Positions 1-56,028 of a DNA stretch of 56,028 nucleotides are shown here, piece by piece. The DNA is taken from assembly GCF_902805925.1 (NCBI RefSeq), contig NZ_CADCUP010000001.1:1-56028 (forward strand), in the 5' to 3' direction. Within the stretch, counting starts at the first letter, position 1, and every line of letters starts with the position of its first letter. The DNA is from an uncultured Nocardioides sp. Lineage in GTDB: Bacteria; Actinomycetota; Actinomycetes; Propionibacteriales; Nocardioidaceae. The position numbers and the translations under genes were made by a program. The notes under the pieces were generated by a model. It searched no databases and was not told where the DNA came from. It worked only from the letters and a program-made list of their open reading frames with translations.

Positions 1-330
1 GGTCGCACCCGCTGGTGCCGTGACCGCCCCGGCGAGGAGAGCGACGCCGCACGCGGCCAGCACGAGCCGCCGCACCGGTCCGCCGGACCGGGAGGCGTCG
101 GTGCGACCCAGCCCCACCTCGAGCGCGGTCGCGGTGGTCACCAGCCACACCCAGGCTGCGGCGAGGGCCGCCACCACGGCGGTCCCCCGCACGAGCACCA
201 CGTCGAACGGGAGGCCGGCCCAGGAGCCGTGGAACGAGGCGACCACGTCGGCCCACACCAGGGCCAGGCCGAGCGCCACCACCATGGTGACGCCCGCCCA
301 GACGGCCAGGCACCGGGTCCCCCGATTCAT
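1..330 (-). CDS. Membrane protein of unknown function, cut by the window edge
   Basis: The reverse strand opens at an ATG (328-330) and stays open for 110 codons to base 1, so the C-terminus is missing. The visible part has three hydrophobic segments at about residues 8-26, 47-66 and 88-104, with a short basic and polar stretch between the second and third. This is the layout of a small actinobacterial integral membrane protein. I recognise no catalytic motif and no family. The opposite-strand reading of this interval is rich in Ser, Thr, Arg and Pro and is a shadow. Upstream lies a pair of 7-base direct repeats that may control it. Confidence 0.6.
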   Translation of the reverse strand, partial: MNRGTRCLAVWAGVTMVVALGLALVWADVVASFHGSWAGLPFDVVLVRGTAVVAALAAAWVWLVTTATALEVGLGRTDASRSGGPVRRLVLAACGVALLAGAVTAPAGAT

Positions 331-341
331 GCCGATCCCTT

Positions 342-358
342 CGTTTGCTTCCGTTTGC
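342..358. promoter_or_regulatory. Direct repeat CGTTTGC x2 at one-helix-turn spacing
   Basis: CGTTTGC occurs at 342-348 and again at 352-358, start to start 10 bp, directly upstream of the minus-strand membrane gene. Head-to-tail repeats at one-turn spacing are the type of site used by BldC/MerR-like small winged-helix proteins that bind cooperatively on one face of DNA. The factor is not identified; the link to BldC is an analogy. Confidence 0.35.
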
Positions 359-441
359 CTCATTCAACGGCGCGTGGCGCCTCCCGTCAATCAACTGTGC
401 ACAGACGACGGCGCGCGCCGGGGATGCGACAGACTGGGCCC

Positions 442-459
442 ATGACGGGGGCGCGATGA
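442..459 (+). CDS. Possible 5-residue leader minicistron
   Basis: An ATG at 442 opens a five-codon frame (MTGAR) whose TGA (457-459) overlaps the ATG (456-458) of the next gene in an ATGA arrangement. A hexamer CAGACT (430-435) ends 6 nt before this ATG, the geometry seen at several likely leaderless starts in this window, although its first base deviates from TANNNT. If transcribed that way, ribosomes would begin on the minicistron and reinitiate on the downstream gene. This is inference from spacing only. Confidence 0.25.
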   Translation: MTGAR

Positions 460-992
460 CCTGGGAGGAGCAGCTGTTCGCGCTCTTCGACGACCTCGAG
501 GGCCAGGCCGAGGCGCTCTACGACGCCGAGCGCGAGGCCGAGGTGGCCGACCGTAGCCGCGCGGAGTACCAGCAGGTGACGCTCGCCAGCCGGCTGATGG
601 CCTCGCTCGATCGCGAGATCGGGCTGGAGGTGACCGGCCTGGGCGCCGTCCGTGGGAGGCTGCACCGCGTCAGCGCGGAGTGGTGCCTGCTCGCCGCTCG
701 CGCGCAGGAGTGGATCGTGCCGCTGGCCGCCATCTCGGTGGTGCGCGACGCCTCCCCGCGCTCAGTGCCCGAGGTGGCGTGGTCGCCGCTGACACGGCTG
801 GGCCTGGGCTCGGCGCTGCGGCGTCTCGCCGAGGCCGAGGAGCGCTGCCTGGTGCACCTCGACGACGGCTCACGCCACGAGGGGCGCTTCACCCGGGTGG
901 GCGCGGACTTCGCCGAGGCCGTGGGCGACCACGGCGGCACGCTGCTGGTCGCCTTCGCCCGGCTGGCGGCCGTGCAGAGCCGGACGTCCTGA
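456..992 (+). CDS. Conserved hypothetical protein, two Sm-like segments
   Basis: 178 residues. The N-terminal 35 residues are acidic and helical. Then come two stretches that look like small beta-barrels: one about residues 50-95 (charged turn, then WIVPLAAISVV) and one about 125-175 (a DGS turn, then LLVAFARLAAVQ). This resembles a duplicated LSm/SH3-like fold, an inference from hydrophobic periodicity and not a family match. The start at 456 was chosen over an upstream ATG at 345 because the intervening residues are low-complexity and the ATG follows a G-rich stretch. It converges on tatB with only 6 bp between stop codons. Function unknown. Confidence 0.65.
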   Translation: MTWEEQLFALFDDLEGQAEALYDAEREAEVADRSRAEYQQVTLASRLMASLDREIGLEVTGLGAVRGRLHRVSAEWCLLAARAQEWIVPLAAISVVRDASPRSVPEVAWSPLTRLGLGSALRRLAEAEERCLVHLDDGSRHEGRFTRVGADFAEAVGDHGGTLLVAFARLAAVQSRTS

Positions 993-998
993 GAGCGG

Positions 999-1325
999 CT
1001 ACGTCGCCTCGACGTCGTAGGGCGGGATCTGGCCGTCAGCGAGCCGCGGGCTGCGGCGACGGGCGTCCGCCTCGTCGCCCTCCTCCATCGCCTCGATGAT
1101 GTGCTTGCGCACGATCGAGCGCGGGTCGAGGTCGCGCAGCTCGAGGTCGGCGAACTCCGGCCCCAGCTCGGTGCGCAACTCGTCGCGCGCGTTGTTGGCC
1201 AGGGAGCGGGCCTTGCGGAGCATCTGGCCCGCCTGCTGGGCAAGGCCGGGGAGCCGGTCGGGCCCGAAGACCAGGACGGCGATGAACGCGATCACCGCCA
1301 TCTCGGGCAGTCCGACTCCGAACAT
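999..1325 (-). CDS. tatB: Sec-independent protein translocase subunit TatB
   Basis: 108 residues. An N-terminal transmembrane helix (about 5-19) is followed by the FGP hinge (20-22) and an amphipathic helix, then a charged variable tail, the TatA/B layout. The Glu at residue 8 and the longer tail favour TatB over TatA. TatB binds TatC and receives twin-arginine precursors at the cytoplasmic membrane. It starts 3 bp after the mrp stop, so it is the last gene of the mrp transcript. No tatA or tatC lies nearby, which is normal in actinobacteria, where tatB is separate. Confidence 0.92.
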   Translation of the reverse strand: MFGVGLPEMAVIAFIAVLVFGPDRLPGLAQQAGQMLRKARSLANNARDELRTELGPEFADLELRDLDPRSIVRKHIIEAMEEGDEADARRRSPRLADGQIPPYDVEAT

Positions 1326-1328
1326 GGC

Positions 1329-2492
1329 TCAGAACTTACTGGACGGGGTGAGGCCGAGCTGCATGCCGGCCAGGCCGCGTCCGCGACCCGACAGGGTTGC
1401 AGCGATCCTGGAGAGCTCCTGGGCGGCCGGTGCGGTGGGGTCGGAGTCGACGATCGGCTTGCCGGCGTCGCCGCCCTCGCGCAGCGAGATGTCGAGGGGG
1501 ATCCCGCCGAGCACCGGCACGTCGTAGCCGAACCGCTGCGACAAGGTGGCCGCGACGCGGGCGCCACCGCCGGAGCCGAAGACCTCGAGGCGGTGCTCGA
1601 CACCGTCGGCGGTGCAGTGCGGGCAGGGCAGGTAGCTCATGTTCTCCACGACGCCGATGACGCGCTGGTGCATCATCGAGGCCATCGTGCCGGCCCGCTC
1701 GGCCACCTCGGCGGCCGCCTCCTGCGGTGTCGTGACGACGAGGACCTCGGCGCCGGGCAGGTGCTGGCCCAGGGAGATGGCGATGTCGCCGGTGCCGGGA
1801 GGGAGGTCCAGCAGCAGGACGTCGAGGTCGCCCCAGTAGACGTCGGCCAGCATCTGCACGAGCGCACGGTCGAGCATCGGCCCGCGCCACGCCACGACCT
1901 GGTCGCGGCGGGGCTTGAGCATGCCGATGGAGATCACGGACACGCCCGACGAGGTCGGCACGGGCATGATCAGGTCGTCGACCTGGGTGGGCCGGGAGTC
2001 GGCCACCCCGAGCATCGCCGGCACGGAGTGGCCGTAGATGTCGGCGTCCACGACGCCCACCTTGAGACCCTGCTTGGCCAGCGCCAGGGCGAGGTTGACT
2101 GTCACCGACGACTTGCCCACACCGCCCTTGCCGCTGGCGACGGCGTAGACCTTGGTCAGCGACCCGGGCTGGGAGAAGGGGATCTCGCGCTGTGCCTGGC
2201 CGCCGCGCAGCTGCTCGCCGAGGCCGGCTCGCTGCTCGGCCGACATGACGCCGAGGTCGACCTGCACGCGGGAGACGCCCTCGAGGCGACCGACCGCGGC
2301 GGTGACGTCGCGGGTGATGGTCTCCTTCATCGGGCAGCCCGCGACCGTCAGCAGCACGGTCACCGCCACGACGCCGTCGGAGGAGATGCCGACCGACTCC
2401 ACCATGCCTAGGTCGGTGATCGGGCGCTTGATCTCGGGATCGTTCACGGTGGCCAGGGCGGCTTGGACCTGCTCGACGGAGGGAGAGCTCAT
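1329..2492 (-). CDS. mrp: Mrp/ApbC-type iron-sulfur cluster carrier ATPase
   Basis: 387 residues. An N-terminal FSCA/DUF59 domain (about 8-90) with a Cys in GCPMKE near residue 53 precedes a MinD-like P-loop domain with GKGGVGKS at 121-128. A CPHC pair at 290-293 is the expected bridging Fe-S cluster site of the dimer. The family carries and inserts [4Fe-4S] clusters in the cytosol. The ATG at 2492 is preferred over an upstream frame extension. A TACGCT hexamer (complement of 2501-2506) ends 8 nt upstream, so the transcript may be nearly leaderless. Confidence 0.95.
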   Translation of the reverse strand: MSSPSVEQVQAALATVNDPEIKRPITDLGMVESVGISSDGVVAVTVLLTVAGCPMKETITRDVTAAVGRLEGVSRVQVDLGVMSAEQRAGLGEQLRGGQAQREIPFSQPGSLTKVYAVASGKGGVGKSSVTVNLALALAKQGLKVGVVDADIYGHSVPAMLGVADSRPTQVDDLIMPVPTSSGVSVISIGMLKPRRDQVVAWRGPMLDRALVQMLADVYWGDLDVLLLDLPPGTGDIAISLGQHLPGAEVLVVTTPQEAAAEVAERAGTMASMMHQRVIGVVENMSYLPCPHCTADGVEHRLEVFGSGGGARVAATLSQRFGYDVPVLGGIPLDISLREGGDAGKPIVDSDPTAPAAQELSRIAATLSGRGRGLAGMQLGLTPSSKF

Positions 2493-2540
2493 AATGCCCC
2501 AGCGTAGTCGGCGATCCGCGGGCAGCCACACCGCGACCGC

Positions 2541-3080
2541 TCAGGCCTCTGTGACCTGCGACTCAGGACCCGACGCGGGCCCGGTCTCGGTGCGCGCCCG
2601 CTCGTCGAGGTCCTGCAGCAGCGAGCGGAGCTCGGAGCGCATGAAGTCGCGGGTGGCCACCTCGCCGACCGACATCCGCAGGGAGGCGACCTCGCGGGCG
2701 AGGAACTCCATGTCGGCGTGCGCCCGGGCGTTGGCCTGCCGGTCCCGCTCGTTGATGATCTTGTCGCGCGTCTCCTGCCGGTTCTGGGCGAGCAGGATCA
2801 GCGGCGCGGCGTAGGAGGCCTGGAGGCTGAGCATCAGGGTCAGGAAGATGAACGGGTAGTCGTCCCAGCGCAGCCCGGCCGGCGCCAGGAGGTTCCAGGC
2901 GACCCAGACCAGGACGAACAGGGTCATGTACATCAAGAACCGCGCCGTGCCCATGAACCGGGCGAACTGCTCGGCGAAGACCCCGAAGGCGTCGGAGTCG
3001 TAGCTCGGCCGCCGCACCAGCGAGCGGCGCGCCTCCCGGGGGGTGTCCAGGCGGGGGCGGTGGGCGCGGGACTCGCTCAT
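2541..3080 (-). CDS. DUF1003 family membrane protein
   Basis: 179 residues. A basic N-terminus leads into two transmembrane helices (about 50-68 and 80-105). The second carries the DUF1003 signature, with LSLQASYAAPLILLAQNRQ followed by an acidic/basic coiled-coil C-terminus (about 110-170). Function is unknown for the family. Its ATG overlaps the stop of the upstream MgtE/CBS gene (ATGA, 3077-3080), so the two are translationally coupled. From memory, the DUF1003 and MgtE-like pair next to mrp is a conserved actinobacterial neighbourhood. Confidence 0.9.
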   Translation of the reverse strand: MSESRAHRPRLDTPREARRSLVRRPSYDSDAFGVFAEQFARFMGTARFLMYMTLFVLVWVAWNLLAPAGLRWDDYPFIFLTLMLSLQASYAAPLILLAQNRQETRDKIINERDRQANARAHADMEFLAREVASLRMSVGEVATRDFMRSELRSLLQDLDERARTETGPASGPESQVTEA

Positions 3081-4342
3081 GCGCGACCGCCGATCGGCCC
3101 GGGACGGACGGCGTCGTCGCGCCAGTTCGCCGGGAGCATGTGGTCGAGCAGGTCGTCGACGGTGACCGCGCCGAGCAGCCTGCCCTCCTCGTCGACCACC
3201 GGCGCCGCCACCAGGTTGTACGTGGCGAGGTGGGCGGCCACCTGGTCGATGCCGGCCTCGGGGTGCAGCGGGTCCATCGACTCGTCGAGCGCCGCCGCCA
3301 CCAGGGTGGAGGGCGGCTCGCGCAGCAGTCGCTGGATGTGGGCGGCGCCGAGCAGCCGGCCCGTCGGCGTCTCGAGCGGCTGCCGGCACACGTAGACCAG
3401 CGCCGCGAGCGCGGGCGTCAGCTCGGGGTTCCGCACCTGCGCCAGGGCATCGGCGACCGTGGCCTGCGGGTCCAGGATCACCGGCTCGGGGGTCATCATG
3501 GCGCCGGCCGTGTGCTCGGCGTACGACATCAGGCGGCGCACGTCGTCGGCGTCCGCGGGCTGCATCAGGGCGAGCAGGGTCGCGGCCGTGTCGGGCGGCA
3601 GGTCGGCGATCAGGTCGGCGGCGTCGTCGGCCGACATCTCCTCGAGCACGTCGGCGGCGCGCTCGGAGTCCAGGTGCTCCAGGATCTGGACCTGGTCCTC
3701 GTCGGGGAGCTCCTCCAGCACGTCGGCCAGCCGCTCGTCGTCGAGCGCCGCGATGACCGCCGCGCGCCGCTCGGCGGGGAGGTCGTGGATCATGTGCGCG
3801 GCGTCGGCGGGCCGCATCTCGTTCATGGCCGCGATCAGCTGGGTGGCGCCCTGCGTCTCCTCGCGCCGGGTCAGGCCGTCGACGTCGCGCCACTCCGCGA
3901 CGTGCGTCTGGCCCTTGCGCCGGAACCCCTTGGCCGGCTCGGCGACCGCGACCCGGCTGACGACCCAGTCGCGGTTGCGCGCCTGCTCCATCGCGACGTC
4001 GTAGACCGTGCCCGAGACGCCGGACGGCTGGATGGTCACCGAGCGGTCGAGCATCTGCGCCATCACCAGCGTCTCGGTGGATCGCTGCTCGAAGCGCCGC
4101 ATGTTGAGCAACCCGGTGATCGACACCTGACCGGCGTCGATGAAGGTCACCCGGGTCATCGGCACGAAGATGCGTCGCCGGCCGAAGACCTCCGCGACCA
4201 GGCCGAGCACGCGGGGCTGGTTGGCCTCCGACCGCAGGGCGACCACGACGTCGCGCACCTTCGCCACCTGGTCACCCTGGGGGTCGAAGATCGGCAGGCC
4301 GACGAGCCTGGCGACGTAGACGCGGGTGGGGGTGGTGCTCAC
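3077..4342 (-). CDS. Soluble PRC-barrel / MgtE_N / CBS-domain protein
   Basis: 421 residues with a GTG start. Order: PRC-barrel-like N-terminus (about 5-90), MgtE N-terminal helical superhelix (about 155-270, with repeated HDLPAERRAAVI-like turns), then two CBS domains (about 285-410). There is no transmembrane segment, so it is not a magnesium channel; it has the cytosolic sensor half of MgtE without the pore. It could sense Mg2+ or adenine nucleotides and act on a partner, perhaps the coupled DUF1003 membrane protein (inference). A TAGGTT box (complement of 4349-4354) ends 6 nt before the GTG, which suggests a leaderless transcript. Confidence 0.85.
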   Translation of the reverse strand: MSTTPTRVYVARLVGLPIFDPQGDQVAKVRDVVVALRSEANQPRVLGLVAEVFGRRRIFVPMTRVTFIDAGQVSITGLLNMRRFEQRSTETLVMAQMLDRSVTIQPSGVSGTVYDVAMEQARNRDWVVSRVAVAEPAKGFRRKGQTHVAEWRDVDGLTRREETQGATQLIAAMNEMRPADAAHMIHDLPAERRAAVIAALDDERLADVLEELPDEDQVQILEHLDSERAADVLEEMSADDAADLIADLPPDTAATLLALMQPADADDVRRLMSYAEHTAGAMMTPEPVILDPQATVADALAQVRNPELTPALAALVYVCRQPLETPTGRLLGAAHIQRLLREPPSTLVAAALDESMDPLHPEAGIDQVAAHLATYNLVAAPVVDEEGRLLGAVTVDDLLDHMLPANWRDDAVRPGPIGGRA

Positions 4343-4386
4343 CGGGCAAACCTACCGGCCGCCGGGCACCGCGAGGGGCAGTGCTC

Positions 4387-5988
4387 TCAGCGTTGCGCGG
4401 AGGAGTAGAACTCCCGGGCGCAGGTCTCGCCCGCGCAGTCGCGCTGCTCCTTGGTCAGGCGGCGCAGCTCGCGCAGCTGGCCGGCGAAGCGCGGGTCGTC
4501 GGCGACGCTGCTGAGCTCCCACGGGTCGAGGTCGCGGTTGTAGAGCTCCTCGCGGCGACCGGGGGTCCGGACGTAGGTCCAGGGCCCCGCCCAGACGCCG
4601 TCGTACAGCGGCTTGGTCCCGCCCTTGACCTTGTAGCCCTCGATCGGCACGACGCGGGTGTCGGCCCCCGTCCTGAGGTACGGCGTGACGTCGACGCCGT
4701 CCTGCGGGCGACCGGGGGTCGCCCCGGCCAACGACGCGAAGGTCGTCGCGATGTCGGCGTTGGTCACCGGTGTCGGCACCGTGCCGCCGGGCGGCAGCCC
4801 GGGTCCGCGGATGACCACGGGGATGCGGAGGATGGGGGAGAAGTGCCAGAGCTTGCCGGTGAGGTTGTGCTCTCCGGAGGCGTAGCCGTTGTCGCCGGTG
4901 AAGACCACCCAGGTGTTCTCGAGCTGACCGGTCTCGCGCAGCGCGTCGACGGTGTCGGCGATGGCCTGGTCGACCGACTGCAGCGCCTCGAGGCGCTGCT
5001 GGTAGGCCTCGCGCAGCAGCGCGCGGTCGCGCTCGTCCCAGCGGGCCCAGGTCACCCTGGCCACCGCCTTGTCGGACGTCTCGTCCTCGAACATGTCGGG
5101 GGTGGCGGGCAGGTCCTGGTCGCTGAAGGTGTTCTCGTGCTCGGGGGCCGGCACGGTCGTCTTGAGGCGCCTGTCGCTGTCGGGGTCGGTCCGCAGCGGA
5201 TCGTCGTCCTGCTGCGGGTGGCCGGTGTGCGGCGCCACGTAGTTGACCCACATGTACCAGGGCCGGTCCCTGCGCGCCGGGTCCCTCACCTGCTCGATGG
5301 ACAGGTCGCGCAGCAGGTCGGTGGAGTACTGCTCGCGCTCGCTCACCACACCGTTGTCGTTGATCTCAGGCTTGGCGAAGTTGTACGTCGAGGGGTCGAC
5401 GGTGGCCTGCCAGTCGGTCCACCCCGGGGGGACGTAGGTCTGGTCGTCCTCCCCGTAGCCGTTGAGGTACTTGCCGACGAACATCGTGTCGTAGCCGGCC
5501 TCCTGCAGCCAGACCGGCAGCGTGTCCTCGTCGGCGAACGCCTCGAAGCCGCCGCCCTCGCCCTCGATGGTCAGCGCCTGGTGGTTGTGGGCGTACTGGC
5601 CGGTGATCAGCGAGGCGCGGGCCGGGACGCAGATCGGCGTCGGGGCCAGGCCGTTGGCGACCGTCACGCCCCGGTCGGCGACGTACCGCTGCAGCTTCGG
5701 CATGAAGGCGATGTCGCCGGGTGCCGCGTCGTCGGCGGTGACGAGGAGCAGGTTGGGCCGCCTCCCGCCCGGCTCGAGCGGTCGCGGCGCCACCGGTGAC
5801 GACGGCAGCACGGTGTCGCGCGGACCGGGGTCGGCCACCGGCGCAGCCGAGGTCGGCACCTGCCGCTTCGGCTTGGCCCGGGGCGCCGCGTCGTCGGAGG
5901 TACAGCCGGCGGCACTGGTCGCCAGGACGGCCAGCGCGGTGACGGCGACCAGCCGGCGCCGGCCGGGGCGTTGCGAGCGGCGCCGCAT
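4387..5988 (-). CDS. Type I sulfatase lipoprotein
   Basis: 533 residues. The N-terminus has an RRR-rich start, a hydrophobic core and a lipobox-like AAGC with Cys29, so export and lipidation are likely. The sulfatase core starts near residue 78 (PNLLLVTADD). Cys120 sits in CVPAR, the C-x-P-x-R site converted to formylglycine, and GDNGY near residue 330 is the second conserved patch. The enzyme would hydrolyse a sulfate ester outside the cell. The usual metal-site DD is present in part as ADDAAP. A TGAGGTG ribosome site lies just upstream. It diverges from a sulfotransferase operon, so one locus holds both sulfate addition and removal. The substrate cannot be read from sequence. Confidence 0.9.
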   Translation of the reverse strand: MRRRSQRPGRRRLVAVTALAVLATSAAGCTSDDAAPRAKPKRQVPTSAAPVADPGPRDTVLPSSPVAPRPLEPGGRRPNLLLVTADDAAPGDIAFMPKLQRYVADRGVTVANGLAPTPICVPARASLITGQYAHNHQALTIEGEGGGFEAFADEDTLPVWLQEAGYDTMFVGKYLNGYGEDDQTYVPPGWTDWQATVDPSTYNFAKPEINDNGVVSEREQYSTDLLRDLSIEQVRDPARRDRPWYMWVNYVAPHTGHPQQDDDPLRTDPDSDRRLKTTVPAPEHENTFSDQDLPATPDMFEDETSDKAVARVTWARWDERDRALLREAYQQRLEALQSVDQAIADTVDALRETGQLENTWVVFTGDNGYASGEHNLTGKLWHFSPILRIPVVIRGPGLPPGGTVPTPVTNADIATTFASLAGATPGRPQDGVDVTPYLRTGADTRVVPIEGYKVKGGTKPLYDGVWAGPWTYVRTPGRREELYNRDLDPWELSSVADDPRFAGQLRELRRLTKEQRDCAGETCAREFYSSAQR

Positions 5989-6001
5989 GCGGACACCTCA
6001 C

Positions 6002-6075
6002 TGTGTCGGGGACTGTGTCGGGGTGGGTCGGCTCCCGATCCTAGACGCCGGTGGCGGAGGCCCTGGTGCTAGGTT
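6002..6075 (+). promoter_or_regulatory. Divergent sulfatase / sulfotransferase promoter region
   Basis: The 130-bp gap between the divergent genes contains a near-tandem repeat CTGTGTCGGGG (at about 6001-6011 and 6013-6023) close to the sulfatase side and a TAGGTT -10-like hexamer at 6070-6075, 43 bp before the GTG of the first sulfotransferase. The repeat could be an operator. No -35 element is convincing. Confidence 0.35.
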
Positions 6076-6118
6076 CGCCTTCGTTGACGAGCCCTTGGAG
6101 AGTGGATCGAGGCAGCAA

Positions 6119-7255
6119 GTGACCCGTCGCGTGATCCTTCACGTGGGTGCGATGAAGACCGGCACGAGCTTCGTCCAGTCCGTGCTGGCCACCCACCGCG
6201 AAGCACTCGCCGACGTGGGCGTCAGCTACCCCGCGGGCAGTCCGCAGGCGGTGCTCGACCTCCTCCGGCTCCCCAAGCAGCCGCGGCAGCACCGGGAGCG
6301 GTGGCAGGCGCTCGCCGCCGAGGGCGCGCAGGACGGCCGCGACCTCCTGGTCTCCATGGAGTTCCTCAGCTTCGCCCAGGACCGCCACGTCGCCGCCGCG
6401 CTGGAGCCCTTCGCCGGCGACCGCATCGAGGTCGTCGTGTCCGTGCGTGACCAGCTCGGCGCCATCCCCGCGCAGTGGCAGACCTACTGCCGCAACCTCG
6501 GCACGGAGGGGTGGCCGGACTACCTCCGCTCGATCCAGCCCACGTTCCTGGGCCGCGCGCGCAAGACCCGCGCGTTCCGGACCTTCAACCGGGCGCAGCA
6601 GATCCCCGCCTTCGTACGCCGCTGGGAGGAGGCGCCCGGTGTGGCCGGCGTGCACGTGGTGACGGTGCCCCCGTCGGGCTCGCCGCCCTCGCTGCTGTGG
6701 GACCGCTTCGCAGCGGCCGCCGGCCTGCCTCCCGTCGAGGTCGACCTCTCCGTGGTGGAGTCGAACCCGTCGCTGGGCTACGGCTCCTGCGACTTCCTGC
6801 GCCGGGCCAACACCCACCTCTCGGTGGTGCAGTCCAAGCCCTACCGCCGCGGCGTGCGCCGCCTCGCCCGCGGCGCTCTGGTCGGTCGACGCGGCGAGGA
6901 GTCCAAGCCGGTCCTCGACCGGGGCGGGGTCAGGCTGGGGCTCTCGATCAACCGCGAGGTCAGCTCCTTCCTCTCCCAGCGCGGCTACCCGGTGTTCGGC
7001 GACCTCGCCGACATCCGGCTCGAGGCGGACCCTGACGACGCGCCCGACCGGGCGGCGGAGGTGGACGACTCCGAGACGCGCGGCGCCGTGCTCGCCGCCC
7101 GTGCGTGGCTGGCCGACCGGGTGGAGGGGGTCCCGACGACGGCGCCGGAGTCCCTCGACGAGCTCGTCCGCGAGACGTCGCTGCTGCTGGCCCGGCTCAA
7201 CGGGTGGGCCGACGTCGCCGCAAGGGCCGAGACGACCGGTGCGGGGGTGCGCTGA
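6119..7255 (+). CDS. Sulfotransferase family protein (first of two)
   Basis: 378 residues from a GTG at 6119, preceded by GAGGCAG. The 5'-phosphosulfate binding loop is HVGAMKTGTSFVQ (residues 8-20, Lys13), and a 3'-phosphate-binding strand VVVSVRDQ lies near residue 105, as in PAPS-dependent sulfotransferases. The remaining two-thirds is divergent helical sequence, as usual. It would transfer sulfate from PAPS to a hydroxyl or amine acceptor, probably a glycan or lipid given its neighbours. Its TGA shares its A with the next ATG (TGATG), so translation is coupled. The reading frame extends upstream to 5522 but that part is antisense to the sulfatase. Confidence 0.85.
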   Translation: MTRRVILHVGAMKTGTSFVQSVLATHREALADVGVSYPAGSPQAVLDLLRLPKQPRQHRERWQALAAEGAQDGRDLLVSMEFLSFAQDRHVAAALEPFAGDRIEVVVSVRDQLGAIPAQWQTYCRNLGTEGWPDYLRSIQPTFLGRARKTRAFRTFNRAQQIPAFVRRWEEAPGVAGVHVVTVPPSGSPPSLLWDRFAAAAGLPPVEVDLSVVESNPSLGYGSCDFLRRANTHLSVVQSKPYRRGVRRLARGALVGRRGEESKPVLDRGGVRLGLSINREVSSFLSQRGYPVFGDLADIRLEADPDDAPDRAAEVDDSETRGAVLAARAWLADRVEGVPTTAPESLDELVRETSLLLARLNGWADVAARAETTGAGVR

Positions 7256-8781
7256 TGGTGGCCACCATGCAGGACGTGCGCGTCGACGACGACGGCATCC
7301 GCTTCAGCTCCCACGACGACGTGGTCGTCGACGTCACCTTCGACGGCCGCCGCGTCTGGTCCTTCTGGCTGCAGCGCGACACCGCCGGCCGTGGCGGTGA
7401 CCGGGAGATCGCCTGGCCGCAGCCGCTGCGCCGCTTCCTCGACGGCGCCACCCGGCTCGCCCTGGTCGACCACGTCGCCGACGCCGAGCTGTACGCCGCG
7501 GAGGTCGCCCTCGGCGGCGGCACCGGCCGGATCGCCGTCCAGGACAGGAAGGGCCGGCCGCTGGGCCTCGACAAGTCCAACCGCCTCTCCCGGCTGTTCG
7601 AGAGCCGCGACAGCGACCAGGTCGCGCCGCTCATGGACGCCATCGACACCGTCCTGCATGCGCTCGACAAGGCCGGCATCGAGGGCTTCGTCGCCTACGG
7701 CACGCTGCTGGGCGCCTACCGCGACGGCCGGCTGATCGGCCACGACTCCGACGCCGACCTCGGCTACGTCAGCCGGCACTCCCACCCGGTCGACGTCATG
7801 CTCGAGTCCTTCGCGCTGCAGCGGACGCTGGTCGAGATGGGCTTCGTGGTCACCCGCTACAGCGGCATCGCGGTCAAGGTGCACGTCCCCGAGGCCGACG
7901 GCAGCATCCGCGGGCTCGACGTCTTCGGCGGCTTCATGCGTGACGGCATGCTGTACCTGATGGGCGAGGTGGGCGCGCCGTTCGAGGAGTCCTGGATCTT
8001 CCCGCGCGGCACCGTCGAGCTCGAGGGCCGGACCTTCGCCGCACCGGCGCACCCCGACCGGCTGCTGGCCGCGATGTACGGCGAGGGCTGGCGAGTGCCC
8101 GACCCGGCGTACGAGTTCACGACCCCCGACTCCACGCGGCTGCGCCTCAACGGCTGGTTCCGCGGCATCCGCGTCGGCCAGGGCCGCGGCATGGGCACCC
8201 GTGAGCTCACGCCCGACGAACCCAGCGGGTTCGTGCAGTGGGTGCACGGCCGGTGCGACGCCTCGGTCGGCACCGTCGTCGACGTCGGCTGCGGCTACGG
8301 CACCGACGTGGTGTGGCTGGGCCGGCAGGGCCGCTCCGCGTGGGGGATGGACGCCCACTACAAGTCCTACGTGCGGATGCGGAGGCTCGCCGAGGCGGAG
8401 GACCTGCCCGTGCGGTTCCGCTGGGTCAACCTGACCGAGCAGCGCTCCGTGCTCGACGCCGCGGCCGACCTGAGCCGCCTCCCGGGTCCCCGGGTGCTGA
8501 CCGCCCGGCACGTCCTGGACACCCTCGACCGCGCCGGGCGCGACAACGTGCTGCGGGTGGCCCGCGTGCTCGCCCGCGGCGGCGGCGCCTTCTTCTGCCA
8601 GGTGCAGGTCACGCCCGACCGGAACCCCGAGAGCCACGGCCAGGTCTCGCCCCTCGACCTCGACGACCTGCTGCAGGTCATCGCCGCGCACGGGGGCGAC
8701 GCGGCGCACGTGGAGACCCTGAACGAGACCGACGCGGCCGGTGCCGCGAACATCGCCCGACTGATGGTCACCTGGAAGTGA
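7255..8781 (+). CDS. LicD-type transferase fused to a SAM methyltransferase
   Basis: 508 residues. After a beta-rich N-terminus (1-100), residues 149-170 carry the LicD/FKRP signature GTLLGAYRDGRLIGHDSDAD, whose acidic residues bind metal and nucleotide in phosphocholine or sugar-phosphate transfer. Residues 325-500 are a class I SAM-dependent methyltransferase with DVGCGYG at 343-349. The two halves are joined in one frame without a break. LicD proteins decorate teichoic acids and surface glycans. Here one chain could add a phospho-group and methylate the same polymer (inference). It is coupled to sulfotransferases on both sides. Confidence 0.85.
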   Translation: MVATMQDVRVDDDGIRFSSHDDVVVDVTFDGRRVWSFWLQRDTAGRGGDREIAWPQPLRRFLDGATRLALVDHVADAELYAAEVALGGGTGRIAVQDRKGRPLGLDKSNRLSRLFESRDSDQVAPLMDAIDTVLHALDKAGIEGFVAYGTLLGAYRDGRLIGHDSDADLGYVSRHSHPVDVMLESFALQRTLVEMGFVVTRYSGIAVKVHVPEADGSIRGLDVFGGFMRDGMLYLMGEVGAPFEESWIFPRGTVELEGRTFAAPAHPDRLLAAMYGEGWRVPDPAYEFTTPDSTRLRLNGWFRGIRVGQGRGMGTRELTPDEPSGFVQWVHGRCDASVGTVVDVGCGYGTDVVWLGRQGRSAWGMDAHYKSYVRMRRLAEAEDLPVRFRWVNLTEQRSVLDAAADLSRLPGPRVLTARHVLDTLDRAGRDNVLRVARVLARGGGAFFCQVQVTPDRNPESHGQVSPLDLDDLLQVIAAHGGDAAHVETLNETDAAGAANIARLMVTWK

Positions 8782-8786
8782 GAGCC

Positions 8787-9017
8787 ATGCCCGCCCCCCC
8801 GAAGTTCCTCACCGACCGCCTCGCCGCCCGACGCAGCCTGCGCTCGCGGGTCAGCGCCCTGGAGGAGGCCGTGCAGGAGAACCGGCAGCTCAACCTGCGG
8901 ATCGCCGAGCTGACCGACGCCATGATGGAGCTCGTCGTGCCGCTCTCCGAGCGCGACGAGAGCAAGGTGCAGGCCGTGGTCGACCGCTACCGAGAAAGCC
9001 TGGGCGGTCCCCGCTGA
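8787..9017 (+). CDS. Small coiled-coil protein, DUF6752-like
   Basis: 76 residues. A basic N-terminus is followed by a heptad-patterned helix (about 20-60: ALEEAVQENRQLNLRIAEL) and a short tail. I believe it matches DUF6752, a small family seen beside sulfotransferases and glycosyl enzymes in Nocardioides, but that is recall and not a search. It could be an oligomerisation adaptor that holds the flanking enzymes together. It starts 5 bp after the previous stop and its own TGA shares its A with the next ATG. Confidence 0.75.
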   Translation: MPAPPKFLTDRLAARRSLRSRVSALEEAVQENRQLNLRIAELTDAMMELVVPLSERDESKVQAVVDRYRESLGGPR

Positions 9018-10168
9018 TGGCACGACGGGTCCTCGTCCACCTCGGGCTGCCCAAGACCGGCACCACCTACCTCCAGGCTGCGCTGTGGTCCAACAAGGAC
9101 CGGCTGCGCAAGGCGGGCGTGCTGCTGCCCGGTGCCCGGCACCGCCGCCACCTGCTCGCGTCCCTCGACATCCGCGAGGACCCTCGCCTGGCCCGCCGCA
9201 CGGGCGACATCGCCCACCCGTGGCAGGACCTCGTCGACGAGAGCCGGGACTTCCCTGGCGACGTCCTCATCAGCCACGAGTTCTTCGGGGCCGCCGCGCC
9301 CCGGCACGTACGGCGGATGGTCGACTCCTTCCCCGACCGCGAGCTGCACGCCGTCGTCACGGCGCGGCCGCTGACCGACCTCGTCGCCTCGCGCTGGCAG
9401 GAGTGGATCAAGAACGGCGGCGCGCTGCCCATCGACGAGTGGCCGGCCCGCAGGACCTACGACCCGGCCAACGAGTGGGGCTGGGGCTCCTTCGACCTGC
9501 ACGACATCCTCCAGCGCTGGGAGCAGGTCGTGCCCCGCGAGCGCATCCACGTCCTGCCGGTCGACACCAGCGCCGACCCCGTCGAGCTGTGGCGACGGTT
9601 CTGCGGCGTGCTGGGCGTCGACGCGGACGAGTTCTCCGCACCCGCCGACGTGGTGAACGCCTCCCTCGGCGTCGTGGAGGTCGAGCTGCTGCGCCGCGTC
9701 ACCCCGCACCTCACCGACTTCCTCAGCGCCAGCGACCGCGGCCGGTGGGTGCGCGGCTACCTCGCCGAGGGCGGGGTGCTCCCCGAGTCGGGCGAGAGGT
9801 TCAGGGTCGGACGTGAGGCCTACGAGAACCACCACGTCGGGCGCGCCCGGGCGGCCGTCGACCTGGTGGCCGAGGGGGGCTTCGACGTGCGGGGCGACGC
9901 CTCGCTGCTCGAGCCCCGGCCGCTGCCGGACCACCGGCACCCCGGCGAGGTCACCGACGCCGAGCTGGTGGAGTCCGCGGCCCAGACGATCGCCGCCATG
10001 CTGGAGGACGTCCGCACCATCTCGCGGGAACGCGACGAGCTGCGTCGACGTCTCGTCGAGGAGGAGTCGATGGAGGCCCGCGCGCGCGGCTTCGTCGATG
10101 AGGAGCAGCAGGGATCCTGGGTTAGGCTCTCGCGTTCGTTGGACCGATTTCGGAGGCATGGGGAATGA
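9017..10168 (+). CDS. Sulfotransferase family protein (second of two)
   Basis: 383 residues. The PAPS loop is HLGLPKTGTTYLQ (8-20), a more canonical form than in the first copy, and VVTARPL near residue 115 is the 3'-phosphate strand. The C-terminal 50 residues are a charged helix (ISRERDELRRRLVEEE) likely to form a coiled coil, perhaps with the small coiled-coil protein encoded just upstream (inference). The two sulfotransferases are too different to be a recent duplication. The stop overlaps the next start by 4 bp (ATGA at 10165). A TAGGCT hexamer at 10123-10128 could give an internal promoter. Confidence 0.87.
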   Translation: MARRVLVHLGLPKTGTTYLQAALWSNKDRLRKAGVLLPGARHRRHLLASLDIREDPRLARRTGDIAHPWQDLVDESRDFPGDVLISHEFFGAAAPRHVRRMVDSFPDRELHAVVTARPLTDLVASRWQEWIKNGGALPIDEWPARRTYDPANEWGWGSFDLHDILQRWEQVVPRERIHVLPVDTSADPVELWRRFCGVLGVDADEFSAPADVVNASLGVVEVELLRRVTPHLTDFLSASDRGRWVRGYLAEGGVLPESGERFRVGREAYENHHVGRARAAVDLVAEGGFDVRGDASLLEPRPLPDHRHPGEVTDAELVESAAQTIAAMLEDVRTISRERDELRRRLVEEESMEARARGFVDEEQQGSWVRLSRSLDRFRRHGE

Positions 10169-11457
10169 AGTTCCGGGGGATCACCCTGCTCGTCGTGGCG
10201 CTGCTGCTGACGACGCTCACCGCGTTCTCGACGCCTGCGCAGGCGGGGCGCAACTACACGCCGCGTGACGGCGGCTACTTCAACCACCCGCGCGAGTCCA
10301 AGCGCGAGGAGACCCGCATCGAGCGGACCATCCTGAAGACGATCAACCACGCCAAGCGCGGCTCCCGCATCCGGATCTCGCTGTTCTCCTTCGACCGCCA
10401 GCGGATGGCGCAGGCGCTGGTGCGCGCCAAGAAGCGCGGCGTCCGGGTGCAGGTCCTGCTCAACAACCACCAGTTCACGCCGGCGCAGAGGATCCTCAAG
10501 CAGGGCCTGGGAGGCAAGCGCCGCAAGAAGAGCTTCTCCTACGAGTGCCACTTCGGCTGCCGCCACTTCCAGCTCGGCGAGAACCTCCACACCAAGATGT
10601 TCCTCTTCTCCGAGCTGAAGAGCGGTGCCACGAACATCGTCTTCACGGGCTCGCTGAACCTCACCGAGAACTCCGTGGTCAACCAGTGGAACGACATGCT
10701 GTCGCGGCCCAACGACCCGGCCCTGATGGCCGGCATGGACGAGCTGTGGCGGGAGATGCGCCGTGACAAGCGCGCCAAGGAGCCCTACTTCGTGCGGCAG
10801 GCAGGGGAGTTCCACCTCCAGGCCACGCCGTTCCCCAACCCCACCAGCACGACCGATCCCGAGATGGCGATCCTCAACCAGATCGACTGCGTGACGCCGC
10901 CGGCTGCCGGCTTCGGGCACAACGGGCGCACGGTGGTGCGGGTCTCCATGCACTCCTGGGCCGACGCGCGCGGGGTGTATCTCGCCAAGAAGATGCGCGA
11001 CCTGTACGCCGCGGGGTGCGACGTCCAGGTGATGTACGGCATGGCGGGCGTCGCGGTGCGCAAGGCGCTCGCCACCCGCACGCCCCGTGGCTACCTGCCC
11101 GTCCACGTCGACGGCTACGACACCGACTACGACGGTGAGATCGACCTCTACAGCCACCAGAAGTACCTCGCCGTGTCCGGCACCTACGAGGGCAACCCGG
11201 CCAACGGCGGCGTCTGGACCGGCTCCAGCAACTGGAACTTCGGCGGCCTGCGGGGCGACGAGATGATCATCCGCCTGCCCTACCGGTACTACGGCCAGTG
11301 GCTCCAGAACTTCGAGTACATCTGGAAGCACGGGTCGCACCTGGCCCGCTTCATCCCCTACCTGGTGCCGGGCACGTCCGGGCGCATGGTGGTGCAGGAC
11401 ACCGAGCCCGTCGACCAGCCCAACCTGAGGAAGGGCGAGGCCTGGGAGGACGACTGA
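10165..11457 (+). CDS. Secreted phospholipase-D-like protein
   Basis: 430 residues with a clear signal peptide (hydrophobic 5-22, cleavage after AQA at 25-27). Two PLD-type half-sites are visible: HTK at 142-144 followed by GSLNLTEN, and HQK at 331-333 followed by GSSNWNFGGLRGDE. Both keep the His and Lys but lack the Asp of the full HxKxxxxD signature. PLD-superfamily proteins cleave or transfer phosphodiesters. Outside the cell this one could act on phospholipid or on phosphodiester-linked glycan. It is the last gene of the sulfotransferase operon, followed by a short hairpin. Confidence 0.85.
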   Translation: MKFRGITLLVVALLLTTLTAFSTPAQAGRNYTPRDGGYFNHPRESKREETRIERTILKTINHAKRGSRIRISLFSFDRQRMAQALVRAKKRGVRVQVLLNNHQFTPAQRILKQGLGGKRRKKSFSYECHFGCRHFQLGENLHTKMFLFSELKSGATNIVFTGSLNLTENSVVNQWNDMLSRPNDPALMAGMDELWREMRRDKRAKEPYFVRQAGEFHLQATPFPNPTSTTDPEMAILNQIDCVTPPAAGFGHNGRTVVRVSMHSWADARGVYLAKKMRDLYAAGCDVQVMYGMAGVAVRKALATRTPRGYLPVHVDGYDTDYDGEIDLYSHQKYLAVSGTYEGNPANGGVWTGSSNWNFGGLRGDEMIIRLPYRYYGQWLQNFEYIWKHGSHLARFIPYLVPGTSGRMVVQDTEPVDQPNLRKGEAWEDD

Positions 11458-11472
11458 TCCTCCCCGGATCAG
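11454..11472 (+). terminator. Hairpin at the end of the sulfation operon
   Basis: CTGATCC (11454-11460), a 5-nt loop and GGATCAG (11466-11472) form a perfect 7-bp stem that includes the stop codon of the PLD-like gene. No T-tract follows, which is common for actinobacterial terminators. Confidence 0.4.
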
Positions 11473-11482
11473 CAGCCGCCGG

Positions 11483-11525
11483 GTGACCCAGGTCACGGTG
11501 CCGGTGCCGTACCGCTGGGTAGCGT
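11483..11525 (+). promoter_or_regulatory. Palindromic operator and promoter of acyl-CoA dehydrogenase
   Basis: GTGACC (11483-11488) and GGTCAC (11491-11496) form a perfect inverted repeat with a 2-bp centre, placed 24 bp upstream of a TAGCGT -10-like hexamer (11520-11525). This position fits an operator at or just above the -35 region, for example for a TetR or GntR regulator of fatty-acid genes. The regulator is not in view. Confidence 0.45.
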
Positions 11526-11562
11526 GACAGGTCCGCCCGCCGCCCCACAGTGAGGACACGTC

Positions 11563-12777
11563 ATGGGCCGTCTGTGCCAGACCGAGGGCCTCTCCGAGGA
11601 CCAGACCGAGATCCTCAAGGCGGTCCGGCAGTTCGTCGACACCCGGATCATCCCGGTGGCGACCGAGCTCGAGCACGCCGACGAGTACCCCCAGGAGATC
11701 GTCGACGGCCTCAAGGAGCTCGGCATCTTCGGGCTGATGATCCCCGAGGAGCACGACGGGCTCGGGGAGTCGCTGCTGACCTACGCCCTGTGCGTGGAGG
11801 AGATCGCGCGCGGCTGGATGAGCGTCTCCGGCATCATCAACACCCACTTCATCGTCGCCTACCTGCTGATGCAGCACGGCACGCCCGAGCAGAAGCAGAA
11901 GTACCTGCCCCGCATGGCCTCCGGGGAGGTGCGCGGCTCGTTCTCGATGTCCGAGCCGGGGCTCGGCTCCGACGTCTCCGCCATCAAGACCCGCGCGAAG
12001 CGGACCGACTCCATCGATGGGGGAGGCTACGAGATCACCGGCCGCAAGACGTGGCTGACCAACGGCGGCACCTCCAACCTCGTGGCGGTGCTGGTCCGCA
12101 CCGACGACGACGCCGAGGAGGGCACCTCGGTGCACCAGCGGATGTCGACCTTCCTGGTGGAGAAGGAGCCGGGCTTCGGCGAGACCGCCCAGGGCGTCAC
12201 CATCCCCGGCAAGATCGAGAAGATGGGCTACAAGGGCGTCGACACCACCGAGGCGGTCTTCGAGGGCCACCGGATCTCCGCCGACCAGGTCCTCGGCGGG
12301 AAGCCCGGCAGGGGCTTCTACCAGATGATGGACGGCGTCGAGGTCGGCCGCGTCAACGTCGCCGCCCGCGCCTGCGGCATCGCCCACCGCGCCTTCGAGC
12401 TCGGCATCGCCTACGCCCAGCAGCGCGAGACCTTCGGCAAGCCCATCGCCCAGCACCAGGCGATCCTCTTCCGGCTCGCCGAGATGGCGACCAAGGTCGA
12501 GACCGCCCACGCGATGATGGTCCGCGCCGCCCGCCTCAAGGACAAGGGCCGGCGCAACGACGTCGAGGCCGGCATGGCCAAGTACCTCGCGGCGGAGTAC
12601 TGCAAGGAGGTCGTCGAGGACTCCTTCCGCATCCACGGCGGCTACGGCTACTCCAAGGAGTACGAGATCGAGCGCCTCTACCGCGAGGCCGCCTTTCTGC
12701 TCATCGGCGAGGGCACCGCCGACATCCAGAAGATGATCATCGGGCGCCGCCTGCTCGAGGACTACAAGCTCCGCTGA
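11563..12777 (+). CDS. Acyl-CoA dehydrogenase
   Basis: 404 residues, the normal family length. Domains run N-terminal helical (15-130), beta-barrel (130-235, with MSEPGLGSD and TWLTNGG FAD/substrate signatures) and C-terminal helical (240-400). The catalytic base is Glu383 in LIGEGT, the position used by short- and medium-chain enzymes, and GYGYSKEYEIERLYR precedes it. It oxidises an acyl-CoA to the trans-2-enoyl-CoA with FAD and passes electrons to ETF. A GAGGA ribosome site precedes the ATG. An enoyl-CoA-hydratase-like MaoC gene lies 1.6 kb downstream. Chain-length preference cannot be assigned. Confidence 0.95.
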   Translation: MGRLCQTEGLSEDQTEILKAVRQFVDTRIIPVATELEHADEYPQEIVDGLKELGIFGLMIPEEHDGLGESLLTYALCVEEIARGWMSVSGIINTHFIVAYLLMQHGTPEQKQKYLPRMASGEVRGSFSMSEPGLGSDVSAIKTRAKRTDSIDGGGYEITGRKTWLTNGGTSNLVAVLVRTDDDAEEGTSVHQRMSTFLVEKEPGFGETAQGVTIPGKIEKMGYKGVDTTEAVFEGHRISADQVLGGKPGRGFYQMMDGVEVGRVNVAARACGIAHRAFELGIAYAQQRETFGKPIAQHQAILFRLAEMATKVETAHAMMVRAARLKDKGRRNDVEAGMAKYLAAEYCKEVVEDSFRIHGGYGYSKEYEIERLYREAAFLLIGEGTADIQKMIIGRRLLEDYKLR

Positions 12778-12778
12778 G

Positions 12779-12795
12779 GCGTCGCACGCAGACGC
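12779..12795 (+). terminator. Weak hairpin after acyl-CoA dehydrogenase
   Basis: GCGTC, a 7-nt loop and GACGC form a 5-bp stem just after the TGA. It is short, with no T-tract, so this is a low-confidence terminator. Confidence 0.25.
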
Positions 12796-12916
12796 GGGGC
12801 GCTCCGGTCGTGGCCGAATGTGCAGCCCCGGACCGGTCCAGAGGTTAGACTCCCCCCACCGCTCGGTGATCGGCTGCTGCGGCGACCTGGATCCCAGCCC
12901 TGTAGGAGGCAACCCC

Positions 12917-14140
12917 GTGCGGCCATCTCGGTACGCCCACTCCGACGCACTGCGTGCAGGCGCCGTGGCGGTCGTCGTCGCCGTGATCCTCGCTGCGCTG
13001 ACCCTCGACCTCGATGGCTCGCCCCGCTCGGAGCCCGCCCCGCGGGCCGAGGCCGGAGCGGCGCCGGTGGAGGCCGAGGTCGAGATCGAGGTCGTGGAGG
13101 AGCAGGTCGAGCAGGTCGCCGCGCGCGCACGCCCCCGGAAGACCAAGCCCAAGTCGGCCAAGCAGCAGGTCGTCGAGCGCGCGAGGGCGGTCAAGAAGCT
13201 CGCCCGGGTCGCCCAGAAGAAGGCCGACTACCGCGAGGACCTGCTGGTGAAGCTGGGCCGCGTGCCCGTCGGCGCCACCGCACCGACCAGCGTGCGCATC
13301 AGCTCCTTCAACATCCTGGGTGCCGGCCACACCGCCCCGGGTGGCAACCGTCCCGGCTGGGCCGGCGCCGTGACCCGCATGCAGTGGCAGCTGAGCCTGC
13401 TCCAGCTGCACGACGTCGACGTCGTGGGCTTCCAGGAGTTCCAGCCGCCGCAGTACGCCTCCTTCATGGCCTCCGCCGGATCCCAGTACGGCGTCTACCC
13501 GGGCCCCGCGCTCGGCCCCGCCGCGATGGCCAACTCGATCGCCTGGCGCCTCGACAAGTGGGAGCTGGTCTCCTCCACCGGGATCGACATCCCCTACTTC
13601 GGCGGCAACCCGATCAAGATGCCGCTCGTGCTGCTGAAGAACAGGCAGAGCGGCCGCCAGATCTACTTCGCCAACTTCCACAACCCCGCCGACGCCCACG
13701 GCCCGGCCCAGGGCTTCCGCAACCAGGCGACCCAGATCCAGGTCAAGATGGTCAACGACCTGCGCGCGACCACCGGTCTCCCGGTCTTCATCACCGGTGA
13801 CATGAACGACCGCGAGGAGTACTTCTGCCCGATGACCACCCTGGCCTCCATGAAGGCGGCCAACGGTGGCGGCAGTGGTCCCGGTGCCTGCGCCATGCCG
13901 CCCAAGCCGTGGCAGGTCGACTGGATCTTCGGCTCGCCGGAGGTGACGTTCAGCAACTACGTCGCCGACCGCAGCCCGCTCGTGGCCCGCAGCACCGACC
14001 ACCCGATGATCGTGGCCGACGCCACCGTCGCCGCAGCGGTCGGCACCGGCGACTGCTACCCCGTCCGCAAGGGCACCGGATGGGTCCCCTGTCCCGGTGA
14101 GGGCACCCTGGGGCGCACCGACGGCAGCAGCACCCCCTGA
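12917..14140 (+). CDS. Membrane-anchored endonuclease/exonuclease/phosphatase family protein
   Basis: 407 residues from a GTG at 12917 with a strong TAGGAGGC site 7 nt upstream; a longer frame from 12818 is rejected because it lacks one. An N-terminal helix (13-30) anchors or exports the protein, followed by an acidic then very basic linker (45-115). The EEP fold begins near 127. SSFNILG (129-135), Glu174 in GFQEF, NFH (253-255), GDMN (294-297) and TDHP (360-363) are the metal and phosphate ligands. It would cleave a phosphodiester or phosphomonoester outside the membrane; DNA, sphingolipid and inositol-phosphate substrates are all possible. A TAGACT hexamer lies at 12846-12851. Confidence 0.85.
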   Translation: MRPSRYAHSDALRAGAVAVVVAVILAALTLDLDGSPRSEPAPRAEAGAAPVEAEVEIEVVEEQVEQVAARARPRKTKPKSAKQQVVERARAVKKLARVAQKKADYREDLLVKLGRVPVGATAPTSVRISSFNILGAGHTAPGGNRPGWAGAVTRMQWQLSLLQLHDVDVVGFQEFQPPQYASFMASAGSQYGVYPGPALGPAAMANSIAWRLDKWELVSSTGIDIPYFGGNPIKMPLVLLKNRQSGRQIYFANFHNPADAHGPAQGFRNQATQIQVKMVNDLRATTGLPVFITGDMNDREEYFCPMTTLASMKAANGGGSGPGACAMPPKPWQVDWIFGSPEVTFSNYVADRSPLVARSTDHPMIVADATVAAAVGTGDCYPVRKGTGWVPCPGEGTLGRTDGSSTP

Positions 14141-14153
14141 GGAGGCCAGGAGC

Positions 14154-14336
14154 ATGACGCAGAACCCCAACGACGACCTCAAGGCCAAGATGCGTGAGGC
14201 GCTCGACCGCAAGAACAAGCAGGAGAAGGGCGTCCACCGGGACGGCCCGGTGCGCGAGAAGGCGCACGGCTCCGAGGTCGAGGGCGGCGCGGGCCCGAAG
14301 ATGCACCGCCGCAAGGCGGGTGGCGGGGGCTCGTAG
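14154..14336 (+). CDS. DUF5302 family small protein
   Basis: 60 residues, strongly charged, with a short helix (LKAKMREALDRKNKQ) and a polar tail ending KMHRRKAGGGGS. This is the shape of DUF5302, a small actinobacterial family of unknown function with likely disordered ends. The AGGAGGCCAGGAGC site just upstream is strong. It lies 13 bp after the EEP gene, probably on the same transcript. Confidence 0.75.
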   Translation: MTQNPNDDLKAKMREALDRKNKQEKGVHRDGPVREKAHGSEVEGGAGPKMHRRKAGGGGS

Positions 14337-14380
14337 CCCACCCGTCGCGAGACGGTGGCGACGTCCGGGAGGATGGGCGC

Positions 14381-14914
14381 ATGCAGTTCGGACGCAGCTA
14401 TGAGGAGTTCGAGGTCGGTGCCACCTACCGGCACTGGCCCGGCAAGACGGTCACCGAGTCCGATGACCACCTGTTCTGCCTGCTCACGATGAACCACCAC
14501 CCCCTGCACCTCGACGCGCACTACGCCGAGGAGACGACGCAGTTCGGCCGCAACGTGGTGGTGGGCAACTACGTCTACTCGATCCTGCTCGGCATGAGCG
14601 TCCCCGACGTCTCGGGCAAGGCCATCGCCAACCTCGAGATCGAGTCGCTGCGCCACGTGGCTCCCACGTTCCACGGCGACACGCTCTACGGCGAGACGAC
14701 CGTGCTCGACAAGTGGGAGTCGAGGTCCAAGGACGACCGCGGCGTCGTCCACGTCGAGACCATCGGCTACAACCAGGACGGCAGGGTCGTGTGCATCTTC
14801 CGCCGCAAGGTGATGGTGCCCAAGGACTCCTACCTCGCGGCGCGCGGCGGCGAGCAGCCGGGCCGGCCGACGCCACAGCCGGACAAGAGCTGGCCGGCCC
14901 CTCAGCAGGGCTAG
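14381..14914 (+). CDS. MaoC-family hot-dog dehydratase
   Basis: 177 residues, a single hot-dog domain (about 5-150). The MaoC hydratase dyad region is present as MNHHPLHLDAHYA (about 46-58), where Asp and His activate water for addition to an enoyl-CoA. A GTVL-like beta strand run follows and the tail is Pro-rich. It likely hydrates an enoyl-CoA, possibly a dicarboxylic one such as mesaconyl-CoA, which some close relatives use (inference). A GGGAGG ribosome site precedes the ATG. It converges with the HTH gene, their stop codons overlapping by 4 bp. Confidence 0.85.
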   Translation: MQFGRSYEEFEVGATYRHWPGKTVTESDDHLFCLLTMNHHPLHLDAHYAEETTQFGRNVVVGNYVYSILLGMSVPDVSGKAIANLEIESLRHVAPTFHGDTLYGETTVLDKWESRSKDDRGVVHVETIGYNQDGRVVCIFRRKVMVPKDSYLAARGGEQPGRPTPQPDKSWPAPQQG

Positions 14915-15144
14915 GTGCACTCAGGGGTTACGACGGCGAACAGGTCGCCGGGCTGGCACTCCAGCGCGTCGCACAGCGCGGTGAGCGTCGAGAAGCGGAC
15001 GGCCTTGGCGCGCTGGTTCTTCAGCACGCTGATGTTGACCACCGTGACGCCGATGCGCTCGGCGAGCGCGGTGACCGTCAGGCCCCGCTCGGCGAGCAGC
15101 TCGTCGAGGCGGCATTGCACCCGGTGGGGCTCCTCGACGGGCAT
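14911..15144 (-). CDS. HTH regulator of the YozG/Cro-C1 type
   Basis: 77 residues, a single helix-turn-helix domain. The recognition segment (about 24-45: TVTALAERIGVTVVNISVLKNQ) and the tail ALECQPGDLFAVV are typical of the small Xre regulators paired with DUF2975 membrane proteins. The start overlaps the DUF2975 stop by 1 bp, so the two are coupled. The double palindrome in front of the operon is the obvious autoregulatory target. Confidence 0.88.
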   Translation of the reverse strand: MPVEEPHRVQCRLDELLAERGLTVTALAERIGVTVVNISVLKNQRAKAVRFSTLTALCDALECQPGDLFAVVTPECT

Positions 15145-15749
15145 CAGACGAGCCCCTCGACGTCGTCGCGGAGCCGGGCGCCCTGGCGGAACGCCTCGGC
15201 CACAGCCCCGAGGGCCAGACCCAGCGCCGAGATGGCGAGGGTGCCGGCGGGGATGACGACCGAGAACCAGAACTCCTGCCCGAACGCCTCCTCGAGCACT
15301 GCCGCGTTGGCGATCCCCGTGAGCGCGTGGTGCGCCCACGGCGCCAGGAGCAGCGTGAGGCCCACGACGCGCAGGCGACGTACGGCGGCGTCGGAGAAGC
15401 TCTCGCCCCGCTGGATCGTCCGCACCAGGCCCAGCAGGGGCCCGGTGACCAGCGGCGCGGCCGCCGCGACCACCAGGGCGGGCAGCAGGGTGAGCAGCCA
15501 GAGCGTGCCGGACGCGTCGGCGAGGGTGACCTCGGCGCCGCCGTCCCACGCCGCCGAGGCGCCGTCGCGCAGTGCCGGGCTGGTCACGCGCGCCTGCTCC
15601 TCGAGGACGGCGGGCCACACGAGGGCGTCGCCGCCTGCCCAGGCGGCCAGCGGCAGTCCCACGACGACGAGCGGGACACCCAGGAGGCCGACCAGCAGCA
15701 GGAGCTTGGTGGCGGCGTAGTCCCACCGGTCGAAGTCGAGTCGTGCCAT
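15144..15749 (-). CDS. DUF2975 membrane protein
   Basis: 201 residues with four transmembrane segments (about 14-38, 82-105, 123-145 and 160-185), separated by a loop with RTIQRGESFSDAAVRRLRVVG, the DUF2975 core motif. Family function is unknown. It is nearly always encoded with a small YozG-type repressor, as here, suggesting a membrane-linked sensor or stress protein whose level is autoregulated. It starts 29 bp from a pair of overlapping palindromes. Confidence 0.88.
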   Translation of the reverse strand: MARLDFDRWDYAATKLLLLVGLLGVPLVVVGLPLAAWAGGDALVWPAVLEEQARVTSPALRDGASAAWDGGAEVTLADASGTLWLLTLLPALVVAAAAPLVTGPLLGLVRTIQRGESFSDAAVRRLRVVGLTLLLAPWAHHALTGIANAAVLEEAFGQEFWFSVVIPAGTLAISALGLALGAVAEAFRQGARLRDDVEGLV

Positions 15750-15777
15750 CGTCGTGTCCCCTGTCCTGGATCCGTGT

Positions 15778-15811
15778 GTTATCGAGGAACGATAACATCG
15801 ACTTTCGATGT
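15778..15811. promoter_or_regulatory. Two overlapping palindromes, likely operator of the DUF2975/HTH operon
   Basis: GTTATCG (15778-15784), 5 bp, CGATAAC (15790-15796) is a perfect inverted repeat. It overlaps a second one: ACATCGA (15795-15801), 3 bp, TCGATGT (15805-15811). The interval is strikingly AT-rich for this genome and lies between divergent genes, 29 bp from the DUF2975 start and 26 bp from the phosphatase start. A regulator bound here could control both directions. Confidence 0.7.
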
Positions 15812-15836
15812 GTCAACGCTCTGGCATGCTCAGGGG

Positions 15837-16400
15837 ATGACGAGCGAGCTGTGGATGTGCCGGCACGGCGAGACGGAGTGGAGCCGCGACGGCCGCCACA
15901 CCTCCACCACCGACCTCGAGCTGACCGCCGGGGGCGAGGAGGTCGCCACCACCCTGGCCGAGCGCCTCGCCGGCACCTCGTTCGACCTGGTGCTGAGCAG
16001 CCCGCGGGTGCGCGCCCGGCGCACCGCCGAGCTGGCCGGGTTCGATCCCGAGGTCGAGGAGGACCTGGTCGAGTGGGGGTACGGCGACTACGAGGGCATC
16101 AGCACCAACGAGATCCGCGAGACGGTGCCGGGCTGGACGGTCTTCACGCACCCGACCCCCGGCGGCGAGACCGCCGAGCAGGTCGGTGCCCGGATCGACC
16201 GGGTGGTGGCGAGGGCGCGTGACCACGGCGGCCGGGTGCTCGTCTTCGGGCACGGCCACTCGCTGCGCGTGCTGGCGGCCCGCTGGCTCGAGCAGGACGT
16301 CCGCGACGGTCGCCATCTCAAGCTCGACACCGCCACCATCTCGACGCTGGGCTACGAGCGGGAGACGCCGGTGCTGCTGCGCTGGAACTCCGATGCTTGA
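15837..16400 (+). CDS. Histidine phosphatase family protein
   Basis: 187 residues. RHGETEW (9-15) gives the catalytic His10; SSPRVRARRTAEL (about 54-66) and FGHGHSLRVLA (about 139-149) carry the second Arg and His. This is the PhoE/phosphoglycerate-mutase-like branch, acting on small phosphorylated molecules in the cytosol. Substrate unknown. A CATGCT hexamer ends 6 nt before the ATG, which could make the mRNA leaderless. It diverges from the DUF2975/HTH operon across its operator. Confidence 0.9.
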   Translation: MTSELWMCRHGETEWSRDGRHTSTTDLELTAGGEEVATTLAERLAGTSFDLVLSSPRVRARRTAELAGFDPEVEEDLVEWGYGDYEGISTNEIRETVPGWTVFTHPTPGGETAEQVGARIDRVVARARDHGGRVLVFGHGHSLRVLAARWLEQDVRDGRHLKLDTATISTLGYERETPVLLRWNSDA

Positions 16401-16432
16401 CGGGCCGGGACGGGCGGCTCCACCGTAGGGCC

Positions 16433-17068
16433 ATGTCCCTCGTCGTCGGCTGCCCGCGCTGTCGCGGGGTGGTCACCGAGCACCAGCAGGAGTGGGCCTG
16501 CGTCGACCACGGGCCCACGCCGCCGCTGTGGCGACCCGGGGAGGCGTCGTACGAGAGCTTCACCGCGCACCTCGGTGCGGCCGGGACGTTCCCGACGTAC
16601 GTGCCGTGGCCGATGGGGCCGGACTGGCAGGTCAGTGACTTCGCGGTGGTGGGGGCGTCGCCCGAGCAGGCGTGCGCGACCATGGCGTGCACGTCGGGCA
16701 CCAGCCGGCTCGACGGCCCGGTGGACGTCTTCGTCGTCACCGAGGAGGCCGGCACCGGGCTCGGCTCGCGGGTCGCGGGCACCGGGGGGCGCGACCCGGG
16801 CCCGGAGGTGCGTGACGGGACACCGGTGGCCCGCGTGCGCCTGGGCCGCACCGCGGTGCCGCTGTGGGTGGTGTCGGCGGGCCGGACCGATGAGGAGTTC
16901 GACCGGTTCGTCGTCGTGGGCGAGGCGGAGGGACGCTGGTTGTGGATCGTCCTCAGGCCGGCGTCGGCCGTGCTGCTGCTGCGTGACGAGTGGATCCTGC
17001 GCGACCTCTCCGGGCTCGGACCACTCCTCGTGGACACCCGCTTCGGGGGGCCGCGCCCACCGTGGTGA
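16433..17068 (+). CDS. DUF6758 family protein with zinc-ribbon start
   Basis: 211 residues. An N-terminal CPRC (8-11) and a later CVDH form a likely half or full zinc ribbon, followed by PWPMGPDWQVSDF and a C-terminal hydrophobic strand region. I recall this family as DUF6758, once called phosphotransacetylase-like, restricted to actinobacteria. No catalytic motif is visible. It sits 49 bp upstream of the PHP-domain gene. Confidence 0.75.
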   Translation: MSLVVGCPRCRGVVTEHQQEWACVDHGPTPPLWRPGEASYESFTAHLGAAGTFPTYVPWPMGPDWQVSDFAVVGASPEQACATMACTSGTSRLDGPVDVFVVTEEAGTGLGSRVAGTGGRDPGPEVRDGTPVARVRLGRTAVPLWVVSAGRTDEEFDRFVVVGEAEGRWLWIVLRPASAVLLLRDEWILRDLSGLGPLLVDTRFGGPRPPW

Positions 17069-17117
17069 GCCCCTCCGCGATGCGGATCGGCCCCTGCCCA
17101 GGCAGTAGCCTCGACGG

Positions 17118-17996
17118 GTGCGCATCGACCTCCACACCCACTCGCTCGCGAGTGACGGGACGCAGACTCCCAGCGAGCTGGCGGAGGCGGGGTCCCGCGC
17201 CGGCCTGGACGTGATGGCGCTCACCGACCACGACACCGCGGCCGGGTGGGCCGAGGCGACGGCCGCGGCGGAGTCGGCCGGCATCGCGCTCGTGCGCGGC
17301 ATGGAGATCAGCACCCGGCACGAGGGGCGGGGCGTGCACCTGCTGGCCTACCTGCCGGACCCGACGTACCCGCCCCTGGTCGAGCACCTGGACCTGATCC
17401 TCGAGAGCCGCAGCGGCCGGGTGCCCGCGATCATCGAGCGGCTCCGCGCCGCCGGCATCGACGTCACCGAGGACGACGTCCGCCGCGAGGCCGGTGCCTC
17501 CGCCGCTGCCGGTCGGCCGCACATCGCCGACGCCCTGGTGCGCCGGGGGGTCGTGGTCGACCGCGGCGAGGCCTTCGACCGGTTCCTCAAGCCCGGCCGC
17601 GCCGGCCACGTGCACCGCTACGCCGCCGAGCTCGTCACCATGATCGAGACCGTCCGGCTCGCGGGCGGCGTGACCGTGATGGCCCACCCCTGGGGCCGGT
17701 CCGACCCCGGCTCGCTCGGCGAGGCCGCCTTCGCGGGGCTCGCGGAGGACGGGCTCGCCGGCATCGAGGTCGACCACCGCGACCACACCGACGAGCAGCG
17801 CGACGAGCTGCGGTCCATCGCCGCCAACCTCGACCTGGTGGTCACCGGCTCCAGCGACCACCACGGCACGGGCAAGACCGACCACGACCTCGGCTGCTTC
17901 ACCACCGCGCCCGACCAGTACGCCCGGCTGATGGAGCTGGCCGCCGGGTCCGCCGCCGTCGCCGGCCGTGCGACGCCACCGGTGGTGGGTGGGTGA
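17118..17996 (+). CDS. PHP-domain phosphoesterase
   Basis: 292 residues with a GTG start. Metal ligands of the PHP fold are visible: DLHTHS (4-9), LTDHDT (34-39), an E in GMEIST, H in MAHPWG, and SSDHHG near 254-259. Close relatives are 3',5'-nucleoside bisphosphate phosphatases and RNase AM, which act on pAp or 5' RNA ends; that is the best guess. TAGCCT (17106-17111) ends exactly 6 nt before the GTG, a leaderless arrangement. The stop overlaps the marC start (GTGA). Confidence 0.9.
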   Translation: MRIDLHTHSLASDGTQTPSELAEAGSRAGLDVMALTDHDTAAGWAEATAAAESAGIALVRGMEISTRHEGRGVHLLAYLPDPTYPPLVEHLDLILESRSGRVPAIIERLRAAGIDVTEDDVRREAGASAAAGRPHIADALVRRGVVVDRGEAFDRFLKPGRAGHVHRYAAELVTMIETVRLAGGVTVMAHPWGRSDPGSLGEAAFAGLAEDGLAGIEVDHRDHTDEQRDELRSIAANLDLVVTGSSDHHGTGKTDHDLGCFTTAPDQYARLMELAAGSAAVAGRATPPVVGG

Positions 17997-18610
17997 GCGG
18001 CGTCCTCGACGTCGTGCTGCTGACCGAGGTGTTCGTGACGCTGTTCGTGATCATGGACCCCGTCGGCACGGTGCCGATCTTCCTCTCCCTCACCTCGGGC
18101 CGCTCGGCGGCCACCGCCCGCCGGGCTGCCTGGCAGGCGGTGACGGTGTCGTTCGTGGTGATCACCGCCTTCGCCTTCTTCGGCCAGCAGATCCTGTCCT
18201 ACCTCCACATCTCCCTGCCCGCCCTCCAGTGCGCCGGCGGGCTGCTGCTCCTGCTCGTCGCGCTGGAGCTGCTGACGGGCAACGAGAAGGAGCCGACCGC
18301 CGCGGCCGGCACCAACGTGGCCCTGGTGCCGCTCGGCACCCCGCTGCTCGCCGGGCCCGGCGCGATCGTCGCCACGATGCTGTTCTCGCGTGAGGTCGAC
18401 GGCCTGCCCAGCTTCACCGCAGTGGCGCTGGGCGTCGTGCTCACCCACGTCAGCCTGTGGCTGGCGATGCGCTACTCCCTGCCGATCCTGCGGCTGATCC
18501 GCGAGAGCGGGGTCCTGCTGGTGACCCGGATCGCCGGCCTGCTGCTGTCGGCCATCGCCGTCCAGCTCGTCGCCGACGCGGTGCGCGCGTTCGTCGCCGG
18601 CGAGGGCTGA
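17993..18610 (+). CDS. MarC family integral membrane protein
   Basis: 205 residues with six predicted transmembrane helices. MDPVGTVPIFLSLT (about 19-32) and GPGAIVATML (about 123-132) are the two MarC half-motifs, related by an inverted duplication. The family is often called a multiple-antibiotic-resistance protein, but no transport role has been shown. It is coupled by GTGA to the PHP gene and converges on the SDR gene with 3 bp between stops. Confidence 0.9.
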   Translation: MSGVLDVVLLTEVFVTLFVIMDPVGTVPIFLSLTSGRSAATARRAAWQAVTVSFVVITAFAFFGQQILSYLHISLPALQCAGGLLLLLVALELLTGNEKEPTAAAGTNVALVPLGTPLLAGPGAIVATMLFSREVDGLPSFTAVALGVVLTHVSLWLAMRYSLPILRLIRESGVLLVTRIAGLLLSAIAVQLVADAVRAFVAGEG

Positions 18611-18613
18611 GGG

Positions 18614-19372
18614 TCAGCGTCGCCCCAGCGACTGCGCCGCCTGGAGGGCACGCGCGGGGACCAGCCGCGTCAGTGCCACCACCGCCCGGTACTGCGCCCC
18701 GGGCACCGAGCGGCTGCGCCCCCGGTCGAAGTCGGCCAGCGTCCGGCGCACCACGTCGTCGGCGTCGAGCCACATGAAGGCCGGCGCGGAGCCTCGGCCC
18801 ACCGCCATGCGCTCGTGGAACTCCGTGCGCGTGAAGCCCGGGTGCAGGGTCGTCACGCGCACGCCGCTGCCCGCGTGCTCGGCCGCCGCCCACTCCCCGA
18901 AGCTCGTCACCCAGGCCTTGGCCGCGCCGTACGTGCCGCGGGGGAGGTACGCCGCGACGCTGGAGACGTTGATGAGCCCGCCGTGGCCGCGGGCCGACAT
19001 GGCGCCGAGCGCGGCGTGGCTGAGTCGCATGACGGCGGTGACGAGCACGTCGAGCATCGCCTGCTCCGCCTCCACGTCGTTGTCGAGGAACCGGCCCCTG
19101 AGCCCGAACCCGGCGTTGTTGACGAGCAGGTCGACCGGCTGCGCGGCGTCGGCGAGCCGCTCCTCGACGCGGGCCAGCTGCGCGCGGTCGGCGAGGTCGG
19201 CCGGCAGCACCTCCACGTCGACGGCGTACGCCGTCCGGAGCTCGTCGGCGACCTCCGCGAGGCGCTCCCGGTCGCGGGCGACGAGCACGAGGTCGTGCCC
19301 GCGGCGGGCGAGCTGGTGGGCGAAGCGGAGTCCGATGCCGGCCGTGGGGCCGGTGATCATGGCGGTCGACAT
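18614..19372 (-). CDS. Short-chain dehydrogenase/reductase
   Basis: 252 residues. The nucleotide site is TGPTAGIG (7-14), followed by NNAG (about 86-89), Ser in NVSSVAAYLP and the catalytic YGAAK (about 152-156). The C-terminal part after 190 carries a basic, helical extension. It belongs to the DltE/YqjQ-like group of SDRs that reduce ketones or oxidise alcohols with NADP. The substrate is unknown. The upstream frame extension to 19447 overlaps the parA start and is not used. Confidence 0.9.
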   Translation of the reverse strand: MSTAMITGPTAGIGLRFAHQLARRGHDLVLVARDRERLAEVADELRTAYAVDVEVLPADLADRAQLARVEERLADAAQPVDLLVNNAGFGLRGRFLDNDVEAEQAMLDVLVTAVMRLSHAALGAMSARGHGGLINVSSVAAYLPRGTYGAAKAWVTSFGEWAAAEHAGSGVRVTTLHPGFTRTEFHERMAVGRGSAPAFMWLDADDVVRRTLADFDRGRSRSVPGAQYRAVVALTRLVPARALQAAQSLGRR

Positions 19373-19434
19373 GGCCCCACCCAACACTGTGTCCTCACGG
19401 CCGCGGCAAGGCCGGTCCGGCATGATGGGCAGGG

Positions 19435-20247
19435 ATGACCACGACACTCGCGATCGCCAACCAGAAGGGCGGCGTCGCCAAGACGACCACCGTCGCCTCG
19501 CTCGGTGCCGCGCTGGCCGAGCTCGGGCACTCCGTGCTGCTGGTCGACCTCGACCCGCAGGCCTGCCTGACCTTCTCCCTGGGCATCGACCCCGAGGACC
19601 TCGACGTCTCGGTGCACCAGGTGCTGACCCGGGGCGTCGACCCGGCCGAGGTGGTGATCGGGACCGACGACGGCGTCGACCTGCTGCCCGCGACCATCGA
19701 GCTCGCCCGCGCCGAGGCCGACCTGCTGACCCGCACCGGTCGTGAGCACGTCGTCAGGACGACGCTGGAGCTCCTCGCCGAGGGCGGCAGGGCCTACGAC
19801 TGGGTGCTGCTCGACTGCCCGCCCTCGCTGGGCGTGCTGACCGTGGCGGCGCTCACCGCGGCCGACGGCGTGCTCGTCCCGCTGCAGTGCGAGACGCTGT
19901 CGCACCGCGGCGTCGGGCAGCTCCTCGACACCGTCCACGACGTGCGCCGCTTCACCAACCGCGGGCTCGAGGTGTGGGGCGTGCTGCCCACGCTGTACGA
20001 CGGCCGCACCGCCCACGCGCGCACCGTGCTCGAGACGATCTCCGACACCTACGACCTCGACGTGGTCGAGCCGCCCATCCCCAAGACGGTCAGGTTCGCG
20101 GAGGCGCCGGCGGCCGGCCGGTCCATCCTGTCGACGAGCCGCAGCAGCAAGGGCGCCCGGGCCTACCGCGAGGTGGCCGCCCACCTCGTCGCGCGAGCGC
20201 AGCAGCCGGCGACGAGGACGGCCTCCCGCACGGGGGCCCGCACGTGA
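19435..20247 (+). CDS. ParA/MinD-family ATPase (orphan)
   Basis: 270 residues. The deviant Walker A KGGVAKTT is at 11-18, Walker B DWVLLDCPP near 121-129, and VDLDPQA near 37-43, the ParA/Soj pattern. No parB or parS-like site is visible. It probably positions a cell-envelope or other cargo and not a plasmid. Its stop overlaps the GTG of the L,D-transpeptidase gene (GTGA), which hints at a wall-synthesis role (inference). A CATGAT hexamer lies 8 nt before the ATG. Confidence 0.9.
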   Translation: MTTTLAIANQKGGVAKTTTVASLGAALAELGHSVLLVDLDPQACLTFSLGIDPEDLDVSVHQVLTRGVDPAEVVIGTDDGVDLLPATIELARAEADLLTRTGREHVVRTTLELLAEGGRAYDWVLLDCPPSLGVLTVAALTAADGVLVPLQCETLSHRGVGQLLDTVHDVRRFTNRGLEVWGVLPTLYDGRTAHARTVLETISDTYDLDVVEPPIPKTVRFAEAPAAGRSILSTSRSSKGARAYREVAAHLVARAQQPATRTASRTGART

Positions 20248-20909
20248 CCGGCGACCGGCTCGGCCCGGTGCGGCCGCGCTACGGCCGCCTGCTGCTGGCG
20301 GTCGCGTCGCTGTCCGTGACCGGGGTGGCGGTGCTCGGCGGGCTCGGGGTGCTGCCGGTCGCGCAGGCCGGTGACGCGCCCGCGCCGGCCGCCCGGCTGG
20401 CGAGCGCCGAGGTGTCCACCGGCCCGGCGGTCACGCAGGCCCCGACGCCGACGGCGACACCCGTCGTACCCTCCGCGGGCGCTGCCGCGACGGCCCCGGT
20501 CGACGACGCGCTGCCGGCCGACTCGGGCCAGGGCCGGCGCGTGGTCTTCAGCGAGGGTCGCCAGCGCGTCTGGCTGGTCGAGGACGACGGCACCGTGGCG
20601 AGCACCTACCTGGTCTCGGGCAGCGTCCACGACAACCTCGACCCGGGGGAGTACGCCGTCTACTCGCGCTCGGAGCGGGCCTGGGGCATCGACGACTCCG
20701 GCACGATGAGGTGGTTCGTGCGCTTCACCCGGGGCGACAACGCCGCCATCGGCTTCCACGACATCCCGGTCGACGAGGGCCGCAAGGTGCAGAGCGTCGC
20801 CCAGCTCGGCACCCCGCTCTCGCACGGCTGCATCCGGCAGAGGCGGGCCGACGCCGAGCGGATGTGGGCCTTCGCCCCGATCGGCACGACCGTCGTCGTC
20901 ACCGCCTGA
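20244..20909 (+). CDS. L,D-transpeptidase (YkuD domain) with N-terminal anchor
   Basis: 221 residues from a GTG at 20244. A hydrophobic segment (about 15-40) ending VAQAG anchors or exports it, followed by a Pro/Thr/Ala-rich linker (45-95). The YkuD domain (98-220) has His172 in GFHDIP and Cys196 in SHGCIR, the catalytic pair. It would form 3-3 crosslinks in peptidoglycan or attach proteins. It is translationally coupled to the upstream ParA-like ATPase. Confidence 0.9.
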   Translation: MTGDRLGPVRPRYGRLLLAVASLSVTGVAVLGGLGVLPVAQAGDAPAPAARLASAEVSTGPAVTQAPTPTATPVVPSAGAAATAPVDDALPADSGQGRRVVFSEGRQRVWLVEDDGTVASTYLVSGSVHDNLDPGEYAVYSRSERAWGIDDSGTMRWFVRFTRGDNAAIGFHDIPVDEGRKVQSVAQLGTPLSHGCIRQRRADAERMWAFAPIGTTVVVTA

Positions 20910-20921
20910 GTCCCCTCAGGC
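20904..20921. terminator. Bidirectional hairpin spanning two convergent stop codons
   Basis: GCCTGAG (20904-20910), a 4-nt loop and CTCAGGC (20915-20921) form a perfect 7-bp stem. It contains the TGA of the transpeptidase gene and the stop of the opposite response-regulator gene. Confidence 0.5.
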
Positions 20922-21583
20922 GCCGAGGCCGGCCTCCCGGGCCTTGAGGACCGCGTCCGAGCGGTCGCGCGCGTGGATCTTGGCGAGCGCCAGCGAGACG
21001 ACGTTGCGGACCGTCTTGTCCGAGAGGAACAGCCGGGTGGCGATCGCGGCGTTGGGCAGCCCCGCCGCCACCAGGTCGAGCACCTCGAGCTCCCGGTCGG
21101 TCGGGCCGGGGAACTGCTCGGAGCCGCGCCGGGTGGTGCGGGAGGACTCCTGGACCCGGCTCAGGACCTGGTCGGCGACACTGCCGCCGAAGACGGCTCC
21201 ACCCTTGGCGACGTCGCGGAGGGCCCGGGCCGCCTCGTGCTTGGTCGCGCCCTTGACGAGGTAGCCGCGGGCGCCGGCCCGGAGGGCGGCCAGCACGCTG
21301 TCGGCGCCCTCGTGAATGGACAGCACGAGCACCTGGGTGTCGGGCAGCGCGGCGCGCACCCGGCGGGTGGCCTCCACGCCGTTGAGGCCCGGCATCGCGG
21401 CGAGGTCCATCACGACGTCGGGCCGCAGCTTCCTTGGCGCGCTCGACCGCCTCGAGGCCGTCGGAGGCCTCGCCGACGACGGTGACGCCGTCGAGCGTCC
21501 AGCACCATCGCGAGCCCCTCGCGGTACACGGGATGGTCGTCCGCGACGACCACACGCAGGGCGGACCTCTGCTCGCCGCTCAC
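20916..21583 (-). pseudogene. NarL/LuxR-type response regulator with two frame breaks
   Basis: Three successive reading frames together give one complete response regulator. From a GTG at 21583 the first frame has the receiver start VVVADDHPVYREGL. Near 21495 a missing CG pair shifts to the second frame, with VTVVGEASDG and LEAVERAK. An extra T near 21430 shifts to the third, with LRPDVVMDL, the phosphoacceptor Asp, GYLVKG, and the LuxR HTH (TDRELEVLDLVAAG, then LFLSDKTVRN). As given, the gene cannot make a full protein. Either the sequence has two errors or the gene is dead. The flanking region has further breaks. Confidence 0.75.
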
Positions 21584-21843
21584 GCGGGCACCTCCTCGAG
21601 TCGGGTGACGGGGTCGTGCAGGGGGAGCGGGGTGGCGCCGCCGGTAGGGGTCGGCCCGGTCGCCTCGCGCGAGCCGGTCGACGAGCTGCTGCACCCGGCG
21701 CCGCGCCGGCTCCGCCCCGAGCGCACCAAGACCGTAGTCCCGGGACGGAGATGACGTCTCGCCTCGGGACCCCGGGACGTCCGGCCCGGCACGGTGTCCT
21801 CGTCGGCACCGGGAGGTCCGGTGCCCCTCGCCGAGGAGTCACG
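21584..21843 (-). other. No intact gene; possible decayed partner of the response regulator
   Basis: A minus-strand frame ending PLPLHDPVTRLEEVPA stops at 21580-21582, overlapping the GTG of the response regulator in a GTGA arrangement, so an upstream coupled gene once existed or exists with errors. Joining two frames across a (CG)n run near 21670 gives a plausible helical segment (VQQLVDRLAREATG). A sensor kinase would be expected here, but I see no HATPase or other kinase motif, so I do not assign one. Confidence 0.3.
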
Positions 21844-21956
21844 TTGACCGAGCCGCAGGCCCACGCCCGTCCCACCACCGCATCCATCCTGGCCACCTCC
21901 GGCGGCCTGAGCGACTGGGCCCGCGACGTCGTCGGCCCCCCCCGGTCGCCGACCGG

Positions 21957-22724
21957 GTGACCGACCGGGCCACCCGGCTCGTCGCCGGCGCCATGGTCGC
22001 CGACCGACTGCCCCGGCTGGCGCCCGTCCTGGGCGTCGTCCTGGCGCTGTCCGGACTGGGGCTCCTGGCGCAGGTCGGCTTCCGGCTGTTCGTGCTGTCC
22101 ACCGTCTCCGACGGACCGGTGCCGGACTCGGCCGTGGACACCTACCTGTCCTTCCAGGGCAGCCCGTACTTCGACATCCTGCTGCTGCCCGGGCTGCTGC
22201 TGGGAGCGGTGGGCACCTTGCTGATGATCGGGTCCCTGCTGGGCACGGGCGTCGTGCGACGGTGGGTCCCGGTCGTGCTGGTCGCCGGCACGGTGCTCGC
22301 CTCCGGCGAGTTCCCCGACCCGGTCACCATCGGCGGCGCCGCGCTCGGGGCCGTCGCCAACCTCCAGCTGGCTGGCGCCCGGGCGTCGTACGCCCGGGGT
22401 CGGGCTCAGCTGGTGGCGGGAGCCTCGGTCCTCGTGCCCGAGCCACCGCCGCCACGACGGCGGCGGCGACGGGGGCGAGCGGCGCCGGTGGAGCCCTCGC
22501 CCGCCTCGGCCGGGGCGCTCTCGGTGGTCATCGCCGAGGCAGCCTGCTCGCCCTCGACCGGACGACCGTTGCGGGTGCGGCTGCGCTGGCGGTCGCGGCG
22601 GGGCGCCCGCTCGGAGCGCTCGGACCGCTCAGGGCGCTCGCGGTCCTTGCGCGGGGCCCGCTCGACGGGCTCGGGGTCCTTGATGCGACCCTTCGTGCCG
22701 GGAGCGATGCCCTGGTCGTGGTAG
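21957..22724 (+). CDS. Small integral membrane protein, start and end uncertain
   Basis: The first 150 codons encode four hydrophobic helices (about 19-42, 70-97, 103-118 and 124-140), a real membrane protein of unknown family. Two things are odd. A TTG at 21844 with GAGGAG 5 nt upstream opens a frame (TEPQAHARPTTASILAT...) that would continue into this protein if the eight-C run at 21936-21943 had nine. And the frame has no stop where the neighbour ends: it runs 319 bp into the antisense of the helicase gene as Arg/Ser/Pro-rich sequence. The true gene is probably about 21844-22420. Confidence 0.5.
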   Translation: MTDRATRLVAGAMVADRLPRLAPVLGVVLALSGLGLLAQVGFRLFVLSTVSDGPVPDSAVDTYLSFQGSPYFDILLLPGLLLGAVGTLLMIGSLLGTGVVRRWVPVVLVAGTVLASGEFPDPVTIGGAALGAVANLQLAGARASYARGRAQLVAGASVLVPEPPPPRRRRRRGRAAPVEPSPASAGALSVVIAEAACSPSTGRPLRVRLRWRSRRGARSERSDRSGRSRSLRGARSTGSGSLMRPFVPGAMPWSW

Positions 22725-23884
22725 AGGTGCGCGGAGGTGGAGTAGGTCTCCGGCGGCTCGTCGAAGGGCAGGCCGAGGGTCTTGTTGATGACCTTCCAGC
22801 GCGTGAGGTCGGCCCAGTCGACGAAGGTGATCGCGGTGCCGGTGGCGCCCGCCCGGCCGGTGCGGCCGATCCGGTGCACGTAGGTCTTGTCGTCCTCGGG
22901 GCAGGTGTAGTTGATGACGTGCGAGACGCCGCGGACGTCGATGCCGCGGGCAGCCACGTCGGTGCACACGAGCACGTCGAGCTTGTCCTCGCGGAAGCGG
23001 GTCAGCGCCTTCTCGCGGGCCACCTGCGCCATGTCGCCGTGGAGGGCGCTGGAGCGGAAGCCTCGCTCGGCGAGGTCGTCGGCCACCCGCTGCGCCTGGC
23101 GCTTGGTGCGGGTGAAGACGATGATCTTGCTGGCGTCCTCGGACTGCAGGACGCGGCCGATGATCTCGGGCTTGTCGAGGTCGTGGGCGAGGTAGATGAA
23201 CTGCGCGGTCGCGGGCACCATCGTGGTGTCGTAGGACGACTCGGCGCGGATGTTCATCGGGTGGCGCATGTGGGTGCGGGCCAGCGCGACGATCGCCGCC
23301 GGCATGGTGGCCGAGAACAGCATCGTCTGGCGCGTCTCCGGCGTCTTCTTCAGCAGCCGCTCCACGTCGGGCAGGAAGCCGAGGTCGAGCATCTCGTCGG
23401 CCTCGTCGAGCACGAGCGCGTGCACGTGGGAGAGGTCGAGCGCGCCGCGGTTCATCAGGTCGATGAGCCGGCCGGGGGTGCCGACGACGATGTCGACGCC
23501 CGCCGCGAGCACGTCGAGCTGGGTGTCGTAGCCGACGCCGCCGTAGACGGTCAGGACGCGCATGCCGCGGTCGGCGGCGGCGAGGGTCAGGTCGGAGGAC
23601 ACCTGGAGGGCCAGCTCGCGCGTCGGCGCCACGATCAGGGCCTGCGGCTTGCCCTGCGGGATCTCGGTGTAGTCGGGGTCCTTGGGGGCGATCGAGCGCT
23701 GGATGACAGGGATGCCGAAGGCCAGCGTCTTGCCGGTGCCGGTGCGGGCCTGACCGATCAGGTCGGTGCCGAGCAGGGCGACCGAGAGGGTCATCTCCTG
23801 GATGGCGAAGGGAGTGGTGATGCCGCCGCGCTCGAGCGCGTCGCAGATCTCGGGGTGGACCCCGAGCTCACGGAAGGTGGTCAC
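22406..23884 (-). CDS. rhlE: DEAD-box RNA helicase, RhlE-like
   Basis: 492 residues from a GTG at 23884. All helicase motifs are in order: Q motif FAIQ (26-29), ARTGTGKT (46-53), PTRELA, TPGRL, DEAD, SAT, TDVAARGID and HRIGRTGRAG. After about residue 375 comes a low-complexity tail rich in Arg, Glu, Ser and Gly (R-rich blocks, then RRRRRRGGGG), typical for RNA contacts. It unwinds RNA duplexes in ribosome assembly or decay. In mycobacteria the rhlE gene sits in the same neighbourhood as the genes that follow here (recalled synteny). The tail overlaps a convergent plus-strand frame. Confidence 0.93.
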   Translation of the reverse strand: MTTFRELGVHPEICDALERGGITTPFAIQEMTLSVALLGTDLIGQARTGTGKTLAFGIPVIQRSIAPKDPDYTEIPQGKPQALIVAPTRELALQVSSDLTLAAADRGMRVLTVYGGVGYDTQLDVLAAGVDIVVGTPGRLIDLMNRGALDLSHVHALVLDEADEMLDLGFLPDVERLLKKTPETRQTMLFSATMPAAIVALARTHMRHPMNIRAESSYDTTMVPATAQFIYLAHDLDKPEIIGRVLQSEDASKIIVFTRTKRQAQRVADDLAERGFRSSALHGDMAQVAREKALTRFREDKLDVLVCTDVAARGIDVRGVSHVINYTCPEDDKTYVHRIGRTGRAGATGTAITFVDWADLTRWKVINKTLGLPFDEPPETYSTSAHLYHDQGIAPGTKGRIKDPEPVERAPRKDRERPERSERSERAPRRDRQRSRTRNGRPVEGEQAASAMTTESAPAEAGEGSTGAARPRRRRRRGGGGSGTRTEAPATS

Positions 23885-23984
23885 GGTGTGTCGCTTTCGT
23901 CTGGTCTCCACAGCAGATGCGGTGGACCGGTCGAGTCGGGACGACGGGGACATCCACCGCGCACATGCTCGGCAGGGGCTCCCG

Positions 23985-24021
23985 CCGGAAGTCAATCTGG
24001 CCGGAAGTCTATCGGTAGGGT
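23985..24021 (+). promoter_or_regulatory. Promoter with direct repeats before the ferritin-like gene
   Basis: CCGGAAGTC occurs at 23985-23993 and 24001-24009, 16 bp apart. TAGGGT (24016-24021) ends exactly 6 nt before the ATG at 24028. This gives a likely leaderless transcript with a repeated element over the -35 region. Confidence 0.45.
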
Positions 24022-24027
24022 CGGCGC

Positions 24028-24741
24028 ATGACGGAATCCCTGCCCGTGGCCCTGCCGGTTGCCCTGCCGGTGGCCCTGCAGGACGACGCGTACCGCGAGG
24101 CCGTCGTCGACCTGCTCGGGGCCATCGCGTACGGCGAGCTGTCGGCGTTCGAGCGGCTGGCGGAGGACGCCAAGCTGGCGCCCTCGCTGGAGGACAAGCT
24201 CGCGATCAGCGCCATGGCCGCCGCGGAGTTCGGCCACCTCGACGCGCTGCGCCAGCGCCTCACCGAGATCGGCGCCGACCCGTACGCCGCGATGCGGCCG
24301 TTCCGTCGCGCCATCGACGACTTCCACGCGCACACCGCACCCGCCGACTGGTACGAGGGCCTCATCAAGGCCTACGTCGGCGACGGCCTCGCCGCCGACT
24401 TCTACCGCGAGATCGCGGCGTACCTCGACCCCGACACCCGCGACCTCGTCATCGACTCCCTCTCCGACACCGGCCACTCCGCGTTCGTGGTCGACCGGGT
24501 GCGCGCCGGCATCGCGAGCGACCACCGCCTCGGCGGGCGCCTGGCGCTCTGGGGCCGCCGGCTGATGGGCGAGGCCCTCACCCAGGGCCAGCGGGTGGCG
24601 GCCGAGCGTGACGCGCTGAGCGCCCTGCTGGCCGGCGGCATCGACCGCCCATCCCTGGACCTCGCGGCCATCGGCCGGATGTTCAGCCGGCTCACCGAGC
24701 GGCATGCCGAGCGGATGGCCGAGCTGGGGCTCGACTCCTGA
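24028..24741 (+). CDS. Ferritin-like (MiaE-related) protein
   Basis: 237 residues, all alpha. Conserved carboxylate and His patterns sit on helices: YGELSAFE (about 32-39), AAAEFGHLD (about 65-73), DWYEGLIKAYVGD (about 111-123) and SDTGHSAFV (about 148-156). This is the four-helix di-iron fold of the actinobacterial ferritin-like family related to tRNA hydroxylase MiaE. The enzyme activity is not established. The N-terminus carries three copies of LPVA from a 12-bp tandem repeat. It diverges from the helicase and ends at a strong terminator. Confidence 0.8.
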   Translation: MTESLPVALPVALPVALQDDAYREAVVDLLGAIAYGELSAFERLAEDAKLAPSLEDKLAISAMAAAEFGHLDALRQRLTEIGADPYAAMRPFRRAIDDFHAHTAPADWYEGLIKAYVGDGLAADFYREIAAYLDPDTRDLVIDSLSDTGHSAFVVDRVRAGIASDHRLGGRLALWGRRLMGEALTQGQRVAAERDALSALLAGGIDRPSLDLAAIGRMFSRLTERHAERMAELGLDS

Positions 24742-24768
24742 ATCCGCGTCCGGCGCCTCGTCTCAGTG

Positions 24769-24805
24769 CGAACGGCCCCGCACCCGTCAGGTGCGGGGCC
24801 GTTCG
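24769..24805. terminator. Strong bidirectional terminator
   Basis: A 16-bp perfect stem: CGAACGGCCCCGCACC (24769-24784), loop CGTCA, then its complement at 24790-24805. It lies between the convergent ferritin-like and GlsB genes and can serve both. Confidence 0.85.
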
Positions 24806-24826
24806 TGGCGTGGGGTGGAGGTCGGG

Positions 24827-25117
24827 TCAGACCCGGTGCCCCCGGCTGCTGCGCGAGCGCCCGGTCAGCGTGGAGGCGATGATGACGAGCACCATCGCGG
24901 TCAGCACGGCGACGATGCCCTGGACCCAGTCCAGGCCCCTGCTGCCGTCGCCACCGAAGGCGCGGTAGATGACGTCACCGAGCAGCATGCCCCCGATGCC
25001 GCACACGAGCACGAGCCACAGCGGGATGTTGTCCTTGTCGCCCGGGGCGAGGAACTTGCCGAGCAGGCCCACGATGGCCCCGACGACCAGGTAGAACAGG
25101 ATTGTTCCGATCTCCAT
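24827..25117 (-). CDS. GlsB/YeaQ/YmgE family membrane protein
   Basis: 96 residues with three transmembrane segments (about 4-23, 33-48 and 64-82) joined by GKFLAPGDKDNIPL, the transglycosylase-associated-protein signature. The name is historical; family members are small stress-induced membrane proteins without shown enzyme activity. It stands alone between two genes that are adjacent or nearly so in the mycobacterial version of this locus, so it may be a lineage-specific insertion (inference). Confidence 0.9.
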   Translation of the reverse strand: MEIGTILFYLVVGAIVGLLGKFLAPGDKDNIPLWLVLVCGIGGMLLGDVIYRAFGGDGSRGLDWVQGIVAVLTAMVLVIIASTLTGRSRSSRGHRV

Positions 25118-25157
25118 GACGACCTACCTCTCTGGTGCCACGGGCGTGGCACGACGG

Positions 25158-25376
25158 TCAGCGGAAGCCGACCGTGCCTGAGGTACCCGAACCGATCTCG
25201 ACATATGCGATGTTGTGGGCGGGCACCACGATGCGGCGCCCCTTGCTGTCGGTGAGGGCGAGCACGCCGTCCTCGGACACCGCCTGCTCGAGCTGCTTCT
25301 CCACGTCGTCGGCGCTGGCGCCGGTCTCCACCACGAGCTCGCGCGGGGCGTGCAGCACGCCGATCTTGACCTCCAC
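25158..25376 (-). CDS. DUF3107 family protein
   Basis: 72 residues from a GTG at 25376 with an AAGGAG site. The sequence VKIGVLHAPREL, the middle EQAVSEDGVLALTDSKGRR and PAHNIAYVEIG match DUF3107, a small ATP-binding-like beta/alpha protein of actinobacteria (the mycobacterial TB9.4 type). Function is unknown. It follows the TetR gene by 23 bp on the same strand and is probably co-transcribed. Confidence 0.88.
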   Translation of the reverse strand: MEVKIGVLHAPRELVVETGASADDVEKQLEQAVSEDGVLALTDSKGRRIVVPAHNIAYVEIGSGTSGTVGFR

Positions 25377-25399
25377 GGTCGTCTCCTTCGAGTTGTGCT

Positions 25400-26041
25400 T
25401 CAGTGTTCGTCGGTGAGGGGGTACCCACGGATGCCGCGCCAAGCCAGGCCGGCCACCAGCGCCGCGGCGTCCTTCTGGGTGATCGTGCGGGACTCGCCGG
25501 CCTCCGAGAGCCAGAACCGTGCGCTGACCTGGGCCATTCCCACCAGCGACACCGCCAGCAGGTTGGACGCCTCGCCCGGCAGGCCCGTGTCGTCGTGGAT
25601 GACCTCGGCGATCATGGCCGCGCAGTCGGTCGTGACCCGGTCGACCAGGGCCCGCACGGCGGGCTCGTTGGTCAGGTCGGACTCGAAGACGAGGCGGAAG
25701 GCGCCGGTCTCGGCCGCGACGTAGGCGTAGAAGACCTCGACGGTGGCCGCGACGCGCACCTTGTTGTCGTTGGTCGAGGCCAGCGCCTGACGGCAGTGGT
25801 CGATGATCTGCGCGCAGGAGGACTCCAGCAGCGCGAGGTAGAGGTCGAGCTTGCCCGGGAAGTGCTGGTAGAGCACCGGCTTGGAGACTCCGGCGCGGTC
25901 GGCGATGTCGTCCATCGCGGCCGCGTGGTAGCCCTGGGCGACGAAGACCTCGAGCGCGGACCCGAGCAGCTGCTCGCGCCGCTCACGGCGCGGCATCCGG
26001 CCACCGCGGGGACGGGCCTCGACGACGTCGTGCTCGGCCAC
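25400..26041 (-). CDS. TetR-family transcriptional regulator
   Basis: 213 residues from a GTG at 26041, chosen because GAAGGAG lies 8 nt upstream; an internal ATG at 25996 is the alternative. The HTH is at about 20-65 (ALEVFVAQGYHAAAMDDIADRAGVSKPVLYQHFPGKLDLYLALL), a classic TetR head with a strongly conserved recognition helix. The C-terminal ligand domain is 145 residues. In mycobacteria the matching gene lies next to DUF3107 and the moeB/moeZ gene. The ligand and targets are unknown. Confidence 0.92.
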   Translation of the reverse strand: MAEHDVVEARPRGGRMPRRERREQLLGSALEVFVAQGYHAAAMDDIADRAGVSKPVLYQHFPGKLDLYLALLESSCAQIIDHCRQALASTNDNKVRVAATVEVFYAYVAAETGAFRLVFESDLTNEPAVRALVDRVTTDCAAMIAEVIHDDTGLPGEASNLLAVSLVGMAQVSARFWLSEAGESRTITQKDAAALVAGLAWRGIRGYPLTDEH

Positions 26042-26253
26042 GGGGCGGCTCCTTCGCTGCGGTCGGCGGGACAGGTGGACGGCCGGCCGGATCGACGCCG
26101 GCTGGTGCAGCGTGAACCCTACCGGCTGGTCACGAGGGGGTCCGCGATCCGGTCGCGGACCCTTCGGCGACCCCTGGAGGGAGAGGATGGGAAGAAGCCG
26201 CTCCCGCATGACGTTGTGAGGGGGAGCAGCCGATCAGAGACGAAGGAGTCACC

Positions 26254-27462
26254 GTGTCCTACCCAGCGCTCGTGGAGCCCGCCGACGAGCTGACGATCGA
26301 CGAGGTACGCCGCTACAGCCGGCACCTCATCATCCCCGACGTCGGCATGACCGGGCAGAAGCGCCTCAAGAACGCCAAGGTCCTCGTGATCGGCGCCGGT
26401 GGCCTCGGCAGCCCAGCGCTGCTGTACCTCGCCGCGGCCGGCGTGCACACGCTCGGCATCGCGGAGTTCGACGAGGTCGACGAGTCCAACCTGCAGCGCC
26501 AGATCATCCACGGCCAGTCCGACATCGGGAGGTCCAAGGCGCAGTCGGCCAAGGAGTCGATCGCCGAGGCGAACCCGTACGTCGAGGTGGTCCTGCACGA
26601 GGAGCGCCTCGACAACGACAACGTCATGGAGGTGTTCGAGGGCTACGACCTCATCGTCGACGGCACCGACAACTTCGCGACGCGCTACCTGGTCAACGAC
26701 GCGGCGTACTTCCTCGGCATCCCCTACGTCTGGGGCTCGATCTACCGCTTCGACGGCCAGGCCAGCGTCTTCGCGCCGTCGATGGCCGACGACGCCCCGT
26801 GCTACCGCTGCCTCTACCCCGAGCCGCCCCCGCCGGGCATGGTCCCGAGCTGCGCCGAGGGCGGCGTGCTGGGCGTGCTGTGCGCCAGCATCGGCTCCAT
26901 CCAGGTCAACGAGGCCATCAAGCTGCTCACCGGCATCGGCGAGCCGGCCATCGGCAAGCTCGTGATCTACGACGCCCTCGAGCTGGAGTGGCGCAAGCTC
27001 AGGGTCCGCAAGGACCCTGACTGCGCGCTGTGCGGCGAGAACCCCACCGTCACCGGCCTCATCGACTACGAGACCTTCTGCGGTGCGGTCAGCGACGAGG
27101 CGGCCGACGCGGCCGCGGGCTCGACGATCTCCGTGGTGACGCTCGAGCACATGCTCAAGGAGCGCGAGGAGGGCACGCGGGACTTCGTGCTCGTCGACGT
27201 GCGCGAGCCCAACGAGTACGAGATCAACCGGATCCCCGGCTCGGTGCTGATCCCCAAGGGCGACTTCCTCAACGGGTCGGCGCTCGAGCAGCTGCCCTCC
27301 GTCGATGCCGGCAAGCAGGTCGTCATGCACTGCAAGTCGGGGGTGCGGTCGGCCGAGACGCTGGCGATCGTGAAGGGCGCGGGCTACTCCGACGCCGTGC
27401 ACGTGGGCGGCGGCGTGGTCGCGTGGGTCAACCAGGTGGACCCCAGCCAGCCGTCGTACTGA
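26254..27462 (+). CDS. moeZ: Adenylyltransferase/sulfurtransferase MoeZ
   Basis: 402 residues from a GTG with GAAGGAG upstream. The N-terminal MoeB/ThiF domain (about 15-260) has GAGGLGSP at the nucleotide site, CYRC and CALC zinc pairs, and SCAEGGV. The C-terminal rhodanese domain (about 285-400) has the persulfide Cys360 in CKSGVRS. MoeZ adenylates and thiocarboxylates sulfur-carrier proteins such as MoaD, ThiS and CysO. This links it to molybdopterin synthesis, needed by the Mo hydroxylase encoded at 39420-43139 (inference). Confidence 0.96.
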   Translation: MSYPALVEPADELTIDEVRRYSRHLIIPDVGMTGQKRLKNAKVLVIGAGGLGSPALLYLAAAGVHTLGIAEFDEVDESNLQRQIIHGQSDIGRSKAQSAKESIAEANPYVEVVLHEERLDNDNVMEVFEGYDLIVDGTDNFATRYLVNDAAYFLGIPYVWGSIYRFDGQASVFAPSMADDAPCYRCLYPEPPPPGMVPSCAEGGVLGVLCASIGSIQVNEAIKLLTGIGEPAIGKLVIYDALELEWRKLRVRKDPDCALCGENPTVTGLIDYETFCGAVSDEAADAAAGSTISVVTLEHMLKEREEGTRDFVLVDVREPNEYEINRIPGSVLIPKGDFLNGSALEQLPSVDAGKQVVMHCKSGVRSAETLAIVKGAGYSDAVHVGGGVVAWVNQVDPSQPSY

Positions 27463-27466
27463 CCAG

Positions 27467-27483
27467 AGGCCCGCGCGTGGCCT
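27467..27483 (+). terminator. Weak hairpin after moeZ
   Basis: AGGCC (27467-27471), 7 nt, GGCCT (27479-27483) just after the stop codon. Short and without a T-tract. Confidence 0.25.
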
Positions 27484-27535
27484 GACCGGCGCGGCCTCCT
27501 CCGTCCGCGGGGACGGGCGCCGCTCGCGCGCCCGA

Positions 27536-27541
27536 TAGGTT
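27536..27541 (+). promoter_or_regulatory. TAGGTT -10 element of the MoxR operon
   Basis: TAGGTT ends exactly 6 nt before the ATG at 27548, with no ribosome site between, so the operon mRNA is probably leaderless. Confidence 0.5.
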
Positions 27542-27547
27542 TCTGCC

Positions 27548-28285
27548 ATGCAGGGGCAGACTGCGGACGGCGCGCGGGCGGGCAGGACGGCCGTGCTCGC
27601 CGTGGCGGCCCTGCTGCTCGTCGCGCTGCTCGCCGTGTGGGCCGCCTCCATCGGCGGTGACGCGGTCCTCTCCGGTGACGGCCCCGACCGGGCGGTGGGG
27701 GAGAGGCCGACCTCCACGCCGACGCCGAGCCGCAGCGCCACGGGGTCGCCGTCACCCGAGGACGCCGTCGCCGGCGACCCGCCGGCGCTCTTCTCGGTCC
27801 TCGCCTACGTCGTGGTGGCGGCGTTCTGGCTGCTGGTCGCCGTCGTCGGCTCGCTCCTCCTGCGCGAGCTGTGGCGGCGGGTGCGCGGCGTGCGCCTGGA
27901 GGTCGAGCCCGACCCGGTCGACGTCGAGCACCTCGACCAGCCGGCCCTGGTGGCGCGGCAGATGGAGCGCGACGCGTCGGTGCAGCGCAGGATCCTCGAG
28001 GAGGGCGAGCCGCGCACGGCCATCGAGGCCTGCTGGCACCGCTTCGAGGTGCAGGCGCGCGAGGCCGGGCTGCCCCGCGAGCCGTGGGAGACCTCCTCGG
28101 AGTTCACCTACCGGATGCTCGACCTGGTGGGGGCCGACTCGCACGCGACCTACGTCCTGGGCGAGCTGTACCGCGAGGCGCGCTTCTCCGAGCACCCGCT
28201 GGGCGAGGCGTCCCGGGAGGCCGCCCGCGCCGCCCTGGCCGCGATCCAGCTCCGCCGCGGGGCCGCCTCGCCGGGGGAGCGGTGA
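27548..28285 (+). CDS. DUF4129-containing membrane protein
   Basis: 245 residues. Two transmembrane helices (about 14-34 and 80-103) flank a Ser/Thr/Pro-rich extracytoplasmic loop (about 45-75). The C-terminal cytosolic DUF4129 domain (about 150-235) shows RTAIEACWHRFE and EPWETSSEFTYRML. DUF4129 is usually at the end of transglutaminase-like proteins in MoxR/DUF58 operons; here it stands alone. The stop overlaps the next GTG (GTGA). Confidence 0.82.
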   Translation: MQGQTADGARAGRTAVLAVAALLLVALLAVWAASIGGDAVLSGDGPDRAVGERPTSTPTPSRSATGSPSPEDAVAGDPPALFSVLAYVVVAAFWLLVAVVGSLLLRELWRRVRGVRLEVEPDPVDVEHLDQPALVARQMERDASVQRRILEEGEPRTAIEACWHRFEVQAREAGLPREPWETSSEFTYRMLDLVGADSHATYVLGELYREARFSEHPLGEASREAARAALAAIQLRRGAASPGER

Positions 28286-28752
28286 CGAGCGGGCAGGGCC
28301 GTCCGGCGCTGCTCGCCGTGGCGGCGTACGCCGCGACGTACGCCGTGCTGTGGGCGCTGGACTACGAGCCGCACGCGCTGCCCCTGCTCCTGCTGCTGCT
28401 CCTCGCCTGGCTCGTGTGGCGGCTGGTCCAGGAGGCCCTCGACGCCCCCGCGGCCGAGTGGAACACCGAGCTCGAGGGCTCCTTCCGCCCCGTCGCGCAG
28501 GACCCCGTGCTGTCGGGCTACCTCCGGCTGCTCCAGAGCCACGCCGACACCCGGGAGGCCGAGCCCGCGCTGCGACGACGGCTGCTGGAGCTGGGCAGCA
28601 CCCGGCTCGAGGCGCGGCTCGGCGTGCCCGCCGACGCCCGGACCTCCGACGAGCGCCTGGGACCGGAGTGGGCCGCCCTGCGCCGAGACCCCGGCCGGCG
28701 CCTCTCGGTGGCCGAGATCGACCGCCTGCTGACCAGGATCGAGGAGCTGTGA
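28282..28752 (+). CDS. Membrane protein of the MoxR/DUF58 operon
   Basis: 156 residues from a GTG. Two short hydrophobic helices (about 8-25 and 32-47, Leu-rich) are followed by a soluble charged C-terminus with Arg/Glu helices. I recognise no named domain. It is overlapped by GTGA junctions on both sides, so it is made in register with the DUF4129 protein and MoxR. Confidence 0.75.
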   Translation: MTSGQGRPALLAVAAYAATYAVLWALDYEPHALPLLLLLLLAWLVWRLVQEALDAPAAEWNTELEGSFRPVAQDPVLSGYLRLLQSHADTREAEPALRRRLLELGSTRLEARLGVPADARTSDERLGPEWAALRRDPGRRLSVAEIDRLLTRIEEL

Positions 28753-29738
28753 CGACGGAGGGCCCCGGAACCATGGGGGTCGGCGAGGCCGCCGAGCTGG
28801 CGGGCCGGGTGCTGGCCGAGGTCGAGAAGGCGGTCGTGGGCAAGCACGACAAGCTGGCGCTGGTGCTCGCCGCGGTGCTGGCCAAGGGGCACGTCCTGCT
28901 CGAGGACTTCCCGGGGCTCGGCAAGACGCTCGCCGCACGCTCGTTCGCGCAGGCGCTCGGCCTGGACTTCGCGCGGGCCCAGTTCACCCCCGACCTGCTG
29001 CCCGCCGACCTCACCGGCTCCTTCATCTACGACCAGCGTGAGGGCCGGTTCGACTTCCGCAGGGGACCGCTGTTCACCGGCCTGCTGCTGGCGGACGAGA
29101 TCAACCGCACCCCGCCCAAGACGCAGGCGGCGCTGCTGGAGGCGATGCAGGAGCGGCAGGTCACCATCGAGGGCGAGACGTTCGCGCTGCCGGCGCCCTT
29201 CCACGTGCTCGCCACCGCCAACCCGGTGGAGTACGAGGGCACCTACCCGCTGCCCGAGGCGCAGCTGGACCGCTTCCTGCTGCGGGTCAGCTTCGGCTAC
29301 CCCGGCGCCGAGCAGGAGTACGACGTCGTGGCGCGGCGGCTCGCCCGGCGCCGGGAGGAGGTGGAGCTCGAGCGGGTGACCGACGCCGCCGGGGTGCTCG
29401 CCATGCAGGCGGCGGTCGAGGAGGTGGAGGTCGACGAGAGCATCGGCCGCTACTGCGTCGACCTCGTCACCGCGACCCGGGCACACCCCGACGCCCTCAC
29501 CGGCGCCTCGCCCCGCGGCTCGCTGGGCCTGGTGCTCGCCGCCCGTGGCTTCGCGGTCCTGCGAGGCCGCGACTTCGTGATCCCCGAGGACGTCAAGGCG
29601 GTCGCCCGCCCGGTCCTGGCGCACCGCATCACCGTGCGGCCCGAGCTGTGGATGACCTCGGCGTCGGGGCAGCGCGTCGTCGACTCCGTCCTCTCCGACG
29701 TGCCCACACCGCCGACGCTGGGCGGCAGGCGGTCGTGA
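28749..29738 (+). CDS. MoxR-family AAA+ ATPase
   Basis: 329 residues from a GTG. The Walker A FPGLGKT is at 54-60, Walker B LLADEINR near 112-119, sensor 1 ATANPVEYEG near 155-164, and the C-terminal lid domain has SPRGSLGL. This is the MoxR Proper type. MoxR ATPases act as chaperones that mature partner proteins, often those with von Willebrand A domains, such as the DUF58 protein encoded next. GTGA overlaps on both sides. Confidence 0.93.
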   Translation: MTTEGPGTMGVGEAAELAGRVLAEVEKAVVGKHDKLALVLAAVLAKGHVLLEDFPGLGKTLAARSFAQALGLDFARAQFTPDLLPADLTGSFIYDQREGRFDFRRGPLFTGLLLADEINRTPPKTQAALLEAMQERQVTIEGETFALPAPFHVLATANPVEYEGTYPLPEAQLDRFLLRVSFGYPGAEQEYDVVARRLARRREEVELERVTDAAGVLAMQAAVEEVEVDESIGRYCVDLVTATRAHPDALTGASPRGSLGLVLAARGFAVLRGRDFVIPEDVKAVARPVLAHRITVRPELWMTSASGQRVVDSVLSDVPTPPTLGGRRS

Positions 29739-31018
29739 CCACCTGGCGGGCCACCCCGGCGCTGGCGCGGGCCGTGGTGCTGGCGGCCGTCGGCCTGCTG
29801 GCCGGGGTGACGCTGGGCCGGCCGGTGGTCGTCGTGCTGGTGAGCCCCTTCCTGCTGCTCGTGCTGATGTCGTTGCTGCACCGGCCGTCCGGTCACCCGC
29901 GCGTCGACCACCGCCTCGACCACGTCACCCTGCACGAGGGCCAGGGCACGACCCTGCGGCTGCGGCTCGAGGCTGCCGAGGGCGTCGAGGTGGTGTCCCG
30001 GGCCGCCGCCCGGGCGCCGTACGTCGCTACCCGGCCGCCCGGCGGGGCCCTGGTGGCGCTGGCCGACGACGACCACTCGCTGCGGGTCAGCCCGCGCCGG
30101 TGGGGCCGCCGGACGCTGGGCGACGAGCGGGTCGCGCTCACGAGCCGGTGGGCCGGGTTCCGCTTCGGCGCGACGCGCGTGCAGGGCGCGAGGATGTTCG
30201 TGATGCCCGGCCCGGCGCCGTACGACTCGCGGGCCGAGGCGCCGGCCCCGGTCGGGCTCGTGGGCGCGCACCGCTCGCGCCGCAACGGCTCGGGCACGGA
30301 GTTCTCCGGCATCCGCCCCTTCGCCACCGGCGACCGGCTCCGGCGCATCCAGTGGCGCACCTCGCTGCGCACGGGGTCGTTGCACGTGGTGACCACGCGC
30401 GCCGAGGAGGACAGCGCCGTGCTCGTCGTGGTCGACGCTCTCGTCGACCTCGGCCGCTCCGGCGGTGTCGACGGCGAGGCCAGCAGCCTGGACCTCGCCG
30501 TGCGGGCCGCCTCCTCGCTGGCCGAGCACCACGTGCGCCGCGGCGACCGGGTCGGCCTGCGGGTGCTCGGTGCCGATGACGTGCGGCTGGCGCCGGCCGC
30601 CGGCCAGCGCCACCTGCGCCGCCTCCAGGGCACCCTCGCCCGCACCCGTCTCCACTCCCGGGCGAGGCTGCCCGAGGGCTTCGCGCTCGGCGTCCCCGGC
30701 GGCACGGTCGTCCACGTGCTCTCGCCGATGCTCGACCCCGCGCTCGTCACGGCGGTGGCCACGGCCAGCCGGCGCGGGCTGCACGTGGTGGTGGTCGACA
30801 CGCTGCCCCCCGACGTGCGGATGGCCGTGGCGGAGGGCACCGACGAGCGGCTGGCCGGGCTCGCCTGGCGGATGCGTCGCCTGGACCGCGACGACCTGCT
30901 GCGGCACCTCGCCGCCACCGGCTGCCCCGTCGTGCCGTGGCGCGGGCCCGGCACCCTCGACGAGGTGCTGCACCGGCTCGCCCGGCGCGCCCAGCTGCCC
31001 GCGATGAGGTCGCGATGA
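29735..31018 (+). CDS. DUF58 protein with vWA-like domain
   Basis: 427 residues from a GTG. Two N-terminal transmembrane helices (about 12-28 and 31-47) precede a beta domain. The DUF58 signature GTEFSGIRPFATGDRLRRIQW is at about residues 189-209, followed by a vWA-like region starting VLVVVDALVD (about 230). The metal-site motif is a weak DxxVD form. It is the usual partner of MoxR. The stop overlaps the next start (ATGATG). Confidence 0.88.
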   Translation: MTTWRATPALARAVVLAAVGLLAGVTLGRPVVVVLVSPFLLLVLMSLLHRPSGHPRVDHRLDHVTLHEGQGTTLRLRLEAAEGVEVVSRAAARAPYVATRPPGGALVALADDDHSLRVSPRRWGRRTLGDERVALTSRWAGFRFGATRVQGARMFVMPGPAPYDSRAEAPAPVGLVGAHRSRRNGSGTEFSGIRPFATGDRLRRIQWRTSLRTGSLHVVTTRAEEDSAVLVVVDALVDLGRSGGVDGEASSLDLAVRAASSLAEHHVRRGDRVGLRVLGADDVRLAPAAGQRHLRRLQGTLARTRLHSRARLPEGFALGVPGGTVVHVLSPMLDPALVTAVATASRRGLHVVVVDTLPPDVRMAVAEGTDERLAGLAWRMRRLDRDDLLRHLAATGCPVVPWRGPGTLDEVLHRLARRAQLPAMRSR

Positions 31019-31539
31019 TGGTGGTGCGGGGTGGGCGCTGGGTGTGGTTGTTGCGGGCCGTCGTGGCCGTGGCACCCGTGCTGGCGGTGCTCCTCACCGC
31101 ACCGGTCGGCACGGCCCCTTCGCCGTGGTTCGCCGTGCCCCTGGGCGCCCTCGCGGTGAGCTGGGCCGTCTTCCCGGAGTCCGTGGCCGGGATCGTGGTC
31201 CTGGCGCTGTCGGTGGGGTGGTGGGCGGTGGGCCCCCCGGGCGACGACGCCCTGCACCCGGCGGCGGTCGGCGCCGCCGCCTGCCTGGTCGCGGCCCACG
31301 TGGCGGCGGTGCTGGCGTCCTACGGTCCGGCGCAGGCCCGGGTCCCCCGCCGGCTGCAGGAGCTGTGGCTGCGACGGGCGCTGCTCGTGCTGCTGCCCGT
31401 GCCGGCGCTGCTGGCCGCCGCCCGGCTGCTGCGCGGCGACGTCGACGTGGCGGGGGCGTGGATCGCGGGCCTGCTCGGCGTCCTGCTCGCCACGGCGCTG
31501 TGCCTGCTCGCCGTCCGCCCTGCGGAGGAGCCCTCGTGA
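31015..31539 (+). CDS. Multi-pass membrane protein at the end of the MoxR operon
   Basis: 174 residues with five hydrophobic segments (about 10-30, 40-58, 60-72, 84-102 and 120-165 in two parts). Short loops rich in Arg and Pro join them. No family recognised. It starts at the first of two adjacent ATGs overlapping the DUF58 stop. Its stop overlaps the alkyltransferase-like GTG. Confidence 0.7.
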   Translation: MMVVRGGRWVWLLRAVVAVAPVLAVLLTAPVGTAPSPWFAVPLGALAVSWAVFPESVAGIVVLALSVGWWAVGPPGDDALHPAAVGAAACLVAAHVAAVLASYGPAQARVPRRLQELWLRRALLVLLPVPALLAAARLLRGDVDVAGAWIAGLLGVLLATALCLLAVRPAEEPS

Positions 31540-31946
31540 CGCGCCGGGTGACGGGACGGGTCGACCCGGAGGAGTACGCCGAGCTGGTGCTGCGGTGCGT
31601 CGAGCGGGTGCCGCGGGGGCGCGTCACGACGTACGGCTCGATCGCGGAGGCCGTCGGCGGGGTGCTGGGCGGGGGAGGGCCGCGGCAGGTCGGCTCGGTG
31701 CTCGCCTCCTCCGGCGGTCCGGTGCCGTGGTGGCGCGTCGTGCGGGCCGACGGCTCGCTGCCGCCGAGCCACCAGGACGAGGCGAGGCAGGCCTACCTCG
31801 AGGAGGGGACACCCCGGCGGCCGTCGGGGTCGATCGACCTGCGTGCCGCCTTCTGGACCGCGACCCTGCCTGTGGACGGGACTGTGGACGGTCCTGTGCA
31901 GGAGGTCGCGGAACCTGTGGAGGACGGAGGGGTCTCGCGCCAATAG
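31536..31946 (+). CDS. Alkyltransferase-like protein (ATL)
   Basis: 136 residues. It has the DNA-binding HTH of O6-alkylguanine transferases (GRVTTYGSIAEAVGG, about 28-42), but at the active site reads VPWWRVVR in place of the PCHR Cys motif, so the acceptor Cys is Trp. This marks an ATL, which binds O6-alkylguanine without removing it and flags it for nucleotide excision repair, as in E. coli YbaZ (PWQR). The C-terminal 30 residues are extra and acidic. It is coupled by GTGA to an envelope operon, which is odd. Confidence 0.88.
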   Translation: MTRRVTGRVDPEEYAELVLRCVERVPRGRVTTYGSIAEAVGGVLGGGGPRQVGSVLASSGGPVPWWRVVRADGSLPPSHQDEARQAYLEEGTPRRPSGSIDLRAAFWTATLPVDGTVDGPVQEVAEPVEDGGVSRQ

Positions 31947-32164
31947 TGGGGAAAGTCCACGCCCCCTCTTGTGCCCGCCCTTCCCGGGGGCATAGAACTG
32001 CTCCACGCACTCCCCCCGGGGAGCGCGGGATGGCTCGGAGACGAGGATCCGTGCGGTGGCGAGGCCCTTCGGGGTGGAGCCGCCGAGGCGCCAGGGTGAC
32101 GGGGTGCTGGGATCGGTGTCGAGGAGCGATCGACTGGAAGCGTCACCACGATCCGGTCACCAGG
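31947..32164 (+). ncRNA. Candidate structured non-coding RNA
   Basis: This 218-bp gap has no credible protein. It can form several stems: TGCCC/GGGCA near 31973-31993, a C-rich hairpin GCACTCCCC...GGGGAGCGC around 32008-32027 with six Cs at its top, and a long-range pairing of GGTGAC and GGATCG (about 32095-32117) with CGATCC and GTCACC (about 32149-32162). A strong terminator follows at once. It could be a small RNA, a 5' leader for the acyltransferase or a 3' UTR. I cannot match it to a known family. Confidence 0.35.
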
Positions 32165-32197
32165 AGGGCCCCCGCATCTCATACGTGCGGGGGCCCT
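32165..32197 (+). terminator. Strong intrinsic terminator
   Basis: AGGGCCCCCGCA (32165-32176), a 9-nt loop and TGCGGGGGCCCT (32186-32197) form a perfect 12-bp stem followed by TCG. It ends the MoxR operon or the candidate RNA upstream. Confidence 0.8.
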
Positions 32198-32244
32198 TCG
32201 TCCATCACCGCTCCGGTCCTCGTGCGCCCCGCCGCGGGAGCGGC

Positions 32245-32925
32245 ATGATGGGCGGCATGCTCTACGGCCTGGTCCACCCCGTCGTCGCGCCCCTCGCCAA
32301 GGCGATCTGGCGGCCGGAGGTGACGGGCCTCGAGAACGTGCCGGCGACCGGCGGGGTCATCCTGGCCAGCAACCACCTCAGCTTCGTCGACTCCGTCGTC
32401 ATCCCGGTCGTGGTGCCCCGCAGGGTGGCGTTCCTGGCGAAGAAGGACTACTTCGAGGGCCGGGGGGTCAAGGGGCTCCTGACCCGCGCGTGGTTCGAGG
32501 GCATCGGCATGCTGCCGGTGGACCGTGACGACCCGCAGGCCGCCATCAACAGCCTCGAGACCGCACTGGCGGTCGTCGGGCGCGGCGATGCGTTCGGGAT
32601 CTACCCCGAGGGCACCCGCAGCCGCGACGGCCGGCTCTACCGCGGCCGCACCGGTGCGGCCCACGTGGCCCTGACGGCCGGGGTGCCGATCGTGCCCGTC
32701 GGCCTGCGCGGCACCGAGGACCTGATGCCCGTGGGCACCAACCGGCCCCGGCTGGTGACGGTGCACGTGGCCTTCGGGGAGCCGCTCCACGTCGCCGGGC
32801 GCTTCGACGGCGTGCCGCTGGGCAGGGCCCGCCGCATCGTCACCGACGAGGTGATGGCGGCGATCGCCCGGCTGTCCGGCCAGGAGGTCGCCGGGTCCTA
32901 CAACGACCGGGCTCCCGACGCCTGA
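32245..32925 (+). CDS. 1-acyl-glycerol-3-phosphate acyltransferase (PlsC family)
   Basis: 226 residues from the first of two adjacent ATGs after GGGAG; a third ATG at 32257 (MLYGLVHPVV) is also possible. NHLSFVD (about 37-43) is the HX4D catalytic motif, FEGIGMLPVDR is motif II, and YPEGTRSRDG (about 120-129) motif III, and VPIVPVGLRG motif IV. It transfers an acyl chain to lysophosphatidate in membrane lipid synthesis. Its last 28 bp overlap the convergent DUF1116 gene. Confidence 0.92.
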   Translation: MMGGMLYGLVHPVVAPLAKAIWRPEVTGLENVPATGGVILASNHLSFVDSVVIPVVVPRRVAFLAKKDYFEGRGVKGLLTRAWFEGIGMLPVDRDDPQAAINSLETALAVVGRGDAFGIYPEGTRSRDGRLYRGRTGAAHVALTAGVPIVPVGLRGTEDLMPVGTNRPRLVTVHVAFGEPLHVAGRFDGVPLGRARRIVTDEVMAAIARLSGQEVAGSYNDRAPDA

Positions 32926-34334
32926 GCGCCGCGCGGGGCAGCGCGCTCGCGCGCCCTCTCGGCCAGTCGCGCCAGGGCGGCCGGGAAGATCTCGGCGGGC
33001 GGCGTGACGAGGCCGGCGCCGACCTGACCGGTGCCGGCGACCCGGCCGGCCATGCCGGTGTTGATCTGCGGCAGGATCCCGGTCCGGCAGACCCGCGTGA
33101 CGTCGATCCCGGACGGCACGCCGCGGAAGTCCAGGATCGGCACGGACCAGCGGGGGTTCTCGCCGAGCGTGATCTCGTGCATCCGGCGGGTGGTCGCCAG
33201 CGCGTCGGGCACCGTGCCGCCGACGAGGCGCACGATCGCCGGGGCGGTGGCCATCGCGAAGCCGCCGATGCCGGCGGTCTCGGTGATGGCGGAGTCGCCG
33301 ATGTCGGGGTTGGCGTCGTCGGGGCCGTGGTCGCCGAGGTAGAGGCCGTCGGCCACCTGGGCCGGCCCGGTGAACCACTCGTCGCCCGTGCCGGCCACCT
33401 GGATGCCGAAGTCGGTGCCGTTGCGGGCCATCGCCACGACCATCGTCGAGCCCTCGATGCCGCGGGCGGCGTCGAGCGCGAGCTTGCACGCCGGCATCGC
33501 GAGGTTGAGGAAGAAGTGGTCGTTGGCACCGACGAAGCGCAGCGACTCCCCGACGTCGGCGGAGTCCGCCCCCGACATCGCCATCGCGGGCGCGAGGTCG
33601 CGCAGCAGCATCAGGGTGCCGGCGCGGTTGCGGTTGTGGGCCTCGTCGCCCATCTGCAGCATCTGGGTGAGGATGCCGGTCACGTCGACGGGTCCGGCCG
33701 CGCGCACGGCCGTGCGCAGCAGCGGGCCGAGCACGTCGCCCATCCACCGCAGCCTGGTCAGGACGTCGGGGGCGTAGGCGCCGTACCGCAGCACCTTGCC
33801 GAGCCCCTCGTTGAGCGAGCAGTGGGTACGGCGCCCGGTCGCGGGGTCCTCGAGGACGAACATCCACATCGAGGGGGTGACCACACCGGCCATCGGGCCC
33901 ACGGTGCCCCGGTGGTGGCACGGCTCGAGGCTGACCGAGGTGCCCGCCTCGAAGAGAGCCACGGCGTCCTCGGGGTCCTCGACCAGGCCCTCGAGCGCGG
34001 CGCCGCCCATCAGGGCGCCCCGCAGCGGGCCCGACGTGCGCTCCCACCCGATGGGAGGACCGGCGTGGAGGAACTCGCCCTCCTGCAGCCCGAGCACCTC
34101 CGAGGCGGGGCCGACGTCGACGAGCAACGCCTGGACGCCGAGCATCGCGGCGAGCGCCTGCTCGTTGGCGGCGGCTCGCAGCGGGTCTCCCGCCACGCCG
34201 GCGAGGTCGACGGCGGTGCCGTCCATCGGCGGCCGCCAGTCGACACGGGTGACCTCGACGGCCTGGCCCGAGACCGCGTCGGCGAAGAGGTCGGCGCCGA
34301 CGCCGACCACGAGCTGGGGGGTCCGGGTGGTCAT
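32898..34334 (-). CDS. allG: DUF1116 protein, AllG/YlbE-like oxamate carbamoyltransferase subunit
   Basis: 478 residues, single DUF1116 domain. Conserved stretches include PLRGALMGGAALEGLVEDP (about 103-121), CHHRGTVGPMAGV (about 139-151), QMGDEAHNRN (about 228-237) and FGIQVAGTGDEWFTGPA (about 308-324). In E. coli, ylbE (allG) works with fdrA (allF) and ylbF (allH) as an oxamate carbamoyltransferase at the end of allantoin breakdown (established there, from memory). It overlaps the fdrA stop by ATGA. Whether oxamate is the substrate here is inference. Confidence 0.82.
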   Translation of the reverse strand: MTTRTPQLVVGVGADLFADAVSGQAVEVTRVDWRPPMDGTAVDLAGVAGDPLRAAANEQALAAMLGVQALLVDVGPASEVLGLQEGEFLHAGPPIGWERTSGPLRGALMGGAALEGLVEDPEDAVALFEAGTSVSLEPCHHRGTVGPMAGVVTPSMWMFVLEDPATGRRTHCSLNEGLGKVLRYGAYAPDVLTRLRWMGDVLGPLLRTAVRAAGPVDVTGILTQMLQMGDEAHNRNRAGTLMLLRDLAPAMAMSGADSADVGESLRFVGANDHFFLNLAMPACKLALDAARGIEGSTMVVAMARNGTDFGIQVAGTGDEWFTGPAQVADGLYLGDHGPDDANPDIGDSAITETAGIGGFAMATAPAIVRLVGGTVPDALATTRRMHEITLGENPRWSVPILDFRGVPSGIDVTRVCRTGILPQINTGMAGRVAGTGQVGAGLVTPPAEIFPAALARLAERARERAAPRGAQASGARSL

Positions 34335-35812
34335 CGGGCTCCTCCCGCGAGGGTCAGGGCGACAGCGGCGCGGGCGGCGCCGGCGTTGGAGAGGTGCACC
34401 TGGGCGCCGGCCCCGACGAGGGCGGCGACCTGCCGGTCGAGCCCCTGGGGGTCGGCGGAGGTGCCGACCACGGAGACGACGACGGGCTGCGTCGTGGCGG
34501 CGATCGCGGGTGCGAGGAGGGCGGCCGGGTCGGGTTCGGCGGCGTGGCCGAGGACGACGTCCATGAGGATGACGCCGGTGGACGGGTCCGCCGCCACCCG
34601 GGCCAGGTGCTCCAGGCGCAGGGTCGGGTCGATCATCGGGTGCGCCCGCCCGGCGGTGAGGTCGTCGTCGCCGAAGTCCACCATCGTGTGTGCGTCGGCG
34701 GTCAGGTCGGAGCCGACCTCCAGCCCCGCCTCGAGGGGGATGTTGCTGCGGATCGGGCCCAGCTCGGCGCCGGCGACGAGCATCGCCTCGTCGCACAGGG
34801 TGCCGCCGACGAAGAGGCCGCGCAGGTGTCCACCGCGCGGCTCCCGGGCGGTCGACGGCTCGTGCACCGGCCATGCCGGCACGTCTCGGCCCAGCGCCCG
34901 CAGCGTCGCCTCGGCCGCCGCGGTCAGGTCCGGTCGGCCGGGCCCGAGGAACGCCAGCTCGACCGGGGTGGCCAGCCCGTCGGCGTACGCGCGGATCTCG
35001 GTGGCCACGTCGTCGGCCGGCGGCTTGGAGACCAGCACGACGAGCTCGACGGAGCCGTCGGCGTCGAGGCGGGCGAGGGCGGCACGGGTCGAGAGGCCGC
35101 GCACCTGGGCGGAGAGGTCGCGCCCGCCGACGCCGAGGGCGTGGGTGACGCCGACGCCCGCGTGGTCGAGGAGGCAGAGCAGCTGCTGGGCGCCGGTGCC
35201 GGAGGCGGCGACCAGGCCGACCGGGCCCGGCTCGGTGGTGTTGGCGAAGCCGAGCCCGATGCCGCCCAGCACGCTGGTGCCGCAGTCGGGACCCATCACC
35301 AGGACCCCGCGCTCGGCCGCCGCGTGCTTGAGCGCGAGCTCGTCGTCGAGGGGCATGTTGTCGCTGAAGACCATCACGTCGCAGCCCGCCTCGACGGCGT
35401 CGATCGCCTCGACGAGGGCGTTCGGGCCGGGCACCGAGACGAGGACCAGGCTGTCGGCGGGTGCCGACCGGAGGGCGGAGGCGGTGGTGCGCGACGGCGC
35501 CTGCTCGACCGAGGCCGACTCGGTGCGGGTGGCGAGGGCGGCCTCCATCGCGGCGTGCGCCCGGCCGAGCGCGTCGGGTGGGGCGTCGTCGGTCAGTCGG
35601 ACCGCGACGACGAGGTCGTTGGCGGTGGCCGCCTCGGGCACCTCGAAGCCCATCTGGGTGAGCACCTCGACGTTGAGCGGCGTGGCCATCGCCACCTGCG
35701 CCGCCGCGACGCCCGACAGCTGCTGGAGGGTGCGGCTGACCTGCAGGAGGGCCACCGAGTCGGCGTACGCACCGGGGCGCAGCTCGACGTGGCTGGGGGA
35801 GGAGGAGGTCAT
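34331..35812 (-). CDS. fdrA: FdrA family protein (AllF-like, acyl-CoA synthetase fold)
   Basis: 493 residues. An N-terminal region (1-100) with PLNVEVLTQMGFE is followed by two succinyl-CoA-synthetase-like halves. VMGPDCGTSVLGGIGLGFAN (about 173-192) is the FdrA hallmark, and GLFVGGTLCDEAML lies near 343-356. The family was renamed oxamate carbamoyltransferase subunit AllF in E. coli. It is coupled on both sides (ATGA) to DUF2877 and DUF1116 genes, so the three are made together. Confidence 0.87.
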   Translation of the reverse strand: MTSSSPSHVELRPGAYADSVALLQVSRTLQQLSGVAAAQVAMATPLNVEVLTQMGFEVPEAATANDLVVAVRLTDDAPPDALGRAHAAMEAALATRTESASVEQAPSRTTASALRSAPADSLVLVSVPGPNALVEAIDAVEAGCDVMVFSDNMPLDDELALKHAAAERGVLVMGPDCGTSVLGGIGLGFANTTEPGPVGLVAASGTGAQQLLCLLDHAGVGVTHALGVGGRDLSAQVRGLSTRAALARLDADGSVELVVLVSKPPADDVATEIRAYADGLATPVELAFLGPGRPDLTAAAEATLRALGRDVPAWPVHEPSTAREPRGGHLRGLFVGGTLCDEAMLVAGAELGPIRSNIPLEAGLEVGSDLTADAHTMVDFGDDDLTAGRAHPMIDPTLRLEHLARVAADPSTGVILMDVVLGHAAEPDPAALLAPAIAATTQPVVVSVVGTSADPQGLDRQVAALVGAGAQVHLSNAGAARAAVALTLAGGAR

Positions 35813-36561
35813 CCGACGGCCTTCCGGGAGAGGTGGAGCAGGGCGTGGCGGGCGCCGTGCAGGAGTCCGGCCCCGGAGCTGTGGCCGACGGCGGCGAGGG
35901 CGGCCGCCCGGGCGGGCTCGTCGGTCGGCGACGCGGCGACCCAGGCGGCGAACTCCGGGATCACCTCCCCGTCGGCGGCGTGCTGCACGAGCGTCGCGGA
36001 GAGGAGGGTGGTGCGCTCGCGCGCGCGGCGTACGACGTCGTCGGCCTCCGGCGCCGGGGCACCGAGCGCCCGGTGCATCGCCAGCCAGCCGCAGACCACG
36101 TCGTCGCCGAGCGGGGTGAGGCCGCCCCCGCTGCCCAGCACCGAGTCCAGGTGCGCCGGGTCGACGGTGAGACCGGCCAGCTCGGCGGCGACCCGGGGAT
36201 CGATGCCCTGCAGCGGGTCGGCCACGGCGGGGGCACGCGTCAGCCGGGGGACGGCGGCGTCGACCACGCGGCGCACGGGCAGGGCGGTGCCGTCGACGAG
36301 CAGCACGCCGTCGCGGACCTCGGCGCGGTCGCCGGTCAGGGGGTGCAGCGTCGGCGCGGCGAGCCGGACGGCGCACGGCACGGCGGTGGCCCGCGAGCCG
36401 ACCACGCCGACGCAGCGGGGCTCCGCCCCGGGCAGCGCGAGGTAGAGCGCATGGGCGCCTCGGTGCACGACGTCGAGCCGGGTGTCCGGGGTGCGCGCCA
36501 GCAGCCCGCGCAGCCGGGCCGGGGCGCTGACGGGCAGGGCGGCTGGCAGGTCGGCTGGCAT
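35809..36561 (-). CDS. allH: DUF2877 protein (AllH/YlbF-like)
   Basis: 250 residues, first gene of the operon. The DUF2877 motif GSGGGLTPLGDDVVCGWL (about 143-160) has the Gly-rich loop and DD expected of the family. The N-terminus is a beta domain with DVVHRGAHALYL. A TACGGT hexamer (complement of 36571-36576) lies 9 nt upstream of the ATG. It diverges from pucR across an 80-bp gap that must hold both promoters, so PucR control is likely (inference). Confidence 0.82.
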   Translation of the reverse strand: MPADLPAALPVSAPARLRGLLARTPDTRLDVVHRGAHALYLALPGAEPRCVGVVGSRATAVPCAVRLAAPTLHPLTGDRAEVRDGVLLVDGTALPVRRVVDAAVPRLTRAPAVADPLQGIDPRVAAELAGLTVDPAHLDSVLGSGGGLTPLGDDVVCGWLAMHRALGAPAPEADDVVRRARERTTLLSATLVQHAADGEVIPEFAAWVAASPTDEPARAAALAAVGHSSGAGLLHGARHALLHLSRKAVG

Positions 36562-36641
36562 GGTCCGACCACCGTAGAGCCGGTGGCTAGGGTTTGCCGA
36601 TGTGAGGTTCTGCCAACGGTGCCGCGGACGAGGTCCACATT
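36562..36641. promoter_or_regulatory. Divergent allH / pucR control region
   Basis: 80 bp between divergent starts. Direct repeats TTTGCCGA (36593-36600) and TCTGCCAA (36609-36616) lie in the centre and may bind the PucR-type regulator. The minus-side hexamer TACGGT is at 36571-36576. Confidence 0.35.
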
Positions 36642-37889
36642 GTGACGACACGTGACCGGGCCAGCGCGGCGCTGGCCCGCATCGACGCCCTGCACTCGGC
36701 GCTGACCGAGCTCGTGCTCGAGGGCGGTGACCTCGACCGGATCGCCGCCGAGGCGGCCCGGGTGCTCGACCTCGGCGTGCTCATCACCTCCACCGACGGT
36801 CGCGAGCGGGCGGCCGCCCTCACCGACGACCTCCGCGAGACGCTGTCCGCAGCCGGCCTGCTCGACCACACGGGGCGCGTGCGCGTCGAGCGGGCGGGTG
36901 CCGACGGCGTATCCCTCGGTGCGGGGGAGGCGCGCGTGCTCCGCGTCGTGGCCGGCGGCACCGACCTGGCGCGGCTGGTCGCCTGCCGGGCCACCGGGAC
37001 GATCGACCAGGACGACGTGCACGCGCTCGAGCGGGCCGCCGCGGTGGCTGCGCTGCTGGTGACGCGCGAGCAGGCGGTGTCGGCCGTCGAGACGAAGTAC
37101 CAGGGCGACTTCCTGCGCGACCTGTTCCTCGGCCGTGCCGGCGACTCGGCCTACGTCACCGGCCACCTCGCCTCCTTCGGCTGGGACCTCACCCGTCCCC
37201 TGGTGGTCGTCTGCGCCGAGATCGACCCGGCACCGGCCGACACGACGGGGGAGTCGGCCCAGCACCGGCAGTGGCAGGAGCGGTTCGCCCGCGCCTGGCG
37301 GCAGGTCACCCGCGACGTCGCCGAGGGCGTCCCCACCGCCGACTTCTCCTCCGAGGTCGTCTGCCTGCTCCCCGCGGTCCAGCGCGACCCGCTCGGGCAC
37401 GACGTCGTACGTCGGGTGGTCACGGCCGTCGCGGGCGACAGGGGCGGTGGGCGGCGACCGTTCACGGTCGGCGTCAGCCGGGTGACCGCGTCGCTGGAGG
37501 GGCTGCCCTCGGCGTACGCCCAGTCGCGGCGCGCGCTGGCGATCGGCAAGAAGCTGCACGGCAGCGGGTCGACGACCTTCTTCGACCAGCTCGGCGTGCA
37601 CCGGCTCTTCGCGCTGGTGCCCGACGCCGCGGAGCTGCGCGAGTTCGCCCGGGACGTGCTCGGCCCGCTCGCCGAGCCCGGCGTCGAGGCGGCCAAGGCC
37701 CGCGAGACCCTGCAGGTGCTGCTGGACACCAACTTCAACGTGGCCGAGGCGGCCCGGGCGCAGTTCGTGCACTACAACACCCTGCGCTACCGGGTGACCA
37801 AGCTGGAGAAGCAGCTCGGCCCGCTCTCGACCGACCCGCACCTCCGGCTCGATGTGGCGGTGGCGCTGCGGGTGCTCGACCTCTCCTGA
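36642..37889 (+). CDS. pucR: PucR-family transcriptional regulator
   Basis: 415 residues from a GTG. The N-terminal half (1-140) is a GAF-like sensor region; the middle (about 150-300) has the CdaR/GGDEF-like fold with SAYAQSRRALAIG, and the C-terminal HTH (about 350-412) reads TLQVLLDTNFNVAEAARAQFVHYNTLRYRVTKLEKQLG, the PucR signature. PucR proteins activate purine and other nitrogen-source catabolism. Its position between the allFGH-like operon and the permease/Mo-hydroxylase operon makes it the likely controller of both. Confidence 0.92.
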   Translation: MTTRDRASAALARIDALHSALTELVLEGGDLDRIAAEAARVLDLGVLITSTDGRERAAALTDDLRETLSAAGLLDHTGRVRVERAGADGVSLGAGEARVLRVVAGGTDLARLVACRATGTIDQDDVHALERAAAVAALLVTREQAVSAVETKYQGDFLRDLFLGRAGDSAYVTGHLASFGWDLTRPLVVVCAEIDPAPADTTGESAQHRQWQERFARAWRQVTRDVAEGVPTADFSSEVVCLLPAVQRDPLGHDVVRRVVTAVAGDRGGGRRPFTVGVSRVTASLEGLPSAYAQSRRALAIGKKLHGSGSTTFFDQLGVHRLFALVPDAAELREFARDVLGPLAEPGVEAAKARETLQVLLDTNFNVAEAARAQFVHYNTLRYRVTKLEKQLGPLSTDPHLRLDVAVALRVLDLS

Positions 37890-37982
37890 CGGACGACTCG
37901 GACTCGGTGACGTCAACCCCTGCCAGCGGGCGCGGCGTTCCTTCGACAGTTCTCGCCCTGATGGGTGTGTCATGGGTCGCAC

Positions 37983-37988
37983 TAGCTT
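37983..37988 (+). promoter_or_regulatory. TAGCTT -10 element before the permease
   Basis: TAGCTT lies 46 bp upstream of the chosen permease ATG, within the 144-bp gap after pucR, leaving a leader of about 40 nt with a strong AGGAGGGA site. Confidence 0.35.
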
Positions 37989-38033
37989 GTGACTCTCGGG
38001 CTCACCCCAACCGATGCAGGAGGGACGCCGACG

Positions 38034-39395
38034 ATGTCGATGTTCAAGTGGGAGGTCGTCGACCCGGAGCCCGGCGTGGCGGTCGCGCCGCACCAGCGCC
38101 TGCCGTGGAGCAAGACGATCGGCCTCGGCGCGCAGCACGTCGTGGCGATGTTCGGGGCGACGTTCGTCTTCCCGCTGGTGATGGGCCTCGACGCCAACCT
38201 CGCCATCATGTTCTCGGGCCTCTGCACGATCCTGTTCCTGCTCATCTGCTCCAACAAGGTGCCGTCCTACCTCGGCACCAGCGCCTCGTTCGTGGCGAGC
38301 GTCGCGGCGATCCGCGCCCAGGGCGGCGACTCCGCCGACGTCACCGGTGCGATCATGGTCGCCGGCATCGTGCTGGCCCTCGTCGGCGTGCTCGTCCACT
38401 TCGCCGGCGCCCGCCTGATCCACCGGATCCTGCCGCCCGCGGTCACCGGAGCGGTGGTCATGCTGATCGGCTTCAACCTGGCGCCGGTCGTCGCGGGCGT
38501 CTACTGGCCCCAGGACCAGTGGATCGCCCTGCTGACCGCGGCGTTCATGGTCTTCGCCGCGGTGACCTTCCCGGGCTTCTGGTCGCGCATCGCGGTGTTC
38601 CTCGCGCTGATCTTCGGCTACCTGCTGTCCTTCGCCGCCGACCTGGTCCTCGGCCCGATCACCTCCGTGCTGGGCGGCGCCACCGAGGCGACCGAGCACG
38701 ACCGCGTCAGCTGGGCCGGGGTCCAGGCCGCCGACTGGATCGGCTTCCCCAGCGGCACGCTCGCCGACGGCGTCGACGCCGTGCACGGTCCGAGCATCTC
38801 GCTGACCTTCGTCCTCCTGGTGCTCCCCGGCGTCATCGCCCTCATCGCCGAGAACACCGGCCACGTCAAGGCGGTCGCCGAGATGACCGGTGACGACCTC
38901 GACCCCTACATGGGCCGCGCCATCGGCGCCGACGGCCTGGCCACGGCGTTCGCCAGCGCGTTCGGCGGCTCGCCGACCACGACGTACGCCGAGAACATCG
39001 GCGTCATGGGCGCCACCCGCGTCTACTCCACCGCCGCCTACTACGTCGCTGCCGCGGTCGCGATCCTGCTCGGCCTGTGCCCGAAGTTCGGGGCGATCGT
39101 CAACGCCACCCCCGGTGGCGTGCTCGGCGGGATCACCGTGGTGCTCTACGGCATGATCGGTCTGGTGGGCGCCAAGATCTGGGTCGAGAACCGCGTCGAC
39201 TTCGGGCTGCCCGTCAACCTGGTCGGCCTCGCCGCCGGCATCATCATCGGCATCGGCAACGTCTCGCTGCAGGTCACCGACGACTTCCAGCTCGGCGGCA
39301 TCGCGCTCGGCACGATCGTCGTCATCGTGTTCTTCCACATGGTCGCCTGGCGGCACCGCGCCACGGACTCGGGCGAGGTCACCCGCGCACTATGA
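38034..39395 (+). CDS. NCS2 uracil/xanthine-type permease
   Basis: 453 residues with about 12-14 transmembrane helices. QHVVAMFGATFVFPLVMG (about 24-41) and GGSPTTTYAENIGVMG (about 309-324) are the NCS2 signatures; the latter with the ENxG run is shared by uracil permeases (UraA). Start at the ATG 38034 with AGGAGGGA; an in-frame GTG at 37989 lacks a site. It imports a nucleobase by proton symport. Whether the ligand is uracil, xanthine or another ring is open; the downstream Mo hydroxylase favours a purine-like ring. Confidence 0.92.
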   Translation: MSMFKWEVVDPEPGVAVAPHQRLPWSKTIGLGAQHVVAMFGATFVFPLVMGLDANLAIMFSGLCTILFLLICSNKVPSYLGTSASFVASVAAIRAQGGDSADVTGAIMVAGIVLALVGVLVHFAGARLIHRILPPAVTGAVVMLIGFNLAPVVAGVYWPQDQWIALLTAAFMVFAAVTFPGFWSRIAVFLALIFGYLLSFAADLVLGPITSVLGGATEATEHDRVSWAGVQAADWIGFPSGTLADGVDAVHGPSISLTFVLLVLPGVIALIAENTGHVKAVAEMTGDDLDPYMGRAIGADGLATAFASAFGGSPTTTYAENIGVMGATRVYSTAAYYVAAAVAILLGLCPKFGAIVNATPGGVLGGITVVLYGMIGLVGAKIWVENRVDFGLPVNLVGLAAGIIIGIGNVSLQVTDDFQLGGIALGTIVVIVFFHMVAWRHRATDSGEVTRAL

Positions 39396-39417
39396 GGAGG
39401 ACCGCATGAGGAGGACC
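39392..39417 (+). repeat. Tandem duplication of a ribosome-site segment
   Basis: ATGAGGAGGACC occurs at 39392-39403 and again at 39406-39417, 14 bp apart, spanning the permease stop and giving two AGGAGG sites before the next GTG. Confidence 0.6.
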
Positions 39418-39419
39418 CC

Positions 39420-40259
39420 GTGAAGCCGGCGCCCTTCGCCTACGTCCGCCCGTCGTCGCTGTCGGAGGCCCTCACCGCTCTCGGTGAGGACCCCGACGCG
39501 AAGGTCCTCGCCGGTGGCCAGTCGCTCCTGCCGCTGCTCTCGATGCGGCTGGCGCAGCCCTCGCGGCTCGTCGACATCAACGGGCTGCCGGACCTCGACC
39601 ACGTCGACGTCACCGACGAGGGCGTGCGCGTGGGGGCGCTCGCGCGGCACAGCGCGGTGCTCGCCTCGGCGGAGGTCGAGCGGGTGCAGCCGCTGGTCAC
39701 CCTGGCGCTGCGGCACGTCGCCCACGCGACGATCCGCAACCGCGGCACCACGGTGGGCTCGGTGGTGCACGCCGACCCCGCCTCCGAGCTGCCGGCGGTG
39801 CTGGCGCTGCTGGGCGGTTCGGTCGACGTGGAGGGCCCGCGCGGGCGGCGTACGGTCGCCGCCGAGGAGCTGTACGTCGGCCCGCTCGAGACCTCGCTCT
39901 CCCACGACGAGATCGCCGTGGAGGCGTTCTTCCCGGCGCTGGGCCCGCGCTCCGGGGTGGCGTTCGAGGAGCTGGCCCGCCGGCACGGCGACTACGCGAT
40001 GGCCGGCGTGGCGGCGCTGGTCGAGGTCGACGGCGACGACGTCGTCTCCGCGAGCGCCGGCTTCTTCTCGGTGTGCGAGCGGCCCACGGTCGTCGACCTG
40101 ACCTGCGCCGAGGACCCCGGCGAGGCGGCCCTGGCCGAGCTCGAGCCGTCGGCCGACATCCACGCCAGCCTCGACTACCGGCGCCAGCTCGTGCGGGTGC
40201 TGACGCCCCGCGTGCTGGCCGCCGCCACCGAGCACGCCCGGAGGAGGGCCCATGGCTGA
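39420..40259 (+). CDS. Molybdenum hydroxylase FAD-binding subunit
   Basis: 279 residues from a GTG. KVLAGGQSLLPLLSMRL (about 28-44) and ATIRNRGTTVGSVVHADPASELPA (about 102-125) are the two FAD-binding motifs of CoxM/XdhB-type subunits. It passes electrons from the Fe-S subunit to the final acceptor. The C-terminal CO-dehydrogenase flavoprotein domain follows. It overlaps the Fe-S gene by 8 bp. Part of a three-gene xanthine-dehydrogenase/CO-dehydrogenase family enzyme. Confidence 0.92.
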   Translation: MKPAPFAYVRPSSLSEALTALGEDPDAKVLAGGQSLLPLLSMRLAQPSRLVDINGLPDLDHVDVTDEGVRVGALARHSAVLASAEVERVQPLVTLALRHVAHATIRNRGTTVGSVVHADPASELPAVLALLGGSVDVEGPRGRRTVAAEELYVGPLETSLSHDEIAVEAFFPALGPRSGVAFEELARRHGDYAMAGVAALVEVDGDDVVSASAGFFSVCERPTVVDLTCAEDPGEAALAELEPSADIHASLDYRRQLVRVLTPRVLAAATEHARRRAHG

Positions 40260-40755
40260 GGTGTTCCGCGACGACCTGCACGACGTCACGCTGCACGTCA
40301 ACGGCGCGGCGCACGACGTCCGCGTGCCCGCGCGGCGGCTGCTCTCCGACGCGATCCGCCACGACTGCGGCCTCACCGGCACCCACGTCGGCTGCGAGCA
40401 CGGCGTGTGCGGCGCCTGCACGGTGCTGCTCGACGGTCGGCCGGTGCGCTCGTGCCTGATGCTCGCGGTGTCGGTCGCCGACGCCGAGATCACCACGGTC
40501 GAGGGGCTCGGTGGCGACGACGACTCGCTCGGCCCGGTGCAGCAGGCGTTCGCGGAGTGCCACGGCCTCCAGTGCGGCTTCTGCACCCCCGGCTTCCTCA
40601 CCACGATCACCGCGGGCCTGCGCGAGAACCCCACGCCGACCCGCGAGGAGGCGACCGAGATGATCGCCGGCAACCTGTGCCGCTGCACCGGCTACCAGAA
40701 CATCGTGAGGTCGGTCCTGCGTGCGGCCGAGATCCAGGCGGGTGAGCAGTCGTGA
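40252..40755 (+). CDS. Molybdenum hydroxylase [2Fe-2S] subunit
   Basis: 167 residues. The plant-type cluster has Cys48, Cys53, Cys56 and Cys68 (CEHGVCGAC...C); the second, all-helical cluster has Cys108, Cys111, Cys143 and Cys145 (CGFC...CRC). All eight ligands are present. The stop overlaps the large-subunit GTG by 4 bp. Confidence 0.95.
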   Translation: MAEVFRDDLHDVTLHVNGAAHDVRVPARRLLSDAIRHDCGLTGTHVGCEHGVCGACTVLLDGRPVRSCLMLAVSVADAEITTVEGLGGDDDSLGPVQQAFAECHGLQCGFCTPGFLTTITAGLRENPTPTREEATEMIAGNLCRCTGYQNIVRSVLRAAEIQAGEQS

Positions 40756-43139
40756 CCACGAGGCTCTTCGGCCAGAGGGTCGAGCGCGTCGAGGACCAGC
40801 GCTTCCTGCGCGGCAGGGGGCGCTACGTCGACGACGTGCTCGTCGACACCCACGCCGGCACGCTGCACGCCGCCGTCCTGCGCTCGCCGCACGCCCACGC
40901 GCGCATCGTCGGGATCGACGTCGAGGCCGTCCTCGACCTCGACGGCGTGCACGCGGTCTGGACCCACGAGGACCTGCCCGGCCCGATGGCCGAGCCGCTG
41001 CCGCTGCTGATCCCGCACCCGGCGCTGACCCACGGCCGCACGCAGCACGCCCTGGCCAGGGACGAGGTGAACTACGTCGGCGAGGCGATCGCCTTCGTCG
41101 TCGCCGAGGACCGCTACGTCGCCGAGGACGCCGTCGACCTGATCCGGGTCTCCTACGAGGTGCTGCCGCCGGTCGTGGGCATCGACGCCGCGCGCGCGGC
41201 GACCTGCGCCGTGCACGACGACGTGCCCGACAACGTCGGCGCCCGGATGGAGCAGCGCAACGGCGACGCGCCGGCCGCCATCGCCGCCGCGCCCCGCCGG
41301 ATCTCGCTGGACCTGATGATCGAGCGCAGCTCGTGCCAGCCGATGGAGGGCCGGGGCGTGGTCTCGCGCTGGGACCCCGACACCAGCCGGCTCACCGTGT
41401 GGAGCTCCACGCAGACCTCCACCGGCGTCCGCGGCTGCGTGGCCGCGCGCCTGGGGCTCGACCTCGACCAGGTCGACGTCATCACCCCCGACGTGGGCGG
41501 CGGCTTCGGCGTGAAGATCAACCACCCGTGGCCCGAGGAGCTGCTCGTGCCGATGGCCGCGCGCGCCCTCGGCCGGCCGGTGAAGTTCACCGAGGACCGC
41601 CGCGAGCACTTCATCTCCTCCGCCCACGAGCGCGGCCAGGTGCACCACGTCGAGGTCGGCTTCGACGACGACGGCCGGGTGCTGGGGCTCGACGTGATGT
41701 TCTGGCACGACCACGGCGCCTACTCGCCGTACGGCCTCATCGTGCCGATCATCACCGCCACCCAGCTGCTCGGGCCCTACAAGCCGGGCGCCTACCGCGT
41801 GCGCTTCGAGTCGCTGTTCACCAACACCGTGATGGTCACGCCCTACCGCGGCGCCGGGCGCCCGCAGGGCTGCTTCGTCATGGAGCGCACCATGGACGCC
41901 ATCGCCGCCGAGCTCGGGCTCGACCGGGCTGAGGTGCGGGCGGCCAACTTCATCCAGCCCGACGAGTTCCCCTTCGACCACGGGCTGGTCTTCCAGGACG
42001 GCCGCGAGCTCGAGTACGACTCCGGCGACTACCCCGCCTCGCTGCACAAGATCAAGGAGCTCATCGGCTGGGACGGCTTCCCGGCGCTCAAGGCGGAGGC
42101 GGCCGCCGAGGGGCGACGGATCGGCATCGGCCTGGCCTGCTACGTCGAGGGCACCGGCGTCGGCCCCTACGAGGGGGCGCACGTGCACGTCGAGACCTCC
42201 GGCAAGGTCAAGGTCGCCATCGGCCTCACCACCCAGGGCCAGGGGCACGCCACGGTGTTCGCGCAGATCGTCGCCGACGAGCTCGGCGTACCTCTGGAGG
42301 ACGTCGAGGTCGTGTCCGGCGACACCCGCAGGATGCCGTACGCCGTCGGCACCTTCGCCTCCCGCGCGGCCGTGATGAGCGGCTCGGCGGTCCACCTGGC
42401 GGCGAAGGCGGCCAAGGACAAGGCGCTGCGCATCGCCGCGGAGGCGCTGGAGGCCGACGTCGACGACCTCGAGATCGTGGACGGGGTCGTCCGGGTGCGC
42501 GGCACCGACGCGTCGCTGGCCCTCGGCACGGTGGCGGTGCTGTCGAACCCGCTGCGCTACGCCTTCGACGAGGCCTCCAAGCTGGCCACCCAGTTCGTGG
42601 TGGGCGACCCCGGCAAGCCCCCGGTCGCCGAGGACGACGAGCCGGGCCTGGAGGGTCGCGACTTCTACTCCCCGCAGCGGGCGACGTTCGCCTCCGGCAT
42701 GCACGCCGTCATCGTCGAGACCGACCCCGACACCGCCGAGATCAGGATCCTGCGCTACGCCGTCGTCCACGACTGCGGCAACATCATCAACCCGATGATC
42801 GTCGAGGGGCAGATCCACGGCGGGGTCGCTCAGGGCGTGGGCGGTGCGCTCTACGAGAAGATGGAGTACGACGAGTCGGGGCAGCTGCAGAACGCCTCGT
42901 TCATGGACTTCCTGATGCCCTACGTCACCGAGGTCCCCGGCGAGATCGAGATCGACCACCTCGAGACGCCCTCGCCGCTGAACCCGCTCGGCATCAAGGG
43001 CGCGGGGGAGGCCGGCGTGATCCCCGGCTCCGCGGCGATCGCCGCCGCCATCGAGGACGCCGAGGGCATCGCCATCACCTCGATGCCGATCTCGCCGTCC
43101 GACCTCTTCGCACTGCGCAGCAGAAAGGAGACGCCATGA
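40752..43139 (+). CDS. Molybdenum hydroxylase large subunit (XdhA/CoxL form II-like)
   Basis: 795 residues from a GTG, full family length. Near residue 250 DVGGGFGVK binds the molybdopterin; PYRGAGRPQG (about 362-371) stands where true CO dehydrogenases have the AYxCSFR loop, so this is not a form I CO dehydrogenase. GAGEAG near residue 755 has the catalytic Glu of hydroxylases. It would hydroxylate an aromatic N-heterocycle or aldehyde. Xanthine, nicotinate and other rings cannot be told apart by eye. Confidence 0.92.
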   Translation: MTTRLFGQRVERVEDQRFLRGRGRYVDDVLVDTHAGTLHAAVLRSPHAHARIVGIDVEAVLDLDGVHAVWTHEDLPGPMAEPLPLLIPHPALTHGRTQHALARDEVNYVGEAIAFVVAEDRYVAEDAVDLIRVSYEVLPPVVGIDAARAATCAVHDDVPDNVGARMEQRNGDAPAAIAAAPRRISLDLMIERSSCQPMEGRGVVSRWDPDTSRLTVWSSTQTSTGVRGCVAARLGLDLDQVDVITPDVGGGFGVKINHPWPEELLVPMAARALGRPVKFTEDRREHFISSAHERGQVHHVEVGFDDDGRVLGLDVMFWHDHGAYSPYGLIVPIITATQLLGPYKPGAYRVRFESLFTNTVMVTPYRGAGRPQGCFVMERTMDAIAAELGLDRAEVRAANFIQPDEFPFDHGLVFQDGRELEYDSGDYPASLHKIKELIGWDGFPALKAEAAAEGRRIGIGLACYVEGTGVGPYEGAHVHVETSGKVKVAIGLTTQGQGHATVFAQIVADELGVPLEDVEVVSGDTRRMPYAVGTFASRAAVMSGSAVHLAAKAAKDKALRIAAEALEADVDDLEIVDGVVRVRGTDASLALGTVAVLSNPLRYAFDEASKLATQFVVGDPGKPPVAEDDEPGLEGRDFYSPQRATFASGMHAVIVETDPDTAEIRILRYAVVHDCGNIINPMIVEGQIHGGVAQGVGGALYEKMEYDESGQLQNASFMDFLMPYVTEVPGEIEIDHLETPSPLNPLGIKGAGEAGVIPGSAAIAAAIEDAEGIAITSMPISPSDLFALRSRKETP

Positions 43140-43765
43140 AGGTCACGGGCGTTAGCGTCCTGCAGGCTCCCGTCGAGCGGGTCTGGGACGCCCTGCTCGA
43201 CCCCTCCGTCCTGGTGCGCACGATCCCGGGCTGCTCGAGGCTCGAGGCGACCGGGGAGAACTCCTACGACATGACCGTCACCGCCGGCGTCGCCGCGATC
43301 AAGGGCACGTACGCCGGCAGCTGCACGCTGCACGACCTCAAGCCGCACGAGTCGCTGCAGATGGACCTCCGGGGCGCTGGCGCCCCGGGCACCATCGGCG
43401 CGCAGGTCGCGGTCTCCTTCGCCGCCGCGGGCGACGGCACCACCCGGGTCACCTACGACGCCGACGCCGTCGTGGGCGGCATGGTCGGCGGGGTGGGCCA
43501 GCGGATGCTGACCTCGGTGTCCCGCAGGATGGCCGCCGAGTTCTTCGGCAACATCGGCGACGTGCTCTCCGGCGCCTCGTTCTCGACGGCCTCCCCGGTC
43601 GAGGCGGCGGCCCAGTCGTCGTCCCCCGGCAGGCCGCGGACCGTCTTCACGCCCCCCGCCGCGGCGGCCGGCGGCCACGACGACTTCCTGCGCGGCGTCG
43701 GCGTCGGCGCAGGCCTCGTGCTCGTCGGCGTCGTCGCGGGCGCGGTGCTGGGGCGCCGCCGGTGA
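43136..43765 (+). CDS. CoxG-like SRPBCC protein with C-terminal anchor
   Basis: 209 residues. The SRPBCC/CoxG domain (1-145) starts with APVERVWDALLDPSVLVRTIPGC, the CoxG signature. A Ser/Ala/Pro linker leads to a C-terminal helix (about 188-206, GAGLVLVGVVAGAVLG) ending in RRR, a tail anchor. CoxG recruits carbon-monoxide dehydrogenase to the membrane; here it probably docks the Mo hydroxylase. Overlaps both neighbours (ATGA, GTGA). Confidence 0.87.
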   Translation: MKVTGVSVLQAPVERVWDALLDPSVLVRTIPGCSRLEATGENSYDMTVTAGVAAIKGTYAGSCTLHDLKPHESLQMDLRGAGAPGTIGAQVAVSFAAAGDGTTRVTYDADAVVGGMVGGVGQRMLTSVSRRMAAEFFGNIGDVLSGASFSTASPVEAAAQSSSPGRPRTVFTPPAAAAGGHDDFLRGVGVGAGLVLVGVVAGAVLGRRR

Positions 43766-45153
43766 CGGACCTGGACCCCGACTCCACCGCCCGGGAGATG
43801 GCCGCGGCGGTGGCGTCGCGCCGGGTCTCGGCGCGCGAGCTGCTCGACCTGCACCTCGAGCGGATCGCCGAGCGCAACCCCGAGCTCAACGCCATCGTGT
43901 CCCTCGACGAGGAGCGCGCCCGCGCGGGCGCCGCCGACGCCGACGCCGCGAGCGCCGCCGGACGCAAGCTCGGACCTCTGCACGGCCTGCCCTTCGCCTT
44001 CAAGGACACCCACGCGGTCGGCGGGTGGCGCACGACGTACGGCTCGCCGCTGCGCGCCGACCACGTGCCCGAGGCCGACGAGCTCGTCGTCGAGCGCGTG
44101 CGCCGCGCGGGCGCGGTGACGATCGGCAAGACCAACGTGCCGGAGTTCGCGGCCGGGTCGCACACCTTCAACACCCTCTTCGGCACCACGCTGAACCCGG
44201 TCGACCCGCGCTTCTCCGCGGGCGGCTCCAGCGGGGGGGCGGCGTGCGCGCTGGCCTCCGGCATGGTGCCGCTCGCCGAGGGCTCCGACATGGGCGGCTC
44301 GCTGCGCAACCCGGCGTCGTTCTGCGGCGTCGTCGGCATGCGTCCCTCGCTGGGGCGGGTGCCGGAGTGGCCGCTCGACAACCAGTGGGAGTCGACGTCG
44401 GTCGCCGGACCGATGGCCCGCAACGTCGGCGACCTCGCGCTGCTGCTGTCGGTGCTCGCCGGCCCCGACCCACGGGCCCCGCTCGCCCTGGGTGACCCCG
44501 GCCCGGTCTTCGCCCCGCCGGTCTCCGGCACGCTCGCCGGCCTGCGCGCAGCCGTCAGCATCGACCTCGGCGGTGCCTTCGAGGTCGACGACCGGGTCGC
44601 CGCCGTGGTCGACCAGGCGGCCGCGGCGCTCGCGCGCGAGGGCGCCGGCGTCTCCGCCGACCACCCCGACCTCTCGCTCGCCGACGACACCTTCCGCACC
44701 CTGCGCGCCTGGCACTTCCAGGCCAGGTTCGGGCGGCTGCTGGCCGACGACCCCGGCTCCTTCAAGCAGTCGCTGGCCGACAACATCCGGCTCGGTGAGG
44801 GCCTGAGCGGCGCCGACGTCGCCCGGGCGTACGCCCAGCGCACCGCCCTCGCCGAGACCATGCGCCTGTTCTTCGAGCAGTACGACGTCCTGGTCCTGCC
44901 GGTCTCCCAGGTGCCGCCGTTCCCGGCCGACCAGGAGTTCCCGGCCGACATCAACGGCAGGCCGATGGAGACCTACCTCGACTGGATGCGGTCGGCGTAC
45001 TTCATCACCGTCACCGGCTGCCCGGCCATCTCCCTGCCCGCCGGCCGCACGCCCGACGGCCTGCCCGTGGGCATCCAGGTGGTCGCCCCGCACGGGGCCG
45101 ACCGGCGGCTGCTGGAGGTCGCGGCGGCGTACGAGGCCGCGGCCGCCGGCTGA
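43762..45153 (+). CDS. Amidase signature family hydrolase
   Basis: 463 residues from a GTG. The Ser-cisSer-Lys triad is visible: Lys81 in AFKDT, Ser156/157 in GGSSGGA, and Ser180 in GSDMGGSLRNPA. The chain is of normal length. It hydrolyses a C-N amide. At the end of the Mo-hydroxylase operon it may open or deamidate the oxidised product (inference). The family is too broad for a substrate call; allophanate or oxamide-like substrates are possible. Confidence 0.9.
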   Translation: MTDLDPDSTAREMAAAVASRRVSARELLDLHLERIAERNPELNAIVSLDEERARAGAADADAASAAGRKLGPLHGLPFAFKDTHAVGGWRTTYGSPLRADHVPEADELVVERVRRAGAVTIGKTNVPEFAAGSHTFNTLFGTTLNPVDPRFSAGGSSGGAACALASGMVPLAEGSDMGGSLRNPASFCGVVGMRPSLGRVPEWPLDNQWESTSVAGPMARNVGDLALLLSVLAGPDPRAPLALGDPGPVFAPPVSGTLAGLRAAVSIDLGGAFEVDDRVAAVVDQAAAALAREGAGVSADHPDLSLADDTFRTLRAWHFQARFGRLLADDPGSFKQSLADNIRLGEGLSGADVARAYAQRTALAETMRLFFEQYDVLVLPVSQVPPFPADQEFPADINGRPMETYLDWMRSAYFITVTGCPAISLPAGRTPDGLPVGIQVVAPHGADRRLLEVAAAYEAAAAG

Positions 45154-45211
45154 CCGGGCGTCTTCATGTTCCCCATCAGCCGGGGTACCGACCTGCAACG
45201 AAGGGAGAGAC

Positions 45212-45373
45212 ATGACCACGACACCGGGCGAGTCGTCGCCCCACGAGCGCGAGGACTCCCCGCCGGCCACTCCGGACCCGACCGAGGACGTCGGCGCGGA
45301 GATCGGCATGGTCGGCGGCGAGGGCAGCACGTTCGAGCCCGAGGAGGACCCGCCGGAGGAGCGCGACGAGTGA
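45212..45373 (+). CDS. Small acidic protein
   Basis: 53 residues, rich in Glu, Asp and Pro, with an AAGGGAGAG site 5 nt upstream of the ATG. The sequence is likely disordered, with a central GAEIGMVGGEG. No family recognised. It lies 58 bp after the amidase gene, opposite the GH6 gene. Confidence 0.55.
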   Translation: MTTTPGESSPHEREDSPPATPDPTEDVGAEIGMVGGEGSTFEPEEDPPEERDE

Positions 45374-45421
45374 TCGCCGGCGTGCCGGCCCCGTGCGCGC
45401 GCTGCCGCGCCGTGGCTGCGG

Positions 45422-46678
45422 TCAGTCGGTGAGGACGGGGCCGGGCCAGGGGGTGGACCTGCCCATGTCCAGGGCCCGCTGCTTCACGAACGGGTCGGCC
45501 TGCTTGTAGAGCCACGGGCGGCCGAACCAGACGAATCCGTCGACGTGCTTCGCGGCCAGTGCCCTGTCAGCGGCGGACAGTCCCCACTGCGGGTCGGCGA
45601 CGTCGACGGTGGGCGGGATGCCCAGGGTGACGCAGCGTCGCATGCCGGGCCGCTTGCACGTGCGGCCGTCGTCGTTGAGGCCGCCGCGCTCGGAGGGGAT
45701 CATGTCCAACCAGCTCGTCGGCTGGCCGGACTTGGCGGTGTCGATGATGAAGTGCTTCTGGCCGTACCCGTCGCGGGCCAGGATCTCCACGATGTCGGTG
45801 CCGTGGTCGATGTTCTGCGACGGTCCGGTGTAGTGGGTGGAGTCGAGGGCGAACCCGCGGGCGTACCGGACGCCGGTGCGCTTGAGGATGGCGGCGCACC
45901 GGGCGGGGTCGGCGCCCTTGCCGTTCTCGCACCAGTCGGCTGCACCGGCGTCGATGTAGACCGAGGTGGCCGGCAGCGAGCTCAGCTTGCGGGTGGCATA
46001 GGTCAGGAGCCGTGCCTTGGCACCCCTGTCGGGCACGCACCACAGGAACGGCCCGTCGGGCTGCATCACGACGAGCGTGGGGGTGTCGGCGATGGCGGTG
46101 GCGAGGTTGTCGATCCAGCGGACGTAGGAGGCCTTCTCGGCCGGGGTGGACGGACGGGTGCACGCCTCGTGCTCCCACGGCTTCATCCGGAAGACCGCCA
46201 TCTGCACCAGGGCGCTCGGGTCGCCCTTCTGCGAGGACTCGATGTAGGCGGTGACCGAGTCGATGACCCGGCTGTCGGCCAGGTAGGAGCCGAACCACTT
46301 CGTACGGGGCCGCAGCGCGATCTTGCCGATGAGCTCCTTCTCGACGCCGGTGGCCGCCCGGTAGGGAGCCCAGACCTGGTCCTGCGGGCCTTCGTAGACG
46401 CCCCAGATGCGGTCGGCCAGCGGGTTGCCGGCGTTGGCCGGGTGCGCCCGCTGCGGCGCCTGCCACACCTCGCCCGCGCTGTTGCGGCCAGCCGCCCGGG
46501 AGACCTGCTTCTCATCGGCCTCCGCCGCGGCGGGGGCCGGGGCGGGGTCGGGGGAGAAGGCGAGCCCGGTGGCGGCGTGCGCGCCGAGGAGGACGGGGGC
46601 GGCAGCGGTCAGCGCGCCCAGCGCGATGGTGGTGCGGGCCCGGGCGAACGCGCGGCGCAGGGGGTTGGAAGGGCTCAT
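45422..46678 (-). CDS. Glycoside hydrolase family 6 protein (secreted)
   Basis: 418 residues. A long signal region (about 8-40) is followed by an Ala/Pro linker. The GH6 core (about 90-415) shows VYIDAGAADW (about 243-252), ARGFALDSTHY (about 278-288) and FIIDTAKSG (about 308-316), matching known GH6 landmarks. GH6 enzymes cleave beta-1,4-glucan by inversion. No carbohydrate-binding module is present. The ATG has no good ribosome site; GAAAGGAG lies 27-34 nt upstream. A secreted cellulase-like enzyme, alone, with no other cellulose genes. Confidence 0.88.
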   Translation of the reverse strand: MSPSNPLRRAFARARTTIALGALTAAAPVLLGAHAATGLAFSPDPAPAPAAAEADEKQVSRAAGRNSAGEVWQAPQRAHPANAGNPLADRIWGVYEGPQDQVWAPYRAATGVEKELIGKIALRPRTKWFGSYLADSRVIDSVTAYIESSQKGDPSALVQMAVFRMKPWEHEACTRPSTPAEKASYVRWIDNLATAIADTPTLVVMQPDGPFLWCVPDRGAKARLLTYATRKLSSLPATSVYIDAGAADWCENGKGADPARCAAILKRTGVRYARGFALDSTHYTGPSQNIDHGTDIVEILARDGYGQKHFIIDTAKSGQPTSWLDMIPSERGGLNDDGRTCKRPGMRRCVTLGIPPTVDVADPQWGLSAADRALAAKHVDGFVWFGRPWLYKQADPFVKQRALDMGRSTPWPGPVLTD

Positions 46679-46919
46679 GGGGTTGACCCGCGGTCTCGCG
46701 GGGCTCCTTTCGGGATCGGGCGACGCGAGGGGGCGTTCGGGGAGACGAGCCTCTCGGCCGGTGCCGACCGCGGCGAGCTGAGCAGTCGGTGACCTCGGGT
46801 GCTGCCTCGCCTGGAGCCGTCCCAGCAAACCACGACGACCCAGATGTCATCGGCAGGAGGCGGGCCCGGGTGCGAGGTTCCGCGGCGGAGCTCGCACCCT
46901 GGACATCCGGCGCGCGCGC
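46679..46919. other. Intergenic, GH6 upstream region
   Basis: 241 bp between the GH6 start and the DUF1801 stop. It must hold the GH6 promoter and a leader of unusual length, but I see no clear -10, operator or conserved riboswitch core. Confidence 0.4.
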
Positions 46920-47369
46920 TCAGGCGGTGGCCGCGCGTGCCAGCTCCCTGAGCCTCGCCTCCACGGTCGCGTTCCAGGCGGTGATGGCGAACGACGTCGC
47001 CCACATGTCCCCCTCGTCGAGGGTGGCGTCGTCGTTGAACCCGACGGTGGAGTAGCGGCTCTTGAACTTCTCGGCGTCCTGGAAGTACACGACGACCCTG
47101 CCGGCGTCGTTGGCGTAGGCCGGCATGCCGTACCAGGTCTTCGGCACCAGGCTCGGGGCGGCCGTGGTGACCGTCATGTGCACGCGCTCTGCCAGCATCC
47201 GGTCGGGTGGCGACATGCCGGCGATGCGGTCGAGCACCGCCTGGAGCCCGTCGGCCTTCTTGGCACCCGTCCTGCCTGCGGACCGCAGCTCGGCGGCCCG
47301 TTCCTTCATCGCAGCGCGCTCCTCGGCGCTGAAGCCGTCCGCGTGGTCCGTGGTGGTCTGTGTGGGCAT
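46920..47369 (-). CDS. DUF1801 family protein
   Basis: 149 residues. The start ATG at 47369 follows GAGAGGAACACACC. The N-terminal half is charged and helical; the domain (about 50-140) has LVPKTWYGMPAYAND and VVVYFQDAEKFKSRYSTVGF, the YdhG/DUF1801 pattern seen in frataxin-like iron chaperones of Bacillus. The iron role is from homologues only. It follows the DUF1059-like gene by 86 bp. Confidence 0.82.
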   Translation of the reverse strand: MPTQTTTDHADGFSAEERAAMKERAAELRSAGRTGAKKADGLQAVLDRIAGMSPPDRMLAERVHMTVTTAAPSLVPKTWYGMPAYANDAGRVVVYFQDAEKFKSRYSTVGFNDDATLDEGDMWATSFAITAWNATVEARLRELARAATA

Positions 47370-47455
47370 GGTGTGTTCCTCTCGATCTCGTCTGTGTCCG
47401 GGGTGCCGGTTGGAGCACCCGGTGAGGGTCGTGGTGGCGCGTGCCGCCGGCCGGT

Positions 47456-47710
47456 TCAGGGATGGCTGGAGGCGCTGTCGTCGGGGAGCGCGGCGAAGGC
47501 CCGCTTGGCGTCGCGGTACCAGTCCATCGACTTCTTGGGGTGCCGCCAACGGCCCTTCATCGCGTCGCGGGCCTCCTGGTGGGTCGCGTCGCCCGCCTTC
47601 TCCGCCTCCTTGAGGTGGCGGTCCTGGGCGTTGATGACGTCGTCGGCGCTCTCGCCGTGGTGCTCGAGGTCGCAGGGCCCTCCGAGGGCCCGGCAGGTCA
47701 TGGTCTTCAT
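47456..47710 (-). CDS. DUF1059-like small protein
   Basis: 84 residues from the ATG at 47710. MKTMTCRALGGPCDLEHHGESADDVI is the shape of DUF1059, with Cys6 and Cys13 and an acidic HGESADD; the rest (GDATHQEARDAMKGRWRHPKKSMDWY) is a helical extension. Function is unknown. It has a strong GGAGGCACC site. Confidence 0.75.
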   Translation of the reverse strand: MKTMTCRALGGPCDLEHHGESADDVINAQDRHLKEAEKAGDATHQEARDAMKGRWRHPKKSMDWYRDAKRAFAALPDDSASSHP

Positions 47711-48041
47711 GGTGCCTCCTGGAGTGGTGTGCTTGCTGTGTTGACGATCGAGCCGGGTCGGGTGTGACCGGATCAGTCGCGCGGCCGAGCGCCTGCACGA
47801 CGCACGACCCGCGCGCTCACGTCGGGGGCTGGGCCGCGGCCGGAGTCGGGGCGGCTCAGGCTGCCGAGCCGAGCCCCGCGTAGCCCAGCGTGAGGACAGG
47901 GAGTGCTGCCCGAGGCATGGGCTCCCCTGTCTATCGACGCAGGGGCACGGGCGCCACCGTGGTGGCTGGCACCACCTGACAGTGGATCCGCGGCTCGTCG
48001 GCAACTGTTGCTCTCGCCGGTCGCCGTACCGGCCCGTTTGA
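47711..48041. other. 331-bp divergent intergenic region with inverted repeats
   Basis: No gene seen. It holds the promoters of the DUF1059-like and hyuA genes. Inverted repeats: GCCACC-GT-GGTGGC at 47953-47966, GCAAC-T-GTTGC at 48001-48011, and GCCGGT-N6-ACCGGC at 48016-48033, the last directly before hyuA. A CCCCTG...CAGGGG stem is at 47924-47945. Confidence 0.45.
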
Positions 48042-50159
48042 ATGGTCCGCATGCCTGAGCCCGCGACTCGCCGGATCCGCATCGGCATCGACACCGGTGG
48101 CACCTTCACCGACGTCGTCGCCCTCGACGAGGAGACCGGGGAGCTGGCCACGACCAAGACCCCGTCGACGCCGTCGGACCCGGCCGACGGGTTCATGGCG
48201 GGCATCGACAAGGTGCTGGGGTTGCTCGGTCTCCCGCCCGGCGACGGCAGCGCGATCGCGGCGGTCAGCCACGGCACGACGGTGGCGACCAACCAGCTGC
48301 TGGAGGGCAAGGTCGACGCGCTCGGGTTCATCACCACCGAGGGGTACGACGCGATGCTGGAGATCGCACGGCAGTCGGTGCCCGACGGCTACGGCAACTC
48401 CTACTTCTGGGTGAAGCCGCCCCGGATCGTGCCCCGGCACCTGGTCAGGGCGGTGGGTGGGCGCCTGGACTTCACCGGCGCAGAGGTGCGGCCGTTCGAC
48501 GAGGCCGGTGCCCGCGAGGTGGCGCGCTGGTTCCGCGCCGCGGGCATCGACGCCCTCGGCGTCTGCTTCCTGCACTCCTACGCCAACCCGGAGCACGAGG
48601 AGCGGATGCGGGCGGTCCTCGCCGAGGAGCACCCCGGGGCCGTCGTCTCCATCTCCAGCGAGGTGCTGCGGGAGTACCGCGAGTACGAGCGCGCCATGAC
48701 CACCCTCGTCGACGCCGCGGTGAAGCCTCGGCTGAGCCGCTACGTCACCAACATCAGTCGCCGGCTCGAGGAGTACGGCCGGCGCAAGGTGCCGTTCTAC
48801 GTCATGAAGTCGAACGGCGGCGTGCTGAGCGCCGACGAGGTCGTGCACCAGCCGATCACCACCGTGCTGTCCGGCCCGGCCGCCGGCGCGCTCGGCGCCG
48901 CGCTGATCGCCCGGGTCGCCGGCTTCGACCGGGTGCTCACCAGTGACGGTGGCGGCACCTCGACCGATGTCTCGGTCGTCATCGACGGCCAGCCCGCGCT
49001 CACCACCGAGGGCAGCGTGGGCGTCTACCCCTCCAAGATCCCGATGATCGACGTGGTCACCGTCGGCGCGGGCGGCGGCTCGATCGCCTGGCTCTCGCCC
49101 GAGGGCACGCTCAAGGTCGGGCCGCGGTCGGCCGGCGCCGACCCGGGGCCGATCTGCTACGGCAAGGACGGCACCGAGGTCACCATCACCGACGCCCACG
49201 TCCTCCTCGGCCGCATCCCGCCCCACCTGCTCGGCGGCGAGATCCCGCTCGACGCCGGCGCCGCCAGGGCCGGCATCGAGACGCTGGCGAAGGAGCTCGG
49301 CATGTCGGCCGAGGCCTGTGCCGCCGGCGTGCTCGAGATCTCCGCGTGGAACCAGGCCAACGCGCTGCGGCAGGTGACGGTCAAGCGCGGCCTCGACGTC
49401 CGCGACTTCACCCTCACCACCTTCGGCGGCTCCGGCTCCCTGCTGCTCTGCCGGCTCATGGACATCCTGGGCATCCCCACGGTCCTCGTCCCGCCCAACC
49501 CCGGCAACGTCTCCGCGTTCGGGCTGCTCACCGTGGACGTCAAGAACGACTACGTGCAGACCCACGTCGCGCTGCACGGGTCGCTCGACCCGGCGACCCT
49601 GCAGACGGCGTACGACGCCCTGGCGGAGCAGGCGCGCGCCGCGCTGGTGACCGAGGGGTTCACCGAGGAGGCCCACGTCTTCCAGCGCACCGCCGACGTG
49701 CGCTACTTCGGGCAGGCCTTCGAGGTGCGGGTGCCGGTGCCCGAGGGGCCGATCGACCGGGGAGTGCTCGACGAGGTGGCGCGGCGGTTCCACGCCGAGC
49801 ACCGGGCGCTGTACGGCTACGACTTCTCGGCCGACGCCTCGCAGCAGGTGGAGTGGGTCAACCTCCGCACGTCAGGCATCGGGCCGATCCAGCGGCCGGA
49901 GATCATGCGCCACGAGACCGCCGACCGGACCACGTCGCGGGGCGGGCCGACGCGCCCGGTGTGCTTCCACGCCGACGATGAGTACGTCGACACGCCGGTG
50001 CTGTGGCGGCCCGACCTGCCACCGGGGCACTCGGTCGCCGGGCCGGTGATCATCGAGGAGTTCGGCTCCACCGTGCCGGTGCACCCCGGCTTCACCGCCC
50101 GCATCGACGGCTTCCTGAACATCATCGTGACCCGCGACGAGAAGGAGGACCAGGCATGA
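48042..50159 (+). CDS. hyuA: Hydantoinase/oxoprolinase subunit A
   Basis: 705 residues; the ATG at 48051 is an alternative start. The ATP-binding start GIDTGGTFTDVV is at 15-26, followed by SHGTTVATNQLLEGK, FLHSYANPEHE and TSDGGGTSTDVSV, all HyuA hallmarks. With HyuB it hydrolyses cyclic amides (N-methylhydantoin, 5-oxoproline) or carboxylates acetone-type substrates with ATP. The palindrome at 48016-48033 is in the right place for an operator. Coupled to hyuB by ATGA. Confidence 0.93.
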   Translation: MVRMPEPATRRIRIGIDTGGTFTDVVALDEETGELATTKTPSTPSDPADGFMAGIDKVLGLLGLPPGDGSAIAAVSHGTTVATNQLLEGKVDALGFITTEGYDAMLEIARQSVPDGYGNSYFWVKPPRIVPRHLVRAVGGRLDFTGAEVRPFDEAGAREVARWFRAAGIDALGVCFLHSYANPEHEERMRAVLAEEHPGAVVSISSEVLREYREYERAMTTLVDAAVKPRLSRYVTNISRRLEEYGRRKVPFYVMKSNGGVLSADEVVHQPITTVLSGPAAGALGAALIARVAGFDRVLTSDGGGTSTDVSVVIDGQPALTTEGSVGVYPSKIPMIDVVTVGAGGGSIAWLSPEGTLKVGPRSAGADPGPICYGKDGTEVTITDAHVLLGRIPPHLLGGEIPLDAGAARAGIETLAKELGMSAEACAAGVLEISAWNQANALRQVTVKRGLDVRDFTLTTFGGSGSLLLCRLMDILGIPTVLVPPNPGNVSAFGLLTVDVKNDYVQTHVALHGSLDPATLQTAYDALAEQARAALVTEGFTEEAHVFQRTADVRYFGQAFEVRVPVPEGPIDRGVLDEVARRFHAEHRALYGYDFSADASQQVEWVNLRTSGIGPIQRPEIMRHETADRTTSRGGPTRPVCFHADDEYVDTPVLWRPDLPPGHSVAGPVIIEEFGSTVPVHPGFTARIDGFLNIIVTRDEKEDQA

Positions 50160-52078
50160 GCCGCCGCGCTCCCACCCAGTTCCCCTACGGCATGCTCACC
50201 GACGACGCCGGTGCCGGCGCCGACCCGGTGCTCGTCGAGATCGTCCAGGGCTCGCTCGCCAGCGTCGAGATGGAGGTGGAGACCGCCATCGGCCGCACCT
50301 CGCGCAGCCCGATGATCCGCGACGCCCACGACTTCCGGGCCGGCATCCACGACCGGCTGCTGCGCAAGCTGACCGGTCGCTCGTACTCCGCCCTCGTGCA
50401 CCCCGTCGCCCGCGACTTCCCGATCGAGGAGATGCGCGAGGGCGACGTCTTCTTCCACAACGACGTCTACCGCTCCGAGGGCGGCATCGGCCACCTGCCC
50501 GACCTCTGCGTCACCGTGCCGGTCTTCGCCGAGGCCGATGGGCGGCGCAGCGTGGTCGCCTTCGTGCAGGCCTTCGGCCACCACGACGACATCGGCGGCG
50601 CGGTGCCGGGCTCGATGCCCAGCCACGCCACCAGCGTCTTCGAGGAGGGCCTGATGGTGCCGCCGATCCGGCTCTGGGACGCCGGGGTGCCCAACAAGGC
50701 GGCGCTCTCGATCATGACGCGCAACTCGCGGATGCCCGAGTCCCTCGCCGCCGACCTCGACGCCGAGTGCTCGGCCTGCCTGATGGGTGCCCGCCGCCTC
50801 GGGGAGCTCTTCGAGCGGTACGGCGTCGCCGTCGTCGAGTCCTGCTTCGACGCCATCCTCGACCGGACGACGACGACGTACCGCCGCGAGATCCTGAGCC
50901 GGATCCCGGTCGGCTCCTGGACCTGGGAGGACTACGCCGAGCACGACGGCGTCGACGAGCCGCAGCTGCACACCCAGCGCATCACGCTGACGCGCACGCC
51001 CGCCGACGACCCCGACGGCGAGCGGCTGGTGCTCGACTTCGACGGCACCGGCCCGCAGGCGAAGGGGCCGATCAACCACTGCGGCGACTACAGCGACGGC
51101 GTCTTCCTCAAGAAGTGGCTGGCGCCGATCCTGCGCAACCTCGCGGAGAGCCCGGAGCGGATGGCCGAGCTCGACGTCAACGAGGGCATCGTGCCGCTGA
51201 TCGAGCTGCGGTTCCCGGAGCCGGGCACGCTGCTCACGCCGGTCTTCCCGGCGCCGACCAACGCGCGCACCTTCGTCATCCTCCGTCTGCTCGGCGTCCT
51301 GGCGGGCGTGGTGGCCAAGGCGGTCGACGGCAGGATGCCGGCCGACCAGGAGACCATCCGCTACACCGGCGTCTACGGCGAGGACCGCGACGGCCGCTCG
51401 TACCTGATGCGCGAGGTGCTCGGCGGCGGCTCCGGCGGCCGCTACTACGCCGACGGCGAGGACACCATCCACGTGGTGCCCGACTCCCGCAACCTGCCGA
51501 GCGAGTTCACGGAGTCGCGCTTCCCGTTCCTGGTGGAGTCGCTCGGGCTGGCGATGGACTCCGGCGGCGCGGGGGAGTTCCGCGGGGGTCTCGGCTACGA
51601 GAAGCACATCCGGATGGTCAAGGACGGCCACTTCATGTCCATCGCGGACCGCTCGATCCTGGCGTGCTGGGGCGTCCGCGGCGGCAAGGCGGGCAAGCCG
51701 TTCGAGGTCACCATCGACCCCGGCGGCCCGCACGAGCGCGAGGTCGACGCCCTGGCCGACGACGAGCCGGTGCGGGCCGGCGAGGTCATCCGCATCCGGA
51801 CGACGGGTGGTGGCGGCTGGGGCGACCCGCTGGTGCGTGAGCCGGCGCTGGTCGTGCGCGACGTCGTCTGGCGCAAGGTCTCCCCGGAGGCGGCGCTCGC
51901 CGACTACGGCGTGGTGCTCACCGGCTCGCTCGACGACGACACGCTCGGCTTCGACGCCTCGCGCACCCGTGCGGAGCGCGAGGCCCGGCCGGCGGCGTCC
52001 GAGGCGTTCTTCGACCGTGGTCCCGGCTACGCCCGGCTGTCCGGCGGGGCGGCGCACGCCGAGGTCGACCTGGTCTGA
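50156..52078 (+). CDS. hyuB: Hydantoinase/oxoprolinase subunit B
   Basis: 640 residues with AAGGAGGA just upstream. EIVQGSLASVEMEVETAIGRTSRSPMI (about 23-49), GDVFFHNDVYRSEGGIGHLPD and FAEADGRRSVVAFVQAFGHHDDIGG show the HyuB metal and substrate region; GAGEFRGGLGYEK and TTGGGGWGDP close the domain. The pair makes a cyclic-amide hydrolase or carboxylase. Which substrate is open; hydantoin-type rings fit the nitrogen-catabolism genes 3-15 kb upstream (inference). Confidence 0.93.
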   Translation: MSRRAPTQFPYGMLTDDAGAGADPVLVEIVQGSLASVEMEVETAIGRTSRSPMIRDAHDFRAGIHDRLLRKLTGRSYSALVHPVARDFPIEEMREGDVFFHNDVYRSEGGIGHLPDLCVTVPVFAEADGRRSVVAFVQAFGHHDDIGGAVPGSMPSHATSVFEEGLMVPPIRLWDAGVPNKAALSIMTRNSRMPESLAADLDAECSACLMGARRLGELFERYGVAVVESCFDAILDRTTTTYRREILSRIPVGSWTWEDYAEHDGVDEPQLHTQRITLTRTPADDPDGERLVLDFDGTGPQAKGPINHCGDYSDGVFLKKWLAPILRNLAESPERMAELDVNEGIVPLIELRFPEPGTLLTPVFPAPTNARTFVILRLLGVLAGVVAKAVDGRMPADQETIRYTGVYGEDRDGRSYLMREVLGGGSGGRYYADGEDTIHVVPDSRNLPSEFTESRFPFLVESLGLAMDSGGAGEFRGGLGYEKHIRMVKDGHFMSIADRSILACWGVRGGKAGKPFEVTIDPGGPHEREVDALADDEPVRAGEVIRIRTTGGGGWGDPLVREPALVVRDVVWRKVSPEAALADYGVVLTGSLDDDTLGFDASRTRAEREARPAASEAFFDRGPGYARLSGGAAHAEVDLV

Positions 52079-52084
52079 CGCTGC

Positions 52085-52590
52085 GGTCAGCCTCGCCGGC
52101 AGGCCCAGGTGCCCGTCGACCACACGCTCGCCCGTCGGCCGCGGCAGCCGGGTCCAGGCCTCCTCGGTGTCGTCGTACAGTCAACCCTCCGCCGCGACGA
52201 CCGCACCGCCCGGCGCGTCGACGGGCCGGCCGCCGGTGCGCTCCTCCGGGGCGTCGGGAAGCGGCGACCAGGCGGACGTGGGGTCGAGCCGCGACCGGTC
52301 CAGGACCAGCGCCAGCCAGCCACCGAGCTGCTCGACCGCCGGGAGGGCGCGCCAGGTGTCCTGCCCGGGTGGCAGCACGGCGCCGTGGACGAGCGCCGGG
52401 TCCACGGGCCCGCCGTCGGCCGCGTCGACCACCTGCCCGTGGTGGTCGAGGGCGTGGTCGCGACGTACGCCGCGCACGTCGCTGTGCGAGGCCAGGACCA
52501 GCCGTGGTGCGTCGGGCGATGCGGCGCCCACGTCCCGGTGCCGAGGTCGTAGGCCGCCCCGTCCTGCTCCGCGTCGCGGGCCACGGGCGC
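52085..52590 (-). pseudogene. Decayed kelch-like beta-propeller gene
   Basis: Three pieces on the minus strand read as one kelch-type protein: DGAAYDLGTGTW (near 52550) in one frame, then LVLASHSDV...TWRALPAVEQLGGWLALVLD...AWSPLPDAPEERTGG in the next, stopping at a TGA near 52190, followed in the same frame by LYDDTEEAWTRLPRP. Repeated Y-D-x-x-T-x-x-W and W-x-x-L-P turns are the kelch signature. A C-to-T change (CGA to TGA) would explain the stop. No start or N-terminal blades remain. Confidence 0.6.
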
Positions 52591-52606
52591 GGGGCTCCAC
52601 CCGCAC

Positions 52607-53299
52607 TCAGAGCAGGATGCGCGCCCGGACCTCGGGTGCGAGCTTCTCGGTGGCCAGCCGCAGCCCGGGCCGCGGCATCTCGCTCGCGTGCCGGTCGAGG
52701 AACGAGCGCAGCCCCGCCTCGTCGGCGGTGCCGGCGTGCTTGAGGAAGATGCCGACCGCGTTCTGCACCACCGGCTCCGCGTCGCCGGCCAGCCGGGCCG
52801 CGACGTCGAACCCGCCGGCGAGGTCGGCGAAGCTGCCCGACTTCACGAAGTAGAGGGGTGCGGTGATCGCCGTGCGCCGTTCCAGCGGCACCGAGGAGGC
52901 GGCCAGCTCGTGCAGCGGCGCGAGCGAGCTGCCGGCCAGGTGGCCGCCGACCACGCGGGGCGCGGCGCGGTCGACCATGTCCCAGGTGGTGATGCGGTCG
53001 TGTCGTCGCAGGTAGAGCTCGTACCTGGCCTGCCGCGCCTCGTCGTCGAGCCGCTGCCGCACCTGGAAGTCCAGGACGCAGAACGCCGCGAGCCGCGGCT
53101 CGTACGTCGGGTGGTGCAGCAGCTCCTCGACCTGGTCGAGCGGCAGTGCCGCGTGGGCCTTGGCGACGGCGAAGAGGTCGCGCATCCGCATCCCGATGGC
53201 GGGCTCGTCGGGCGCGAGGCGCCGCCGGACGGTCGGCAGCTCGTCCTCGTCGCGGTGCGACTCGAGGGCGGATACGACGGCGGCAGCGGTGAGGTCCAC
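52607..53299 (-). CDS. AlkD-type DNA alkylation repair protein
   Basis: 230 residues from a GTG. HEAT-like helices include EELLHHPTYEPRLAAFCVLDF, RYELYLRRHDRITTWDMVDRAAPRVVGGHL and GLRLATEKL, the landmarks of AlkD glycosylases, which remove 3- and 7-alkyl bases. The W-D pair in TTWDMVD is at the position of the AlkD active-site Asp. TACCCT (complement of 53306-53311) ends 6 nt before the GTG, a leaderless form. The promoter overlaps the divergent one. Confidence 0.85.
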   Translation of the reverse strand: MDLTAAAVVSALESHRDEDELPTVRRRLAPDEPAIGMRMRDLFAVAKAHAALPLDQVEELLHHPTYEPRLAAFCVLDFQVRQRLDDEARQARYELYLRRHDRITTWDMVDRAAPRVVGGHLAGSSLAPLHELAASSVPLERRTAITAPLYFVKSGSFADLAGGFDVAARLAGDAEPVVQNAVGIFLKHAGTADEAGLRSFLDRHASEMPRPGLRLATEKLAPEVRARILL

Positions 53300-53305
53300 C
53301 GACCC

Positions 53306-53315
53306 AGGGTAGGTT
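53306..53315. promoter_or_regulatory. Overlapping divergent -10 elements
   Basis: On the minus strand TACCCT (complement of 53306-53311) ends 6 nt before the alkD-like GTG. On the plus strand TAGGTT (53310-53315) ends 7 nt before the ATG at 53323. The two hexamers share 2 bp, so two polymerases cannot open both at once. Confidence 0.5.
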
Positions 53316-53322
53316 CCGGCGG

Positions 53323-53770
53323 ATGAGGGTGGCGGTGGTGGGAGGCCACGGCAAGACGGGCCGCGCGGTGGCCTCGGCGCTGATACGCCGCGGCGTCGAC
53401 GTGGTGACCACCGGTCGCGCCGAGTGGGACGACCTCGCGACCGCGTTGGGCGGGTGCGACGCGGCGTACGTCATCGCGCCGAACCTGCACCCCGACGAGG
53501 CGTCGTACGTCGCGCACGTGGTGGCCGCCGCCCGGTCGGCGGGCTGACGCGGGCGGGGCACAGGGGGCGATCTACGAGGTGGCGAGCCGGCAGGCGACCG
53601 TGGCCGGGCTCGCCGCCGAGGCCGGTGTCGAGGTGGTGGTCGAGCGCCCGGCGGGCGAGCCGCGGGACCGGCAGGAGGCGTGGCTGCGCGCGATGTTCGC
53701 CTACTACGACCGGCACGGGCTGCCGGTGGGTGCCCGCGTGCTCCGCTGGCTGCGATCATCCGGGAGATGA
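53323..53770 (+). pseudogene. NmrA-like NAD(P)-binding gene with an internal deletion
   Basis: 53323-53547 encodes a 74-residue Rossmann start (VAVVGGHGKTGRAV, the GxxGxxG loop), ending at a TGA. 53579-53770 encodes another 63 residues that match the C-terminus of such proteins (FAYYDRHGLPVGARVLRWL). About 130-150 residues that normally lie between are missing, with the junction near 53545-53575 and a changed frame. It cannot make a working enzyme. The stop overlaps the LanC-like ATG. Confidence 0.65.
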
Positions 53771-55083
53771 CCGCCCCCGAGCAGTACGCCGCCCTCGGCG
53801 AGGCCGGCTGGCGCTGGGTCCTGGACCAGGTGCGCTGGGACGACGGCCCCTGGATCCCGGAGTCGGTGCCGGCCGCGGCCGAGAAGCCGCCCGCGGACCG
53901 CGACGGGATGCACAGCGGCATCGGCGGCCTGGCGCACGTGCTCGCCGAGGTCCGGCTGGCGCGGCCCTGGACCGACGAGGAGTCGGGGCTGGCCGAGGGC
54001 GTCGCGGCACGGATGCGTGCCGACCTGGACCACGTGACCGACTGCACCCACTTCGACGGCCTCGTCAGCCGGATGGGCTCCCTCACCGCGGTGGGCGCCC
54101 CGGGCGTCGGTGCGGTGGTGGACCGGCTCTCGGCTCTGGCAGGCGACGACGGGTGGCCGCAGGTGGTCGTGGGACCGCCCCGCTACCGACCCGGTGCGCG
54201 GGTCAGCGACGCCACCCTGGGCACCGCCGGTGTGCTCCTGGGCGCCCTGTGGGCCGGCCGTCACGGGGTGGAGGCCGCGAGGGACGTGGCCACCCGGGCG
54301 GCCGACGTCCTGGTGGCCGAGCAGGAGCCGGACGCAGGCTGGCGGTTCGTGCCGCTGCGCTTCCGGGAGGCCGCGGCCGGGCCACCGACCGAGATGCCCA
54401 ACTGGTCGCACGGGCTCGCCGGCATCGCCGCCGCCCTCGCCGTCGCGGGTGCCGACCTCGACCGCCCGGAGCTCCTCGAGGCCGCGCGCCGTGGGGCGGA
54501 GCACCTGGTGTCGCTGGGCGACACGACCGGCGGTGGGCTGGTCGTGCCCCGCTACCTGCCGCCCATCGCGGGGGAGGACCCGGTGACCTTCACCTGGTGC
54601 CACGGCCCGGCCGGCACCTCGCTGCTCTTCAGCGCCCTCGAGCACGCCGGGGTCGCGTCGGTGGCGGGGGAGCCACCCTCGCAGTGGCACCGGCGCTGTC
54701 TGCACAGCCTGCGCACCTCGGGGCTCCCCGACCGGCTGCGACCCGGGTTCTGGGACAACGACGGGCGCTGCTGCGGAACCGCGGGGGTCGGTGACGTCTT
54801 CCTCGACGCCTGGCAGCGGGGTGGGCACGACGAGGACCTGGCGTTCGCCGTGCGGCTGGGCGACGCGCTCGTCGAGCGGGCCTACGCCGACGGCCCGCGC
54901 GCGTGCTGGCGCTTCCTCGAGCACCGCGCCGCCGACCCGGTCCTGCCGCCCGGGGTCGGGTGGATGCAGGGGACGGCCGGCATCGCGGCGTACCTCCTGC
55001 GGCTCGCGCGGGTGCTGCGCGAGGGTCACCACGCGGCCGCCCTGGCCCGCCTCGACACCTGGTGGGGGCTGCCGACGCGCTGA
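53767..55083 (+). CDS. LanC-like protein
   Basis: 438 residues. Six or more GxxG turns of the alpha/alpha toroid are spaced along the chain: GIGGLA (51-56), GTAGV (152-156), SHGLAGI (214-220), WCHGPAG (277-283), CCGTAGV (335-341) and QGTAGIAAYLL (about 410-420). Zinc ligands of LanC are Cys, Cys, His; here Cys278 and Cys335 fit, but the third position is Cys336 in place of His. No precursor peptide, dehydratase or protease gene is nearby. It is a stand-alone LanC-like protein of unknown role. Confidence 0.82.
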   Translation: MTAPEQYAALGEAGWRWVLDQVRWDDGPWIPESVPAAAEKPPADRDGMHSGIGGLAHVLAEVRLARPWTDEESGLAEGVAARMRADLDHVTDCTHFDGLVSRMGSLTAVGAPGVGAVVDRLSALAGDDGWPQVVVGPPRYRPGARVSDATLGTAGVLLGALWAGRHGVEAARDVATRAADVLVAEQEPDAGWRFVPLRFREAAAGPPTEMPNWSHGLAGIAAALAVAGADLDRPELLEAARRGAEHLVSLGDTTGGGLVVPRYLPPIAGEDPVTFTWCHGPAGTSLLFSALEHAGVASVAGEPPSQWHRRCLHSLRTSGLPDRLRPGFWDNDGRCCGTAGVGDVFLDAWQRGGHDEDLAFAVRLGDALVERAYADGPRACWRFLEHRAADPVLPPGVGWMQGTAGIAAYLLRLARVLREGHHAAALARLDTWWGLPTR

Positions 55084-55088
55084 TCGCT

Positions 55089-55707
55089 CTAGGGAGTCGG
55101 GGTGCCGTGCACGCGCCGTGCGTAGCGGGCATGGATGCCGGGGGCGACCCGGGGCATCAGCAGGCGCGGCACGAGCGGGAGGTGGCTGACCATGTCGGCG
55201 ACCACCTCGGGGTCGCCGCGGTACATCAGCGTCCCGAGCACCACTCGGTGCCACTCGCCCGGCGTGAGGTGGGCGGCGGCCAGCGGGAGCAGGTCCGCCT
55301 CCTCGGCGGCCAGGTGCTCGGTCAGCCTGGCGCCGAGGTCCTCCAGCGCCGTGGCCAGGACCTCGCGGTCGACCACGCCGGCGCCCTCGCGCCAGCGCCG
55401 CCTCGCCGCACTCCATGGCCTCGTGGATGCCGTGGTGCTGGCTCTCCATCGTCGCGACCGTCGCGGCGTCGTGGCTGGTCAACCGCTGCTTGAGCAGGGG
55501 CCAGAGCACACGGTCCTCGCCGGTGTGGTGGTGGTGCAGGAGGGTGGCCAGGAGGTCGAGGTGGCCGGCGACGGTGCGCGCCCGGGCCAGGTCGCCGTCG
55601 GCCACGCCGCGCACGAGACCGGGCGCGAGGGCGTACTCGGCGCGGAAGGTGCCGTGCACGACGACCATGTCGCGGGTGTCGACCAGGGGGGTGGAGGAGG
55701 TGCTCAC
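55089..55707 (-). pseudogene. Hemerythrin-domain gene with one frame break
   Basis: From a GTG at 55707 the first frame has VVVHGTFRAEYALAPG, TLLHHHHTGEDRVLWPLL and SQHHGIHEAME, the first His/Glu ligands of a hemerythrin HHE domain, then runs out. The second frame from about 55380 gives LTEHLAAEEADLLPLA, the last ligand helix, and a normal tail. A missing CG pair in the CG run at about 55387-55393 would join them. TAGGAC (complement of 55714-55719) ends 6 nt before the GTG. The gene may be intact if this is a read error. Confidence 0.7.
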
Positions 55708-55802
55708 GGGGCGGTCCTAGCGGACTGCCGAGAGAGGCGTGGTCCGGCGAATGTCTCGGAGCGCGGCGGCCGCGTCGAGCGCATTCCTGCTTGACTGCGG
55801 CC

Positions 55803-56028
55803 ATGGAGCGACCCCTCACCCTGGTCACCGGCGGCACCCGCGGCATCGGCGCCGCCACCGCCCTGCGGCTGGCCGCGGACGGCCACGACCTCGTGCTCGG
55901 CTACGCGCGCGACGACGAGGCGGCCGAGGAGTGCCGGCTCGCCGTCGTGGACGCCGGCGCCCACTGCGTGGTCGTGCGGGCCGACGTGGCCGACCCGGCC
56001 GCCGTGGACGGCCTCTTCGCCGAGGCCG
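55803..56028 (+). CDS. Short-chain dehydrogenase/reductase, cut by the window edge
   Basis: 75 codons are visible. The nucleotide-binding loop TGGTRGIGAAT is at about residues 9-19, and RADVADPAAVDGLF follows near 59-72, as in FabG-like SDRs. The catalytic YxxxK lies beyond the window. Confidence 0.88.
   Translation, partial: MERPLTLVTGGTRGIGAATALRLAADGHDLVLGYARDDEAAEECRLAVVDAGAHCVVVRADVADPAAVDGLFAEA

Follow-up and report, generated by a model that had tools for sequence, protein, structure and literature searches.

Between an mgtE gene and an acyl-CoA dehydrogenase gene, an uncultured Nocardioides sp. carries a compact set of genes for sulfotransferase-like, LicD-like, and exported hydrolase-like proteins. 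Which surface molecule might this set act on, and would it build that molecule or decorate it? We addressed this question in a 56,028-nucleotide stretch of the genome (the window), for which an earlier note had proposed a surface-glycan sulfation locus that both adds and removes sulfate. The gene set occurs in this soil-type actinobacterium and in many of its relatives and is almost confined to carriers of galactose-polymer machinery. It probably adds sulfate and phosphate to a sugar polymer of the cell wall, and its exported enzymes could remove them.

The proposed layout was confirmed in genes and coordinates. Five tightly packed genes occupy positions 6119–11457 of the forward strand: ST1 (6119–7255), LicD-MT (7255–8781), DUF6752 (8787–9017), ST2 (9017–10168), and PLD (10165–11457). 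ST1 and LicD-MT overlap by 1 base, as do DUF6752 and ST2; ST2 and PLD overlap by 4 bases, and a 5-base gap separates LicD-MT from DUF6752. ST1 begins with GTG at 6119, versus the start at 6152 preferred by the gene caller. A sulfatase gene (4387–5988, reverse strand) diverges from the run. The locus is flanked on the left by mgtE (MgtE_N/CBS; 3077–4342, reverse strand; PF03448, 4e-27) and on the right by the acyl-CoA dehydrogenase gene, ACAD (11563–12777, forward strand; PF00441, 5.5e-44). Past ACAD in the window lies a gene absent from the earlier list, EEP (12965–14140, forward strand), encoding an exported protein of the endonuclease/exonuclease/phosphatase fold (PF03372, 3.4e-10, scored from a start at 12818). 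At gathering scores, no Rfam family matched the window, which also showed no tRNA and no promoter-like site; its single terminator-like site was at chance level.

The AlphaFold2 model of ST2 (pLDDT 93.5) was compared with solved structures. With VIA-align, the first 14 rows were all heparan sulfate N-/3-O-sulfotransferases or the Alicyclobacillus protein 3rnl (Z 15.7–13.9), including NDST1 (8cd0_A; Z 15.7, rmsd 3.9, 233 aligned) and 3rnl itself (Z 15.0); the following row was another sulfotransferase (Z 11.6), and adenylate kinase still reached Z 9.1. The sole significant Foldseek match was 3rnl (E 8.6e-7). Foldseek ranked the heparan enzymes low, with 8cd0 at rank 29 (E 0.022) below mostly P-loop kinases (E 0.0016–0.02). 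ST2 is 9–13% identical to the heparan enzymes and 19–20% to 3rnl and, unlike these proteins, has a long C-terminal helix (residues 314–381). The search of PDB sequences with ST2 relatives returned a single match, at E 0.056. As ST2 falls under the Pfam cut-offs for Sulfotransfer_3 (12.1 bits against 27) and Sulfotransfer_1 (10.6 against 22), we limit our claim to a predicted carbohydrate-sulfotransferase fold of the heparan type, not Pfam family membership.

Five ST2 residues, Lys-13, Thr-14, Thr-16, Glu-88, and Arg-117, are invariant in 60 of 60 orthologues. The 3′-phosphate site of PAPS sulfotransferases includes an Arg, for which Arg-117 is the candidate, as matched by sequence spacing and not by superposition. 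The Ser of that site, placed in the same way, falls at position 125, where 21 of the 60 orthologues have Ser and 39 have Ala. The loop PKTGTT holds the predicted catalytic lysine, Lys-13; both a 5′-phosphosulfate loop with a catalytic Lys and the 3′-phosphate-site Ser are listed as PAPS sulfotransferase features in the accessible part of PMC11625862. ST1, a second sulfotransferase-like protein with the motif GAMKTGTS, had no Pfam or NCBIfam match. It was retrieved by the ST2 search (1.3e-22, 29% identity), and its homologues sit upstream of LicD-MT in some relatives. For PAPS supply, the genome encodes two clear APS kinases, and one further match is borderline. The two PAPS sulfotransferases of the earlier note are indeed unlike each other, and the fold of one agrees with the assignment, but neither reaches a Pfam cut-off.

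LicD-MT fuses a LicD-family phosphotransferase to a class I SAM methyltransferase. The LicD part scored above the cut-off of PF04991 (29.3 versus 22.6 bits), and over this part the family profile resembled the fukutin-related protein FKRP (6kaj, 2e-5), whose substrate is CDP-ribitol; compared with the FKRP/LicD family, it differs in its fusion to a methyltransferase and in an extra N-terminal part. The motif GHDxDxD, of an Asp-rich active-site type, was present in 85 of 86 homologues. Pfam models gave at most 25.2 bits for the methyltransferase part, every one under its cut-off, and the family profile matched many solved methyltransferases (8gdu, 4.7e-11). DUF6752 is a small helical, coiled-coil-like protein of 76 amino acids that belongs to PF20537 (76.2 bits against a cut-off of 27; 1.6e-21). 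Our search found no literature on this family, for which the present locus is a first context. The fusion type is shared with WbdD of Escherichia coli O9a, which, in the accessible part of PMC3482155, combines a phosphate-adding domain, a methyltransferase, and a coiled coil and acts on an ABC-exported polymer. LicD takes the place of the WbdD kinase, and the coiled coil, contained within the WbdD fusion, has its coiled-coil-like counterpart here in a gene of its own. LicD-MT thus lacks the WbdD-type architecture of kinase, methyltransferase, and coiled coil in one protein, and the methyltransferase part of its profile matched WbdD weakly (about 1e-3).

We then asked how far the gene order extends to relatives. 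The named loci were 80 of the 155 LicD-MT matches, taken from the best (L056–L135); one, L079, had no called LicD-MT, leaving 79. DUF6752 directly followed LicD-MT in 78 of these, and the full trio of LicD-MT, DUF6752, and sulfotransferase was found in 66 of the 79, usually between mgtE and ACAD. By tblastn, the trio was also present in all 19 loci picked from the best ST2 matches (L035–L053), with LicD-MT split into two pieces in L043. Since the loci were selected on LicD-MT or ST2, these frequencies hold for carriers, and the named and unnamed sets may overlap in genomes. The trio order lies far beyond chance, and the trio is the core of the module. The earlier note would have been contradicted by an order found in no relative; the order is kept.

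In many relatives, mgtE and ACAD form the boundaries of the locus, and the gene content other than the trio varies between them; of 66 named loci, 53 have EEP within this interval. In three genus members that lack the locus, mgtE directly adjoins ACAD. Five family members without a LicD-MT match (L203–L207), all outside the genus, have no trio and other genes beside mgtE, so the clean empty site holds for the three genus members only. The variable content and these five trio-less members would fit a hotspot for unrelated exported PLD- and EEP-type nucleases, with the sulfotransferases acting on a small molecule, as would the weak matches of PLD to the nuclease models NucT and DrmC. We nevertheless regard this reading as very unlikely, given the near-constant LicD-MT/DUF6752 pair and the common trio in loci chosen for LicD-MT, the predicted heparan-type fold of ST2, the weakness of the PADLOC matches, and the joint absence with GlfT2 described below. 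A defence island was rejected, as the PADLOC matches were weak and partial: mad2 (4.6e-5) in the methyltransferase part, and DrmC (from 7e-4) and ZacB (0.0045) in PLD.

Among the named-locus proteins, an N-terminal hydrophobic stretch was found in 42 of 61 PLD, 83 of 100 EEP, and 3 of 3 sulfatase sequences and was rare in the sulfotransferases (2 of 132), LicD-MT (2 of 87), and DUF6752 (0 of 83). The canonical HKD signature of the PLD superfamily consists of two HxK(x)4D motifs. In the exported PLD protein, the two HxK motifs (HTKMFLFS and HQKYLAVS) keep His and Lys and have Ser in place of Asp, so that it lacks the canonical HKD while reaching the PLDc_2 domain score (5.2e-21). The last HKD place varies among its relatives, Asp being among the residues. 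No PDB sequence matched PLD at 0.01, and a model folded without an alignment (pLDDT 37.3) was unusable.

The sulfatase is predicted to be an exported S1-type enzyme (PF00884, 145.8 bits, 2.2e-42) and a probable lipoprotein, with an N-terminal hydrophobic stretch and a lipobox-like SAAGC read in its sequence. Its best 60 of 83 matches to PDB sequences were sulfatases and related hydrolases of the phosphonate/alkaline-phosphatase superfamily (best 9s8y, 1.8e-27). S1-type formylglycine sulfatases carry the motif C-x-P/A-x-R; the window protein has CVPAR (within CVPARASLITG), and the motif is present in all three named-locus homologues, one of which is just 30% identical. The gene recurs at the trio locus of some relatives (L038–L040, L067, L070, and L185–L187), yet it occurs in only 2 of the 66 named loci that have LicD-MT between mgtE and ACAD. 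The suggested pairing of addition and removal is therefore not the core design, and the sulfatase is an occasional add-on.

Its rarity at the locus would also suit a nutritional sulfatase that frees sulfate from outside compounds and is a mere neighbour of the module. Many paralogues lie elsewhere in the genus, several beside a formylglycine-generating enzyme (FGE) gene, and the best NCBIfam model is choline-sulfatase, although at 111.8 bits it is far under the cut-off of 433. Against this, in a sample of 40 genomes from the genus, the four sulfatases most similar to that of the window, self-matches excluded, each occupy a trio locus, two of them beside FGE, and we judge the nutritional role somewhat unlikely. 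The FGE of the Nocardioides genome itself is encoded elsewhere, on C229 (PF03781, 1.2e-80); it contains RGGSYLCHDSYCHRYR, whose cysteines we take to be the active-site cysteines, and its gene lies between a GT2 gene and glf in the galactan cluster. In L185 and L186, the sulfatase of the trio locus has a 62% homologue of this FGE as its neighbour. FGE was not found in the galactan cluster of eight relatives examined, three of which (G146, G131, and G111) carry the sulfatase.

No glycosyltransferase, polymerase, or exporter was found among the module genes, which makes decorating a polymer likelier than making one. Genes at four loci with a GT2TAGF label (L159, L160, L161, and L163) were rejected as TagF polymerases; they match over the GT2 part only, with the L159 copy checked in Pfam, and we do not claim a polymerase inside the mgtE–ACAD locus. 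The suggestion that the set makes a polymer is thus not supported: the polymer-type genes, Glf, GlfT2, and an ABC-2/ABC pair, form one cluster on C229, away from the module. These are shared with the mycobacterial galactan pathway (Glf, GlfT1, GlfT2, and Wzm-Wzt), in which, according to the accessible part of PMC10951656, GlfT1/GlfT2 build the galactan and Wzm-Wzt exports it, with no sulfotransferase or LicD mentioned there. The present system differs in an added decoration set, mostly at another locus and linked mainly by co-occurrence.

Across 149 family genomes, LicD-MT and GlfT2 occurred together in 83, LicD-MT alone in 3, GlfT2 alone in 20, and neither in 43. The presence thresholds were 1e-20 for ST, 1e-40 for LicD-MT, 1e-15 for GlfT2, and 1e-20 for APS kinase; set sizes in the tallies were 107, 86, 103, and 119, and the scans partly scored only selected candidates per genome (three in one scan). 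Fisher values for these counts carry no correction for relatedness, for which a tree test is the better control. Within the genus, 33 of 36 members have ST, LicD-MT, and GlfT2, and the same three lack all of them. In a tree of three flanking proteins, these three negative genomes do not form one clade (AU p 4.9e-8): the starred branches force two changes and the best tree three, with gain indistinguishable from loss. The joint absence thus arose at least twice, and three times on the best tree. No link is strict, since the nearly complete genome G053 has LicD-MT and DUF6752 with both GlfT2 and ST absent at these thresholds, 20 GlfT2 genomes lack LicD-MT, and 12 ST genomes lack GlfT2.

The G053 case would also fit a module that decorates a separate wall polymer, for instance a glycolipid or an acid of the teichoic or polyol-phosphate kind, that happens to persist in the lineages retaining galactan. 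In a partial list of same-contig pairs, LicD-MT and GlfT2 were 5–58 kb apart in 34 of 45 and more than 800 kb apart in 11; in 37, at least about 40 kb separated the module from GlfT2. LicD-MT homologues in L146 and L149 lie beside IspD+SDR fusions, of which the L146 one exceeds the D-ribitol-5-phosphate cytidylyltransferase cut-off and the L149 one does not; a GT2+Glyphos_transf protein is also nearby in L149 and an ABC-2/ABC pair in L146. Such loci, of a wall-polymer type, fit a role in wall decoration, yet their teichoic-acid-type genes could point to another polymer, and another contig of the Nocardioides genome has a weak Glyphos_transf match (1.7e-9). We consider a separate polymer unlikely, because the joint absence of GlfT2, the sulfotransferases, and LicD-MT is not confined to one clade, and because in some relatives module copies are near glf/glfT2/exporter genes. 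ST and LicD-MT copies lie 5–8 kb from GlfT2 in G105 (L152), G018 (L162), and G023 (L164), with DUF6752 beside those in L162 and L164, and even in L149 (G106) a GlfT2 gene lies 14.5 kb away from the LicD-MT homologue.

On balance, we favor the reading that the module decorates the wall galactan of Nocardioidaceae or else a polymer linked to that galactan. We infer its acceptor, donor, chemistry, and every reaction, sulfation, phosphorylation, and methylation alike, from folds, families, and context; the surface-glycan sulfation module of the earlier note is backed to that extent by the ST2 fold, the APS kinases, and the conserved order. In the cytoplasm, ST1 and ST2 would transfer sulfate from PAPS to sugar hydroxyls. 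With a CDP-activated compound as donor, LicD-MT would attach polyol-phosphate or something similar and methylate the product, with DUF6752 as its partner and probably a scaffold. The ABC exporter encoded with glf and glfT2 would carry the decorated chain out of the cell. There, the sulfatase, a probable lipoprotein that the galactan-cluster FGE would activate, could strip sulfates, and the exported PLD and EEP could cleave phosphodiesters.

A bolder form of this scheme, suggested by analogy with WbdD and in our view quite improbable as a whole, would make LicD-MT and DUF6752 a Gram-positive WbdD counterpart that places a phospho-cap, perhaps methylated, on the growing galactan. DUF6752 and the long ST2 helix might then form a coiled-coil ruler, cap and sulfation might together set chain length and license ABC export, and a sulfated, capped galactan might replace the arabinan/mycolate layers in Nocardioidaceae.

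A close published parallel is the wps-1 exopolysaccharide cluster of Actinoplanes missouriensis, which, in the accessible part of PMC13390465, shares with the module two unlike predicted sulfotransferases, one of the heparan-sulfotransferase type, and a methyltransferase. Normal sporangia require both of these sulfotransferase genes, and sulfation is predicted there, as here; wps-1 differs in being a Wzx/Wzy pathway with no LicD or sulfatase in the main text and no galactan link (PMC13390465, in part). Among the matches listed, no title concerned Nocardioides wall glycopolymers. Searches on Nocardioides galactan gave nothing that dealt with the wall, as judged from titles and the opening of abstracts, those combining Nocardioides, galactofuranose, and cell wall found nothing, and those combining LicD, sulfotransferase, and teichoic acid gave an unrelated match only. 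A sulfated capsule is described for Cobetia, which is not an actinobacterium.

If the favored reading is true, much of a common actinobacterial family would have galactan bearing sulfate and phosphate, which we did not find described for these bacteria among the matches listed. ST2 would represent a family of heparan-type sulfotransferases that the Pfam models do not capture, and the module opens genetically simple tests of galactan tailoring, sizing, and export.

The gene content and spacing that the earlier note had described proved correct when the coordinates were re-checked. Five plus-strand genes (6119-11457) encode a putative sulfotransferase (ST1), a LicD-methyltransferase fusion (LicD-MT), a 76-residue protein, a second putative sulfotransferase (ST2), and a PLD-like protein, with 1- or 4-base overlaps or a 5-base gap between neighbors; 130 bases separate them from the start of a sulfatase gene on the opposite strand (4387-5988). 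The sulfatase, LicD, and PLD assignments are borne out by Pfam, which places the 76-residue protein in DUF6752. No Pfam or NCBIfam model reached its cut-off for ST1 or ST2, so their identity as sulfotransferases needed a structural test. Elsewhere in the window lie genes for a LanC-like protein (53767-55083; PF05147, 4.4e-12), a glycosyl hydrolase family 6 protein with an N terminus that looks export-like by eye (45422-46678; PF01341, 4.4e-16), and, across 38034-52078, unremarkable genes of the purine/hydantoin type (for xanthine/uracil permease, molybdopterin hydroxylase, and hydantoinases A and B).

ST2 was predicted with AlphaFold2 from an alignment of 60 sequences, including the window's own (pLDDT 93.5). 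When the model was searched against the PDB with Foldseek, the bacterial sulfotransferase 3rnl was the sole match with E ≤0.001 (8.6e-7); P-loop kinases made up most of the weaker rows, and heparan NDST1 ranked 29th. VIA-align, run over Foldseek's top 1000, placed heparan sulfate N- and 3-O-sulfotransferases together with 3rnl in rows 1-14 (Z 15.7-13.9), followed by other sulfotransferases from Z 11.6 downward, among them one adenylate kinase (Z 9.1). Identity to the structural matches is just 9-20%, so these alignments of the predicted model establish a sulfotransferase fold for ST2 and not a function. The phosphosulfate loop residues Lys-13, Thr-14, and Thr-16, as well as Glu-88 and Arg-117, are identical in all 60 aligned sequences, and Glu-88 may be the catalytic base. 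Eight residues past the arginine, where serine is expected, 21 of the 60 sequences have Ser and 39 have Ala. ST1 is a 29% homologue of ST2 (sequence search, 1.3e-22).

Regarding PAPS supply, two APS kinases are clear in the window's genome, and one more match is borderline. One adjoins genes resembling CysD and CysN by eye; the other lies at a contig edge, ~5.5 kb from a nucleotide-sugar-type NTP_transferase gene. Across 149 family genomes, sulfotransferase and APS kinase occur together in 99, sulfotransferase only in 8, APS kinase only in 20, and neither in 22. The APS kinase at the edge of contig C67 in the window's genome (L147, 19-1251) has an N-terminal part of 220 residues and is separate from that of contig C191; nucleotide-sugar genes share contig C67. 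Contig C193 of the window's genome (L034, 6102-9540) has another two sulfotransferase-like genes, one on either side of a 378-aa gene with no Pfam match; no LicD-MT is among the neighbors of this pair on the contig. An eight-gene array of sulfotransferase-like genes shares a contig with GlfT2 in another genome (L154, G003:C147).

The LicD part of LicD-MT is similar to fukutin-related protein (6kaj, 2e-5) and the remainder to class I methyltransferases, with WbdD among the weak matches; 85 of 86 homologues carry a GHDxDxD motif. LicD-MT was detected in 86/149 family genomes (threshold 1e-40) vs 6/396 phylum-wide, including the window's own (threshold 1e-30, three candidates scored per genome; three of the six match the LicD part only), indicating that the predicted gene set is centered on the window's family. 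L145 belongs to a genome classified at a distance from this family (G248, "same phylum" by kinship code only), a case of either misfiling or transfer; there LicD-MT and DUF6752 adjoin an acyl-CoA dehydrogenase (ACAD) gene, and the neighbors resemble window genes by eye.

Among the loci of the 80 best LicD-MT matches, DUF6752 adjoins LicD-MT in 78/79, with a sulfotransferase next in 66, and LicD-MT lies between mgtE and ACAD in 66/80. The mgtE-ACAD interval of these 66 loci spans 3.3-14.7 kb and holds a sulfotransferase in 59 (two or more in 29), PLD in 44, an exported endonuclease/exonuclease/phosphatase-fold protein (EEP) in 53, either of these two in 54, and a sulfatase (at least 45% identity) in 2. 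The five-gene order, which the earlier note proposed seeking in relatives, recurs in eight loci. The sulfatase accompanies it in five of them (L038, L039, L040, L067, L187), the other three being L056, L057, and L060. In those five loci, an EEP gene that is absent there in the window stands between sulfatase and ST1. Beyond ACAD, six loci (L041, L043, L044, L045, L049, L052) carry another LicD-MT/DUF6752 pair, in inverted orientation and with no sulfotransferase next to it. A GT2 protein and a 727-791-aa protein, perhaps a lipid-linked glycosylation pair, recur in or beside the locus in L159, L160, L161, and L163; the 727-791-aa protein has a YfhO match in L159.

By a crude test resting on gene starts called in this analysis, an N-terminal hydrophobic stretch is present in PLD (42/61), EEP (83/100), and sulfatase (3/3) and rare in sulfotransferases (2/132), LicD-MT (2/87), and DUF6752 (0/83). 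This pattern fits a polymer made inside the cell and trimmed outside.

No polymerase or exporter is among the genes of the window locus, and hints about the polymer were taken from other copies of LicD-MT. The sulfotransferase and LicD-MT genes of L152, L162, and L164 are 5-8 kb away from GlfT2, and ABC exporter genes as well as additional sulfotransferase and PLD genes are close by; DUF6752 stands beside these copies in L162 and L164. Pfam confirms Glf in L152 and, in L164, GlfT2, ABC-2 and ABC proteins, an Fe-ADH_2 protein, NTP_transferase, and polysaccharide pyruvyl transferase, the remaining identities being by similarity. GlfT1/GlfT2 and Wzm-Wzt form the galactan pathway in an excerpt of PMC10951656. 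In L146 and L149, LicD-MT homologues accompany IspD+SDR fusions and other polymer genes, and, given such teichoic-type contexts, the module may act on a second polymer.

Presence was also compared across the 149 family genomes, in which GlfT2 is present in 103, LicD-MT in 86, and sulfotransferase in 107. LicD-MT and GlfT2 occur together in 83, LicD-MT only in 3 (G052, G053, G058), GlfT2 only in 20, and neither in 43; the corresponding numbers for sulfotransferase and GlfT2 are 95, 12, 8, and 34. Within the window's genus, 33/36 genomes have all three genes. The exceptions, G044, G072, and G099, lack every one of them, and it is precisely in these genomes that mgtE directly adjoins ACAD with nothing between (L200-L202). 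A MgtE/ACAD/Mrp tree (22 rows) rejects them as a single clade (AU p 4.9e-8), so their joint absence, judged from this tree, arose more than once. The 45 LicD-MT/GlfT2 pairs placeable on one contig are 5-15 kb (8), 40-58 kb (26), or >800 kb (11) apart.

The galactan cluster of the window's genome (contig C229) reads GT2, GT2, formylglycine-generating enzyme (FGE), Glf, GlfT2, ABC-2, ABC, and amidase/FG-GAP protein. This FGE contains a two-cysteine stretch, which we take to be of the kind found at FGE active sites; in eight relatives examined (L174, L176-L182), no FGE lies between galactan-cluster genes. The closest non-self sulfatases in a 40-genome genus sample (G131, G555, G571, G554; 52-56%) sit at the LicD-MT/DUF6752/sulfotransferase locus (L039, L185, L186, L187), in L185 and L186 beside an FGE 62% identical to the window genome's own. 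Twelve stretches around more distant sulfatases (L188-L199, 10 genomes) contain no LicD-MT, and FGE adjoins the sulfatase in six. These placements indicate that predicted sulfate removal is tied to both loci in this lineage, yet is an option and not core.

The nearest published actinomycete idea that we found, the Actinoplanes wps-1 cluster, offers genetics without chemistry in the excerpt of PMC13390465. By analogy, the LicD-MT fusion and its small helical partner resemble parts of WbdD as portrayed in a portion of PMC3482155; WbdD has a kinase there, whereas the window's system has none. Our reading of the module draws on genes, folds, and co-occurrence, with a galactan linkage that is incomplete in part of the family. 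The lack of a polymerase or exporter, the co-occurrence with galactan genes, the export pattern, and the optional sulfatase point to a module that would act as a cytoplasmic decorator, adding sulfate, a phospho-group, and methyl to galactan or a galactan-linked polymer, beside which exported erasers would be optional.
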